A stretch of 64,000 bases of DNA from positions 9,709,664 to 9,773,663 of the forward strand of contig CM049315.1 in NCBI GenBank assembly GCA_026874595.1, given 5' to 3'. Both the position numbers and the translations under genes were made by a program. Source of the DNA: Sipunculus nudus (Eukaryota; Annelida; Sipuncula; Golfingiida; Sipunculidae). This document shows, piece after piece, positions 1 through 64,000 of this stretch (positions are counted from its first letter, which is position 1; every line of letters starts with the position of its first letter). The notes under the pieces are model-generated. The model had not been told where the DNA came from. It was given only the letters and a program-made list of their open reading frames with translations, and did not search any database.

Positions 1-83
1 TGTCTCTACACGCCATAGCATCGCCCTAAGTCTGCGCTACACGAATCAGAATGTCAACAGCGCACAATAAAAGAGACACCTGT

Positions 84-88
<5 letters not shown>

Positions 89-149
<61 letters not shown>
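89..149. repeat. (TA)n microsatellite
   Basis: About 30 TA units. Confidence 0.97.
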
Positions 150-151
<2 letters not shown>

Positions 152-210
152 ATATAGGTTCGTTACCTTGCGTCAACAGAGGGCTCGATCCGTAAAACAG
201 AGAGCATAGA

Positions 211-421
211 TAATGTAATATACATGTATATCAAACAGTCCGAGAGTTTAGCTCATATCCGATACGCTCCAGCGCACCCGAATCCAATTGTGCACGCAGT
301 ACGCGTTCTAAACACACCGAACTCATAATCATACCTGAAGAGCTTTCTGGGCGAAACGGACCGTAGTGTCACAAATCGAATATGAGCTAAACTCTGGGAC
401 TGTTTGATATATATTACATTA
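211..421. repeat. Fold-back inverted repeat, arms of about 45-50 bp
   Basis: The left arm 211-262 (TAATGTAATATAC...ATCAAACAGTC...GAGTTTAGCTCATAT) is the reverse complement of the right arm 377-421 with a 5-7 bp indel and two or three mismatches. The 114-bp centre shows no gene. Confidence 0.8.
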
Positions 422-803
422 TATATATACACATGTATGTCGCCGGATACCCACTTGCCATATTTGCCTTTTGCTTTCCTGGATACCCGCGTAGTCATGT
501 CGGCTGGTACTAGCCCTGTAAATGTGCTTTTGTTTGTGTAAAGGTATGTTTCCATGTGCGCGTATATATATGCCTATGAGCGTATATTCGCGTGAAACAA
601 TAGGTGTGTTTCCATGTGCCCGTATATGCGTATAGGCGTGAACTGGCAGACGTAGGCCTTTATATTTGTAAAGTGGATCGAGCAGACCTTCCACATTAAG
701 ATTCTGAAGAAAGTCATTATACCCCGAATCCTGTGGCGATTTCGCGCATATACGTGCACATGGAATTACCCGGCCCCTAAATCAATATCAACACTGTTAA
801 AAG

Positions 804-1085
804 TTGCACGTAAAATAACGGTGCTTTGCACCGGCAGCAAAGTTGACAGTGCAATGCACCGTTATTTTACGTGCAAAGAAATAACGCAGTGCGTTATATA
901 ACGTCGCATTGCACCGTAATTTTACAGCGCTTTGGGACGAAAATAAATGGTGCAAAGCTATGGGAAATAACTGGCCTCTGTTATTTTACGGGACAATATG
1001 CCGTTATTTTACAGTGCTAAGAGACGTGAATAAACATTGATTTAAACTGGAATCTGGGCATTGCACCTTTATTTCACGGTGTAGA
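804..1085. repeat. Cluster of palindrome-forming 'CGTTATTTTACG' motifs
   Basis: A perfect 21-bp inverted pair (804-824 and 856-876; arm starts TTGCACGTAAAATAACG) is followed by degenerate direct copies of GCACCGTTATTTTACRGYGC near 930, 980, 1002 and 1061. The cluster suggests a decayed fold-back element or a tandem series of short palindromes. Confidence 0.7.
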
Positions 1086-1176
1086 ATAACAAAACATTGT
1101 TATATGTAATCTAGGAGAAAGAAATAAATCGAATGATATTTTCCTTTGATGTGTAAAATGAACCACAGGTAGGTCT

Positions 1177-1235
1177 GTGTGTAATTTGGACCACCGGTCC
1201 ATATTACACTATAGGGCCTGGTCCATATTACACAC
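1177..1235. repeat. Three-part inverted/direct repeat GGTCCATATTACAC
   Basis: GTGTGTAATTTGGACC at 1177-1192 is inverted relative to GGTCCATATTACACAC at 1220-1235 (one mismatch), with a further direct copy at 1196-1209, so either right copy can pair with the left one. Confidence 0.7.
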
Positions 1236-2336
1236 AGCAAGTCGATATGCAGGTTTTGACCCTGACCTTATTTACATATTATTAGCCAAAATCAAATTGG
1301 CCAGTTCTACACCCAAAGCTATGTTATAAAGCTGTGTATTGTCGGAACATGATGGGATCTTCATTAAATAAAAGTCAGAATACTTCGATATTTATATGCA
1401 TGGAAAATAAGAACAAACTATGAAATTAACATCTTCAAGTTGAATTTTCGCCAAAACTTGCACCTAACTTTCCTGCACCGTCGACTGGTGCTTCAAAATG
1501 GTCAATGCTACAGTGACGAACTTGCCTCGTGTTGGTACTATTTTTCCAAACATGGAAATTTTGGGTGTTTCAAATTACACAGTGTTCCAAATTACACGGA
1601 TTTCCCTACTTCACGTACATTAAAAGTTGGAATAGGCTTACGTACATTGACTCTTGCACGCTGTACTGCACTACGCATGTACCGGACCTGTAAAATCGCA
1701 ATCATCGTGATCCAGGGCCTTCATTTACACAGGCTGCCGTTTGCTCTAAGGTGCAATTAGAACCATGCTTCCCCATCCAGAACAATTTGACGCTGACTGT
1801 GCACAGGCCCAATAATATTTTAAACCTGGTACTGCACGGGCGCCGCCCCGGGAACACCGATCGTGATATGTTAGTTGTGAATCGTGCAGGTCTTGCTTTT
1901 TAGTTAGGTCAAGAACTGGGACGTTTTGTTCTCAGTGTTCCGATCAAGGTGCAAATTCCACAGAAGGCCTATAATAGTTATCGTTATTTGTAAACAGCCC
2001 GCTTAACATCTCGCGGGGCAAACTCCACCAGGGGTCATTTCTATAATCCCTACTAATCCCTAGGCTATCTATACTAACTGAAGCTCTTCCTGGTGAGCAC
2101 TTGGAATGGTCAAGTAAACATCTGTTCACATTTCACATGCGTTTGCTTTCATAATAATTAAGCTCTATTACTTACTACGTGCTTACTGCTTACCACAAAA
2201 AACACCCATGATTATGTAACTTGCCTTGAAACAATTCTTGTCCAACATATTTGAACGGACGACATGCATTGCCCTCTTCACTATATTTGTACCTACGCCG
2301 ATGCATTGTGGGTGTTGATCCTGACGCCCTCTAACG

Positions 2337-3072
2337 CAGGTGGCAGATTTATATCGCGAATGGTGGCCTTTGGACACCGGGTGGCCTCAGGCCACATGGT
2401 GCCCTTGGGACAACTGGTTGCCTCAAGCCACCAGCCCGCGGTGCACCCTTCTCGATCTGTTTGCTTCCGCAAACAGGCCACCAGGATAAACACGTTTTAC
2501 ATGTGGTGTCCTCAGGCCACAAGGAGTATACAGGATGCTACCTGTGGTGGCCAAGAGGATACACAGCATCATACCTATAGTGTATCCCTAGGCCACCATG
2601 AAATAACATCATCCTACCTGTGGCCACCAGGGTATACAGCATTATACAAGTGGTTTCCTCAGGTTACAATGATATACAGCATTATACATGAACATGTGAT
2701 GTCCCTGGGGCACTAGGATATACAGCATCATACATGTGGTGTCCTTAGGCCACCAGAGTATACAGCATTATACATGTGGTGGCCTTAATTAAGTCACCAG
2801 GGTATACAGAGTCATTCTTGTGGTGTTCTTGATTGAAAGAAGTATACTTGAAAAAAAAATTATAGTCTGAATTCGGTGTTCTTTCATGGAACTATTTACG
2901 ATACTGGCGGAAGAAAACAGACCGAAAAGGGTGCACGGCGGGTTGGTGGCCGCCACCCGGTGTTCCAAGGCCACCATGTCGCCTGAGGCCACCCGGTGTT
3001 CCAAGGCCACCATGTCGCCTGAGGCCACCCGTTGTCCCAAGGCCACCATTCGCGATAGTAGTCTGCCACCTG
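2337..3072. repeat. Large inverted repeat enclosing a degenerate tandem array
   Basis: The left arm 2337-2471 begins CAGGTGGCAGA and contains ATCGCGAATGGTGGCCTT. The right arm 2905-3072 is its reverse complement, with an extra copy of a 36-bp unit (GGTGGCCTTGGAACACCGGG...). Between them, 2490-2820 holds about seven diverged units of 45-50 bp sharing GTATACAGCATTATACATGTGG. Both arms read as similar open frames, an effect of the repeat, not a gene. Confidence 0.8.
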
Positions 3073-3134
3073 CCCCTGAAACCCTAAACATCAGAGTCGT
3101 TCTTTTGTGAGTCCGATTCTGCGCAGCGTGTGCC

Positions 3135-3156
3135 GGGGGGGGGGGGGGGGGGGGGG
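3135..3156. repeat. Poly(G) run of 22
   Basis: Uninterrupted G tract. Confidence 0.95.
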
Positions 3157-3245
3157 TTGATGTTGGAGTGTTTCAGAACTGAAACATTGATGACACACAA
3201 ACACATATATAGGCCTAGGTCTGTATACGTAAGGCTATAATATTT

Positions 3246-3320
<75 letters not shown>
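3246..3320. repeat. (GT)n(GA)n compound microsatellite
   Basis: About 12 GT units passing into about 26 GA units. Confidence 0.97.
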
Positions 3321-3322
<2 letters not shown>

Positions 3323-3440
3323 CGTGCGCGGTATAGTGACGCCTAGGGGGTGATAGTATGGTAGTATGGCATGGAGAGTATGGAAGTACATCATTATCTG
3401 ATTTATTATCTATTATCTAATTATTATTATACAAGAGAAG

Positions 3441-3463
3441 TGAGCGAAGCCTCACTTCGCTCA
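3441..3463. repeat. Short perfect hairpin
   Basis: TGAGCGAAG, five-base loop, CTTCGCTCA. No U-run or gene nearby to call it a functional site. Confidence 0.5.
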
Positions 3464-3904
3464 TGGAGCATCTAAAGGAGCAGAAAAAAAACCTAATGCA
3501 AAAATAACTAAGGTCATGTATAATTCCAATTAACTAGATCCGTTACAGACCTTAAATAATGGCACATGTTAATATAGGTATCTGAGATAAAATGGTATTC
3601 TTAATAAGCACTGTACAATATTATAGTTTTTTTAAGTTTGATTTAGTGGATTTAAAATGAATTCAAATTAAACTCACTACATCAACGATGTGATTTAAAA
3701 CTAAATATATCTTATGTACTGACCTACAAATGTAAACGCAATTCAAACTAGAAATATGAATTTTCAGTCACGAATGCATGCAGCCTTCGCCAAGCAGGCG
3801 GTCGTTCATGTTGGTTACTCCGCAACATGTGTTTCTTTCACTTATTCGGTCCAAAGTCTCATGTTTAATAGGCACATGTGACTGCACGCTATCTAAGAAT
3901 ATTC

Positions 3905-4036
3905 CTTGAAGTCCTTCTTGGATCCGGATCATGAGCCTAACCCACTTCAAAATCTGATTGATTTTTTATTGGCACATACCCGAGGTGCCCTAAAAAATTT
4001 ATCGGATTCCGTTCATGATTGCGCGAGTTATATTGT

Positions 4037-4075
<39 letters not shown>
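3905..4075 (+). repeat. Dispersed repeat with CA-microsatellite end (copy 1)
   Basis: Contains GGATCCGGATCAT, then TCCGTTCATGATTGCGCGAG, then a (CA)n tract (4040-4075). A related copy lies at 43540-43680. The pattern suggests a short retroposon ending in a simple repeat. Confidence 0.6.
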
Positions 4076-4078
<3 letters not shown>

Positions 4079-5993
4079 CACGAACGGGAATGAATTTGTA
4101 CACTCCTGGCGGAGAAAATAGCCAAAATCGTGCAAATCGTGCATTCATTATCACCAAACACGCGCAAATTTTCACATGATTACTGATATATATATTGATA
4201 AATCCTGGACCAATTTAAGTTTAAAAATACCACTGTGTACATTGAAAGAACTGCTGAACATGATAACACCTGAATTTACAGGAGGTTCCCTTTCCCTCAT
4301 GACGACCTCACAATATTTGTGACAAAGAAATCTGAATCAATCGAAACATATTGCCCCCTGGCATATTTAACAATAATAATATATATTATAACTATACTTT
4401 GAGGAAGACTGAAAGATCATTTTATATAGGTTATATCAGACAAGGGTGGTCAAAGGATTAAGGTAGAGACACTATATAGGTAAATAAACAGAACCCTTTC
4501 CTTTACGACAATTCTTTTATTGACATGCACTAAAATTCATTTTGTGTGACCTGAGGGTTTAACAACCCCCCCCCCTAAAAAAACCTCAAAACCCCTCTTT
4601 TTAGTACCATCCTTTACTTTGCAGAAAATCTCCCCTCTAATGATGTATCATGGATCAGCCAACTTCATGTCCTATCTAGTCCTATCAACCAGTATACTAC
4701 CTAAATAATTTAACAAGGCAAGCTCGCAACACCACAAAGCTAATAACGGAGTGTCTCTCTCCATTTAAGAAAGGAAATGGGCTATTTGTATGTGACATGA
4801 CATTTGTCATATTTGATCACAGTATGGCGAGAGTGACAGTGGGATACTTAGTAGTATTTGTCAGGCGGGGATGGTGTCATGCATTAACTCATATAAGGGT
4901 GATATAAGTGTACTTTGTTTATCGATCCGCTTTAAACTTTCATGGACTGTGAATGATATTACCATACTGTAGTCCTTCCAATGATCATGGGACACTGATT
5001 CGTGTAGTTCTATATCCGCCCTTCATATAGGTTCAATAAGGGGTTGATCAATTATTTCTATGTTCATATTTGGGTAAAATATTAGGCGTATTTCGCGGAA
5101 ACTTGATTCATATATAGTCTTATACTAGCCCTTCATCCGGCACACATTGTAAGATTTGGAATGATAAGTGAAAGATTTGCCATGATAACCTGTAAATTCA
5201 AATCACACCAAATTAGTCCAATAGGCTTCTCTCTCTCTCAAATTCAGTTTTTCTTAATAATGTAAACTTAATATGAATATTTTGATCATTATTATAATTT
5301 TACTGATTTCGTTAATTTAATCTTTCTCCATTCAAAGCCTTTCACACAAATGGATAAAGAATTGTTTAACGGTACATGACATCACCCTCCTAGACCAGTG
5401 GTTCTCAAGGATTAGTAAATCAATTTATCTGAAATGTCAGATAAACGTGTCGTGCGGTAGCTGCGCTAATATTACCGTCAAGCTCTGCACCTAGAAGGGA
5501 TTATATTTAATAAGACACATGCCACGTGGAAGCTTATTATAATAATATATGGTATACGCACAGTCAGATGATATCACTAAATAGATAATGTATAATTGCA
5601 ATGTATGTGAACATTAACCTTAGATTTGTCAGGAGTTTAACCAACTGTCCCTTTATATTTGCTTGTCAGTATACGGGATGGAGTTCACCTGAACCCCTCT
5701 GGCCAATGGAGTGGATGGGTTGGCGTGATTGGTTATGCTTTAATAAGAGAAAGAGAGAGAACAAAAGCTATGGTATGATTTGGCTACTCACCACCTATAA
5801 GATGATTTATATTATTAGTAGTTTCTTATTAAAGTGCAACATGTACATGTTTTTCCGATTGAAACATACATAGTAACACATCTAGCCTCTAGGGCTTATA
5901 AAGCACTATACTTTGAAAACAATTAAAACAAATTAAATATTAAGGTCCGACTGTGAATGATATTAACATACAATGAATATGCATCATGATACT
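4076..5993. other. No gene recognised
   Basis: AT-rich, with a C run near 4566. No repeat or coding signal that I can support. Confidence 0.5.
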
Positions 5994-6725
5994 TCATAGT
6001 CGGTTACGAAATGCTTCAGATGCAAATCTTGCAGTTATGTTAACAACGTCGCCGTTTGACAAAGAAAACACCAATATATCTTTACATGTCAAATTACTTA
6101 AATCAATATTTAGTACACGACTGACTTGTTCCTCGAATTCCTTTCTAATTAATCTGTGTTTACTACAATAGAAGAGAAAGTAAGTGTTTCACCGTTTCTA
6201 CCTGACCGGAATTACACGACAGACTTACTCGATCCTCTCAAACCAGACTTCGTTACCGGCCAGTTTCAATCCGTATTGGATATACCCCCATACGTAGCTG
6301 GGCTATTATTGCTCTGTTTTTCCTCGATACTAAAAAATGTTATCATCAGGGCCGAATAAATCCTTAATTTATTTGTAAGTATTTAAACGAGAAATTTCTG
6401 CTAAACTATCCAGCCATTGTTCCACAGAAGAATCTGATAATCTACTCTCTACCAAAACACCCAGTTCTTCAGAGGTGTACCGAGAAACATCCCTACTTAT
6501 GTACATATCACTAAGACCACATGTGTTTAAAATATCTTTAACCGAATGACACCGACCCTTATGACCCTCAACACTGTTAAAGTAATCTATATCAAACACC
6601 CTCCGTATTATGCGATCAGATGGTAAACAACAAAGTCTGTGCCAGAGTTTCACACACTCCACCCTAAGACGAATAAACGGAGGTATCCAACCAATGTCTC
6701 CATACATGGCCTGTACGGGAGTCAC
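5994..6725 (-). mobile_element. Broken non-LTR retrotransposon, C-terminal end of its ORF2 protein
   Basis: On the minus strand an open part at 6725-6369 reads MYGDIGWIPPFIRLRVECVK..LWHRLCCLPSDR, a pattern common downstream of the reverse transcriptase in LINE-type elements of molluscs. After a stop the reading resumes at 6315-6256 with AIIAQLRMGVYPIRIETGR, then passes through two in-frame stops, a decayed Cys/His stretch around 6210-6165 and a frameshift. It ends in ITARFASEAFRNRL with a stop at 5996-5994. The reverse transcriptase itself is absent: the copy is cut at its 5' side, as LINE insertions often are. It is dead. Confidence 0.72.
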
Positions 6726-9082
6726 TTATATTTATATATGCATTATTATATTATTTTATATGCATTATTATTATATTGCATATACCACTTGAAAAAGTAA
6801 AAATGGTTACCTCAGTTGCCGAATTCACATATTTTGTGGCTCTGTGCCACAAACTTGTGTGAGCGAGTGTGAGCTGGAAAAATGCATAATTTAGATAAAG
6901 TAACAAAACTTCATGGGACATGTATGTGTAAGCATACATCTGGGTGTATTTCATGGAACTTGTACATGAATGTCTATCGGAAACACCGGCTGCCTGAGCG
7001 TTTTGTAGGGTGCAAGCTGGATCACTTCAATTGGTCACTGATGCCTGCTAAAATGAGGTGGAGTGTAGCCTCTGACCAAAATGTGTGAAAATATAGTAGT
7101 CTAAGAGACATAGCAGCTTCTCATAGGATGGGTCATTGGCAAGTCCTTATATATGACACACTTAGGGGCTACACCTTAATCGACTTAAGGGTAAACCTTT
7201 GTCTAGCGTTTTAATTATCACATTACGCAAACCGACAGGCACCGCGAGCAATACGTACGTTACCTCCTGTTTCACATGGACGCAATTAGTGGGCGGCAGG
7301 GGGGACATGTCCACCACTTTTTCAGCCGGTGGTGGTGGGGGGGGGGGGGCATACCATTTTTTATGAACCCCACCTTTTTTTGCTCATTAAATTAAGGACT
7401 GTTTTTTCCCCCGATTAAATATAGGTTCTAAATGCAGTTTGTAAAAACATAAAAGTTGTTAACACAAATGTGTCACAGAGTCGCAAAGTTCCTCAAATAT
7501 CGATAGAGTGCAGGGTTTCAGAAATGAATAAAATAGAGAAATGATTGGTAATATGATATGGCTACCCCGTCTCCACGACACTGTAGTACTCAACCCATAG
7601 CAAAATAACTGGTAATATTTTTAATATTGTCCCCATTAACCGCTCAAAAAAAATTCATGCCGGTTTTGTAGATTAGAATATTTATGGAAAGCATTTTTAC
7701 TTCTTGTTGGTATCTGAATAGCGCCATTCCGGCCCTCTGACATTAGAGAGTATACGATCCAATTATCATTGCCATCTGAGTCGGGTTGCACGGCTAGTTT
7801 CTAAAGCGATAGTATTCCCTTTTATTTTATTCTAAAATTTCTTTTATATTATTTAAATCTTGATTAAAAATTTTGAAACCCTACACCTCAGTAGGGGGAC
7901 ACCTCTCCCACGCCAAACACCCTTAGCCGATACCCAGACTCGACAGTCGCGGTAACCCCTCCCCCCCCCCCCCGATAACATAATTATCATTATTAAACTA
8001 TATTGAAAAATTCGGATGGTAGGTAATGTAGTAAACACCGTTACAAGGGTCTATGTGGGTGCATGTGATTGGGTGGGTGTGGAAGTCCCCCCCACAAACA
8101 CACACACATACCCATTCCGTATAGGAATTGCGTCCATGCTGTCTTTTGGCCGGATTATCAGCCATATATGATACACTACACTACACTGATTTTGTATAAG
8201 GCCAGCCCGTAATTATTAACACGTTATAATAAGGTTTAGGTTTGCTGGGTGTGCCGGGTTTTTAACATGTTTTTACGGGTGTAGTTTGGCCTTTAGCTGT
8301 GAAAGCCAATGTTAGCTCTCCATATACGTGCAACAACTACAGTAATGATGGCTAAATAGCTTTGCAGAGTTCCCGTGTTGTCTTTCAGGGAGGTATTAGG
8401 AAGGTCAATATGATTTTCGCAAAGGTATATATATACGAATCAGTTCTTTCCTTGTAAATCATCCCGACATTTTTACATTTCCTTTTGACAAATATTCAGA
8501 TGATAAATAATTTTACAAAGATATAAATCTTCACTCTCTTAATTCCAAAGTGCTTCTAAGTGCGCGGTTATTGGAACCTTGTGGACTTTTCTGTTTCTTT
8601 CTCTTCTGGTATAATCTCAGTTTACATAAAAAAGAGACGTTGGGCTGTTTTTTTTTATTTCTTAGAAAAGGACACGCATGCAGTTATTATTAGAGGTTAT
8701 ATAAAATACTTTATAGGCTATATTGATAAATAAGTATGACAGGAATATATTTATAAATATGGGCGAAGTAAAATGACCGAGACATGCATGTCTTAAAGAT
8801 CAGGGTAATTTAAATGAAACGTTTATCTTCCAATTTCAATATGTGTCATTATAAAGAAAAATTATAAGGAATGAGATAAGTAGTTATAAGTGTCATATAA
8901 TATTGAATGTGATTGATGTATGCCTCGCATGGGACCACCACAACTTGACATTTTCTATATACATTAGAAATCATATTGCCTAAAGATCCGTGCATCAGGT
9001 CGTGTAAAAGGCGTAAAGCTATACTGACCTCAGTGACCGGGAAATAGTCCCCATAACTGAGTTATGTTTGCTTTAAACCAAA
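6726..9082. other. No gene recognised
   Basis: AT-rich sequence with short G and C homopolymers (about 7338-7350 and 7961-7974). None of the open frames has a recognisable product. Confidence 0.5.
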
Positions 9083-9172
9083 GGTTCGAGCCCTTTTCCT
9101 TGCTACAAGTTTATATATTCTAGAGAGGTTGGAGCCCTTTTCCTTGCTACAAATTTATATATTCTAGAGAGA
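9083..9172. repeat. Two-copy 44-bp tandem repeat
   Basis: GAGCCCTTTTCCTTGCTACA and ATTTATATATTCTAGAGAG occur twice with a 44-45 bp period. Confidence 0.85.
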
Positions 9173-9809
9173 TTTTTGTTTTGTCTAATATTATTTCACA
9201 ATGACTCATGTATTTATCATATATATATGTATATATGTAAATATGTGTGTGTTTGTTATCTGCAAGATTTACCAAATCAATTACTATTTAGAGAATACAG
9301 GTCTTTAGCTTTAGTTGCTACTTTCTCTCTTACTCTCAGGATAAGACAAGCATTACATACAGGAATATTAAATGTTAATCATGCCGTCCATGATGACGGT
9401 ACACATTGCCATCACATGTTCATCCTTAATATATGATAAATTTAGTAGTGGTTTCTGCCTGACGATAATTGCAGAAATTAGGCAAAAACATTCCTGCCTG
9501 ACAGATATAACTTTAAAATGTGCCTGGAGAGCTTACTTCTAACAGGTTTATTAATTAAATATCAACTTTAAATATGTAATACACATCAAGTTGATGTACC
9601 TTTACCTGATGTATATTTTGTGGTACATTTAAAAGAGGAGGTTTATTACATTATTTGACTACTCACATGACCACACTAAATTGAATGAATTTAGTCAAAA
9701 TGTGCCGCATTATAACAGCACAAATTAATCTTAATCAATGCTGCCTTTAAAATTTCAACACTCCTCTCTCTCTGTCGGTCTGTCTGTCTGTCTCCCTCTC
9801 ATCCCCTCT

Positions 9810-9812
<3 letters not shown>

Positions 9813-9882
<70 letters not shown>

Positions 9883-9928
9883 GTGTTATCGACACGCCAG
9901 TAGGCTCCGGTCTGGGATATATATATAT

Positions 9929-9984
<56 letters not shown>

Positions 9985-10015
9985 GTGTTATCGACACGCC
10001 AGTAGGCTCCGGTCT
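9813..10015. repeat. Two 37-bp identical direct repeats, each after a long (TA)n tract
   Basis: TA runs at 9813-9877 and 9917-9979 are each followed by the same 37-bp segment (9877-9913 and 9979-10015; contains GTTATCGACACGCCAGTAGG). Unequal exchange or polymerase slippage is the simple explanation. Confidence 0.9.
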
Positions 10016-13000
10016 TTGATAGCCGAGACGGGCTTCTACATGCCGGTCTACTCCGTTCAGACGAATTAAACAGTCCACAGGGTTACCACAACAGACGTAA
10101 ATTCGTCGGACAAAGTCCAACAAGTATGGTACATAAAACCTCAAAGGTCGGTTTCACGGACCCAGCAATATACAATCCTCAACACAATCACGGAATTATA
10201 ACACGGTCTCTTAGCGGTCTTCTCACTCTGCGTGACTCTCAGTCAAACTTCTCCACCGACAGTATTTTTCTCTTTTTCCTTTCAACAAAGCAGCTCTTCT
10301 TCTTGGATATGATACATCGATCTTTCCAAAAGCATGGAAATCTGTCAAAACTAGATACACCACCTGGAAGTATACGCATCAACAGAAAACATCCTGTGAA
10401 GGAATTTAAGCATTAAATGTGACATCAGAAATCCTATACCCGTACATTAAAACATGACATTCACATGAACAATATATAAACACAATAATGCTGTACAAAT
10501 AAAAAAAAATATGTACAACTACATGACAATACACTAAAGAGCTCTTAAGATCTACTGTCTAAGCCTGACTATGGCATTTGTGTCAGTAGGTCTATGTCAC
10601 TTCAGGTAAAACTTCTTAAATTCAGCACACTATCCCGAAGATGGTTTGTCCAAGCCATACAAACATGTTCAGCTTAGTCAACGATCTTAATTCTCGTGGA
10701 CCAAGAACAGTTGCTTCCTCATATATTGAAGCAATTTTTATTTACTCCCTGCAAGTCACAAAATCAAATGATTTTTTTTCTCTCTTCAAATTGTTTTTTT
10801 AGTTCATAGAAGAATTAATTATCTTAGATGAGAGGCAAGTTCATACAGCAGTTTCAGAAAACAGAGCTGCATCTTGTACTGCCAGTCAGGCAGAAATTCG
10901 TGTCATATATACATTAGCATGACAACGAGATTAACGCGTACATTAGGGACATTCACAATACGCCTTCGTCCGTGAGGTGAAGCAATTCTGGACACTGAAT
11001 AGACTGATGGATGCGGCAAGGGACTTCAGTAAATAGTCAGTCTGTCAGCATAGAATATTTCATGACAATTACCCCGAGCTGCCATGGTTACTGTAAAATT
11101 AAACAGCCTTTGTTGTAGCAAAATGAAATGGCGAACATGGCAGCCATCCAAACTTAGGCTCTATAGCGACATGATTCATATTGTGCTCATCACTACACGA
11201 CCGTGTTGAACCGCTACCTGCTATATAACGGCCGAAGGTGATGCTTTCATTACAAACATGTTTATATTTATATAGATATGCTTATAAACACTTCAGACAT
11301 TATTGTTTCAAATCCGATAGAATATGATTCAACAAATTCACAAAAAAAAGACGTGTACATATTTTCTGTAGCAGCTAAGTAAAATACATAATGTTGTCTG
11401 AATTAAAAGTTTTATTTACTGACTTACTGACTTTCTAGGCTACACTTCCTGGTTATTCAAAACTCAGGTTTTATATAGATTTGAAAAGATTTTAAAATAA
11501 ATTTGAACACTATTGAAAACAAATAAGATAAGAAATAATGGATTTATGTGAATATTGGGTATTTACGGCGGGCATCGACCCCTTTAAGTTTAGTATGCGG
11601 AGTGCAGCCCGCCGGGAGAACACTTTAATGGTCAGGTAATAAGAGTAATCATGGATCTTACTTCCATCTACTGGGGGCAGCTTTCAGTGCCTCCTCAGAA
11701 CGATCCATTTAGCTTGAAGGATAGGCGCTTAATTAGGAGATTAAGTGGTCGGCACGGATTACTCTGGAGGGGTAACTTGACCGTAAGCCTTTCAGAAGAG
11801 CAGTGTAGAAGGATAAGCAAGATTAAAACCTGCTGACCCGAGTAAAAAATTGTATCTATTGAAATAGCTACCGTCTGTTCAAAGAGCAATCTCCCTGTTT
11901 GACCTTCTGAGAAGACCGGATGCCATGTGGGGCCGCTTAATGTAATACAAAATAGAGAATACTGAATCCAAGTTTTTCGGCATTTCTTGCAGAATCAGGA
12001 CTGTACGTAGACTATCAGGTTTGAGTTGCCACAAGCAAGTCTGGTCTGGTCTGCATGTGGTCTGCATCTTCCTTACAGTAGGCTCCACTTGACATAAATC
12101 ATCACATAAGAATATTTTTTTCTGTTAAAACAACTGGTGTCCTCTCAGATGTTTGTTATTAAAGTTTTTTTTTTTATTTTTTAATAATATTTCACATGAT
12201 TTAATCCAATTAGCATTTGGGTAATTATAACACATAAATATGGGCTCTAGTTAAGCTATTAGACATTAATTTGTTCACTTGAAAAGGCTGTGTGGGACCG
12301 TAACTTACGCTCTGTACTGCTAAATGACTTTTATTTAAATTAAAATTTTGCCAGGTCAGGATTGTTGACCAAGTAAATATGTTATCCGAGAGAACCTAAA
12401 CAGACATATCGGACGGGTTTCAACTGTTCAGTGATGTAATAACATAAAAGTGAATATAACATCTAGATATTCAGGTCCCTGTTTTTTATGTAGAACTGGA
12501 CCTGAAACATAATGGATTCATAAACATGAAGGAATTCGTATGAGTCCGTTGAAATTTTGTCATTTTTATCGAGGGGTTATCTGTTTAGGAGACTGTAAGC
12601 TCAAAAGTAACGCTTCGATGACTGCATGCCTTTCATTTTCTTCTGGAATATAGATGGGTTATGTCTGCATTCTGTAAAAGTAATAGATATGTACTAATCA
12701 CAGAAGGCAACATATATGGAAGAAACCAGATATATAGTAGGACATATATACCTTTTACGAGACCTTTTACAGGGCTTTCTCATGGCTACTGCGAGTAGTC
12801 TCTCATTGGATGCCGCTGGGTTCTAGGCAAACTTCTTTAACCGGCCGCTATTTAGTAGAACAAATGTAATATAAAAAATTACACTTGCATATATATTTGA
12901 TATAGTTCATAGAAAAAGAAATTATAAGAGACTTTTTCCGTCGTGCATGGCATTATTTCTGTAGAGCATGGAGTTTATTATCAATCATATTGAAAAGTGT

Positions 13001-14188
13001 ATAGATATGGGAAGCAGAAATCTATTATATATAAACCTTTGGATGTTTTGGCATTTTACCATCATTCGCCGTGTCCTGTTGAAAAAAAAAATAATGCGAC
13101 CATTTATACGGTTTATCTGGGTCTTCCAAGTAAGTAGGTCAAATACTTGTTTGGCGTCCGAATAGTTCAATGATTTACCAATATCTTCAAAGAAACAGAA
13201 ACATTGACTGCATTAGCTCAATCAGATCGAGGATCCGACCTGTCACGGAAGGCTAACCTTGTGTCATGTACACACATTGGGGTCATAAAACTCATCCGGG
13301 GTCAGAAGATGTGAATTGGACTTATCTATACTCTTGGTGACCGGGTCACTCGATATGAAATGTTAAGCGGACTTCTGATTGCCTTTTTTAAGACCAGGCC
13401 TTCCTCCTCCCCAAATAATTTACCCGTCGAGACAAAAAAATGTGTTAAACATTGCATGTCAAGAAAATTAAAATATTCACCTCATTGTTCTCAATTTCTT
13501 AAATGAACAAAAGTTAGTACATTTTTTTAATACTTTAAGCATAAGCAGCTACAACAAGGCTGGTCCTCTTTTGCAAAAATAAAAATGAAAAGCTTGAGAA
13601 GCGAACCAGTGGAACAATGTAGGTTTTTTGCAGCCTAACCGTTACCTGAAGACTCTTTTGGTAAATGCCTACTTGTGAGCCAAGTTATGTGCATTTTTTT
13701 TTCATGATAGATATATTTCTTCATTATCAATTGATTTCCTATCTTAGTGGCATATTTGTTTTACGATCCAATCAGATTTCCATTGGTAAAATAGCATATT
13801 ATGTCTTCCTTGTGCGACTTGGGGCAAGACCTTTTGTATCAAAGATCTGTCAAGCTGTTCATATAAATATGACCTGATACACCAGGTTCAGCATGTAAAG
13901 GCTCATGATCTTTTTCTCTTATATTAGTCGTCTCTTTCACATTAAGAGGCCTTCTGTATTTATCGTGAAGCTCCCGCCTTCAAAAGCCGAGACGAAATAC
14001 GAGGGTGGTTGTTGTAGATAGAGCACGTGATCCCCACCTTTAGAACACAAGAGAGTGAAGGTTATTTTGCCCTGCTAGGCAGAAACCATGAGTAAATTGT
14101 GGTTAATGAGTCGGTTTAAGGATAAATGATTGTCAAGTAAAAAAAAAAAAAAAAAAAGACAGACAGCGGAGCAAAGTGCGGGCGAGAG
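10016..14188. other. Cyclase upstream region, no gene recognised
   Basis: Open frames at 10126-10416 and 11651-11836 have partly coding-like codons but no recognisable product and no supporting splice sites. A stem with GGCGGGC / GCCCGCC arms spans about 11568-11615. The cyclase promoter should lie in the 3' part; I see no clear TATA box, and a poly(A) run sits at about 14141-14158. Confidence 0.45.
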
Positions 14189-14302
14189 ATGGAGAACTCT
14201 CTAACAAACCTGGGAGTAGCCGACATTGATCGCAGCGCGCCAGCTCTACTTATGATGTTCCCACGGCAAGCCGTTATTGCTGTTCGGGCACTGACGGAGT
14301 AA
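14189..14302 (+). CDS. Upstream ORF (37 codons) in the cyclase leader
   Basis: An ATG at 14189 opens a 37-codon frame (MENSLTNLGVADIDRSAP...) ending at TAA 14300-14302, 25 nt before the cyclase start and in another frame. If the transcript begins upstream of it, ribosomes would meet this frame first. It resembles no protein I recognise, and the transcription start is unknown. Confidence 0.35.
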   Translation: MENSLTNLGVADIDRSAPALLMMFPRQAVIAVRALTE

Positions 14303-14327
14303 GCTTCACGTTCAGGAGCACTGCAGC

Positions 14328-14540
14328 ATGCTGTCTCTGTCAACTGAAAGCTGTCTCATGGGCAGGTGTCTGATCCCCACCTCTCCAGCAACCTGCCCGT
14401 TTTCCTCAGGGATGCTACCTGTGAACCCGTCACCACTTAGCCCCGCGGTGTCACCGTGCCATTCATTTGACAACCAGTCCGTCAACAAACTGAGCTTGGA
14501 CCGTATACTAAATACCCTTGGAACTACTTTACTGCCCACT
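14328..14540 (+). CDS. Cyclase alpha exon 1 (start codon; aa 1-71)
   Basis: Opens with ATG with A at -3, 33 nt after an in-frame TGA, and ends phase 0 at a strong donor, GTAAGT. The first 45 residues are rich in Ser, Pro and Cys and look like the poorly conserved leader of alpha subunits. The end ([17 protein letters not shown]) is predicted helix at the entrance to the HNOB-like region. Confidence 0.8.
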
Positions 14541-15735
14541 GTAAGTGTACATGTATATCTTTTACCTCATGCATGACTAGTACACGGTTGATATTTAAGA
14601 CAATAGCTTTGTATTTTTGTTCCACTGTCAGAGAGACTTAGAGAATGTTTATGACCATAAACCTGTTTGCTATATGTATATATCCGAAGTTATTTTATAT
14701 AGATTTGCTTTTTTGGCATAGGCAGGCTGCTTGTCTTTCTGTACAAATTGCTCTCCTGTTTTTACCTCAGCTGACTGAAAGTCATCTGAGCTATAGCCAT
14801 CACTCTTTGTCCGTCGTCAGTCTGCCTATCCGTCTGTCTGTCAGTCTGTCTGTCCGTTCGTTAACAGAGCACAAATCGTTACCACTGGACCTATAATCGT
14901 TTGACTTTACATACAAGGAGATCATTGATCACCATGATTCTGTGCATGCATATTGATCATGGAGTGTTTCCTCATTTCCTGTAAACTGGGGCGCCATCTG
15001 CGTTTCTTTCGCATTTTTTCTCTATTTTTGAGACCTTCAAAGCAGCAGTTGTACATTAACAGGGCACAGATCGTAACCACTGGACCTACAGAATCTTCTT
15101 ACTTCACATCCAGGGAGGTCCCTGAGAAATCTCCTTTGAAACTTGAAATTAGGTCTCTGTTTTCCATATCCACCGAGCCATCGGGCTCAATAATACCCCC
15201 CCCCCCGAATAATTAAATATTTGAAACAAAAGCTCCAGTATCTGAACAATTGATGCATTGATCACCTTGATTCTTTGCATGCATATTGATCATGGAGGGT
15301 ATCATCATTTCCTCTAGATTGGTAGCGCCACCTGTGTTTTACTAATTTTTACGCATTTTTTTTCTCTATTTTTGAGACCTTCATGATGTGATTTTCTGTT
15401 AACAGGGCGCAAATCGTAACCATTGGACCTAGAATCTTCTAACTTGACATCCATGGAAGCCCAAGAAAATTCTCCTCAGAACCTTAAATTAGGTCTCTGG
15501 TACCCATTTCCCCCAAGCTAAGGTTCAGTTGAATGGGGATACCACCAACAAAATTTGGCATTCAAATGATAAAATTCGTTTTGTGAATGTCTTCTCAGTC
15601 AGCTGAGACATGTGACATGTCTGAGACCATCTCTTTGTATGTTTGTTTCTCTGCATTACAAAATTAGAAAAAAGGTTGATTTCCATAATAGGTAGGTAGA
15701 TAGATGTATTCTTCCCTGTGACAGGCATATATATA

Positions 15736-15781
<46 letters not shown>

Positions 15782-16626
15782 GCAGAGGCATCAAATGATC
15801 TTAAAAGGGAGGTGCGGGGGGGGGGGGCAGACTTTCACTGTCTGAATCCCATATTTCATTTATATTAAAATGAAGGTTTTAAACAGATTGGATACATGTA
15901 TTATGTTTCCAGTATATGTTAATTTTAAACCAGGTTTAGATATGTATTTTATCATGGAAAACTCATAGTTCATGGAACCTAATTCTATAATTCTAATTTT
16001 TAATATATATCATTTCCAAAGGGGGGATTTGGACCATCCCTCCTCGACATCCTTGTCGTCAAAGTACAATATTCAGTGACAACATTCTATATTTTCACTT
16101 GAGATTCAATGAACAAAATCTCCGCCTGTTCTTTCCTTATACGTGGAACTTCTGTCCTAAATGTCACATTTCATCCATTTTTACAACACACTTAGCACTT
16201 TCTTTTTGTTTCGAGTCTTTCTGAAAAGATCCTGTATTCGTGTGATTTAGATGTCTGTTAAGACGTTATGGACCAGCGGCGGTAGCGAGAGATGTTTCAC
16301 GCTGGTGTTCTCATTATAAGCTTTGAATAAAAGAACTTTTGTTGACTATGTTACAGACAGGCCTGGCCGTGAGAGCACTGCGGGAGATCACTGAAGAATG
16401 GGATCTTGAAATACCATGGTAATTCTAAATCAATATTAAACATATATGACACAAAAGGATGTAAAGAATTATTTTTGTTGTACCGCGCTTGATGTTTTAA
16501 AATTTAAAGATTTAATAAGCTTTCTTTATGTGACTTTATACCCCTTGCACTGAAAAAAAAACTCTAAAGCGATGCTGAACAATTCATCAGATTATCTATT
16601 GTGTATGGATATACATATATACATAC

Positions 16627-16674
<48 letters not shown>

Positions 16675-19600
16675 AATGATCCTGTTACATGTCAGATGCA
16701 CATATTCCACCACAAATTATAATGTCGGAGTCTCTGGCATGTATTTGGTTTCATATACAAAAAAGAAGGCTGCATATGTTTTTATGTTACTCCAAGGTGT
16801 GAGTTTAAAGTGGAGGGATGTCCGGATGCCAGCCCCCTGGACGTGAACACCCTGGACCTGACTGTAGCAGTTGGCTGCCGCTTGGGTAAGCAGGTTACTG
16901 TTACAGGTAATCAGAGGTGATCATTAGCAACATACACAAGCCTCCTTCGCCCCTGATCTTTATCCCCGGATCCCGTAATGAATACCGTTTATCTAATCCC
17001 TCTCATTGCATTCCTGTTTACATCCATTCGGCTGGCCAATTTAATTTACATTTCACTGTAATATGCCCATTGCCAGCACGTACATGCGTAAGTTTCTATT
17101 CATATTAACGATTTGGTGTCATTGATGTTTCACTGAAATGTGATCTGAAGGATCATCAATTTAATTTATGTGTAACGATCAAATGAAATTTTTTTAGTAA
17201 CGTTTGGAATGAATGGTATCAAGACAAGCGCTGTATCTGCTTCATTTATGTAAATTTTGTATATATTCAATTCCTAAACAAAATACTATCAGTATATGCA
17301 ATTAGATAATTAATGACCCCCCCCCACAAAAAAAAAAAACCCCACCACAATTGCCAAATTGAATCCGCCACCGGGCAGAACTCATTTTTTACAGTACATA
17401 TATTTTACATATTGGTTACATTATTAAAGCATTTATTCTGATAATTATATTCATGATATATTAGTTAGATTTATCAATACGAAAGCCTTTTTATTTGTTG
17501 TGCTTTTGATCAAATGCTCGAGTAACCAAAGAAATAAATGCACAGCTGAATCTCTTTTGAAAGGATTGAGTGAGGACAGCTTCTTGGAGAGTCTTGGAAA
17601 ACAGATGGTACAGATAGTAGCAGACGACCACACCAAGGAACTTTTGGCGGTCGCTGTTTCCATCAAGGAGTTCTGCTGCAGCGCAGTGAGCATGCGCGAA
17701 CAGATAGAAGCGAACTTCCGGCTTGGTTGTGGCAAGCTTCCTTTGAGGTTGTGTTGGGAAGACAATGAGCAAGTGACGTTACATATAAAACTCCCACACA
17801 GGAGATTCGCCGCTCTTTATGAATCCATTTTGACACATTTAGCACTGGACGTGTACGGTGAAACTGTCAACACCAGCGTAGAGTATTTAATTGTAGAAAA
17901 CCATATCAATCTGAGAATATACAACATTCAGGACCCACTCCGTGACAATCTCAAGAATCAAACATTGCAAGACAGGAATGACATACCTTTAGACTTGGTC
18001 ACGTTCTGTCGGGCTTTCCCTTTCCATGTCATGTTCGATAAACGTTTGAAGATCACTCAGATGGGAGATAACATTCAGAAATTTGTCAACAAGCCAGGAC
18101 CTGAAGAAGCTGCGAGTTTCACAGATATATTCGAACTGGTAAAACCCAGCTGTGAGTTGTCTTTTGATGCAATCAGACGTCATACCAACTGCATATTTGA
18201 ACTGTTACTCAGGAAACCGGACGAGCTGCTCGTTAGAGGCCAGGAAAATGAGGTAAGGCTGCAATTCTCTATACATCCATGAAACATACTTTTGCGAAAA
18301 GGATAAGTAAATATCCATCAACATAAATATTCGACATCCTGGATTGTGCCAATGGGATATTACTAAGTAGACGGGTAGTGTTTTAAAAATGACTGATCGT
18401 CTCTGTATTTAACTCAACTCGACGAAAATTAATTGTATCGACATTTGCTGACCGGAAAATATCGCAGGTAACTGAAGAATCGGTGTTTCTGTTTCAAAAC
18501 AGACACATCCAGTGAAGGCTTTAAAACAATACCATGTTGTGTAGAATAAGATAGATATAGTGTAGAATCTTATAGTAATATATAAACTCCGTAGTATAAT
18601 ATGAACGAAGCGATATTGAGAAAGGCATATCACATTAACTGGATATGACTGGGAAATTAAACGTTCTGATTAGGAACTCACTCTATCAAAAGGTTAAAGA
18701 TGCCTGCCTGGCAGCCATGTTTGATTACTGACAAAGATGTAATTTGATAGTAAAGATCCTCTTATAAGCACCATCTGTTTCTTCTACAAAATTTCACCAA
18801 GACAATCGCTTGAACGGTTCTTGAGATATAAGGAGTGTTGACAGCAAGATGGATACACGGACGAACAGAGCATTTTAAATTTATATTATCTTTAAAGAGA
18901 AACCTTGCTTCATTAACAATAAATCACCTGAAATAAAATACTGGAAGTTCCTTTAAAGTATTTTATTTCCTGTGAGCAACCGTCGTTCATGTTACCATTT
19001 CTTTAAGGTTTACCTTGATACTTTTCTCTCACAAGAACAGTTTTTAAGAGAAGCAGTTCCAAAGCTAAAGGCAAATTACTGATTTCTAGCCGTGTGCGGT
19101 TTCGTTGTAATACATTTTTGAGTTTTTACCTGCATGTTGATATGTCAGGGGAACCAATTGACATTTCCTATATGATATGTACTATTTTTGTGAAGTTAAT
19201 ACCAATTTCTGAACACTTTGTGATTAGTGCATGCAGATATCAATCTGTAACGTTTCTTCTTTTACACAAGGAATCAATGAGAAGAACATATTCTGGTCTC
19301 CTCCCTTTTCCAAATAGCCTACCAATCATTTTCAAACAAACTTTGTATATGCCTAAAATCTAGAACTGTCGTTTCATAATACCTAACGGTAAGCGTTCCA
19401 TGGTCAATTATATAGTGAGCAAAATTATATATCCTAGGGCTGTTTCTTTGTGCCTTTTGACCTACATGCGCATAGATGGCAGATCTGACGTACATTTCTA
19501 ACTCACGAAATAATTTCATAAAATTACAATGGGAACAATGGGAAGCGCATGTTTGAGTAATTGAAATGGTGCATATTTAAAATAAATGGCCAGAAAACTG

Positions 19601-22600
19601 TTGTCAACGTCTGCAGGTTTCCTTATTAATTTTACTTAATGGTGACGTCACACAGGGAACCGTCCTGAAAGGTCAGATGCTTCATGTGCTGGAAACGAGA
19701 AGTTTGTTATTTCTGGGGTCACCGAAAGTGGCAGCACTTGAGCAGCTCTTGGGCAAAGGACTGTACCTGTCGGATATCCCAATTCATGACGCAACCCGTG
19801 ACGTCATTTTGGTTAAAGAACAAAATAGAGCACAGGTAAATCGTACTTTTTTCAGAACAGAAATTGAAACGAGAAATGGTTTAGTGAATCATTTGAAATT
19901 TCTTGGTGTAAAGCTTTAATTTTTCTATTTCGGGCTTAGTATATAAGAGGCCTACAGAAATTATAGTCTAATTTGTTATATATCAACCATACGCTTTAAA
20001 CCGGTGTTTAAAATTTATGAATTATTATCCTTTAACCACTGATCAAAGGAGGAGAGATAATGTGGGCAGCCAGCCATGGGCAATATGTTTTTCATTGTTC
20101 AGTCGAATTAATGCTAAATACTGGTGTTCAAAAACACTAAACTTTTGGAACAATAATTCACCATTGATGCATATTTCTTTACTCCATCAAAACCTTGATG
20201 TGCTCGCGTGCATAAAAAAATTAATTATTAAATTTGAGTAGTCTCAGGTAATTTACCGTGTCTTTAGGGTAATTTAGAAGAAACTGATTAAGGGAAACAC
20301 ACGGGGACTGTACAGGTTTGTCATAATTGTGCTGTGTATATCAAAGGACAGTCTTAAGAAGCGTATGGAGCAGCTAAGGCGGCGCATTGAAGAGGCAAGC
20401 GGTGCAGTGGAGGCAGAAAGAAGAAAGAATGTGGAATTGCTGTACTTAATATTCCCGCCAGATGTAGCGAAAAAATTGTGGAGAGGTAATTTTTTAATCT
20501 AATTCTCTTTTAATATTTTTTTAAATACATGAATACATTTTCATTATAAATATAATATATATATTTATAGCTAAACGTTAAGCACGTTGGAGCATCGAGT
20601 TATTACTCCAAATTTCACGCCGTTGCCGGTCACGGCACCGGGCGATCATCAGATAACTGACGCTTGTGGGGGACCAAATTAACCTGCTCTGCCTTAGCTG
20701 TATGGAGCACCTGCTGCAAGCACTGAAACCTACTTAGAACTATATATATATATATATAGTCCAACCGCTAAGATCACAAGGAGTTAATTAAGGGGATCAA
20801 GACTTTAATAAATGAACATTACCCAAGGTTGAGGAAAAATCACATGCCAAGATTAAAATTAAAGGATGACTTCACGTAGAGTTTACAATGAGCTGCGGTA
20901 CCTTTGTGCAAGTAAAATCAATCAAAATGAGATGGACCTCTGTGTACCAATTTCATCAAGTTTAAATTATCAACTGATAGGCTGACCAGCGGGTACCTAC
21001 GATAATTAAACCTTCACCAGTCGTGTCAGCAAGGGTTCTTGTTCAACAGATTTTCCTTGAAGGGAATTCATTCCGTTTTAGTTTAAATATAACATTAATC
21101 TTATCATATCTAACACTCACATAGACGTGCATGGTCTATATTTTGTCACAATATTGATAATAAACTTTAGATAAAATAAGATTATTTGCCTCAATTGTAC
21201 TGGTACAGATGGGTATTTTAATATCAACTGGTTAGTCACTGTACCAGTACAGATGGGTATTCTAATCTCTATACTGGTACAGTTCTACAATACAGATTGG
21301 TGATTTAATCTCTACCTTTAGGTCACTGCAAGTACACATGGGTATTTTAACCTCTATAGGTGCGGTTCTACCAGCAGAGATAGGTATTTTATCTCAAGCG
21401 TTACGTTTCTACCAGTTCAGATGGCTGTTTTAATCACTTCTTGTACGGTTATACGATTACAGATGGGTGTTTTAATGTCTACTGATACAATTCTAACCGA
21501 ACAGATGAGAGCTTTAATCTCTACCGGTACGATTCTACCTGTACAGATGGGTATTTTGATCTCTACTAGTATGGTTCTATCAGTACAGATGGCTGTATTA
21601 ATCTCTACTTGTACGTTTCTACTTGTACAAATGGGTCTTTTAATCTCTACTGGTACGGTTCAACCCGTTGAGATTGGTGTTTTGATGTCTTAACTGGTAC
21701 AGTTATTCAAGTACAGATGGGTGTTTGATCTTTATTTGGGTTCTACTAGTACAGTTTGGTGATCTTATCTCTACTGGTACGGTTCTACCAGTACAGGTGG
21801 GTGTTTTAATCTCTACCCATTAAGGTTCTGCCACTACACATGGCTGTTTCAGTCTCTACTCATTCGGTTTTACCAATACAGATGGGTGTTTAATCTCTAT
21901 TGGCGGGGTTCTACTAGTACAGATTGGTGTTTTAATCTCTACTGGACGGTTCTCCTAGTACAGGTGGGTGTTTTAATCTATTTTGGACGATTCTACTAGT
22001 ATATATGGGTGTTTTAATAGCTACTGGTACGGTTCTTCCGTACAGACGGGTGTTTTAATCTCTACTCGTGCGGTTCTAACAGTACAGATGGGCGTTTAGG
22101 TCTCTACTGGTAAGGTTCTACCCGTACAGATGGGTGTTTTAATCTTTACTTGTATGATTCTACCAGTACAGATGGGTGTTTTAATCTCTATTAGCACGGT
22201 TCTACCATTACAGATGGCTTTCTTTAATCTTTACTGGTATGTTAAATCTCTACCCGTACTGTTCTACCAGTACAGGTGGGTGTTTAATCTCTACTGGTAC
22301 CTATCTACCAGTATACAGATGGCTATTTTAATCTCAACTGGTGTGATTCTACCAGTACAGATGGGTGTTTTAATCTCTATTAGCACGGTTCCAACAGAAC
22401 AGATGGGTGTTTTAATCTCTATTAGCACGGTCAAAGAGTACAGATAGGTGATTTAATCCCAATTGGTAGGTCATAACCAGTGTGACAATTAAGGCGGAAA
22501 GGAGAACTCGAGTACTTGGGTCCGGGTAATACCTACTGAATACCCGACTCTAAAGTTTGGACTCAAGTATTTGTGAGTGTACTTGCATATGTGAATATTA

Positions 22601-25600
22601 CTGCAAAATTACTTGTAGTCTATGTGTACAGTAGTGCTTTAACCTGTGCAACCACAATGAACAGTCGTGTGAGCATATAAAGTCGGTCTTTTGTTACTCT
22701 TCGTTTCTTTTGCAATAGACACCAGTTACAACAAACATAGGCTTGCTATTATGCCAACATTTTAGCCAACATCAAGTCAGATTTTACACCAGTAAACAAA
22801 TGTCCATCTTACGTCTCGTCGGGGTTGTCATGGTAACCAGTTCTCGAGTCCGAGTCGGGTAATGCTTTTCGAATACTCGTATATCCGAAATTAGATATTT
22901 GTGTTATCCCTGTAATGTCAATGTGTATATGAATATAACACGTTTTTTGTTGACATGCCCCCTACAAATCATGTAGTGCCGGCTGATATAGGCGTGCCTT
23001 GTGACTCGTGTGGCGTCCTTGCCAGCCTATAAGTAATGTTTATAAGTGACAGTCAGACGCCTCAGGGTTTACTGTGTCAAATGAGTCCTCACGGGAGACA
23101 GAGATAAATTACCTCCCTAAATCATGCTGCTATCTCCTGCCTGTAATATAATATTTGTGCCAAGTCATTATTGGAGTTTTTATCCCTTGATGTTATATGA
23201 TAGCAATATTCACGAATAATAAGAGCAATAATAAATCTAAAGGTGAATCGAATTGATATAATTAACTTTTGCTAATTCAGCGTAATTATTTCATTAACCC
23301 CTGCAATGCAGTGACCATTTATCCCAGTTCATCGACATCACTGTACACAACCGGTAGTCTTTTTACATAAGACTAAAACACATTGTAAATCTAACCTCTG
23401 TGCTAAGTGCCTTCATATCCAGTTCCGTGTACGACTCGGCTGTATATCACAGAGCCAAAACATATTTAGTTTTCACAATACAGTGGCGTTTTTAAGACAG
23501 AGGGGGTGAAGCATCATACTCTCATACACACCAATGTTACACGACTGCACAAAGCTCTGCAAGGCTGGCTCATTACATTTCATATATCAGCGCATTTACA
23601 GGTGATGAAAAAAATAGCGAGGGAGTAAGAGGGCCCTCTCATAGATTATGTTTATAATCTAGAAGAGAGTAGATGCCATTTCCAGGCGATTCAGTTTGAA
23701 ACTAAAACATTTTATGATGTACAAAAAAATGAATTTTTAACGGCTGGTAATGTCTATCGATACAAACTAAATGAAGGAAAAGAGAATCACTTCTGTTTTC
23801 ATTGTTATCTCGTCATCGGCTCCTAAGGTATTATCATCATGATTAGTCTAAATTCAGAAATTTAAAAATGACAAGTATGTGCGAGTTCAGAGTGGGCACT
23901 TCAACAAGCTAGAACTGGCCTGATGCCGAGGCATTACTTGTATGTATGTTACACATCACTTTACGGTGAATATGATAAATAGATCTTCCAGGATACTATA
24001 TTTCAGGAAAACATTATATTTTTTCCTGTGGTAATTTGCCTGTTCAAATTAAGATGGTGTGATGACCAACATGTTCGTGCAGTCACTTCCCATCACGCCG
24101 AACACGTGACCAGTGAGGTTTCTGCATGGCATCTTTTTCTGGGTCAGGGAAAGCGTTAATATAATTCAAGGCATATTTCATTCATAAAATATACATAAAT
24201 ATACATAACCAGTGTGTTATAGCCAAAATAACAGATGATAATAAAGCTTCCTATGCATATATGAATAGTTAAGAGAGAAAAACGGGAGATAAAAGACGTA
24301 AGCGTGGAAGTTATCCGTTCATTTCCAGCAATAGTCCTGAACAAATCGGATATTCTTATATTTCATATTTTTTATCCAGAATGAAATTAACAGAAGCAAA
24401 GCAAATATAAAATGTATGTATAAATTATATAAAATATCTTTGACTGAAGAGTCCGTGATGCATGTTTATTTGCGTCGTCCATCAGAATAGGTGAGGGTTC
24501 CCCTTTGCGCTCAATCCGCTTGAATACGACCCTGTAATACGCTTAGTCACAACAGACCCTCGTGAATTGACGGGTGTTTTTAGAAAGAATATAAATATAT
24601 CTAACGGCTTGTTTGGTATTTTGGTTAAGTGACAGCGTAATTCCTCATCAAGATTTTCAGTGCAATGTTCGATATGACTAGCTTTCCCTCCATGATTTAT
24701 CAGTAGACTTGCCCCAACTTCACGTCTTCTTTGTCGGAACCAGTCTGGAGTGCAGTTCGTCCCGCATAGACACTCTGATGGAAGCTATACTGAAGAAGCT
24801 AGGGACATGAGAAAATTCGTGGAAAGAAACAGCTATATTCAATTAATCTTATCCAGAACGAACCTGCCTGCTTTTTCCGCAGACACCAAGCTGGTTTAAT
24901 CGCTGCAAGCGAGGTGTTTGAGACGTGAAAAAGTCTAACAATACAGAGCAGAGGCGATTAATCTTGACAGACTCCAGGTTTGTGTTTTTATATAGAAAAA
25001 CGATACAGAAACTGTTGTGATCAGAGGGTCTTGTACTGAACGCACTAAGGTCAACATCAAATGTCAGACCTTTTTAATTTCCTAATATTCATAAATAGAT
25101 CATTCAAACATAAGCACATATTGGTAGAATAAAGCATTATATACACATAGTGAATTGAAGACTTTTCATAGATTATAGAGGAGCTTAATTATAGCAGGGT
25201 CGGCATTTAAATGCAAATATTTCTAATTAATTAAATAATAAAATACTATTTGCATTTGAAAACCAATCTTTTTCATATACTCACATGCAAATGCAGAACA
25301 ACTGCTCGCTCTGCGTTTTATTTTCAATGCAAATTACACGGAGCTTCAGACCGCCCTCTGAGAGAGATGGGCTGGGTAGGTGTATCCCTAGAGGAGAGCT
25401 GCAACTGTTAAATTCACACCGGAGGAATGTTACTCGTCTCAATCATGAAAAGACAGTGGTCTACAACCGCTAGGGTGATCGCTAGGGAAGCCTTCGAGCT
25501 TTTAAAATTAGGTTTAGGTCAACATGAAATATAATTTTGATACATGTGACTTTTACTAGATTACTCGGCGAAGGCGGAGTTAGATGAACATAAGAAAGGT

Positions 25601-28148
25601 ATAAGGAAAAAAAAAATAAAATAATTCTCGTCGATGGGTTTTCACTCTACAATAGCTAAGAAAGACCCCCTCCCAATTAAAAACATCTGGACTCAAATAT
25701 TGGTATACATATAAACTCAACAACCGCAATAGATAGAACACTAGAACAACTGAATTTGCAAGTTCGATTTTATAGGTGGGAGACGTACAGCAGACGTTTC
25801 AGTGCTGTATATTTACAAGTAACAAGTGTATTATTAATGTTTTTTTTATTCACCAGATGAGCAGGTAGTACCGACGCTCGTTGATGACGTCAGCATGCTG
25901 TTCAGTGACATCGTCGGATTCACGTCAATCTGTTCCATGGCCACGCCCATGCAGGTCGTTAGTATGCTGAACGCCCTCTACACCAAGTTCGATTCCCTGT
26001 GTGAACTCATTGATGTTTACAAGGTTTGTGCTGTTTTGATTTTATCTATGGCACTTGCAACCAATCAGTTAAAATAATGGCTTAAACAAATATCAGTAAA
26101 TTTTATAAACTTACACTATACTGTAAGTGCAAAAGCTGTACCTAATGTTCCCCCAAAACATCTGTATTCGAAAAAAACACCGGCAGCATGGAAGCCTATA
26201 GTTAGCTTCAAACAGCTCTGCATCCACTCAGCGCACAGACCTGCACAGAATTGTCACGCGTGTCTTCTCACAGAATATAGTCAATCAGAGGGTGGTGAAA
26301 CATTTTGTGCGATTCTGTTCTTACTTTCTTTTTTTACCAATTTTGCTAACACGCTTCCTAGATTGAACCTTTTTAGGGTGTTATTCCCTCGTTGTAAAAG
26401 ATAAATTCCTCCTTTCCTCAAAGATCCGCCAGGACGCTCATGCAGGCAGACTTTGGTAGTTCCGGTCTACCATATATGTGGCCAATCTGCATACCTACTG
26501 GAACAATAGACATGTTGTCACATCTCTGGTTCACGCAGCGTTTATTTAAAGTGATATATTTTACAAGAAATGGGAATCAGTTAAACTAACAAAGTTACCG
26601 TCTTACTGCCTTAGCGTCCTTCCGGCGTCCACCCACAGATTTTGTTTCTTCTCTTTTATTTCTTGAACGTTTTTGATTTTGTTTGCTTTATCTGATAGGG
26701 CTAGGTATGGGCTTTTGAACTTCTACACAGAATTTGAAAATAATTACTTATATGCTAATTCATGCCATCTCAAAATTACAACAACAAAAAAACTTCTTCA
26801 GCCTTATTTATTGACTGATTTTGAGTCTGCTTCTTTGGCCGTATTGAGCTTGGGTCGCCCTTAACAGTTCTGGCCCCCTGAGATCTTTATAAGATGTAAA
26901 GTTCATTCCATGCACCTAGGTAAATTTGCATTATTTTTATTATTAATATTTTTGGTGGAGGTAACCGCCTCCATTTTTGAAATGCTAACTTAACTATGTA
27001 CATGTACATCTGCAGAATTCCATTCCAGTTTCGGACTTCGTGACATTGCACTGTCACACGCTTCCTTTCATATGATATCCTTGCGCCAACCAAGCCCGGT
27101 GATTACTGCACTTGCATGCCCAGAATGCGTAATCATCCTTATTGCTGGGTCGTACCACCGAGGAAACCCCGAAATGCGCACTCTTTTGTGAGTGAATCAC
27201 GGCCGCTGGGTACGGCCTTCCCATTAAGCCACACCCTTGGTGGGGGCCGACTGTGAAAAATCTCACCGCTTCGGCTGAGATTTGAACTAACGATCTCCCT
27301 GTCCTGTGCTCTACCCCTGAGCCACAGAGGCCGGTAATTTGCATGATTTTATGTTGAGGAGTGCACCATGTCACAGACGTATAGAGAGCGTTCCATAATT
27401 TAGTTTGCATTCATTCTTTCTTCCAAGATTGGTTTTTATGACGAAAATCCTCTGTATAATCCAACTAGCTCCTTCCCTTTGTACTGATAAACACAGATCA
27501 ATTCTAAAAATTAAAAATAAAACATTCACCTTTTGTTAAGCATTCTGAGCTCAAAGCCACTGATAACCCACACCATTAGAAAGAAAGATACGAAGTTCTA
27601 TCTCAATACCCTGTACATTTTCCATCGCAGACGGAAACGATTGGAGATGCTTATTGCGTAGCCAGCGGTCTCCATCGACCTAGCGAACTACATGCCCAGC
27701 AGGTGGCGTGGATGGCACTAAAGATGATGAAGACTGTAGATGAAGAACGCACACACAATGGGAAAGCAATACAGGTCAGACTTCTGACATCCATCAAATA
27801 AATATTAATAAAAATAATCATACATTAACTTAGTAAAGTTGGTTATTTTGCGTAAATATACATCTTAAGCGTATGGTTCATTATGATACCAATGTTTTGA
27901 TTATCAAAATGACGCAGGGCTGTATATGTAGCGATTTTCAGTACCTGAATTAGATTTTTGCATTGCCTAAGCATATAAAGGCAACATGCGGCATGCACAC
28001 AAAACCGTTAAATCAAGTCCGATTTACATACAAAACACACTATGTTTGTTGCAGTATAACTCATATTTATCCTGTGAATGTAATGATTATTATATGACAT
28101 TTACGTATACTGATGTATATTTCTCGATTATCTATATTTATCTATATC

Positions 28149-28189
<41 letters not shown>

Positions 28190-29807
28190 ATATAAAATCC
28201 TCCAATATACGTGCTTGGCCTTCCTCAGTCCAAGCGTGAAGCATGCTTTCGTACGTTTTTGCATGTAAATGGATAACGGATCATACAGATTTTAAGATGT
28301 CATGATTAACGGCAGTGAGAAGAGACACGCAGGTCAATTTCATAAAGTTGGCGCTGCTAATTTTTATTATTTTCCTCTCAAATTTCACGCAAATATAACC
28401 ATCCTGGCACACACGTTACATTAATGCTTACGGTTGAAGAACATAACAGTGCATCCGAGATGCCAGACAACGGAGGGCCACGTGGGCAATGACTTCATGC
28501 CCCGCCATGTTGTATACGGTATATCTGGTCATAGCTTAAACGATTGGACAATCCATTTTGTTATATAAACAGCCTTGATGGGGCGTTCTAGTGTTTTGTT
28601 TGCATATTTTGAAATTGCTGTTAGTCACTGAATTCCTTTCTGTTTCAGCTGCGTATTGGCTTACACAGCGGTTCTGTCCTGGCTGGCGTTGTCGGCACCA
28701 AAATGCCTCGTTATTGTTTATTCGGAAATGACGTCACTCTCGCCAACAAATTCGAATCTCACAGTGAGGCCCGGCGCATCAACATAAGTCCAACCACATA
28801 TACGTGAGTACCTAATTAATAAGAGACCAAATTAAGCAGCTTATTTAGTCATTTTAAGAATCATATACGGATCATTAGCAATTCTTTTATGCATAACAAT
28901 GACTTGCAATCAGACAAAATAAAATTTCATCGAAAAAGAGGCCCACTGTTTCAGAGTGTGTTACCTTTCAACTTTCTCGGCATGCAAGATGTTGTTTCAC
29001 AAGATAAATGTGACCGTTTTTTTGCGAACTTGCGTGCAAACACTTATTTTTTATAATAAAAAGGCGACTGACAAAGCCAGAATCACGTCAATATTGGAAT
29101 TGCCTATGATTTGTCCTTATCATTTGCATGGTGGAATATATGTTTTCAGGAATTTCAATTTTCAATTCTTTGGGCTTCAAAATCCAAGAGTTTGGTGTAT
29201 GAATAAAAACTTTTGTTAAATATTGACGAAATTACGCGGAAAATCTCACTTAAATGACTATACTTCCAAAGACCGAATGGTACAGCCAGATTCTACATAA
29301 GCACAATTTAGTTAGTAAAAATTACCATCACGAACAAGTCTAGCAGGGGAATGGTGGTTATGGTTGGCCATTAGTCGGGCAAATGTCTATACCAAAGATA
29401 CAAGCAGAGCAAGCTCACTAAATATGGGCGTCACGTGCAGTCAGTGTGTCATTAAACAGAATTCAAACTATAATATTCCTGTAGCAAAAAATGTAAGATT
29501 ACTGTTCTGTTCATGTATGACATTGTTTCATTGCACGTTTACTGTTTAATTTACGTATGCCATTGTCACTTATATATTTGTGTGTACCATTGTTCCATTG
29601 TAAGAATATACTGTTATATTTATATATGCCATTGTTTCACTGTAACATTACTGCTATATTTATGTATGTCTTTGTTTCATTATAATATTATTCATATATA
29701 TTGATACACACACACACACACATATATATATATATGTATGTATATACAGTATTTAGCATCAAGCTAATGGAGCACTGTTAGATTGGTGTAGCATCTATAT
29801 ACTTCTA

Positions 29808-29861
<54 letters not shown>

Positions 29862-30062
29862 ACACACCATTGTTACAGTTTGCTCCAGAAGACGCCTGGT
29901 TTCACCTTCATCATCCGGCCACCCGAGTGTCTGCCCGCCGGGTATCAGCCGTCAGAGGATGCGAGGTGTTACTTTATCGACCTGTACCAGCATCCCGGAG
30001 CTGCTGCTGAACATGAAGATCAGATTCTCCTGGCTCTGGAGCACTATGGTATCACGAAATGA
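14328..30062 (+). CDS. Soluble guanylate cyclase alpha-type subunit, 10 coding exons
   Basis: The alpha subunit of the NO receptor pairs with a haem-carrying beta subunit to convert GTP to cGMP in the cytosol. Joining 14328-14540, 16357-16418, 16797-16885, 17546-18252, 19656-19835, 20347-20485, 25857-26023, 27631-27774, 28649-28803 and 29879-30062 gives 2040 nt, a 679-aa protein, with every intron GT-AG and all phases compatible. Residues about 60-270 are a divergent HNOB-like region; about 272-415 an HNOBA/PAS-like region ([12 protein letters not shown]); 418-455 a charged coiled coil; 460-640 the class III cyclase domain. Metal-binding aspartates are D481 (LFSDIVGFT) and D525 (TETIGDAYC). 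[12 protein letters not shown] has lysine at 601, where beta subunits carry the catalytic arginine, so this is an alpha partner. Length matches vertebrate alpha-1 (about 690 aa). An in-frame TGA at 14292-14294 supports the start. Alpha-1 versus alpha-2 type was not resolved. Confidence 0.93.
14765..15525 (+). repeat. Mollusc-type dispersed repeat in cyclase intron 1, with 333-bp internal duplication
   Basis: It begins CTCAGCTGACTGAAAGTCAT and a GTCTGTCTGT tract, the same opening as the repeat at 60530 in this window. A block starting CATTGATCACC occurs at 14923 and again at 15256 (period 333 bp), each followed by CATGCATATTGATCATGGAG and CTATTTTTGAGACCTTCA. The phrase 'CAAATCGTAACCA.TGGACCTA' recurs around 14869, 15065 and 15409. 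Confidence 0.7.
15725..15778. repeat. (TA)n tract in cyclase intron 1
   Basis: TA run with a few AAA interruptions. Confidence 0.95.
16357..16418 (+). CDS. Cyclase alpha exon 2 (aa 72-92)
   Basis: A short 62-nt exon between a TTACAG acceptor and a GTAATT donor. It reads [20 protein letters not shown] and leaves phase 2; the split tryptophan codon TG|G is completed by exon 3. The match of phases on both sides is the main support. Confidence 0.75.
16611..16672. repeat. (CATA)n(TA)n tract in cyclase intron 2
   Basis: About five CATA units followed by about 17 TA units. Confidence 0.95.
16797..16885 (+). CDS. Cyclase alpha exon 3 (aa 92-122)
   Basis: An 89-nt exon between an AAG acceptor and a GTAAGC donor. 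It reads [12 protein letters not shown] then [17 protein letters not shown] and leaves phase 1. It belongs to the HNOB-like part; similarity to known alpha subunits is weak here, so support is mostly splice logic and coding-like codon use. Confidence 0.75.
17546..18252 (+). CDS. Cyclase alpha exon 4 (HNOB-like end and start of HNOBA; aa 122-357)
   Basis: The largest exon, 707 nt, acceptor ATGCACAG, donor GTAAGG, ending phase 0. It holds [15 protein letters not shown] of the HNOB-like fold, then the HNOBA core with [20 protein letters not shown] and [11 protein letters not shown], which line up with vertebrate alpha subunits. The open frame runs on upstream into intron sequence through a GTG, which is not a real start. 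Confidence 0.93.
18253..19655 (+). other. Cyclase intron 4: no further element recognised
   Basis: A 1.4-kb AT-rich intron. I see no repeat array, RNA gene or extra exon. Intron 5 (19836-20346) is likewise plain. Confidence 0.6.
19656..19835 (+). CDS. Cyclase alpha exon 5 (end of HNOBA; aa 358-417)
   Basis: An exact 60-codon exon, acceptor CACACAG, donor GTAAAT. It contains [17 protein letters not shown] and [19 protein letters not shown], among the most conserved blocks of soluble cyclase subunits, just before the coiled-coil linker. Confidence 0.95.
20347..20485 (+). CDS. Cyclase alpha exon 6 (coiled-coil linker; aa 418-464)
   Basis: A 139-nt exon, acceptor ATCAAAG, donor GTAATT, leaving phase 1. 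It encodes [17 protein letters not shown] and then [18 protein letters not shown], the heptad-rich signalling helix that joins the sensor region to the catalytic domain. It is too short to be seen as a stand-alone ORF. Confidence 0.93.
21190..22470 (+). repeat. 42-bp minisatellite, about 30 copies, in cyclase intron 6
   Basis: Degenerate units contain CAGTACAGATGGGTGTTTTA followed by ATCTCTACTGGTACGGTTCTAC. The period is close to 42 bp with small indels. Because 42 is a multiple of three and stops are rare in one frame, parts stay open and read as a 14-residue repeat ([14 protein letters not shown]-like), but nothing suggests they are translated. Confidence 0.9.
22471..25856 (+). other. Rest of cyclase intron 6 after the minisatellite: nothing recognised
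   Basis: 3.4 kb of AT-rich sequence with no open frame of coding character, no clear tandem array and no recognisable transposon end. A short TA tract lies before the minisatellite at about 20742-20758. Confidence 0.55.
25857..26023 (+). CDS. Cyclase alpha exon 7 (first catalytic aspartate; aa 464-519)
   Basis: A 167-nt exon, acceptor TTCACCAG, donor GTTTGT, ending phase 0. It holds [14 protein letters not shown] with metal-binding D481, and [22 protein letters not shown], which match class III cyclases closely. It follows the largest intron of the gene (5.4 kb). Confidence 0.97.
27050..27335 (-). mobile_element. tRNA-derived SINE in cyclase intron 7
   Basis: On the minus strand a tRNA-like head reads GCCTCTGTGGCTCAGGGGTA, with an A box TGGCTCAGGGG (27314-27324) and a B box AGTTCAAATCT (27278-27288), the two internal RNA polymerase III promoter parts. 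A non-tRNA body of about 200 bp follows toward 27050. The fold is degenerate past the B box, so this is a retroposon rather than a working tRNA gene. It is antisense to the cyclase gene. Confidence 0.72.
27631..27774 (+). CDS. Cyclase alpha exon 8 (second catalytic aspartate; aa 520-567)
   Basis: A 48-codon exon, acceptor CATCGCAG, donor GTCAGA. It starts [15 protein letters not shown] with metal-binding D525 and continues through [12 protein letters not shown]. Family members usually have VETIGD; threonine in place of valine is a mild change. Confidence 0.96.
28149..28194. repeat. (TA)n(TG)n microsatellite in cyclase intron 8
   Basis: A run of TA followed by a run of TG dinucleotides. Confidence 0.95.
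28649..28803 (+). CDS. Cyclase alpha exon 9 (catalytic core; aa 568-619)
   Basis: A 155-nt exon, acceptor TGTTTCAG, donor GTGAGT, leaving phase 2. It carries [16 protein letters not shown] and [20 protein letters not shown]. Lysine in NKFES rather than the beta-type arginine marks an alpha subunit that needs a beta partner for activity. Confidence 0.97.
29705..29743. repeat. (CA)n(TA)n microsatellite in cyclase intron 9
   Basis: CA dinucleotides passing into TA, about 135 bp before exon 10. Confidence 0.9.
29809..29853. repeat. (TA)n tract just before the exon 10 acceptor
   Basis: A near-perfect TA run ends 25 nt before exon 10, leaving only a short weak pyrimidine stretch before the TGTTACAG acceptor. 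Confidence 0.95.
29879..30062 (+). CDS. Cyclase alpha exon 10 (C-terminus and stop; aa 619-679)
   Basis: The acceptor TGTTACAG lies about 25 nt after a long TA tract. The exon reads [19 protein letters not shown] and later [11 protein letters not shown], matching the end of the cyclase domain, and then has a short tail ending HYGITK before TGA at 30060-30062. Confidence 0.93.
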
Positions 30063-30321
30063 CACCTGGATGCGAAAATAGTTATGGATATTTAAACTAG
30101 TAAAATTCAAGTTCGAGTTTTGGAAGGGTTTGCTTTTTAAGGCATTTGATTTGTTGAGGTATAGCCCTACCTACGACATCTCAGTTGAAATATTATGAAA
30201 GAAATGTGAAGAGAATTCGGCAGAGGTATATGGCGGATGAAAGTTAGCCTAGCAGGACATCCCAGTCTTTTAATGAAGATCAGGAGTTGTTCATACTTAT
30301 CATATATTATCATTTTATTAT

Positions 30322-30327
30322 AATAAA
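30322..30327 (+). terminator. Poly(A) signal AATAAA of the cyclase gene
   Basis: A canonical AATAAA about 260 nt after the cyclase stop codon, the first in the expected orientation. It implies a short 3'UTR of roughly 280 nt. Confidence 0.6.
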
Positions 30328-32628
30328 CTGTGGAATCACACAATGTCTCGGGCTCAGTATTTAATTTGTCCTTAAAAGAAAGTCGTGGGTGATAAAGATG
30401 AAATGCGCCCCTTACTGAGAATCCATTCCTGTTATTTTGTGATAATAATAGAGTATATACTGTGCGCACATTAGAAAATATACACGGGTATGTTCACGAT
30501 AAACTAGTTTTATGCATTATTGTAGGCAGGACAGTCCCACTTATTTTTTTAACTTTCAAAACATTAAACAGTTATCTTCATGTTTAGTCATTGGACAGGC
30601 TGTTTGGTACTGTATTATGACTGGACGCACCATAGGTTATCGGTAAAAGAAAATCAAGGATTCTGAAAGCTTTGTGAATGGCCCTTTTCATACGATATAT
30701 CACCGCTTGTCTCGATTTTGATCAGACGAGGAATGTCAGAACTTTGTCTCGAATCGCATTCGATGGCGCCTTAATATTGGATTTTGCAAGGCTACCTTAT
30801 TCTAGGCTCACATTCGAAAAACGGAAAAATCATGATAGGAATGTTTTAAGCTCTTGATTCTTTATATTTGGATGGTATATCAATCGATGTATATTTTTTT
30901 GTGAGTGAAGGACTTTATTGGACACCCATAGGAATATATGGGTGAGAATATATTCCGTATTTGAGAACTCTCGATAACACATTTCAAGCACGTATAACTG
31001 GCAACACACTTATGATTTGATTCAAATACCTCTTTGACTAACAAAAGCAGAGTGACTATAGAGGCTAGCTTAGGTCACGGCCCCCGGACAGAAATACCCC
31101 CCAAGGTTCACAAAAAGGGCCACAAGAAAAAAATGAAACTCCGGAAACTCCAAAATCGCCTCCGGGAGTCTAGCTCTTAGCTGTTACAGGTAGCAGTTCT
31201 GATTGCTTGTTGACCCAGTTTCCGCAGGGGGAAACACTGACCTTTTATAATGTCATGCTTTGGGGATGACGCAGTGATCACGCGACCTAACGAGTGTTAG
31301 TGAGGACGTCCTTGGGGCTCGTTACTGCTTTCATCTTTAAATTCGTCTGATGTCACCGAGCCACCGGCGAATTGACCTCAATAGGCTTTAAATACAATGC
31401 TCTAATGTGATAATCTTTTGCGGTTCTTTAATCCGCAGAAATGACAGACCACGTCATGAAATTGGCATATGTTTGAGCAAGGAGTTTACAGTGATGGAGT
31501 AACAACTGTCAGAAGCCCTGCCAGGTCGCGAGTGTCAGTAGTGCGCTAATTGCAATTTAGATATGATAAGCCCATTAACTCTATTGTGCGCCTATTGTGC
31601 CGCGGTGTCAGGCGCAGCGGCGGCACGGCCTTTGATAAAGCGAGCCTGCTAGATGTTACTTCTGCGGTCCGCTGTAGCTCGCTGAAGCGGAGAGCGATAT
31701 ATCCAGTAACTGAGCAGTAAATCACTGGAATAACATTAACCGAAATTAAGAAAGCGCAAATGGTTTGTTTTGTCAAGAATTATGCGCAACAAATATGTCT
31801 AGAGAGGTCTCGTGTTGAGAAATCACTTGATCGATTTTGGGATAGATGCGGTCACTCTACATCCACTTCTGCCGTTATTCATGACGGACGACTGTTAAGT
31901 GTAAACCTTACTTTCCCTGAATAACTTCGAAATTATAAAAAATTCCATCAGTTCCCACACTTCTGACTTATATTAATAATTAGCCATGTATTATAGTATT
32001 CCGTCGATAAAAAAAAATTTGACGCTTAAGATCGGATGACTTTCATTTTGATGCATAACAGTGAGCCATCGCCCGATCTGTCACTGACGGCGTTGTTCTC
32101 GTATTATCGCCCATATTTACCGCAGCCAAACTATAGCTCAGGCGTCATTAGCAACGACAGCTTCACACACGTTTCCCACACATATGAACATATGGTGTTC
32201 AAAATTATGATTGTTAAACAATTTATATTAAATACTACCGGAGATAAAATTGGGGAGAAACTTAATCATCCTTGTCACAATAATGCCGAAGTCACGCCGA
32301 AGGGGGGTCTCTCGCGCTGTATCAATTAGCACCGGTCTTATCAGCGGCATCTCTTTGTGCCTTAGAGCAGCGAGTTTTATGACCCCCGTCAGCAACATCC
32401 GACACGGCCAGACTCTCACTTGATACTCCATCCCTGTAAACTCCTTGGTTTGAGGGCAGATATGGAGGCGGGAGCTCGACCAGATTTTAACTATTGACAA
32501 GTAACAAGAGTAACGAGCTTTCAACTGAAAAGAAATAAATTTCTGTGAAGGCCTATACATGGCAAAGTGCTGGAAATCAAAGGTATATAAGCGTGGGAGG
32601 CGATGGCTACACATACACATACACGCAC

Positions 32629-32683
<55 letters not shown>

Positions 32684-33751
32684 AACTATCTTAGCAGCAA
32701 AGTTACCACACTATCATGAGTGAATATGGAATACAACTTATCCTAAATGGACATCTAAATTTAACACAAACACGTCCCAGTTAAAGGAGTTTTCATAAAT
32801 TATTCATACCGCCCTAGCCTTGTACTATGATTAACATCCGTTTGCTAACGAAGTCTCCTCTTGTCCACGCCAACTTGCCTGAAGCCCTTAATCCACGGCT
32901 TCCAGTTTTACATGAAGATCCCCTACATCACAGCTGGTGTTAGATGGTGAAGCAGGGCTGTTGCTGGTTACAAAGGGAGCAGCTGTTGTTGCGGCCGGAG
33001 GGCTAATATAGTTCTCTAAAATGCCAATACAGTGCACTCCTCACGCAGCGGTTATACACTGCAGTCGTTCATGATCTCCTTCGTTTTAGCCGCTGCTTTG
33101 TCTGGCAATATTGTCCAGGTCTCGCAACCAGGGCTCACGCAGGACAAACAACTGTAATCAGACCGATGAGAGCGTGGTTTCACAGAGTGCATCCAACTCC
33201 AAGTTTTAAATCATCGTTGGTCTCATTCTTGGTCCTATGTCAGCCCTGGTGTCGACACTACTAAATGAAACAGCGTTAAAACGAGGGAGAACTGAACAAC
33301 TGCAGTATATAACCTTTGCGTGAGGAGTGTAACAACCGTCGTGAATTGTTAATGAGCAAAGTTATGGTCGCTGTCAAGATAATTATTACAAAATGCTCAG
33401 CAAACGCCTAATGTTTCTCGTTTCTTAAGCTGCAAGACTTAAAATAATTAAAGGCTTCAGACACTTTCTTTTATATGCATGTATATCTATAATAGGAGAC
33501 ACGGAAATCCAGGTTGAATCAATGTCCGTGTTGTATAATGCTACAGCGTTTATAGAACTTGTTCATCTATAATCAGCGACATCCCGCTCTCGTTTACTCT
33601 CGCTGGGCCCAGTGATGTTGCTCACCTACACGCAGGTCACGAAATGTGCAGGTTCAGTTCTACTTGAAAACAATTACAGACTTTGTAGCGTTCATCATCA
33701 CTTAACGCATATTTAAGAGTTTCTTTTCTTACGCGTTCCATAATAATATAT
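30328..33751. other. Downstream of cyclase, no gene recognised
   Basis: No recognisable coding exon. A minus-strand frame at 32228-32620 (130 aa) matches nothing I know. A (GA)n tract lies at 32629-32682. Stretches about 31050-31700 and 32780-33330 are less AT-rich than their surroundings and could be conserved non-coding or transposon sequence. Confidence 0.45.
32629..32682. repeat. (GA)n microsatellite
   Basis: About 26 GA units with one interruption. Confidence 0.97.
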
Positions 33752-34397
33752 TGTTACAGGTGCTCTTTTTTTATTGTGTGACACGGGCGTAACTCGTGTT
33801 GTTGTTACATTTTATATTTAATCCGTTCTGGTTGAACACTCGTTGTCATGTAAGCCTTGGGTTTTCACGCCTGGTCGTGGGTCACATGATGAGCCTGGTG
33901 TGTAGAGACACACGGCTATGTCTTTCTAGAGAATTCCTGAAACGCGTGTTGTGCAAGAACTTATAGACTGTTCGAGAAGTGGAAAATTCCCGGCTTGGGG
34001 TGTGAAGGTATATAAAGGGGCTGTTTTTAGAACAAGAGGGCAGACAGCAGAACAGATACCAGCGGACGCAGAAGCGTGTGTCAGATTCTAAGACCTTATC
34101 CGACGAATGCGGCAATTATACATTTTAAAAGACTTTCTCCTGGATTTTATACATTTGGACTTCAGTTTACTTTCTGGGTTGTTGCTAGAACTTTCCACAG
34201 GACTGTCATTCTCCGAGAGTTTACATTTAAAGGACTTATCGTGGTGACGGTATTGGTATCCAGGTACTGTACCATTATCTTTATGTGTGATTGTATTGAC
34301 TTGTTGCTATAACGCTGTTTTACTGTATGATTGTATTGATTTAGTGTATTGTATTGTTAGGGTTGTTTTTAGAATAAATTATAGTTATTTGTTAACA
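33752..34397 (+). mobile_element. Candidate solo LTR
   Basis: The segment starts TGTTACAGG and ends TTTGTTAACA, giving TGTTA...TAACA ends. It contains a strong TATA box (TATATAAA, 34009-34016), a likely start region near 34040 and AATAAA at 34373-34378, the promoter and poly(A) layout of an LTR. No matching second LTR, primer-binding site or clear target duplication is seen, so limits and identity are uncertain. A small non-LTR-derived transcription unit is the alternative. Confidence 0.35.
34009..34016 (+). promoter_or_regulatory. TATA box of the candidate LTR
   Basis: TATATAAAGGGG in a GC-richer stretch; the clearest TATA element in the window. Confidence 0.45.
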
Positions 34398-34699
34398 AAA
34401 AAAAACCACTGACTTCTTCATTCATTCCCCTAGACATTTCACGCTGCCTAGTATTACAGAATCTGATTTGTTTGTTATCTCCATTACAAAATTTGTGTTC
34501 ATCACGAATACGTGATCTGTTTATATTATGTTCCGTAACAATATCTACAGCCCACGTGTCAATTACATAAGGTATAGTCTTGTAACACACCATCTTTTTT
34601 GTGCTCACCATAAGAACAGCCCTAATACAATTATGTCAAATGAACGCCAGAAATGTCAACTTTTCCATTGAGCGGTTGCCAACAGTTATCATTTACATA

Positions 34700-34885
34700 A
34701 AAACTTCGCCTAATAATCACCTCGGTTTAGCGATCACCTCAAAATAATGACCATTTATTCTCGGTCCTAATTCTCTTTTTTTATCTCTTTATATCAGATC
34801 TCGCTTAGACGACCACCTCGAAAATACGACCATTTTATCTAGGTCCCGTGGGTGGTCGTTATTTCGAGTTATCACTGTAATAGTA
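34700..34885. mobile_element. Possible DNA-transposon end (pogo/Tigger-like style)
   Basis: Repeated 'gaccacctcgaaaa.acgaccatt' phrases, 'GGTCC' and a final GGTGGTCGTTATTTCGAG followed by CACTGTAATA resemble terminal regions of pogo-type elements abundant in invertebrates. No transposase is present. Assignment rests on remembered style, so confidence is low. Confidence 0.3.
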
Positions 34886-35890
34886 AGAGCAATTAAGACT
34901 ATACATATAATAAAAAGGTTTCTGGCAGGTACATCACAAACGTAAATGTAACATTTCAGCACACTTCGTCACTTAGCAAAGTGAATACGTAACTCCAGTA
35001 CTACTGATGGCTCACAGGCTACCGTGAAGCATCGCATAATGAGCAGGTTCAGATGTACAAGTCACTTGTTAACGTCTCCTTTGTAGAGAACATGCACGGA
35101 CTACACATGCAAGCTGGCTTTGCGTCCCTATACTTTCATTAGTTTATTTGTCTTTACAGCAACTTCATAAAAATCCTTCCTGCTCGATCACAAAAGCAAT
35201 CATTCAGAGTATTAAGACTTACTTTGTAGTAAAAACCTTCTGTCATGATTATGGAAACAAAAAAAAAAAATGCAAACTACACATATGTAGATTATCAACA
35301 TGAGATTGTGAACTTCGTGGAAAAAACTGTAAACTATAAACATATAGCTTTTATAAATAGATATGTGCTCCGTGATACACAGGGACTCTAATTTTAGTGG
35401 TGATGATGCAAATATTAACATGAAAACAACTATCCCATTGGCACCAGTGGAAGTTGTGTTGTGGACAGCGTCACTTGGGATTTACTTTTGTAAAAAGTGT
35501 TGGCGATTTTATTTTCATTGTTTTGCTTTTTTGGGAATGAAGTCACAATTAACATTGTTTCTATTGTGTTTTTAAGCGGCAGTTGTCTTCGTGATAATAG
35601 ACTCTTTAAACGCTCCAACTTGGGCTTTTAAATGTGGTCCCTAAAAAACAGTTTTATGTCAGATCATGTGTGCACTAAGTTTTATAATATTTACCTGTAA
35701 TATCCCTGTAGGGATACAAGGCCTCTATTAAATTATTTACTTTATTTGAGAAATACTTCTTGACGTTTCATATCATCTATAAAAATTGTTTCCCTTAAAT
35801 ATGGACAATTTACCCAATACATATGATTAATTATTCTTAAACGTATGATAAAACATCCTGGACTGTTTTCTACAATAACCCTTCACTGAA

Positions 35891-36309
35891 GTTGTATCTG
35901 GAATCTCGCCAAATTGAATGATTTAAACATTATACAGTCTATCACATGATTTCAGGGTTCATTCTAACTACGTGTACTGTGTATTTCCTAATGCTTATTA
36001 AAGGGACGTATATTTATATTATTCTCAATGTCAGATTGTTATACTCAGCTTTCGATGAGTCGGCTGTACTTTTCATCAGATTTCCAGTGATAACACAAAC
36101 TGAGTGAGTCGTGACAACACGATTTTCAAAAGGCATTTGAGTAGGTCACGATGCATTCATTAAGTCGTAATGTCAGGTATATACAGAACACTTATTTTAC
36201 GCTGTATGGTTTTACTTACATTCATTATTACTTAATAATGCGTATTTCCCTAAAATAAGATATATAACTATAAATATTAATAAAAGGCTTATGATAATGA
36301 TATACTGGT
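35891..36309 (+). repeat. Long direct repeat A, copy 1 (419 bp)
   Basis: Starts GTTGTATCTGGAATCTCGCC and ends GATATACTGGT. Nearly identical to 36745-37164, with only a few substitutions and one or two single-base indels over 420 bp. Confidence 0.93.
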
Positions 36310-36744
36310 TTATATATACTCAATGGTAAGACTTAACAAGTGACCCTACAAATAACTGGCTTATATATTCATGACGCATCCCACAGACTCCCACTGAAAC
36401 TATTGTGCTTTTCTTTGCTTCACCAATGGCAATTTACAGAACTTAGCTTTACAGGGAAATATAGAATTAAAAGTGCAGCAAGGTCATAAATTTAGTACGT
36501 GGGTTTTTAGCAAAGGAATGTAATCTTCGCTACTCATAAAATGCCATGGATTATCATAAATAACTACTTTCCATAATGACCGTTTTTATTAATACTGTAC
36601 AATAATATGTAAGAAACGTTTCTTTTGCCCATTCAAAAGAACATAACGTTTTTACCCACTTAATCAAATAAATACTTAAATTATATGACATATAATCCAT
36701 TTTTTTCTCTCCACTAGGTAACAACTATTGAGCGGTATTCAAAA

Positions 36745-37164
36745 GTTGTATCTGGAATCTCGCCAAATTGAATGAATTAAACATTATACAATCTATCACA
36801 TGATTTCAGGGTTCATTCTAACTACAAGTACTGTGTATTTCCTAATGCTTATTAAAGGGACGTATATTTATATTATTCTCAATGTCAGATTGTTATACTC
36901 AGCTTTCGATGAGTCGGCTGTACTTTTCATCAGATTTCCAGTGATAACACAAACTGAGTGAGTCGTGACAACACGATTTTCAAAAGGCATTTGAGTAGGT
37001 CACGATGCATTCATTAAGTCGTAATGTCAGGTATATACAGAACACTTATTTTACGCTGTATGGTTTTCACTTACATTCATTATTACCTAATAATGCGTAT
37101 TTCCCTAAAATAAGATATATAACTATAAATATTAATAAAATGCTTATGATAATGATATACTGGT
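36745..37164 (+). repeat. Long direct repeat A, copy 2 (420 bp)
   Basis: Second copy, offset 854 bp from the first, with a unique 435-bp spacer (36310-36744). The layout fits either an 854-bp segmental duplication with partial second copy or two end repeats of an element. Confidence 0.93.
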
Positions 37165-38024
37165 CTTTTAAGTACCATATGTATGTCGACCAAATATTCA
37201 AAGTGTCTAATTAACAGACCCCAGACTTGTATAATTTTAACCGACCAAAAGATTTGACAAAATATCAGGGTACATTTTATAATATGCTTAAATCTACACA
37301 TATCAATAAAAAATAGATACATAGTGTTTTAAATTACGTTATATAAATACAGAGGCGGATACAAAATACTACAAGAAGACGGGTGGCTCGGAAACTGAGA
37401 CAGATGCTGGAGGTATGGGAGGACGCTTTCCCATCCCACGGTGTAGATATTTTAGACTACAACGTTGCAATGGGGGTGTTTTACGTGATATGTAAACATA
37501 ATTTTCTAAAAATCAGATTTTTTAGGTCGAAAAATAAGGCCCCCCCCCCTTGCGCTTCCTTTAAATCCACCCCTAAAATGAGTGTTAATTCGTTTATAAT
37601 GAGAGGAGAAGAGCATTTGCGTTCCCATTGGCAGTTCTCAGAACAGTTCTCGCTAAGAAAATAGTAGCGCTCCTGCGTCCATCTTAGATGTGTTGACGGA
37701 ACCGTAAAATAATAGCAGTTTAGAAGAGAAATACCTGAAATGACCAAAATGTACGAAAAATCTCTTCATTTGCCGGACGGCAAGACTTGCAGCTTTTTTC
37801 CAACAAAAACAAATCGTTAGATGGGAGGCCGGCTTAATATGAGAACCGATTTGATAGTAAGGTAGTAGTAACATTTTCACTCATGGCAACAACAGATATC
37901 CAGGAGACGAAACCAAAAGTGACCAAAATGGCCAGAAAAGGTTTGTGATGTGTACGGTATAGCTGTGAGACCTCAACTATCAATGCAGATTTCCCGTGCG
38001 ATTTTAAAACATAAATAAATAAAT
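37165..38024. other. No gene recognised
   Basis: A frame at 37383-37664 starts with coding-like ARKLRQMLEVWEDAFPSHG but lacks a recognisable family or splice partners. A C run lies near 37541-37549. Confidence 0.4.
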
Positions 38025-38215
38025 AATACCGGCTGGCAAAAACACATGAAGATGGGATTCCGGCTTCATCACACGGTCATATGCCGTGGGCCCATGATAT
38101 TCTTCGATATCGACAGAATTTAACTAAATACGGCTGGTCGGGATTCGAACTATAAGTCAGTTCCAATTTGAAGGTCATACTACGTGTTTTTTCTTCAGTC
38201 CTCGCCCATGTGTGA
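38025..38215 (-). mobile_element. Possible tRNA-derived SINE
   Basis: The minus strand has a good B box, GTTCGAATCC (38150-38141), and a possible A box TGGCTCACACATGGG (about 38219-38205), but the spacing is longer than in a tRNA. The body continues to a CCGGCTGGCAAAAACACATG-like opposite end near 38030. Confidence 0.4.
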
Positions 38216-39804
38216 GCCATGTCAATTTGTACAATCATGAGACACATATTCAACTACTCCTGGCTCCTAAAAGTCAGAACCTCATTTTCTAATACCAGAA
38301 AACTCGAAATTCAGCTCACAGGGCCTTCAGAAATTTGGACAAAGTCTGACATTCTAGATCCTTAAGATTATTGTTGGTCCGAACGTCGTATACGTGTAGG
38401 AACCGATCCATTTTGTGTTCCCACAGCTCTGAATTCAAAAGGGCTGAACAGTCGGCCTTCTCGTGGTTATGGCATTACATCTTTCTAGGATATGATTACG
38501 CCCTTAACGAGATTTTGCTGCATTCTGGTTAACAGAATTGTCAGAAATGTAATTTTTAATTTTACAAAAACTGACAGTGGCGATGGATGGAATATCATTT
38601 TAAATAATTGTATAGATAATAATAATTCAGTATCTTTTTTGTGATTTTTTCTTTGTTAAGTAAACGTAGTTTACGGCTCGCTAGAAACCTTTCGGGTGTT
38701 CCATGCGGCCCTCGGGGACACGCGTCATTCATTTACCGCTATTTCTGAGTGTTGTAAAATTGCTGGGAAGGCCACTGACCTGCTACCAGCAGTACTGAGC
38801 GTTGGCTGACATGTTGATAACTAATGCTGCGGGACTTTCTCCTATTGGGCTGATTGTCTCGCAGGTGCGAGTCTTCCTGTTTTGTTGAGGCCGACTATGG
38901 CTTGAGTGCTGCCGTGATAAAACAAATGTACCTTAATACACTCTTACGGCGTAAAGGGAAACAAATGGACATTAGCTGATTGCTCGGGTATTACAATAGC
39001 GTCATTGTAATAGTCGAAAGTAACAAAAATTAGCGGAATGTTCACACGTCTTGTTCTGTTTTTAAATTCACATAGGCTTTGACAAGGCACCAAGCGCTGC
39101 AGTCGTAATGTTATTTGTCCTACAGCTGCCTAGGTTTTATATTGCGTGGGTATTGTATTTGGAACAACAAGCTCCGTTCGCTGATACCAAAAGACAAGAC
39201 AAGAATTCGAAAAATTATTTAGGCTCCCATCTGATAGCCATGACAACATGACACTCAGGCCTTGGGAAATAAACTGATAGGGCCCATCGTTCTTCAGTTC
39301 ATCTAAAATCGACGTTTGGGGTGACAGGCTGTCGCTACCCATCTGAGGTCACTCGGGTGGTCAGTTCAACGTAGTCGTTTGTTGTGAAACGGAATTATAC
39401 CCAGCACAGATTCCATGCTATGATGTGATTGGCTGGTGCAGCTTTGCCGTTTTGGATTGGATGATTTAGAAATGATATAAATCTTAATCTAGCCATATAT
39501 TTTGTTCTTATTCTTTCCTGATAATATATGGCTAGCAATATCAAAATTACTTTGATTTACGTATACAACTCCTGTTTGTTGTCACTGGGTCTTTTCCTTC
39601 GTCTGACGCAACTGCAGAGCTGATAGTGACGACGGGTGCTTCCAGTTTCTAGCAAATCATATAATGTTGCTCTTTCTGCAAATAATAAATACAAAAACCT
39701 GTGTTTTTCAGAAAATGGGTTCAATGTTTGCAACATATTCTAGTTTTTTAAGTGCGAATGCTACAGAGAATGCCGAGTGCAATGAAACATTTCATGTGAT
39801 CAGG

Positions 39805-39841
<37 letters not shown>

Positions 39842-41358
39842 GGATCTGATCAGGTTATCGAATGTTCCTTTACTGGAAACCCCCATATCTCAAGTGGAAT
39901 CCCTGTATGCTTGTAACAGGAAGCCGACCGGCGTCTTTTGGTACTAGCTGCAGCAAACACAAACGACCAGGATGTGACATATTACTGTTGCGTCTTTAAC
40001 CCACGGTAGGCCTGTTATTAGTCGCTTTGATTCCCGCTTTGCTGAAGGCTACAGACCTGCGAGAGACTTTACCATAGTGAACCCCCATCTGTAACTATCG
40101 CTATTACACAACGAGTGGTAATAATAATAATTGGCTTCATTATAACAATCATTCTATATTTTGACATCTCTTTCGGCCAACATGTAGTTAGAATAAACTT
40201 CCTGTGTAGTTTTATTTTCCTGTATGGGGGAATCCCTACACTAATCAAGGCGCGAGGACCTTTTTTACGGGATGGTGTAAATTTATTTTCTTGTAAAGAT
40301 GGTTGGTAGGGGCTGCATTGTATGCTAAATCTGAATTAAAACTATTGTGAGGGTATATATAGTTTAACTGCCACGGGTTGTCATGACAACTTATACACCA
40401 GAAGCACCTGTTGACCTTTCACTAGAAATACATGGTTCTACAGAAAGTGACACACGAAAACGCCAAGGTTAAAATGTTAAATCTTTTTTAGCCCAAAATA
40501 TAGCCCCCCTTGTTATTAAATTTTGATCTTATATTGCTCCAATACCCGGTCATGTGTCAATTGTACACTGTAAAAAACATGCATGCCAACAGGTCACTGT
40601 TTCCTCTGTGTTAAAAAAACTCACAGAAAAGTCTATATAGACTTTGTTTCTATGGTTTTTTTCAGTTTACAGTTCCAACATGTTTATGATCTATATATGC
40701 ATATTTAGGTAGTTAAATATTTATAATACCTCTTGATGTCAACCCAAGTGACATGGTGGATATGCAAATGCCAAATGAATATAAAACCCACAATATAAAA
40801 GAAATGCTCTGCTACGTTCTGCTTAAGGTACAGTCCAAGGCGCTTGAATTGCTATTGGTTTCAGATTACCCCTCCCCGGATTTCCAATAATCTATTTGAA
40901 ATTACCTTGGGGGCAACGTAATCGATTTCAGAATTACCCCTCTGATTTCAGATAAGCTCTCAAAACTGTAGTTTCCATGTTTATTTACTTAAATTTCATT
41001 CATATGTAATGTGTAATTATTGCGTCTGGTGTAAAATTTATGTTTTGTGAAATTTAGTAATTTTACTTACATATACAATCAATATTACTATTTGCTAAAA
41101 GGGTGTGACTGAACCACTCAATTATGGCGGAAATGATAGTTCAGGCCATTGCACTTCATTACCTCTCAATACGGAGAGATAACAATTCCGCTGCCGACTC
41201 AAAACCACCAGTGACCTTATTTCAGATGCCCAAGGAGACATTACAATGACCTACTCTTACGTTAAGAAAGACGTTTCTGGACCCAACAGTTAAGATTTGT
41301 GCCCTGTCTGACTTTCTGGGTGTCCAAAAGTAAAGTAGCTCACAGAATACCGCACAGA
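38216..41358. other. No gene recognised; one (CT)n tract
   Basis: (CT)n at 39807-39838. A 70-aa minus frame at 39130-39342 is unrecognised. AGCTCAGCTG-type repeat ends are not seen here. Confidence 0.45.
39807..39838. repeat. (CT)n microsatellite
   Basis: About 16 CT units. Confidence 0.97.
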
Positions 41359-42032
41359 ATGAGGTCCTGTCTTGCGTAAGCGCGACAACTCAAAAACAAG
41401 GAGAAGTATTATGACAGAAGAAACATGAAAGAAACACCAGTTCGAAGATTGAAAAATCTTGATTTGTTAAAATGAGCGGTTCGGTCAACAGGCTGCGCGT
41501 GCTGGTTAAGTTTTGAAAGTCTATATCCTCTTTGCATTTAGGAGCAAGCAGACACAATTTTGGCGTATACCATAATATTTCACTATTTCATGTATATCTA
41601 ATATATACCCTGTATGTGAATATATCCCTTTAGAGTAACAATAACTGTGAGCAGTTCATATTTTAATGCGGACAGCTTTGTGAATCTCATTTCTTATCGA
41701 AAGAAAAGTTAAACAGAGAGCAAGTCACACATGTAGGCGTTGCATGGTCCATTTAGTTAATAATACCTTGAATTTGTTCTGGGTCGATGAGAACAGAATA
41801 GAGACTAAGTTCTTTCGGGACAAGACTTTGAATCCCTGACCGAGACCGACAAAAATATATCTGTCGGCCAGGTTTGGAGACCTGCATCGCTGATACTGGG
41901 GTTCTCTGACAGAATGAGGTGTGAGGAAACCTGACTGAAACATGCAGTATACATGTAGCGGCATCCTTGTCCATCCTTAAAAAAACCCGGAGACCGTATT
42001 CAATTACATGTACACTTGATGCAAATATAACG
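41359..42032 (+). repeat. Long dispersed repeat B, copy 1 (about 674 bp)
   Basis: Starts ATGAGGTCCTGTCTTGCGTA and ends near GCAAATATAACG. It aligns over its whole length with 44926-45610. Copies differ by scattered substitutions and small indels, so they are older than repeat A. Confidence 0.88.
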
Positions 42033-43539
42033 AATTTTTATATGTACACATATATACACGGTCATCATGACCTAATCTCATTTGCTTAAGGAAATTTGCA
42101 CAGGACCAACTTGAATATTGAGTAAGAGGGTTCTAGCATCAACAGCATTGGTCCTTGATCGTTCTCTCAAAGGCGGAGGTAATTAAATAAGAAATGTTAA
42201 TAATTATCTTTATGAAATAACGAAGTCACTTTTCAGGGGAGGTTATAAAATATTTATTTCAACATCCTGTCTCTGATGCGAGTATTTTTTTTATTTAAAT
42301 AAACAGACCTTTTTTTCCTTGAATGAAAACACAGTACCGACCGTACTGATTGTATGTGATTGTCAAGTGATCTTCGCCGCATCAGAGAGCTACCTGGAGC
42401 CTTTGAGGCACGTAATCACACGGTATAAATACAGGCTATGAGTGGGTCCAGGTCCAGAGTGTGTAGGGAACAGACCCAGTATCAGTGCTAGGAAGAGCCA
42501 GGATGATCTAATACAGCAGAACAGAACAGAGGCTTCATTTGAATTTCTTCTCGCCGTTCAATTGATATTAATCGTTTATGTTTTAAACCCTGTCAGCATT
42601 CCTCATCATTACATATACTATCTTTTCACTGGTTTGAACAAAAAGAACGTACTTTGTCAGATGCAAAATGCTAACGATTTTAGGAGGATTTCTGCATCGT
42701 TTAAAATTCCACTTCGCTTCCTTCTTGAGGGAGATATCAACACTGTTCATCTAATTTTACTAAGAACGTTAACAGAGCAGTTATGTGTTTTGATTTAAGA
42801 AAGTGTGGTCGTGCCCTGTGGGAAACTCGGCCACATTATTACGAGAATTAATCATTCTGTATGAAGTCCGCCTGACCGGAAAAAGCTGTACCTGTGTGAT
42901 ATCTTAAATTTCGTTTTAATTTCCATATTGATTTCTGTATTCATGAGCAGCACTGTCATCATAGGCGCTGAGTTAAGTTGGCCTGTGATCAAATAAAGGC
43001 AACAACAACCGTTGTAGTATCTCAGTCCAGATAACTTTTTCATTCATGGCTAATGTATATATTTCGGAACAGACTACTACAAGTAATATAGAAAGAAAAA
43101 CTCAAAACCTAAAAATGCCAAAAACTCTGCATATTATATATGCAAGCCAAAAGTCTTTTAAGTTTTCATAAATCTTACAAGTAAAACCGCAGATCATTAT
43201 TAAGGACACGTTAAGAACCTGTTATGACCAAGTACAACCAAAATTGACGTTTGAATAAGTACGAAAAGTCGTCTAAAATGTTCAATTTATGTATGAATTT
43301 TTTTTCTGGATTGAAACCTGAAGAGCTTCAGTAATAATTACCACCTGTATATCAGAGTTAGACAGTTTCTTCTACGTTCAAGAAGAACACCAGCCTCATG
43401 CAGCGACGTCACATTAAGAACAAAAATCTACATTCTAATAATTGCAAGCCACGGCAATTCACTTAATCGGCCCATATTTTGCGGTTCATTCGTGCATAAG
43501 TCACTGTACATTTGTGAATATTCTTGTTGACGTTCCCGG
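42033..43539. other. No gene recognised
   Basis: Apart from the TATA-like site at 42424 nothing stands out. Confidence 0.45.
42424..42431 (+). promoter_or_regulatory. TATA-like element TATAAATA
   Basis: CGGTATAAATACAGGC in a locally GC-richer stretch, followed by 118 codons open from 42442 with no ATG start and no recognised product. It could be a core promoter or chance. Confidence 0.25.
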
Positions 43540-43680
43540 ATCTGGATCATATTTCGGATCCATACCAATTCTATTAATTATTATTAAATTTCATTAGATT
43601 TCGTTCATGATTGCTTGAGTAATGTTATGAACACACCCACGGGCACGCACACACGCTCCATCTCACACACGCACACGAAC
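43540..43680 (+). repeat. Dispersed repeat with CA-rich end (copy 2)
   Basis: GGATCTGGATCAT, then TTTCGTTCATGATTGCTTGAG, then CA-rich sequence, paralleling 3905-4075 but diverged. Confidence 0.55.
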
Positions 43681-44925
43681 TGGAGCGTTCTAGAATATTG
43701 CGTATATCACACACACTAGGCCCTACCTCCCATGTACGGACCAAGTGACAGTTTAAACTCCATGAAGGGACTCTGTTTTGAAAGAACTAGTGAAAGTTTA
43801 TGTCAAAAGGTCATATTTGCTAAATTAGTATTGAACAAACGAGATATTGATAATTCAATCCAGTATTCAGTTAGGAAAATGTTTTATTACAGGGTGTTTA
43901 CAAGGATAATCTCCAAAGATATTGTTCACTAAAGTATAAAACAAACAATACAATGAAAATTTGATAAAATATTCCATTTGAAACTCTTTTGAATACTGGC
44001 TTTTGCAAGTGTAATTTCCGGAGCTCGTGCTCGCTGATATTTAAAGCACAAACGAGTTAGGTTTCTGAGGTTAGACGTGACTGACACAGGACTACAATAT
44101 ATCATCTACAGCAGCGGCATTCTTCTGAGAATTGACTGAAAATCAATGTTCTAAACTGGCCGCCTGTCTCCGGGTTCATTAAGGGTTCGGTGCCTGGAAT
44201 ACCTTAACTAGTGTAAGCCTTTAGAAGACACTGACTTCAAAGCTTCTATTTAAGGTCTTCACGAAAATAAGCATGAGAGGAGGTCTATAGTGATTCATAA
44301 TGTACCAATCAATACAAAAGTCTTGTCATTTTAGCACGTTTTTCGATTGTATAATGTAATAGGAATCTCTGACGTGATAACACATATCATTACACATGTA
44401 ATTTAATTCAACAAAAGAAACGAACGGCTTTGATGTGTTTTGTTCGATATAACATATATCACACTTATCTTTTAAAATTTTCATTTTGTGCTAAGTAAAT
44501 ACTTTCTCTATTAAGGAGATATACAAAAGAGTATCAAATTGTAAACCTGATGAATGCAGATGGCAGCCGTCTCTCTTTGCCGTTTTGATTTATATTAACA
44601 GTTTCTAGTTTTATTGCTTACTATGTCCATGGCGGCAGGTTTTTAGTGAACAGTTCTAGACTAACCAGGAGTACTATTAATATAATGCAGGAGTACGGGA
44701 GCTGAGTACTTGGCAATGATGTAAGCAAGACCGGCCATAAATATCTACCTAGCTGTCACCTGCTCCTCGCCTTTGAGTTCATTTCGGCTGAATAAAGAAG
44801 TTTCACAGCAAAACAACAGTGGCACACTGACTTACTGCCTCCTAATCACCTGTTTTATACGTTGTTATGGTTCTGTATGGTTCTGTTCTGACGTGTGTCT
44901 GTTAACTATAGCAGGACCGCGAAAC

Positions 44926-45608
44926 ATGAGGTCCTGTCTTGCGTATGCGCGACAACTCCCAAACAAGGAGAAATAATATGACAGAAGAAACATGGAAGAA
45001 ACATCAGCTAGAAGCTTAACAAAATCTTTATTTGTTAAAATGAGCGCTTCGGTCACCAGGTGGCGCGCTGTGGTTAAGTTTTTAAAGTCTATATCCTCTG
45101 CATCAAGGAGCAAGCAGACACAAGATTGCCAGATACCATAATATTTTTCGGAGGAAACACTATTTCATGTATATTTATTATACCTTGTATGTGAATATAT
45201 CCCTTTAAAGTAACAATAACTGTGAGCAGTTCATATTGTAATGCGGACTGCTTTGTGAATCTCATTTGTTGTCGAATGAAAAGTTAAACAGAGAGAAAAT
45301 CACACATGTAGGCGTTTCATGGTCCATTTAGTTAATAATACCTGGATCTGTGTTGGGTCCGATTGATGAAAACAGAATAGAGACTAAGTTCTTTCGGGAC
45401 CAAGACTTTTAATCCCTGACCAAGACCGACAAAAATGTGTCTGTCGGCCAGGTTTGGAGACCTACATCACTGATACTAGGGTTCCCTGACAGAATGAGGT
45501 GTGAGGAAACCTGACTGAAGCATGCAGTATACATGTAGCGGCATCCTTGTCCATCTTGGACAATTACCGGAGACCGTATTACGTTATATTTACACTTGTA
45601 AATATAAC

Positions 45609-45610
<2 letters not shown>
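44926..45610 (+). repeat. Long dispersed repeat B, copy 2 (about 685 bp)
   Basis: Same family as 41359-42032. The 3' end AAATATAACG runs directly into a 50-bp TA tract (45611-45660) that copy 1 lacks, as in retroposons with simple-repeat tails. Confidence 0.88.

Positions 45611-45660
<50 letters not shown>
45611..45660. repeat. (TA)n tract at the end of repeat B copy 2
   Basis: 25 TA units. Confidence 0.97.
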
Positions 45661-45662
<2 letters not shown>

Positions 45663-46069
45663 GGCCAGTAATTTTGCCGAGAGTTTGATATTCATGAATG
45701 AATGGGGAATGAAAATTGTATATTTGCATATTAAAAACTTAGTGTCACCGTATTACGCCAAATCCAAATTGACAGATGATTACAATCCTGTGTCAAAAAT
45801 GATTGTCACGTGATGGACCTGAGACGCATTTGTTTCTTGCATCGCCGGGACGAAACGGTATGTTTCTTGCTTCGCCAGAACAAGACCGCCAGAACAGTGT
45901 TTCGTTTAAACTGGTTGCTAAAATGAGTGGTTGTTTAAACACAAGACCAAAATGCACTGGGTCGTCAACGACCCGCTTGTTTGTTGCAAAGTCCGGCCTA
46001 TGTTATTTAAATCATTTAAATAAGCTTTATTAACAAACAAACCTGACCAGAAGTCCGTTCAGCCGTCAC

Positions 46070-46469
46070 TCTGCCATAGGACTTGTGGAAACCACACGTT
46101 TCACTACACTTATCTATTTTCATCATCAGGTGAGAAATTGTTTCATTCCTTTAGTTCCTTACAATTGCCTTGCTAATTTCAGTCATTCATTCCTTTTTCT
46201 TCCTATATTTCATCTAGTAACAGGTCCTAAGACTCACAAGGTCATATTTTAGTGTTTTGTACAAAATGGTACATAATGCCTTCATTGGTAGGTACAAGGT
46301 TGAAGCTGTTTTCTATGTGTTTTTGTGTTTTAACTCTGTATCACTAATATATAATATATTTTGACCGCTAGTATTAATGTTGGTCAGGTTACTGTATATA
46401 TGAGACTCTGCCTTAGGACTTTGTAGAAACCACACGTTTCACTACACTGGTCTATTTTCATCATCAGGT
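46070..46469 (+). repeat. Direct repeat of about 65 bp, period 336
   Basis: A segment with AAACCACACGTTTCACTACA and CTATTTTCATCATCAGGT occurs at about 46070-46133 and 46406-46469 with few differences. Confidence 0.85.
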
Positions 46470-48461
46470 CCATTAAAAGAGTTCAATGACAATCGTCACT
46501 TGTCCTTGTTTGTTCGGAGAGTGGTCGCGATCGGTGACGATGAATTCACGCAACATGTATGTATTATTTGTTTTCGAGATACAAAATTGCGCATACTGAA
46601 GCACAAACATTTTGTGTATTCGAAGGAAGAAGAAAGAAAGCTATGTTTCATGTTTTTGAGTATAACACCTCTGGTTTATATGATATTATGAATATGATCG
46701 ATTAGGAAATGTTCACATAAAATATCAATTGAATATTGATATAATTTTTCCGAGATGCTAGCATTTTACTTCAGACTGGAATGTCGCTTTGTTTTGTAAC
46801 CTGTCTTGTCATGCATGGTCTCTCACATTTCGAAATAAAAAAATGGATTAGGGTTAGTCAGCTGGCGTACTTGCCCAGTCATATATAGTAATAACTACTT
46901 AACCGAAATCTAAATTTTTCATGCCATGGAACATTTTGACGTCAAAGGTTGTCAAGAGCAACAGCTGTCAGGAAAAAGCGAATGAAAAAGGGCAGATTAG
47001 GTAAGAAAGATAGACAGCTGTGCTGACTGTGATGACCCTGGTCGCCTCCTTACACTCTAATCCAGTTAGCCACCCAATGAAGAAGATTTGATGGATTGGC
47101 GGGATGTATCGGGCGGTGTCTCACAGAAATTGATTGTGATGGCTTAAGGATAAGCACTCGACTTGTGATCGCAAGGTCGTTTTTGAATGGTTGTTATTAC
47201 TGAGCCAAATGTATTCTGCCAGTCTTTTAGTTAAACGTTGTTATCAGGAACCTATAAACAATCGCGGCAGCTACTGTCATTTCACTTTATGTCGATTAAC
47301 GTTAGCCTCTTTGCACGTCAAAATGACTTAACTACATGCCGCCCAGGTGTTGAAATCGTAACATTTCGTGGCCGATCGGCATGTCGAGTGAAAAAAAATT
47401 CCATTACATGACGATGCCGTACGAGAGGAGTACGATGCCAATTCGACTTGCTACGGTGCAGTACGACAGTGACACGATGCCAGCACGATATGGCACGAGA
47501 CTTTTAAGAATGTTCACCATCCGTTATGACGTACAAGAAACTGGTACGATATCTGGGCTAAGAATTATGGACGACGCCATTATGAATAATCAATCCTGCG
47601 TCGCCATGGCCGTATAAATCACGTGGTTATTTTTTATTTCGCACCTTGGCCTGCAACCAAGAATTATTGTTAGAGCTGCCCTATTGGAGGAAGAAAATCT
47701 GATGCTGGCCTTGGCTGTCATGATCTTGAAAAGCCGCAGGAAGAATCCTGCGTAATGTCCAGAAGTTACGATGGGCTTGAGTCCAAACTAAATTGGACTA
47801 CTGATCACTTTTCCAAGAATAAGACTCGAAAATCAATGAATGGGATTTAGACACGGCTCGGCGTCAGGCGGAGAATATCTTAAGTCCATTAAAACAGAAA
47901 ATGGAAATGACGACTGATATGTACGACAAGTTTAAGAATATAAAAAAAGGTAGAAATGGTTTCTAGACTGACAGATTTACATTACTTGGTTTTTAGGTAG
48001 ATATATGTGATATTTAGCTATTATAATATCAAAACAAAGAACATAAAATTATAAGTGAAAGCAACCCATAAGAAAATTAAAAAAAAAACCACTTCTTTTA
48101 TAGTGGCAAATATGACTTCCACCCCTTAAACCCTGACAGACGACGTGCCTAAATCTGATGTAAAATATCTGTATTATCAAAATATTGGTTAAAATATCTA
48201 ATTGATTCTGCCCTCAATTTAATATGTGATAATTCTTTTAATATGAATTTGTCTGTATCTCGAATTATAATAATAGAATGCCAGCTTTTGAACACCTCCG
48301 TGACTTGGTGTTATTCTCTAATAATAAAATAGGAAAATAACACATCAAATTGAGAGTGTGTTTAAGTATGGAGAAATTGAATAATCTATCCAGCATCTTC
48401 ATATTATTTAGGTTCGAATTAAGTTGTATACTTCCCCGGACGTCATTCTTTAAAATCACCA
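46470..48461. other. No gene recognised
   Basis: A 78-aa plus frame at 47381-47617 lies in a patch with imperfect repetition of ACGATGCC and TACGAC words (about 47410-47490); it looks like repeat, not gene. Confidence 0.45.
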
Positions 48462-48518
48462 AGGATAACCTATACAAACAAGGATAACCTATACAAACAA
48501 GGATAACCTATACAAACA
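48462..48518. repeat. Three-copy 19-bp tandem repeat
   Basis: AGGATAACCTATACAAACA three times in a row; the last copy differs only at its end. Confidence 0.93.
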
Positions 48519-48875
48519 TTGGATGTTAGCAGCACCTGACATATTGATTTCAATTTGTGACATGGATTCCTAGAACAAAAATATAAGGAATGTATAAGAA
48601 ATAAGGAATGTATCACAATTGACATATTTTATATCAATTATAAAACGGGCAGGTTTTGTTGATAACATTAAAATTACAATAGTAGTCAAATTTTACCATT
48701 TCAGAAATGTATCTATAAGCATCTATAATAACCAGGTATATTCTAACTTCATGAGTACAATTGTCGAGATAAAGGAAAAGAAATTCCTATGATTTTCTAG
48801 CGGACTTTTTTTTCATTTCTACAAAAAAAATATTCAAGGTGTATCATCTTGCCCCGATGAGAAAATGCAAGAAAG

Positions 48876-48878
<3 letters not shown>

Positions 48879-48940
<62 letters not shown>
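48879..48940. repeat. (TA)n microsatellite
   Basis: 31 TA units. Confidence 0.97.
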
Positions 48941-48941
<1 letters not shown>

Positions 48942-49370
48942 CTCGGACTATCAGAGTAATCTTCATGGTGCTTTAATTTCTATCAAGTGTTGAAGGGCCT
49001 TCCCGTCATGCCACACGGCTATACATCCTGTGGTAATCACATATTCCCTGCTCGGCGAACGCAGGACATCAAGTGCAATAAGTAAATTTACCATGACTCC
49101 ACCGTGTCTGTGGGCAATTCACAAAGGTGTTAATCTGAAGCTGGACTGTTGAGAAGATTTCCTCAATGAGAGTAAGGGATAATTAAACTGGTTACACCGA
49201 CAGGACTGCCCAGAGGGTATTAAACACCACATGCCGTCTCGGAATGACGGGTGTTATTTGGACACTGAATATATATACCGTATTACAAATAATGTAACTA
49301 TACATGCTGTTCAAAAGATTTATATAGATATAAGTATCTATAACAGCTTTAGTTTATTCTCTCTCTTAAC

Positions 49371-49392
49371 TTTATTGTTATTATTATTATTG

Positions 49393-49423
<31 letters not shown>

Positions 49424-49430
49424 TGTTTTT
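49371..49430. repeat. (TTA)n microsatellite
   Basis: TTA/TTG trinucleotide run; gives an artificial poly-leucine frame. Confidence 0.95.
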
Positions 49431-49701
49431 ATTAAGAGAAGAAAATAACTGACGGAAAGTTAACAAGATAGTAAAATCATATTACTGTAATATAAGATTT
49501 AAAAGCGATTTAACAGGTAAAGTAACATATACGAATTAATTAGTTCGGTTCATTCAACTCACCAAATTAAATTGTCTCATGGCTGAACTGGTGATAATTG
49601 AGTTCCCTGTTGTTATGCATGAATTACCCTCGGTGACGTAATATATATTGTAATTGCGTATTATAAACAGTGCAGGCGAACAAGGAGCACATGTGAAAAG
49701 A

Positions 49702-49939
49702 GGCGGTGTTATATGAGGTACAGCCGAGCTTATCAGGCGCTGTTATAAGAGGTACAGCCGAGCTTATCAGGCGCTGTTATAAGAGGTACAGCCGAGCTTA
49801 TCAGGCGCTGTTATAAGAGGTACAACCGAGCTTATCAGGCGCTGTATTAAGAGGTACAGCCGAGCTTATCAGGCGCTGTTATAAGAGGTACAGCCGAGCT
49901 TATCAGGCGCTGTTATAAGAGGTACAGCCGAGCTTATCA
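49702..49939. repeat. 34-bp tandem array, exactly seven copies
   Basis: Units read GGCGCTGTTATAAGAGGTAC followed by AGCCGAGCTTATCA. Seven units fill 238 bp exactly. Only single-base variants occur in units 1, 4 and 5; the others are identical. There are no unique spacers, so it is not CRISPR-like. Confidence 0.97.
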
Positions 49940-52900
49940 TTTTTTCGTCCTTGGACTCATCTCTGAGCACCTGACTTCAATTAGCTGTCTTTGCATTTCA
50001 GGAAAGGGATGAATTGGACGGTAATATAAGCAGTACCGGGTCACGGGAGGACGCCAAGTTGACAATTCAGAGCACGCACTAGTTGTCATTGTACATTAAT
50101 ACTTGGGAGTACTCACGAGTAAGATGCTTAGCGAGGACAGGATATTGTGGACTGCAGGACTGCTGCTGGTTCGGGGGCGGTAACAAAGCTGAGCTCGTAT
50201 GCTTTCATCAACCTGAGCATCATCCAATACTATTGCTGGGCCATCTTGAAACGCATAGATGCAAAATGGACTTTGGAGTCCCAGTAAAGATGTGAGGGGT
50301 TTTTAATAGGTTTTTGGTTACTGTATTGTCATTTGTACTTGATTGAAAAACAAAAACATATAATTAAGGAAGATGTATTTTCCTTAAGGTTTCCTGTAAA
50401 TAACCAGGGAGATAATTCCCTGGTTCCACATGTACTGGAATCGACCAATATTTCATAAGGCGCATGCACTAATTGAATAGTTTAGTTAATAAGCTGACCG
50501 AATATAATCCTATTTTAATGAGCTGCCATTTATTAAGCAGATAAACGCCTGCAGTGAACCCCTGTATACAGAATCAACTGAAATGAATAAGACGCTCAGC
50601 TGGCGAAGCTGTGAGAGAGGCCTGTACACAGCCGCGAGTACATCATTCAGTATAGGCATTAATGTTGGACTAATAAGAGCTACTTCGCTTCGTAAACCCA
50701 TTCATACAAAAATCTGCCCTGCAATGGCCATTCATCCCGTTGCAATCGATATCCTTGTAAACAACCGGTATTTATAAGTCGGGAGTATAGAGAACACGGT
50801 CATAGTTCAGAGAAAGTGTATCATAGGACAAATGGATACTTGGCATATTCTTCCTGCTGGGTCTTTTCTTTTATCACGTTAGATTTTATTGGCCGATATG
50901 ACTTCAGCCCAGTCATAATTCGTGATGATACAGCTGGCATGGCGGTCCTTTGATGCAAGATTTCATCGCGACAGAACGATTATATTGCTTATATAATAGG
51001 AGGATGGTGGCGAACAGCCATTTAAACTCTAGGGTGGTCCATTCTGCGTCATCTACGGTCAACGGACATAGTTTTCAAATTTCGAACAATCCTGCAAATT
51101 CATGAACCTCCTGGGCTTGGTATAAATCATTCTTTCATATAATTGATTTTCTGACATTTGAACACCGACTTTCAATCTACAATATAGATATTAATTGGGC
51201 ATATAAATCAGCGCTTGTATGAAACGTAGGTCTACCCATGATGCCCAAGTCCTTCCAATCTATGTTATAATATAAATTTTTTCTTTATTCTATGCACTCA
51301 GCTAAATATACCCCACTCTTTAACAGCAGATTTGACAACGGTTTCGCATCAACTATGCAAGTAGGACGGGTTCTGGTAAAATATATTAAGGTGGAATTGT
51401 ATCTGATTTTCACGAATCTTTCATAAGAAGAACCATATACATATAGTTTGCTCAACAGCAATTACCTCCATTTCCATCTAAATTGTGACGAACCACCCAT
51501 GCCTCACTTCTTGGTAAGTTACCGTATAATCGTTAATTTTTGCGAGAATAGGAATTCTCGCGAGGTTAGTTAGATGTATAACGAAAACAACTTACAAGAC
51601 TTCAGACTGTGCAAGGATATGAGGTTAACTGTACGGGCATGTCGGACATTTGCAAATCAAAAACTGCAAGTCTTGGGAAATAACTTAAGCTATAGTACAC
51701 AAAGACACAATATTTTTTATCTAAATACGTCTTGTTCGGTTATACTTTAATTTCTTTTACTGAAAGAGTCGAATGTAAACGGGAAATATGTCTGACCCTC
51801 TTAATTGATTGCCAACAAACACTACAGATGTATGCATTCATGTAATACGTACACATGCTTGCTAGTGTAATCAAATAAATCCAAGCCTCGGAGAGAAATG
51901 CAGGTATATTTATTATTTTCTTTCGGTAGTTTATTTTAAGACATAGAGCGAAATTTTCTGAAAATACAAAGTTACTGCAAGTGTGGTTATGTCTGATGTA
52001 CAGGCGAGTAACACACGTTGAGTTTAAACTGAAGTGAAAATATTTACAGACGAAACGAAATAAAACCAAACATAATTGACACGGAGGTAGTACAAAAAGA
52101 TATCCCTGCATTCAGATAGCAAGCACTACAGCGCCATCTACTGAGTAAAGGAGTCTCTACTTACAGATAGAAAGCACACTTTTTTGCTGCCTTGCACATC
52201 TGCATCGTTTGGTCATTAATTCAACCGGTCTGTGGTGAAATTTTCATTATAAAATTTAATTACTTTAACTTTAATATCTTGTGGTGTTATAACACTGCAC
52301 CTTAAACCACTTTAACATTACATAGTGTACATGAAAAGTGAAACTTTAAACAAATCTTGTATGAAAATTGAGGAATTACCTACCAGCTAAAAACAATCAA
52401 ACAGAATTTCCTTAAAGGCTTCCCATTCCAAGTACATGATATTTCCCAAAACACCTTAATTAAAATGATGAAGACAATGTATATAATGTGGTACTCTAAA
52501 ATAATAAAACATTTAAACCATGGAAAATTAAATCTCAGCATTTCCAAGATGCCAAAAAGTTTTTTAATGATTTGTGTAAACAATGTTACGCTCCTCAGTC
52601 ACCTCATTCATCAGACTGACTTGTATTCAAGTGTTATGTATTTATAAAAGTGTACTTTACTATGGCTGTTCCAATCCTGTCAAAATATGGTCTTCTGTTT
52701 TTCCCTTCCATTACAAAAAACTGTCCAACATAATACACAAAGTAATGATGTGTTATAATGAAATTAAAAAAGATATTTTAAAATCAAATAAAAACCAAGC
52801 ATGCCACATTCATGTTGTTACAATGGTGGATAACTTAGGTATATTTTAAAAGAAAAGGATGGTTGTGGAGTTGTATGAAAATAAATAATTTATACACAAA

Positions 52901-53732
52901 AATGCCTGAAGTTGTTTAGTGTATACCTGTTGTGACAAAGTCTGTTCACAAACCTGCCTTTTACCGAGTATACGCATCATACATAAATATGTAATAGGAC
53001 AAACCAAAACAAAAACTGTTCAATGGAATCACTCTCCCTAAATTTCATAAATGATTTTTAGTTCTAGTTATTGATCTTGCCTTGATCCCTTCAAAATTTC
53101 ATTATTTGTAACCATAATGCAAAATCTCATTATATAAAGGTTTCACTTGCATCACTTTAAGAAAGTGATACATTTTTTCTTTCTGCGAGCTGGAAAACGT
53201 AATTCATTTTGCCTTGACTGTTGAATTTAAAAAAAAAACAGTATGGTCCAAGATACTGTAGATTTTTTGTAGCCTCACTTCAGGTTTTGTCAGGCCATCC
53301 TGCCATTTTGCAGGACAAGATATTTGCCTCTGGTTAAGTGAAACACAATTTTCTTTAAATAAGAGTCATCATTCATATAATTTGCAGCTTTTACAAACTT
53401 TATATTGCAATGCACAACACATATTAAAGCTTAGTTATGTTAAGTAAAGAATTTACATTTATCTCAATATTCAAAATTCAGCTCAAAGATAAATCTGAAG
53501 CTGTACATATATTTGATTACTTGATGACAGTTTGTGCATCTTTTTGCTATGATTGAAATAATGCATAAAGTCACTTTAAGTTTTAAAATTCAATGGTGCA
53601 AGTGCACAACAATTTCATAACTCACATGTACGTACCTGTAATAACTTGCAAGAAACCATGCTTAGTATTACCTAACTTATATTACGGTCTTGATGAAAAT
53701 TAAAATGGCTACAAATCTAGCTCAACTGTTAT
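49940..53732. other. Downstream of UFM1, no gene recognised
   Basis: No recognisable exon. The minus-strand frame at 51740-52111 (123 aa) has AT-driven composition and no known match. 52400-53730 is very AT-rich and may include UFM1 3'UTR. Confidence 0.45.
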
Positions 53733-53738
53733 TTTAAT
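53733..53738 (-). terminator. UFM1: Possible UFM1 poly(A) signal (ATTAAA)
   Basis: On the minus strand an ATTAAA variant lies about 165 nt after the stop. I saw no canonical AATAAA on this strand closer by. The real 3' end may be further on. Confidence 0.3.
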
Positions 53739-53900
53739 GATATCCTGTTTGAAACAATGAGACCAGCTGTTGTTGTATTTCCTAATTAAAGCGTGTGCCT
53801 CATGCTGTGAACAGGTAAATAAGGTAGCTGACATAGAAATGAAAAACTCTTCATTTACATATATAAATATACATATTCATTGGTGGAAGATGGAGGTGAG

Positions 53901-53971
53901 TTAGTGTAGACAGCCTACTCGATCCCTTGGTATTAACCTCAATTCAGATCCGTGCTTCAAGAAAACATTAC
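53901..53971 (-). CDS. UFM1: UFM1 exon 5 (aa 64-86 and stop)
   Basis: Acceptor TGATTTACAG. It reads NVFLKHGSELRLIPRDRVG followed by CLH and TAA at 53903-53901. The glycine before CLH is the conjugation residue exposed when a UFSP protease removes the tail. Confidence 0.95.
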
Positions 53972-56176
53972 CTGTAAATCAAAAACATAATGCATCAGTA
54001 AAATGAATGCAGAAGCAGAAGAGGAATTGGGTACATCATGCCAACACAAATGCATAACGTATACATTAATTTGTGTAAAATCAGTATATGCTGATATACC
54101 TGTTATTTTTATTCACTTGCAGTAACTCTTATTTGTTATTTTTGGTATATCTTACAGTCAGGTATATAAAAAAGGTAAATTTGGGTTATTTCTAAAATTA
54201 TGCCTTACAGAAAATGTATGAATTGCTGACAACTGTCTTTAGGATTTCATGATAAATAAGGGTAATAAACATCAGATTAGATATAAATACTGGATGCAAA
54301 TATGTCAAATGTTTTTGATATTATACAGAAGATGTCATTTATATGCAACCATGCTTGGACCATAATATAAGGAGTTTAAACAAAAGGGCTTCTAAGTGAT
54401 ATATTATTAATAATAATAGAGTCTCTAATTCTTAACATACACCTTCAGCTTGTGTAGTGAGAAACTGATACAGAATAACACTACAACCATACCTGCACTT
54501 TGTGCTGGATTAATTCCTATGCCATCATTTGTGATGATTGCACTTGTGGCTGGTGGCACCTTGAACTGAGAGGGATTAATAACCAATAAAACTGTATGTT
54601 ATAAAACATGTACCACAGTTAGGATATTGAAAGTTTGTACTTTGAGATACAACTTTGGGTTACATTGTAACAGATAGTATATTATGTTACTGACCATAAA
54701 TGAAGCTTTACCATATCTACAGTTGTGACTTACAGGTCTTACATTATCAAAATTTATATTTAATGCCATTTAAAATATTTATTCTGCACAAAACATTACT
54801 GGTGTAAGACTGGCCTTCCACTCTTCAAAGATGCATCTTTTTTTCACACAAATAACTCCAGATGGTGTCTTAAATAAAATGTAGAATGTAATTTAAATAT
54901 TCTATGTAAAATATTGGCTTCATAAATATATATAACATTTTTAAGTTAAAAAAGTAGTTGATGTTGACGGTTGACCATATCATATGACATATCACAAAAA
55001 TTAAAAAAAAAAAGAATAACGTTACTATTTTATTTAATATCATGTAACAAAGTGTGTACCTCCTCAGCTGCAAACTTTAACACTGCTGTGAAGGGTGTCT
55101 GTTCTGGTACACTTAAACTGAAAATAAATATGTACTGTATATATATATATATATATATATATCTTATATTTATTTAATATTCAATATTTATTTTTAAATA
55201 AAACTATCTGAAATGGTTGTCTGTTGAGCAAATTATTAACAAACACAGCATACATTGAACTAATTTGCTTATACCTCTTAGTGTCAGTATTAGAGTTTAT
55301 TGATTCTTACACTCGGATACAGGAATCAAATCAAAATTTTATTGAAATATATAGTATACACTTAATTGCTAATACTATTCAGTATTATGCTGTTTTCATT
55401 ACCACTCTGAAATATGGAAATTACCAGATGGCAGGTCGTATGTACAACTTGCTAACGTTCAGTACCCAACAAAAGACTCACTGATTGGATGTCTAGGTGG
55501 TTATAGTAACCAAAAAGAAACTAATCAATAAAATATGTTTCATGTCACATTTGTTCACTTTTATTTGTCATTTAAAACTTTAATGTAAACCAATCAAATA
55601 TTTGTGTCTTTAAATGCACCCTGCATCTCGAAAAGAAGTGAATAAAGGTAAAGGCGCTAAGTGGGACTGATCCTCATGCTCCACAGAATCCCACTTTCCC
55701 AGTGGAATGTTCTACTTGGATCATGTTTCGAACGGTAATTTCCACTGGGAAACTCCTAATTACCATATTTCCGAAAGGTAAAAACGCAGCATTATTATTA
55801 GTATTACTGTAGACCCAATGAAACTCATTGCTTCTAATATTTGATTATAATCTTTACTATCAATTTTATTCCTAGTAATAAACAGATCTTATATTGTTAA
55901 CACTAAATTTATTTACAATGGTCAGGGAAGGGGGCTACACTACAGTACAGCCTACTGTATGGGACTGATCCTGATGAACTAATAATAATTAATATGGTAT
56001 ACTCACACTTTGTAAGGAAGTTTGGGGTCAGATGTCAGTGTGATCTTGAATGTTACTTTCGACCTGTAAAAAAACAACACGCAGTCAAAACTGATAGGCA
56101 AAAATAACAATTTTAGTAACAGAAAGGGACAATTTCTCTTTAAATATTAAAACATATTGTACCACCCAACTCACAT
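53901..56176 (-). CDS. UFM1: Ubiquitin-fold modifier 1 (UFM1), 5 coding exons
   Basis: UFM1 is a small ubiquitin-like protein attached to lysines through UBA5, UFC1 and UFL1, acting in ER-associated ribosome and protein quality control. On the minus strand the exons are 56176-56175 (coding part), 56063-56007, 55117-55060, 54565-54493 and 53971-53901; all introns are GT-AG and phases agree, giving 86 aa. Diagnostic blocks are SKVTFKITLTSDPKLPYK, LSVPEQTPFTAVLKFAAEE, ATSAIITNDGIGINPAQSAG and HGSELRLIPRDRVG. Human UFM1 is 85 aa. G83, the residue conjugated after cleavage, is in the expected place, followed by a three-residue tail CLH instead of the human SC. The start codon is split AT|G by intron 1. 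A TIR transposon lies 45 bp upstream of it. Confidence 0.95.
54493..54565 (-). CDS. UFM1: UFM1 exon 4 (aa 40-64)
   Basis: A 73-nt exon with acceptor CTCTCAG and donor GTATGG. It reads FKVPPATSAIITNDGIGINP then AQSA and one base of a glycine codon. Confidence 0.95.
55060..55117 (-). CDS. UFM1: UFM1 exon 3 (aa 20-39)
   Basis: A 58-nt exon with acceptor ATTTTCAG and donor GTACAC. It completes valine 20 and reads LSVPEQTPFTAVLKFAAEE, ending phase 0, nearly identical to vertebrate UFM1. Confidence 0.95.
55139..55162. repeat. UFM1: (TA)n tract in UFM1 intron 2
   Basis: Short TA run, about 20 bp from the exon 3 acceptor. Confidence 0.9.
56007..56063 (-). CDS. UFM1: UFM1 exon 2 (aa 1-20)
   Basis: A 57-nt exon with acceptor TTTTTTTACAG and donor GTGAGT. 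It supplies the G of the start codon, then SKVTFKITLTSDPKLPYK and two bases of a valine codon. Confidence 0.95.
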
Positions 56177-56221
56177 TTTGACAGCTCCACGAAACCGGAA
56201 CTAATATAGAAACGGCAAAAT
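56175..56221 (-). CDS. UFM1: UFM1 exon 1 (short 5'UTR plus AT of the start codon)
   Basis: Read on the minus strand this ends GGAGCTGTCAAAAT followed by the donor GTGAGT. Only the last two bases, 56176-56175, are coding: the A and T of ATG, whose G is the first base of exon 2. The upstream limit is unknown; 56221 is the edge of the transposon's target-site copy, not a mapped transcription start. Confidence 0.75.
56213..56221. repeat. Left 9-bp target-site duplication CGGCAAAAT
   Basis: Identical to 57672-57680 on the other side of the TIR element. Confidence 0.85.
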
Positions 56222-56933
56222 GGGTCTGTCTAAAACGCGGAGAATCCGCGGAGAGATGGAGAATTCGCGGAGAATTTGCGGAGAGTTTTTATATGCAATG
56301 TAACTTTTAAATACACTTTAAAATCTCCAACTTTATTACACTTAAAATATTTGCGCACTGTTAAATGGCCGAAATAATTAAAAAAATCTGTACATTACTA
56401 AGCATTTTATGCTTAACAATGTGGACTCACCCCCAGGTGAATGTGTAGTATAGGTAATATATGTAACACGTACCCGTCTGCACGAGTCACCAGCTCACAC
56501 TGACAGATCTTAAGACGAAACCGCAACACTCTTAAATTAATGTTTCAAAAGTTTATTGTGCAAACCATATCAAAACCATGCAGGTGTATCAAATTTACAG
56601 GTGGTGAACGAAATATATAATATAATAAATTAATCATATACTTATACCTACAGTTATTGATAGTTTAATGATATATAAAAAACACTATCACCATTTAGAG
56701 TGTATGGACCCAATTTACATGCACAAATAAAAATGGAAACACAAACATTCGACTTTATACACAAACAATGAGTGCACCTTTAAGCTAATGAATCAACTTG
56801 GCATAAGGATTATATAAAATAAAAGAAAAAATAGTGTATATATTTTGATCACAGTTAAAGAATAATAATGTTCTTATAGTCTGTACAAATTTAATACACC
56901 ACACTTCTTTCTGACCATAACGATACAGAGTAC

Positions 56934-56974
<41 letters not shown>

Positions 56975-57671
56975 TATAGCACAATGTACACTTTCATACA
57001 GCAATAGCAAAGAACTTATTTGTACACTGAATCTTCACAAAACCATTTCATTAACTGTTTTATTTATTTTAAAGACAAATGCACATTTTAAATGAAACCA
57101 CATTACTTTTTTTTTATCATACCCAACCTTGTCTTCGAACACTCTCCTAAGCCACATTAACATTCAGTCCCGATGGTTACAGTTGCATTATATTTAGGCT
57201 TTGGTATTTGAGGAGAAAGTTTTGTTTTATAGGAAATGGTGTAAAAAAATTAATCCCTGAGCTGAAACAAGAGACTAAGTGCTTTTGCATTAAAATGTTT
57301 AATTTGTTTAATTTCTGGAATGAAACAAAAATCAACTGCATTTGCAATCACAAATGGATCACAATCTTCTGATGCCATACGTTGTCACTGGCGTGGCACA
57401 AATAAAATCTTATCGGAGAAGAACTTGCTTGCCCAAACGACTGGGAGAGCTGAATGTTACGTGAATGTACAGATTTTTAATTATTTTTTGTCATTTAACA
57501 GTGAACGAATATGTTAAGAGTAATATAGTTGCAGATATTAAGTGATTTTAATGTGTATTTAAGAGTATCATATTGCATATAAAAACTCTCCGCAAATTCT
57601 CCACGAATTCTCCGCAAATTTTCCGCGAATTCTCCATCTCTCCGCGGATTCTCCGCGTTTTAGATAGACCC
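56222..57671. mobile_element. 1,450-bp TIR transposon (Mutator-like by TSD size) upstream of UFM1
   Basis: The left end reads GGGTCTGTCTAAAACGCGG and the right end CCGCGTTTTAGATAGACCC, inverted copies with one mismatch. The inverted arms run about 90-100 bp and hold internal repeats of a GGAGAATTTGC/GGAGAATTCGC unit; the right arm has one extra unit. A perfect 9-bp copy CGGCAAAAT flanks both sides (56213-56221 and 57672-57680). Nine-bp duplications with long TIRs are typical of Mutator-like elements; this assignment is inference. The interior holds an (ATA)n tract and no transposase frame, so it is non-autonomous. Confidence 0.88.
56934..56970. repeat. (ATA)n microsatellite inside the TIR element
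   Basis: Trinucleotide run; on the minus strand it gives an artificial poly-tyrosine frame. Confidence 0.95.
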
Positions 57672-57680
57672 CGGCAAAAT
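57672..57680. repeat. Right 9-bp target-site duplication CGGCAAAAT
   Basis: Identical to 56213-56221. Removing the element and one copy rejoins the ancestral UFM1 upstream sequence. Confidence 0.85.
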
Positions 57681-58320
57681 ATAGCGCCTGTGAACAGCCG
57701 ACGCTCACCTGTCACTGGATCCCGCGGTACGAGACGAGCGTCTACCAAACTGGTTATACTGCTGCATTAGGAGATACAGCCCCTGTCAAGTGTAAGTAAA
57801 TGTGATAAAACTGATTTATCATGATCTGTGAAATCGAATATCTATATACTTGCCGAATCTAGTCGCACCCTTCAGAACTTGCACGTGAGATTAGGGCGAT
57901 AATAAGTGCACATTAAAGTCATTATCTTATGCTATACTTATAACTTTACACATTTGGTACAGAAATAAACAAGTAAACGATATGTCTGGTTAAAAAGTCA
58001 CCGAAAGAAATAATGCGGCAGAACTATAGAAACCGGGCTTCAGCCTACCGCCGGTACCTTATGCACAACGGGTGTCGCATAATAAATTGTTTCCTGAAAA
58101 AGGCCGATACATATTATTTTCCTGAGAATTCCCGTATTTAATTTTGCTCATAACTGGAGTTTATTATATTAGAGGAGGAGGGGTCCGGGGAACCTGGGTT
58201 TCCCGTCTGAAGGGGGGTGTGGGGGCTCCGCCCCCATATAAAGCTTAATTTTCCTGTTCAAATAGTAAATGGTTTCCCCATTTCGCAATATCAATTTACA
58301 AAACTCGCTCCTACTGGTAT
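57681..58320. other. Ancestral UFM1 upstream sequence, then no gene recognised
   Basis: Sequence immediately right of the target-site copy is the original UFM1 5' flank displaced by the transposon. No divergent gene is visible. A GGGG-rich patch lies at about 58173-58232. Confidence 0.45.
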
Positions 58321-58329
58321 CTCGTCTTC

Positions 58330-58460
58330 ACGGCTCACTTAATAGGGTGTAGGGCTCCTAGTCTAGAGATCGTAGGTTCGATTCCTGATTCAGGCGACTT
58401 CTGATGCTTAGTAGTTGATTATGTTAGAAGAGTTGAATGTAGGGACATCTACAGGGAAAA
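58330..58460 (+). mobile_element. Possible tRNA-derived SINE
   Basis: A perfect B box, GGTTCGATTCC (58375-58385), follows an A-box-like CGGCTCACTTAATAGGG. The anticodon and T stems pair poorly (about three pairs each), so it is a tRNA-derived retroposon or a dead tRNA rather than a working tRNA gene. Confidence 0.45.
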
Positions 58461-60529
58461 GTAGGAGTAAAAATAGGGAATGACAGGAGACAGTTTTATT
58501 TATATTTTCCTCAATAGAAGGGAAGCCTGCGTTCTATAGTGGCTCCAATAATGCTATGTATGCACCTAATTAAATGTGATCATTAATTTCTGGGGAAGGT
58601 TGCTGATGGGGAACGATTTTAACAGCAGTTGAGTAAGTTCATTGACCTGGTCAATGACCAGATACTTGGGGTCAAGAGGTCATTAGTCCCATCCACTTGT
58701 GGACCATGAAGTTAGGTAATAGCTATGCACAATCTATGATACCTTGATCTCCATGGTCAAGTGGGTGTTTGGATAACAGATGAACCTGCATAGATTACCT
58801 GCTGTTTACTTTTAAAAAATAATTCAGTGTGCATTTCTTTTGTGTACATGACACATGTGTAGGGCAGAATTTCTTTTTTCAATAATTTTTCAGTTTGAAG
58901 TTATATTATACAAACACTTTTTTAAAATTTACAAAAAAAGAATATTTTTAAATCACGTGATATTTAGTTAAATTGTACATTTCTTCATGTAAATCTTTCT
59001 TTTTCTGAATGTTTATTTTTTTTAATCATCCCATTTTGAAGTTTATTTTTTTTCATTTGGCTGTGGTTGATAGGTTTTAAAAAAGTTTGTGCACAGTATA
59101 TGGTTTCATCTACTTCAATTGTTTTTAATTATAAGAAATAAGACTTACTTTATCTGATGTTCAGTGTTACTGTTCAGGTGAGGTCTGAAGTCTAAACAGT
59201 AGAGATGTTCAGTGGTCAGATCACTTAAATCAATTGATCTATTTTCATGATTAAAATATCATAAGTGATGCTGTTTCTTTTTTAGATGGAAAGAGCTCAG
59301 TGACCTCAGGTATTCAAGTCATAATGTTTCATGTATAATTAAGCGGAGTGCCTATTGACAACAGTCCAAAGCTGGCAAAAGTCTAGGTTACCTCAATTTG
59401 AGGTCTCTGTTTCCAAGTTTTGCAGTCGTGGGTACTAAGAATTATAAGTCTCAGTAACTGTGTGTCAGGAAAGCATCTGTGGTCACTGCCTGCCAGCAGT
59501 GATCAGTCAGCAAACCACAATTAAGCTGCGGCAACGTTGCACTAAATTAATCACTTAGATCACTGGTATCCTTTTAATCAAAGGGCTAGGTAACTTCAAA
59601 GGCCACCATGGATATTTGGCGTCATGAAATGTGGTGATTTTTACCATTGTGAAGTTTTTCTTTTACCTTACTGTAACAGGAATTACCAAAAATTGTATTT
59701 TTGAGAGTTTTTTTTCAGTGACCTATTTTAAAACCTTTTAGGCAAATTATAAACAAAAGTTATAATCTGTAATATAAATGAGATGTATACTTATAGAAAA
59801 TAATGAAAGGTGGTGGTTTTTAGAGTCATTGTATCTCCTAAGTTTAATTTTTCGGCTCAAATTTTCATCTTCCACCATAACGGTATGCACTTGGTGATGA
59901 CGTTGCCTAGAAATGTTGCATCTTCCAAGCTATATTTAAGGACATTTAGTCATTACATATCAAATATGTTTGTTATTCTTATATAGGTATATATTTTTTT
60001 CTATATTAAAGAATAATAAAATTTTGGAAAAAAATGTGTCAATGATAGTAAAATAAGCAGGGCCAACGATTAGGATCCACTGTATACAGAGGTTGAGAAG
60101 GATGATACTTGAGAAGACTGGAGGAAAAAAGTTATTTTTTTTTTAACATTAAGGTGGCAGGACTGGTCCCCCCCCACCTGACCTGACTTTGTTTCAATTT
60201 TTCCTTTGCATTGAACAATCTAATGCTTTAATACCCCCTAAAGTAGATATTTTCTGAAAGCTAAGAAATTTCTCTATAGTTTGAAGATAATAAACTTTGT
60301 TTCTGAGGAACAAGTTTGAATTTATACAAATTTTAATTAAATTTTAATATTTAACAAAAAAACATTTATTCCAGCACAACTAAAGCAGATACAGAAAATC
60401 TTCCTTAACAAATTGAGAATTTAGATAATAATCCCCAGGCATTTTTTTGTTTAGTGAGATAAGTTTAAAAATAACGATTTTACAGAGTATTTAATTTTGA
60501 AATCTTCACAAATCATTTCATTTTTAGCT
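58461..60529. other. No gene recognised
   Basis: AT-rich, with T- and A-runs; no coding or repeat structure that I can support. Confidence 0.5.
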
Positions 60530-62845
60530 CAGCTGACTTTCAGTCATGCTGGGCTATAGCGATGGGTCTTTGTCCGGCGTCCTTCCGTCTGTCCGGCCGT
60601 CCGTCCGTCCGTTAGCAGGGCACAAATCGTAACCATAGGGGCTAGGGCCATGAACCCTATGCAGTCTTAGAGGTTCTAAGAAGATCTCCTTGCAAACCTG
60701 AAATTAGGTCACTGCGACCTATATTCTCGAAGTTATGGGGTGTGTTTGCACCCCCCAGAAATAATTCTTTTACCCAAAATTTTCATCCCAAACCTTCCAT
60801 CTTTCACATACAGCTCACCTACCAACAGGGGAAGAACCATAATTATTTGAGGTCACAAGGTCAAAGGTCAAGGTCACAGAACCAACTTCTTTGGAAAGCC
60901 TCAGGATGTATTTTAAGCCAAACCTTTCATCCCAATTCTTTGATCTTTCACATATAGCTCACCTACTAAGTGGGAGAAGAATCCTATAGATGTTGAGGTC
61001 ACAAGGTCAAAGGTCAGGGTCACAGGATCCACTTCTTTGAAAAGGTTGTGGACACATTTCAAGCTAGACCTTCCATTCCAAACCTTTCAGCACTGATATC
61101 GCTTCTCTGCCAACAGGGGAAAAGACCTGTTGATTTTGAGGTCAAAGGTCAAGTTCACAGCACCCTCTTCTTGCGTGGAGTCATTTTCAGCAAACTTTTC
61201 AATCTATACTTTCCATCTGTCATATATGGCTTACCTACCAATAGGAGAAGAAGCCTATTGATGTTGAGTTCAAAAGGTCAAAGGTCAAAGGTCAAGGTCA
61301 CAATATTGTTCTAAATGCTTGTGAACATATTTCAAGTGAAACTGTTCAACCCAAACCTTCAGTCTTTCACATATGCCACATCTATGCATCACTGAATTTG
61401 ATTCAAACTTCATATTTATGGGTCTTTTTGCATGAAGTAATAACTAATTGATTTTGAGGTCAGCTGGTCAGGAGGTTAAAGGTTGCAGGTCTAAGTTATT
61501 CACTCATTGGTTGCCAAGTAATTACACCCGGCCAGATGTAAGTGGTTAGTAATTACCCATCATTTAGAAAGAATCCAGTTGATAGGTGGGCAAAAGGCCA
61601 AGGTCATAGGTCAGGGATGTTCACAATAACTTATTTTGTAGACCATCTCTATTTTTCTTGTTTTCTTGTATATATAACCATATGGCACTCACAACTGGTA
61701 CATCTCACTATGTGCCCATGATTGTCAATGACACTTGTGATATATGACTCCCTTTTGTATCAGCTCATGGAGTGATAAGGATATATCATTAGTGCATAAC
61801 AAAAACACTGTTGCTGGAATGCTTTGGCCAGGCATTAAGACTATGAGAGTTAACTGTTAAGTTTAGCTACTGATTTATAAAATGATGGGAACATTTTGCA
61901 GTTTATATCATGGAATCATAGCAATAAACTTAGATATCTGAATATTATTATACAAATCATCAGATATACCAGCAAGTGTTTGTTCTGATAATGTGTGGGT
62001 ATGTGCCTGGATTTAGGATGGCTTTATTTGATTACAAGAATCTTAGTGATGCTTTCTGCATTTCTTTTCTTTTAGGTTTTGCAGTTTACCTACCCTGCTG
62101 ACCCCATTGAATAGCAAGCTGATAATTAAAACAAATTGGACTTGCACTTTTTACATTTGCATGTTCATAAATCTGATATGAGAGCTCTCCAACCTGATCA
62201 TGCCTTTTGAATTGTTTTGGACATTCATAACTGTTACATTCTTTGAAGCAATTGCTACAAGTTTAGTGTCTTATTGGAGGATGTGTGACTTGTCAGAAAA
62301 CCATTATGTCTGCCAGGTAGCCATTTTAGAAATCCTTTTGCCAGGACAGTTTCTGTGATTTTTTTATGATGTTTGGTCCCTTTTAGAGGATGTTTGTTGT
62401 TCAATTTCCGACCTGTCAGAAATCCAATATGGCCACCAGGACGCCATCTTTAAATTCCTTTAGAACATATTATCTCAAGAACTATTAAAGTGAATGCAGT
62501 GGGATGTATATTAATGTAATCTTGCATTGGGTCAAAGATTTCTTAATAAATATGACCATCATTTATGCAAGCTCAGTACAGTTGGCTTGTAATGAATAAA
62601 AATTAATATGGAAGCACCCGTTTCACAATAATTCTTGCATGGGTTTCCTTGATCTTTTGCTATATTTTGAACTTATATGTGGCCTGTGTGGTATTCCTTT
62701 TGAGACTGACAGGTATCGGGCAAGCTGTGGGATTAGTTCCTGATAGCTCAACAACCATACATTTTGCCTCAGACCATCATTCACTATGTTTTAACCTTGG
62801 CAGCTGAGCGTCATGACCCATGGGTCACTTGTTTACTTTTACCTG
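60530..62845 (+). repeat. Long mollusc-type dispersed repeat (about 2.3 kb)
   Basis: Opens AGCTCAGCTGACTTTCAGTC and a GTCCGTCCGTCCGTTAGCAG block, as at 14765, and seems to close with GGCAGCTGAGCGTCATGACC near 62800-62830. Between 60745 and 61330 it has four or five diverged units of about 150 bp (CTTTCACATA.AGCTCACCTAC...GAAGAA...TTGAGGTCAAAGGTCA). Frames at 60742 and 61048 are by-products. Both ends are inferred. Confidence 0.6.
60849..61300 (+). promoter_or_regulatory. AGGTCA half-site arrays in the dispersed repeat
   Basis: Four clusters, at about 60849, 60995, 61137 and 61275. The last has AGGTCA at 61275, 61282, 61289 and 61295, spaced as DR1, DR1 and DR0. DR1 pairs are classic binding sites for RXR/HNF4-type nuclear receptors. 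Any function is inference. Confidence 0.4.
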
Positions 62846-62861
62846 AATAAAATCCTTCAAA

Positions 62862-63281
62862 TTTAGTGTAGGTGTAAAATAAGAAAACGCTTTTTAGAAG
62901 ACATATAAACAATTACATATATCAAAGATGGTATGTTTAGGACAAGTAATTACTGAGAAATAACGCTCTAAAGATATGGTGTTCAGGTGCAATGATGTTT
63001 CAAGAAAATGGCCAAAAACTATATTTGTAGAGATCGTTTGTCCTACACGCGTAACCAACCACAACTACATGTTTAGTATAGGTGTAAAATAAGAAAACGC
63101 TGTTTAGAAGACATATTAACAATTACATATATCAAAGATGGTATGTTTCGGACAAGTAATTACTGAGATATAACGCTCTAAAGATATGGTGTTCAGGTGA
63201 AATGATGTTTCGAGAAAATGGCCAAAAACTATATTTGTAGAGATCGTTCGTCCTACACGCGTAACCAACCACAACTACATG
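62862..63281 (+). repeat. 210-bp tandem duplication, two copies
   Basis: 62862-63071 and 63072-63281 begin TTTAGTRTAGGTGTAAAATA and end CCACAACTACATGT. They differ at only a handful of bases, so the duplication is recent. Confidence 0.95.
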
Positions 63282-63684
63282 TTGACAGTCACATGAATTT
63301 GGTCAAGACGGTGGTTCTTATCAAACCATGCCATAATAACATGGATTAATTGACTATTTTGCTTTAAAAACGTATTAAAACGATAACATTTTGTCCTGTC
63401 ACACCAGCAACTTGTCAAACACCACGTGCATGGACTTCAGTAGGTGGAGCTTACAGTTTTGGCAAAGTGCCAAGGTGCGCTGAGCACCCAACAACCGGGA
63501 CCCACGGCTGAACAGGTGCATAGCCGGGCCTATTAGGTAACCGCATGTTTACACAGGAACAAGGGGAGCTGGATCTATGGCCATGCAAGGAGAACGAAGA
63601 TTGATTTACTTTTCACGAATTACATACATTATAGGTATTCTTATAAGAAGGTTTATTTACATGGAATCTATAAATGGCAATAAA

Positions 63685-63743
63685 TTAAAAAATCAACAAA
63701 TAACGGCATCCAAGAAGGTCTGGAGGTTCACCGCATGGGCCCC
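63685..63743 (-). CDS. Possible terminal exon of a gene entering from the right
   Basis: On the minus strand a TTTTTCAG acceptor leads to GGGGCCCATGCGG. Joined in phase to the candidate exon at 63960-64000 it would read GPCGEPPDLLGCRYLLIF and stop at 63687-63685. Another frame (AHAVNLQTFLDAVIC, TGA) has better codon use but does not fit the phase. An AATAAA on the same strand lies about 30 nt further on (63650-63657). No family recognised. Confidence 0.25.
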
Positions 63744-63959
63744 CTGAAAAATAAAACGCATCATAAACCAGATATGTCGTATATTCTGATCCAACATTTA
63801 ATAAATTATATATATGAATATATATAAAAGTGAATATATAATTACTAATTTTATAGTTAATACATTTTTGAGCCTCACTGTTTACACAGTTTAGTTTTAT
63901 AAACCGTTTATATGCACTGTTTAGTGTGTAACATTATATATTTCAATACTATTATGTAC

Positions 63960-64000
63960 CGGACGGACCGTGGGTCTTCACGTTGTAGTTGGCAGAAGAT
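63960..64000 (-). CDS. Possible partial exon at the right edge
   Basis: On the minus strand the edge sequence reads SANYNVKTHGPS with GC-rich third positions, unlike the AT-rich surroundings, and ends at a possible donor, GTACAT. Cut by the window end; product unknown. Confidence 0.3.

Follow-up and report, generated by a model that had tools for sequence, protein, structure and literature searches.

Our analysis of a 64,000-nucleotide stretch of DNA (hereafter the window) revealed a TIR transposon of 1450 bp, flanked by an intact 9-bp target-site duplication, that is inserted just upstream of the UFM1 gene. We consider it rather likely that this is an old insertion into an open, CpG-rich promoter, that UFM1 works from a start inside the 45 bp of original sequence retained in front of its start codon and that the element acts as a passive spacer. 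The insertion is real, well bounded and ordinary in kind, and transposons in promoters are already well known. It nevertheless provides a clean natural case of a conserved gene, of which a second copy was not found, that keeps only 45 bp of original upstream sequence beside its start codon. It thereby makes two questions testable: how little proximal promoter UFM1 needs and whether a transposon end can drive it.

The element and its borders comprise the following features:

56213 to 56221, no strand: target-site duplication CGGCAAAAT, copy on the UFM1 side, read from the sequence
56222 to 57671, no strand: non-autonomous TIR DNA transposon of 1450 bp, recognised by its TIRs, family copies and duplications
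56222 to 56397, plus strand: left TIR of 176 bp, whose first bases are GGGTCTGTCTAAAACGCGG and which contains 11-bp GCGGAGAATTC-like units
57464 to 57671, minus strand: right TIR of 208 bp, 22 bp (two 11-bp units) longer than the left one
57672 to 57680, no strand: target-site duplication CGGCAAAAT, far copy, read from the sequence

The two 9-bp direct repeats are perfect. The element starts with GGGTCTGTCTAAAACGCGG and its opposite end is a near-exact inverse: the outer 19-mers agree at 18 of 19 positions, as the original prediction (made from the letters of the window) had it, and the left and right TIRs are identical at 155 of 174 ungapped columns (89%). The distance to the UFM1 start codon given there was also correct, with 45 bp (56177-56221) up to the A of the ATG if the 9-bp duplication is counted in. 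The 19-bp end has two matches in the 64-kb window at up to three mismatches (0.02 expected). A scan of the window for a 9-bp direct repeat associated with 15-bp inverted arms (at most two mismatches, AT microsatellites set aside) retrieved two places, the element (56213/57672) and 20363/20700, while the same scan on 20 first-order Markov simulations retrieved none at up to two mismatches and 14 in total at up to four. Inverted repeats, a duplication of fixed length and site-dependent sequence, and a dispersed multi-copy family were all found, so that the transposon with an intact duplication claimed by the original prediction is confirmed by its boundaries, its duplications and its family copies.

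The second place retrieved by the scan (20363-20708) consists of the 9-bp direct repeat GTATGGAGC and of 15-bp inverted arms; one arm lies inside a probable guanylate cyclase exon. The exons of this cyclase occupy 17428-30059 on the plus strand (far limit placed by eye), with an HNOBA domain at 17428-18279 and a catalytic domain at 27580-27798. The window also carries tandem arrays at 49701-49939 (34 bp x 7), 48460-48518 (19 bp x 3.1) and 62862-63283 (210 bp x 2).

The family was searched in the 1.43-Gb genome assembly (153 contigs). The 19-bp end has 441 matches genome-wide at up to one mismatch, compared to none for the reversed control. The search with the whole element revealed dispersed copies, the best other full-length ones being 88% identical with gaps counted (a lower bound, from the best 40 of 801 candidates). 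Thirty loci were fetched (the best matches, including that of the window) and both ends were found in 27 of them; these 27 copies were aligned, L024, L026 and L027 being left out with one end missing in each. Exact 9-bp duplications flank 21 of the 27 two-ended copies, two have one mismatch and four have no 9-bp duplication, although one of the latter (L004) shows an exact 8-bp one. The exact cases represent 20 separate insertions: L028 and L029 were counted once, because their duplications and flanks are mutually reverse-complementary, indicating one insertion seen twice. This single insertion is found on two contigs (C2 and C1, respectively) in versions 0.8% apart, either because host DNA was duplicated or through an effect of the assembly. 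The original prediction had proposed to look for the 19-bp ends elsewhere and stated that copies devoid of 9-bp duplications would refute it; other copies do bear them. Among the 92 ends listed on contigs C1-C6, at least 23 pairs of neighbours are no more than 12 kb apart, mostly with spacings of 0.8-0.9 or 1.0-1.5 kb and in two cases of 8.9 and 10.4 kb. The mean GC content around the 27 insertion sites is 0.43 within about 50 bp and 0.38 within 200 bp, compared to 0.37 for the window, which fits a preference for locally GC-rich DNA. Viral contigs gave no exact match to either the element end or the 11-bp unit, prokaryote contigs gave none to the element end, and the literature searched with five end strings yielded no published description of the family. 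Overall, this work documents a family with long TIRs, 9-bp duplications and recent activity, to which no transposase is assigned in the present analysis.

The element itself encodes nothing recognisable and is non-autonomous. Its longest stop-to-stop frame does not exceed 83 amino acids, none of the three frames tried has a Pfam match or reveals a captured host gene, and the interval 55500-58500 has no Rfam match at gathering thresholds. Longer loci were considered in the search for an autonomous partner. In L037, a copy is interrupted by about 7.9 kb. L041/L042 spans 10.4 kb and has frames that resemble reverse transcriptases, as judged by eye. A longer relative, L040 (8.9 kb), shares its ends with the element and is flanked by an exact 9-bp duplication, CCTAGTGAC. 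It matches the element in four blocks within element positions 41-1191 and then in 1195-1450; its surplus DNA amounts to about 4.5 kb at the 1191/1195 junction and 3.1 kb near the left end. In the window, this junction is located as follows:

57412 to 57416, no strand: junction where about 4.5 kb of additional DNA is present in L040 (deletion in the element or insertion in L040)

We favour the view that the element would be an internal-deletion derivative with respect to these 4.5 kb; alternatively, the surplus DNA of L040 may consist of later insertions. The 18 frames of L040 compared to Pfam gave only sub-threshold matches (best E 0.045).

The insertion was originally described as fairly young on the basis of its intact duplication and of the likeness of its ends. 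This view is not upheld. Relative to the majority consensus built from the 27 copies, the window copy has diverged by 5.5% (substitutions only), and its terminal branch (0.042) ranks 24th of 27 from the shortest, bearing in mind that a terminal branch may include time that precedes the insertion and that its conversion to years depends on the rate. By comparison, the distance to the consensus is 0.9-1.8% for 16 of the 27 copies, and 12 terminal branches, among them those of L028/L029, are shorter than 0.01; the sample consists of the two-ended copies among the 30 best matches and is thus biased toward these. The likeness of the two ends of a transposon does not date its insertion, and an intact 9-bp duplication is a weak clock because it remains compatible with as much as about 17% change in each copy (95% level). 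The family was active recently but the window insertion is not among its young ones; it is old for its family, and probably fixed rather than fresh. Within the window copy, the far TIR (57464-57671) is less changed than the rest (4/193 versus 72/1193, Fisher p 0.025), a difference of little weight as it is one of several splits.

The gene downstream of the element was delineated on the minus strand as follows:

56175 to 56221, minus strand: terminal part of UFM1 exon 1, together with the 45 bp that remain between the ATG and the element (A of the ATG at 56176, T at 56175)
56007 to 56063, minus strand: UFM1 exon 2 (G of the ATG, then SKVTFKITLTSDPKLPYK and two bases of a V codon), borders from splice signals
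55060 to 55117, minus strand: UFM1 exon 3, borders from splice signals
54493 to 54565, minus strand: UFM1 exon 4, borders from splice signals
53901 to 53971, minus strand: coding part of UFM1 exon 5, ending in RVGCLH*, borders from splice signals

Exons 2-5 match a UFM1 protein query, with an E-value of 7.4e-44 for the Pfam Ufm1 domain and a best E-value of 1e-47 against PDB chains. The product contains this domain and has Val-Gly before a short tail, its end reading RVG-CLH. The start codon is split by an intron (AT|G): the donor is AAAAT|gtgagt with the intron starting at 56174, and exon 2 begins at 56063 as ag|GTCGAAA. Since exon 2 starts with the G of the ATG, the preceding exon must end in AT. 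The UFM1 strand has a single AT|GTRAG site between 56060 and 64000, that with the intron start at 56174, and exon 1 therefore ends 45 bp plus AT away from the element. A distinct UFM1 exon beyond the element, spliced past it, was named by the original prediction as a refutation: there is no other coding first exon with an AT|GTRAG donor, the donor type covered by this test, within 7.9 kb, although one with another donor type or a non-coding upstream exon may exist. If the genomic ATG is read without splicing, a TGA follows at once, and this reading was rejected.

The search of the genome with the UFM1 protein gave two matches, both in the gene of the window (all six candidates scored). A second copy was thus not found by a search that picked up two of the five exons of this gene and missed its short exons 2 and 3. 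Because of these missed exons, the search might overlook a diverged paralogue if its exons are short, but it should have found an intronless copy.

On the UFM1 side of the element, the retained 45 bp include a CCGGAA core (56195-56200 on the plus strand), a motif expected 0.008 times in 45 bp on both strands and one of 12 motif patterns tried. The replaced promoter that had been suggested is not established: these 45 bp and their core are still in place. Beyond the element lies the following feature:

57681 to 57791, plus strand: CpG-rich single-copy flank with the donor CAAGT|GTAAGT, proposed as non-coding exon 1 of a divergent gene (PFAS, with exons from about 21 kb further on)

Among 6239 other 80-bp windows, 0.6% match or exceed the 8 CpG found in 57681-57760. 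The far flank is single-copy to about 58005 and free of ATG up to 57800, with the GTAAGT donor at 57792. Exons of PFAS (phosphoribosylformylglycinamidine synthase) were detected downstream on the plus strand, from about 21 kb on (profile search, eight of nine stretches). A frame at L032:4739 (C10:9788402) has an acceptor immediately before its ATG (ttcag|gaagcATG) and, judging from this sequence, is probably the first coding exon of PFAS; the acceptor suggests a non-coding exon upstream. Taken alone, this frame has no NCBIfam match and matches PDB only at chance level. Furthermore, the donor at 57792 is not unique, because the 21 kb that lead to PFAS contain five other GTRAGT donors on the plus strand (six with that at 57792), and when the 100-bp windows of this 21-kb stretch are ranked by CpG content, 14 of the top 15 lie outside the far flank. 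The simplest reading is that UFM1 and PFAS may form a head-to-head pair whose short shared promoter was split by the element. Nothing about a bidirectional UFM1 promoter was found in the literature searched. A second dispersed repeat extends from about 58005-58100 onward, beginning about 335-345 bp beyond the element. Since 40 of the 41 genome matches listed (best 40 of 834 candidates) are 94-100% identical to its first 84-96 bp, it is probably young and abundant.

According to the reading that we prefer, the target would have been an open, CpG-rich promoter between UFM1 (minus strand) and a divergent unit (plus strand) that is probably PFAS. The element has inserted, with the usual 9-bp duplication of its family, at a distance of 45 bp from the start codon of UFM1, the sole such gene found. 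UFM1 would start within the retained 45 bp, with a short leader and the CCGGAA core, and would have kept working because this start lies inside them. The element would then be tolerated as a passive spacer, the old distal sequence having moved 1.45 kb away. Another reading places the promoter in the TIR, where two motifs are relevant:

56287 to 56293, minus strand: TATAAAA, outward, toward UFM1 (0.13 expected per TIR, both strands)
57578 to 57584, plus strand: TATAAAA, outward, toward the divergent plus-strand side

The motif of the left TIR (56293-56287) would drive UFM1 from a start some 30 bp further downstream, and the resulting leader of about 85 nt would be made of TIR, duplication and the kept 36 bp. 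We regard this as unlikely. Outward TATAAAA motifs do occur in both TIRs, the left one is kept in 24 of the 27 aligned copies, the predicted leader has no upstream ATG and the TIRs of such elements contain promoters according to passages of PMC6446971. However, TATAAAA is not rare in this AT-rich sequence (the two strands of the window contain 48, and 0.13 are expected per TIR), transposon promoters are expected to point inward, toward the transposase, and the left TIR bears no sign of constraint (11/175 changes compared to 61/1018 inside). In this reading, the mirror motif in the right TIR might act for the divergent gene. That the promoter was taken over in both directions, each TIR driving one gene (UFM1 or the divergent one on the PFAS side) from an outward TATA-type start, is improbable; if true, a housekeeping pair would be running on two transposon ends without its shared promoter.

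UFM1 could also still start at its old distal site beyond 57680, the element being either read through or spliced out as a 5'UTR intron. On the UFM1 strand there is indeed a donor that fits the consensus (CAG|GTGAGC, with the intron starting at 57708), together with a weak acceptor, ctatattag, which ends at 56201; however, the intron would have measured only about 49 bp before the insertion, whereas unspliced read-through of the element and the 45 bp would place 26 upstream ATGs in the leader, along with a TIR hairpin, for which the predicted fold shows 158 TIR-TIR pairs. We therefore hold a distal start to be quite doubtful. A recent, segregating and damaging allele is less probable still, and the impaired allele envisaged by the original prediction is unlikely. 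The intact duplication and the position of the element would suit it, as would the finding, reported in part of PMC8471165, that a 3-bp deletion in the human UFM1 promoter is disease-causing and reduces transcription in neural cells. However, the copy lies 5.5% from its consensus, and a badly impaired allele is argued against because the insertion is old, the UFM1 exons are intact and a second UFM1 was not found.

The structure of the element fits Mutator-like elements (MULEs), Rehavkus and Merlin alike, a placement among these being impossible without a transposase. Following passages of PMC6446971, MULEs have 8-11 bp duplications and TIRs that are commonly long, both of which are seen here, and Rehavkus has 9-bp duplications. 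Maize Mu, as portrayed in part of PMC2774946, combines TIRs of about 215 bp with 9-bp duplications and favours gene 5' ends and GC-rich surroundings. The element resembles it in its TIRs (176/208 bp) and in the GC-richer surroundings of the 27 sites (0.43 versus 0.37 for the window). Symmetrised over 21 sites, the duplication has G/C at 26 of its 42 outer positions, as in the Mu consensus; unlike in Mu, the second base is not A/T-rich. Most arthropod MULE ends are described in a portion of PMC13359780 as having conserved G/C in their first three positions. With Rehavkus, the family shares the 9-bp duplication, a TIR within the 26-400 bp range and a minisatellite near an end, as far as the account in PMC6446971 goes, since 11-bp units occur in both TIRs of the element; the transposase of Rehavkus has a PHD finger, whereas the family has no recognised coding copy. 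With Merlin and IS1016, as characterised in sections of PMC8101967, it shares 5'-GG ends, 8- or 9-bp duplications and TIRs within 24-462 bp; most Merlin families in that account have 8-bp duplications, in contrast to the 9 bp found in 21 of the 27 copies of the family.

The domains PF10551 (MULE) and PF12762 (Merlin-type, DDE_Tnp_IS1595) are both frequent in the genome (profile search). On C1-C6, none of the 52 PF10551 matches and none of the 32 PF12762 matches lies within 20 kb of the 92 ends listed (from the best 100 of 441 ends), the nearest being at 23.9 kb and 246 kb, respectively. Furthermore, the 19-bp end is absent from the 20 PF10551 loci fetched (about 3.3 kb each), and no autonomous member of the family was recognised among the loci examined. 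A MULE with an open frame of 607 amino acids (for example C10:17575435-17575728) accounts for 43 of the 131 PF10551 matches, most of them equal in score, and probably underwent a recent burst; on C1-C6, none of its copies lies within 20 kb of the 19-bp ends listed. The small contigs C101-C138 carry IS1595-type transposase frames that are equal in score and devoid of stops, which suggests that these contigs are bacterial (symbiont or contaminant).

As to the gene, the closest comparison is the human promoter allele c.-155_-153delTCA, reported as pathogenic in part of PMC8471165 and indicating, as far as that source goes, that UFM1 is sensitive to changes in its promoter. The human allele is a 3-bp deletion that causes disease, whereas the present case is a 1.45-kb insertion that is seemingly tolerated; this tolerance deserves attention because so small a deletion is pathogenic in humans.
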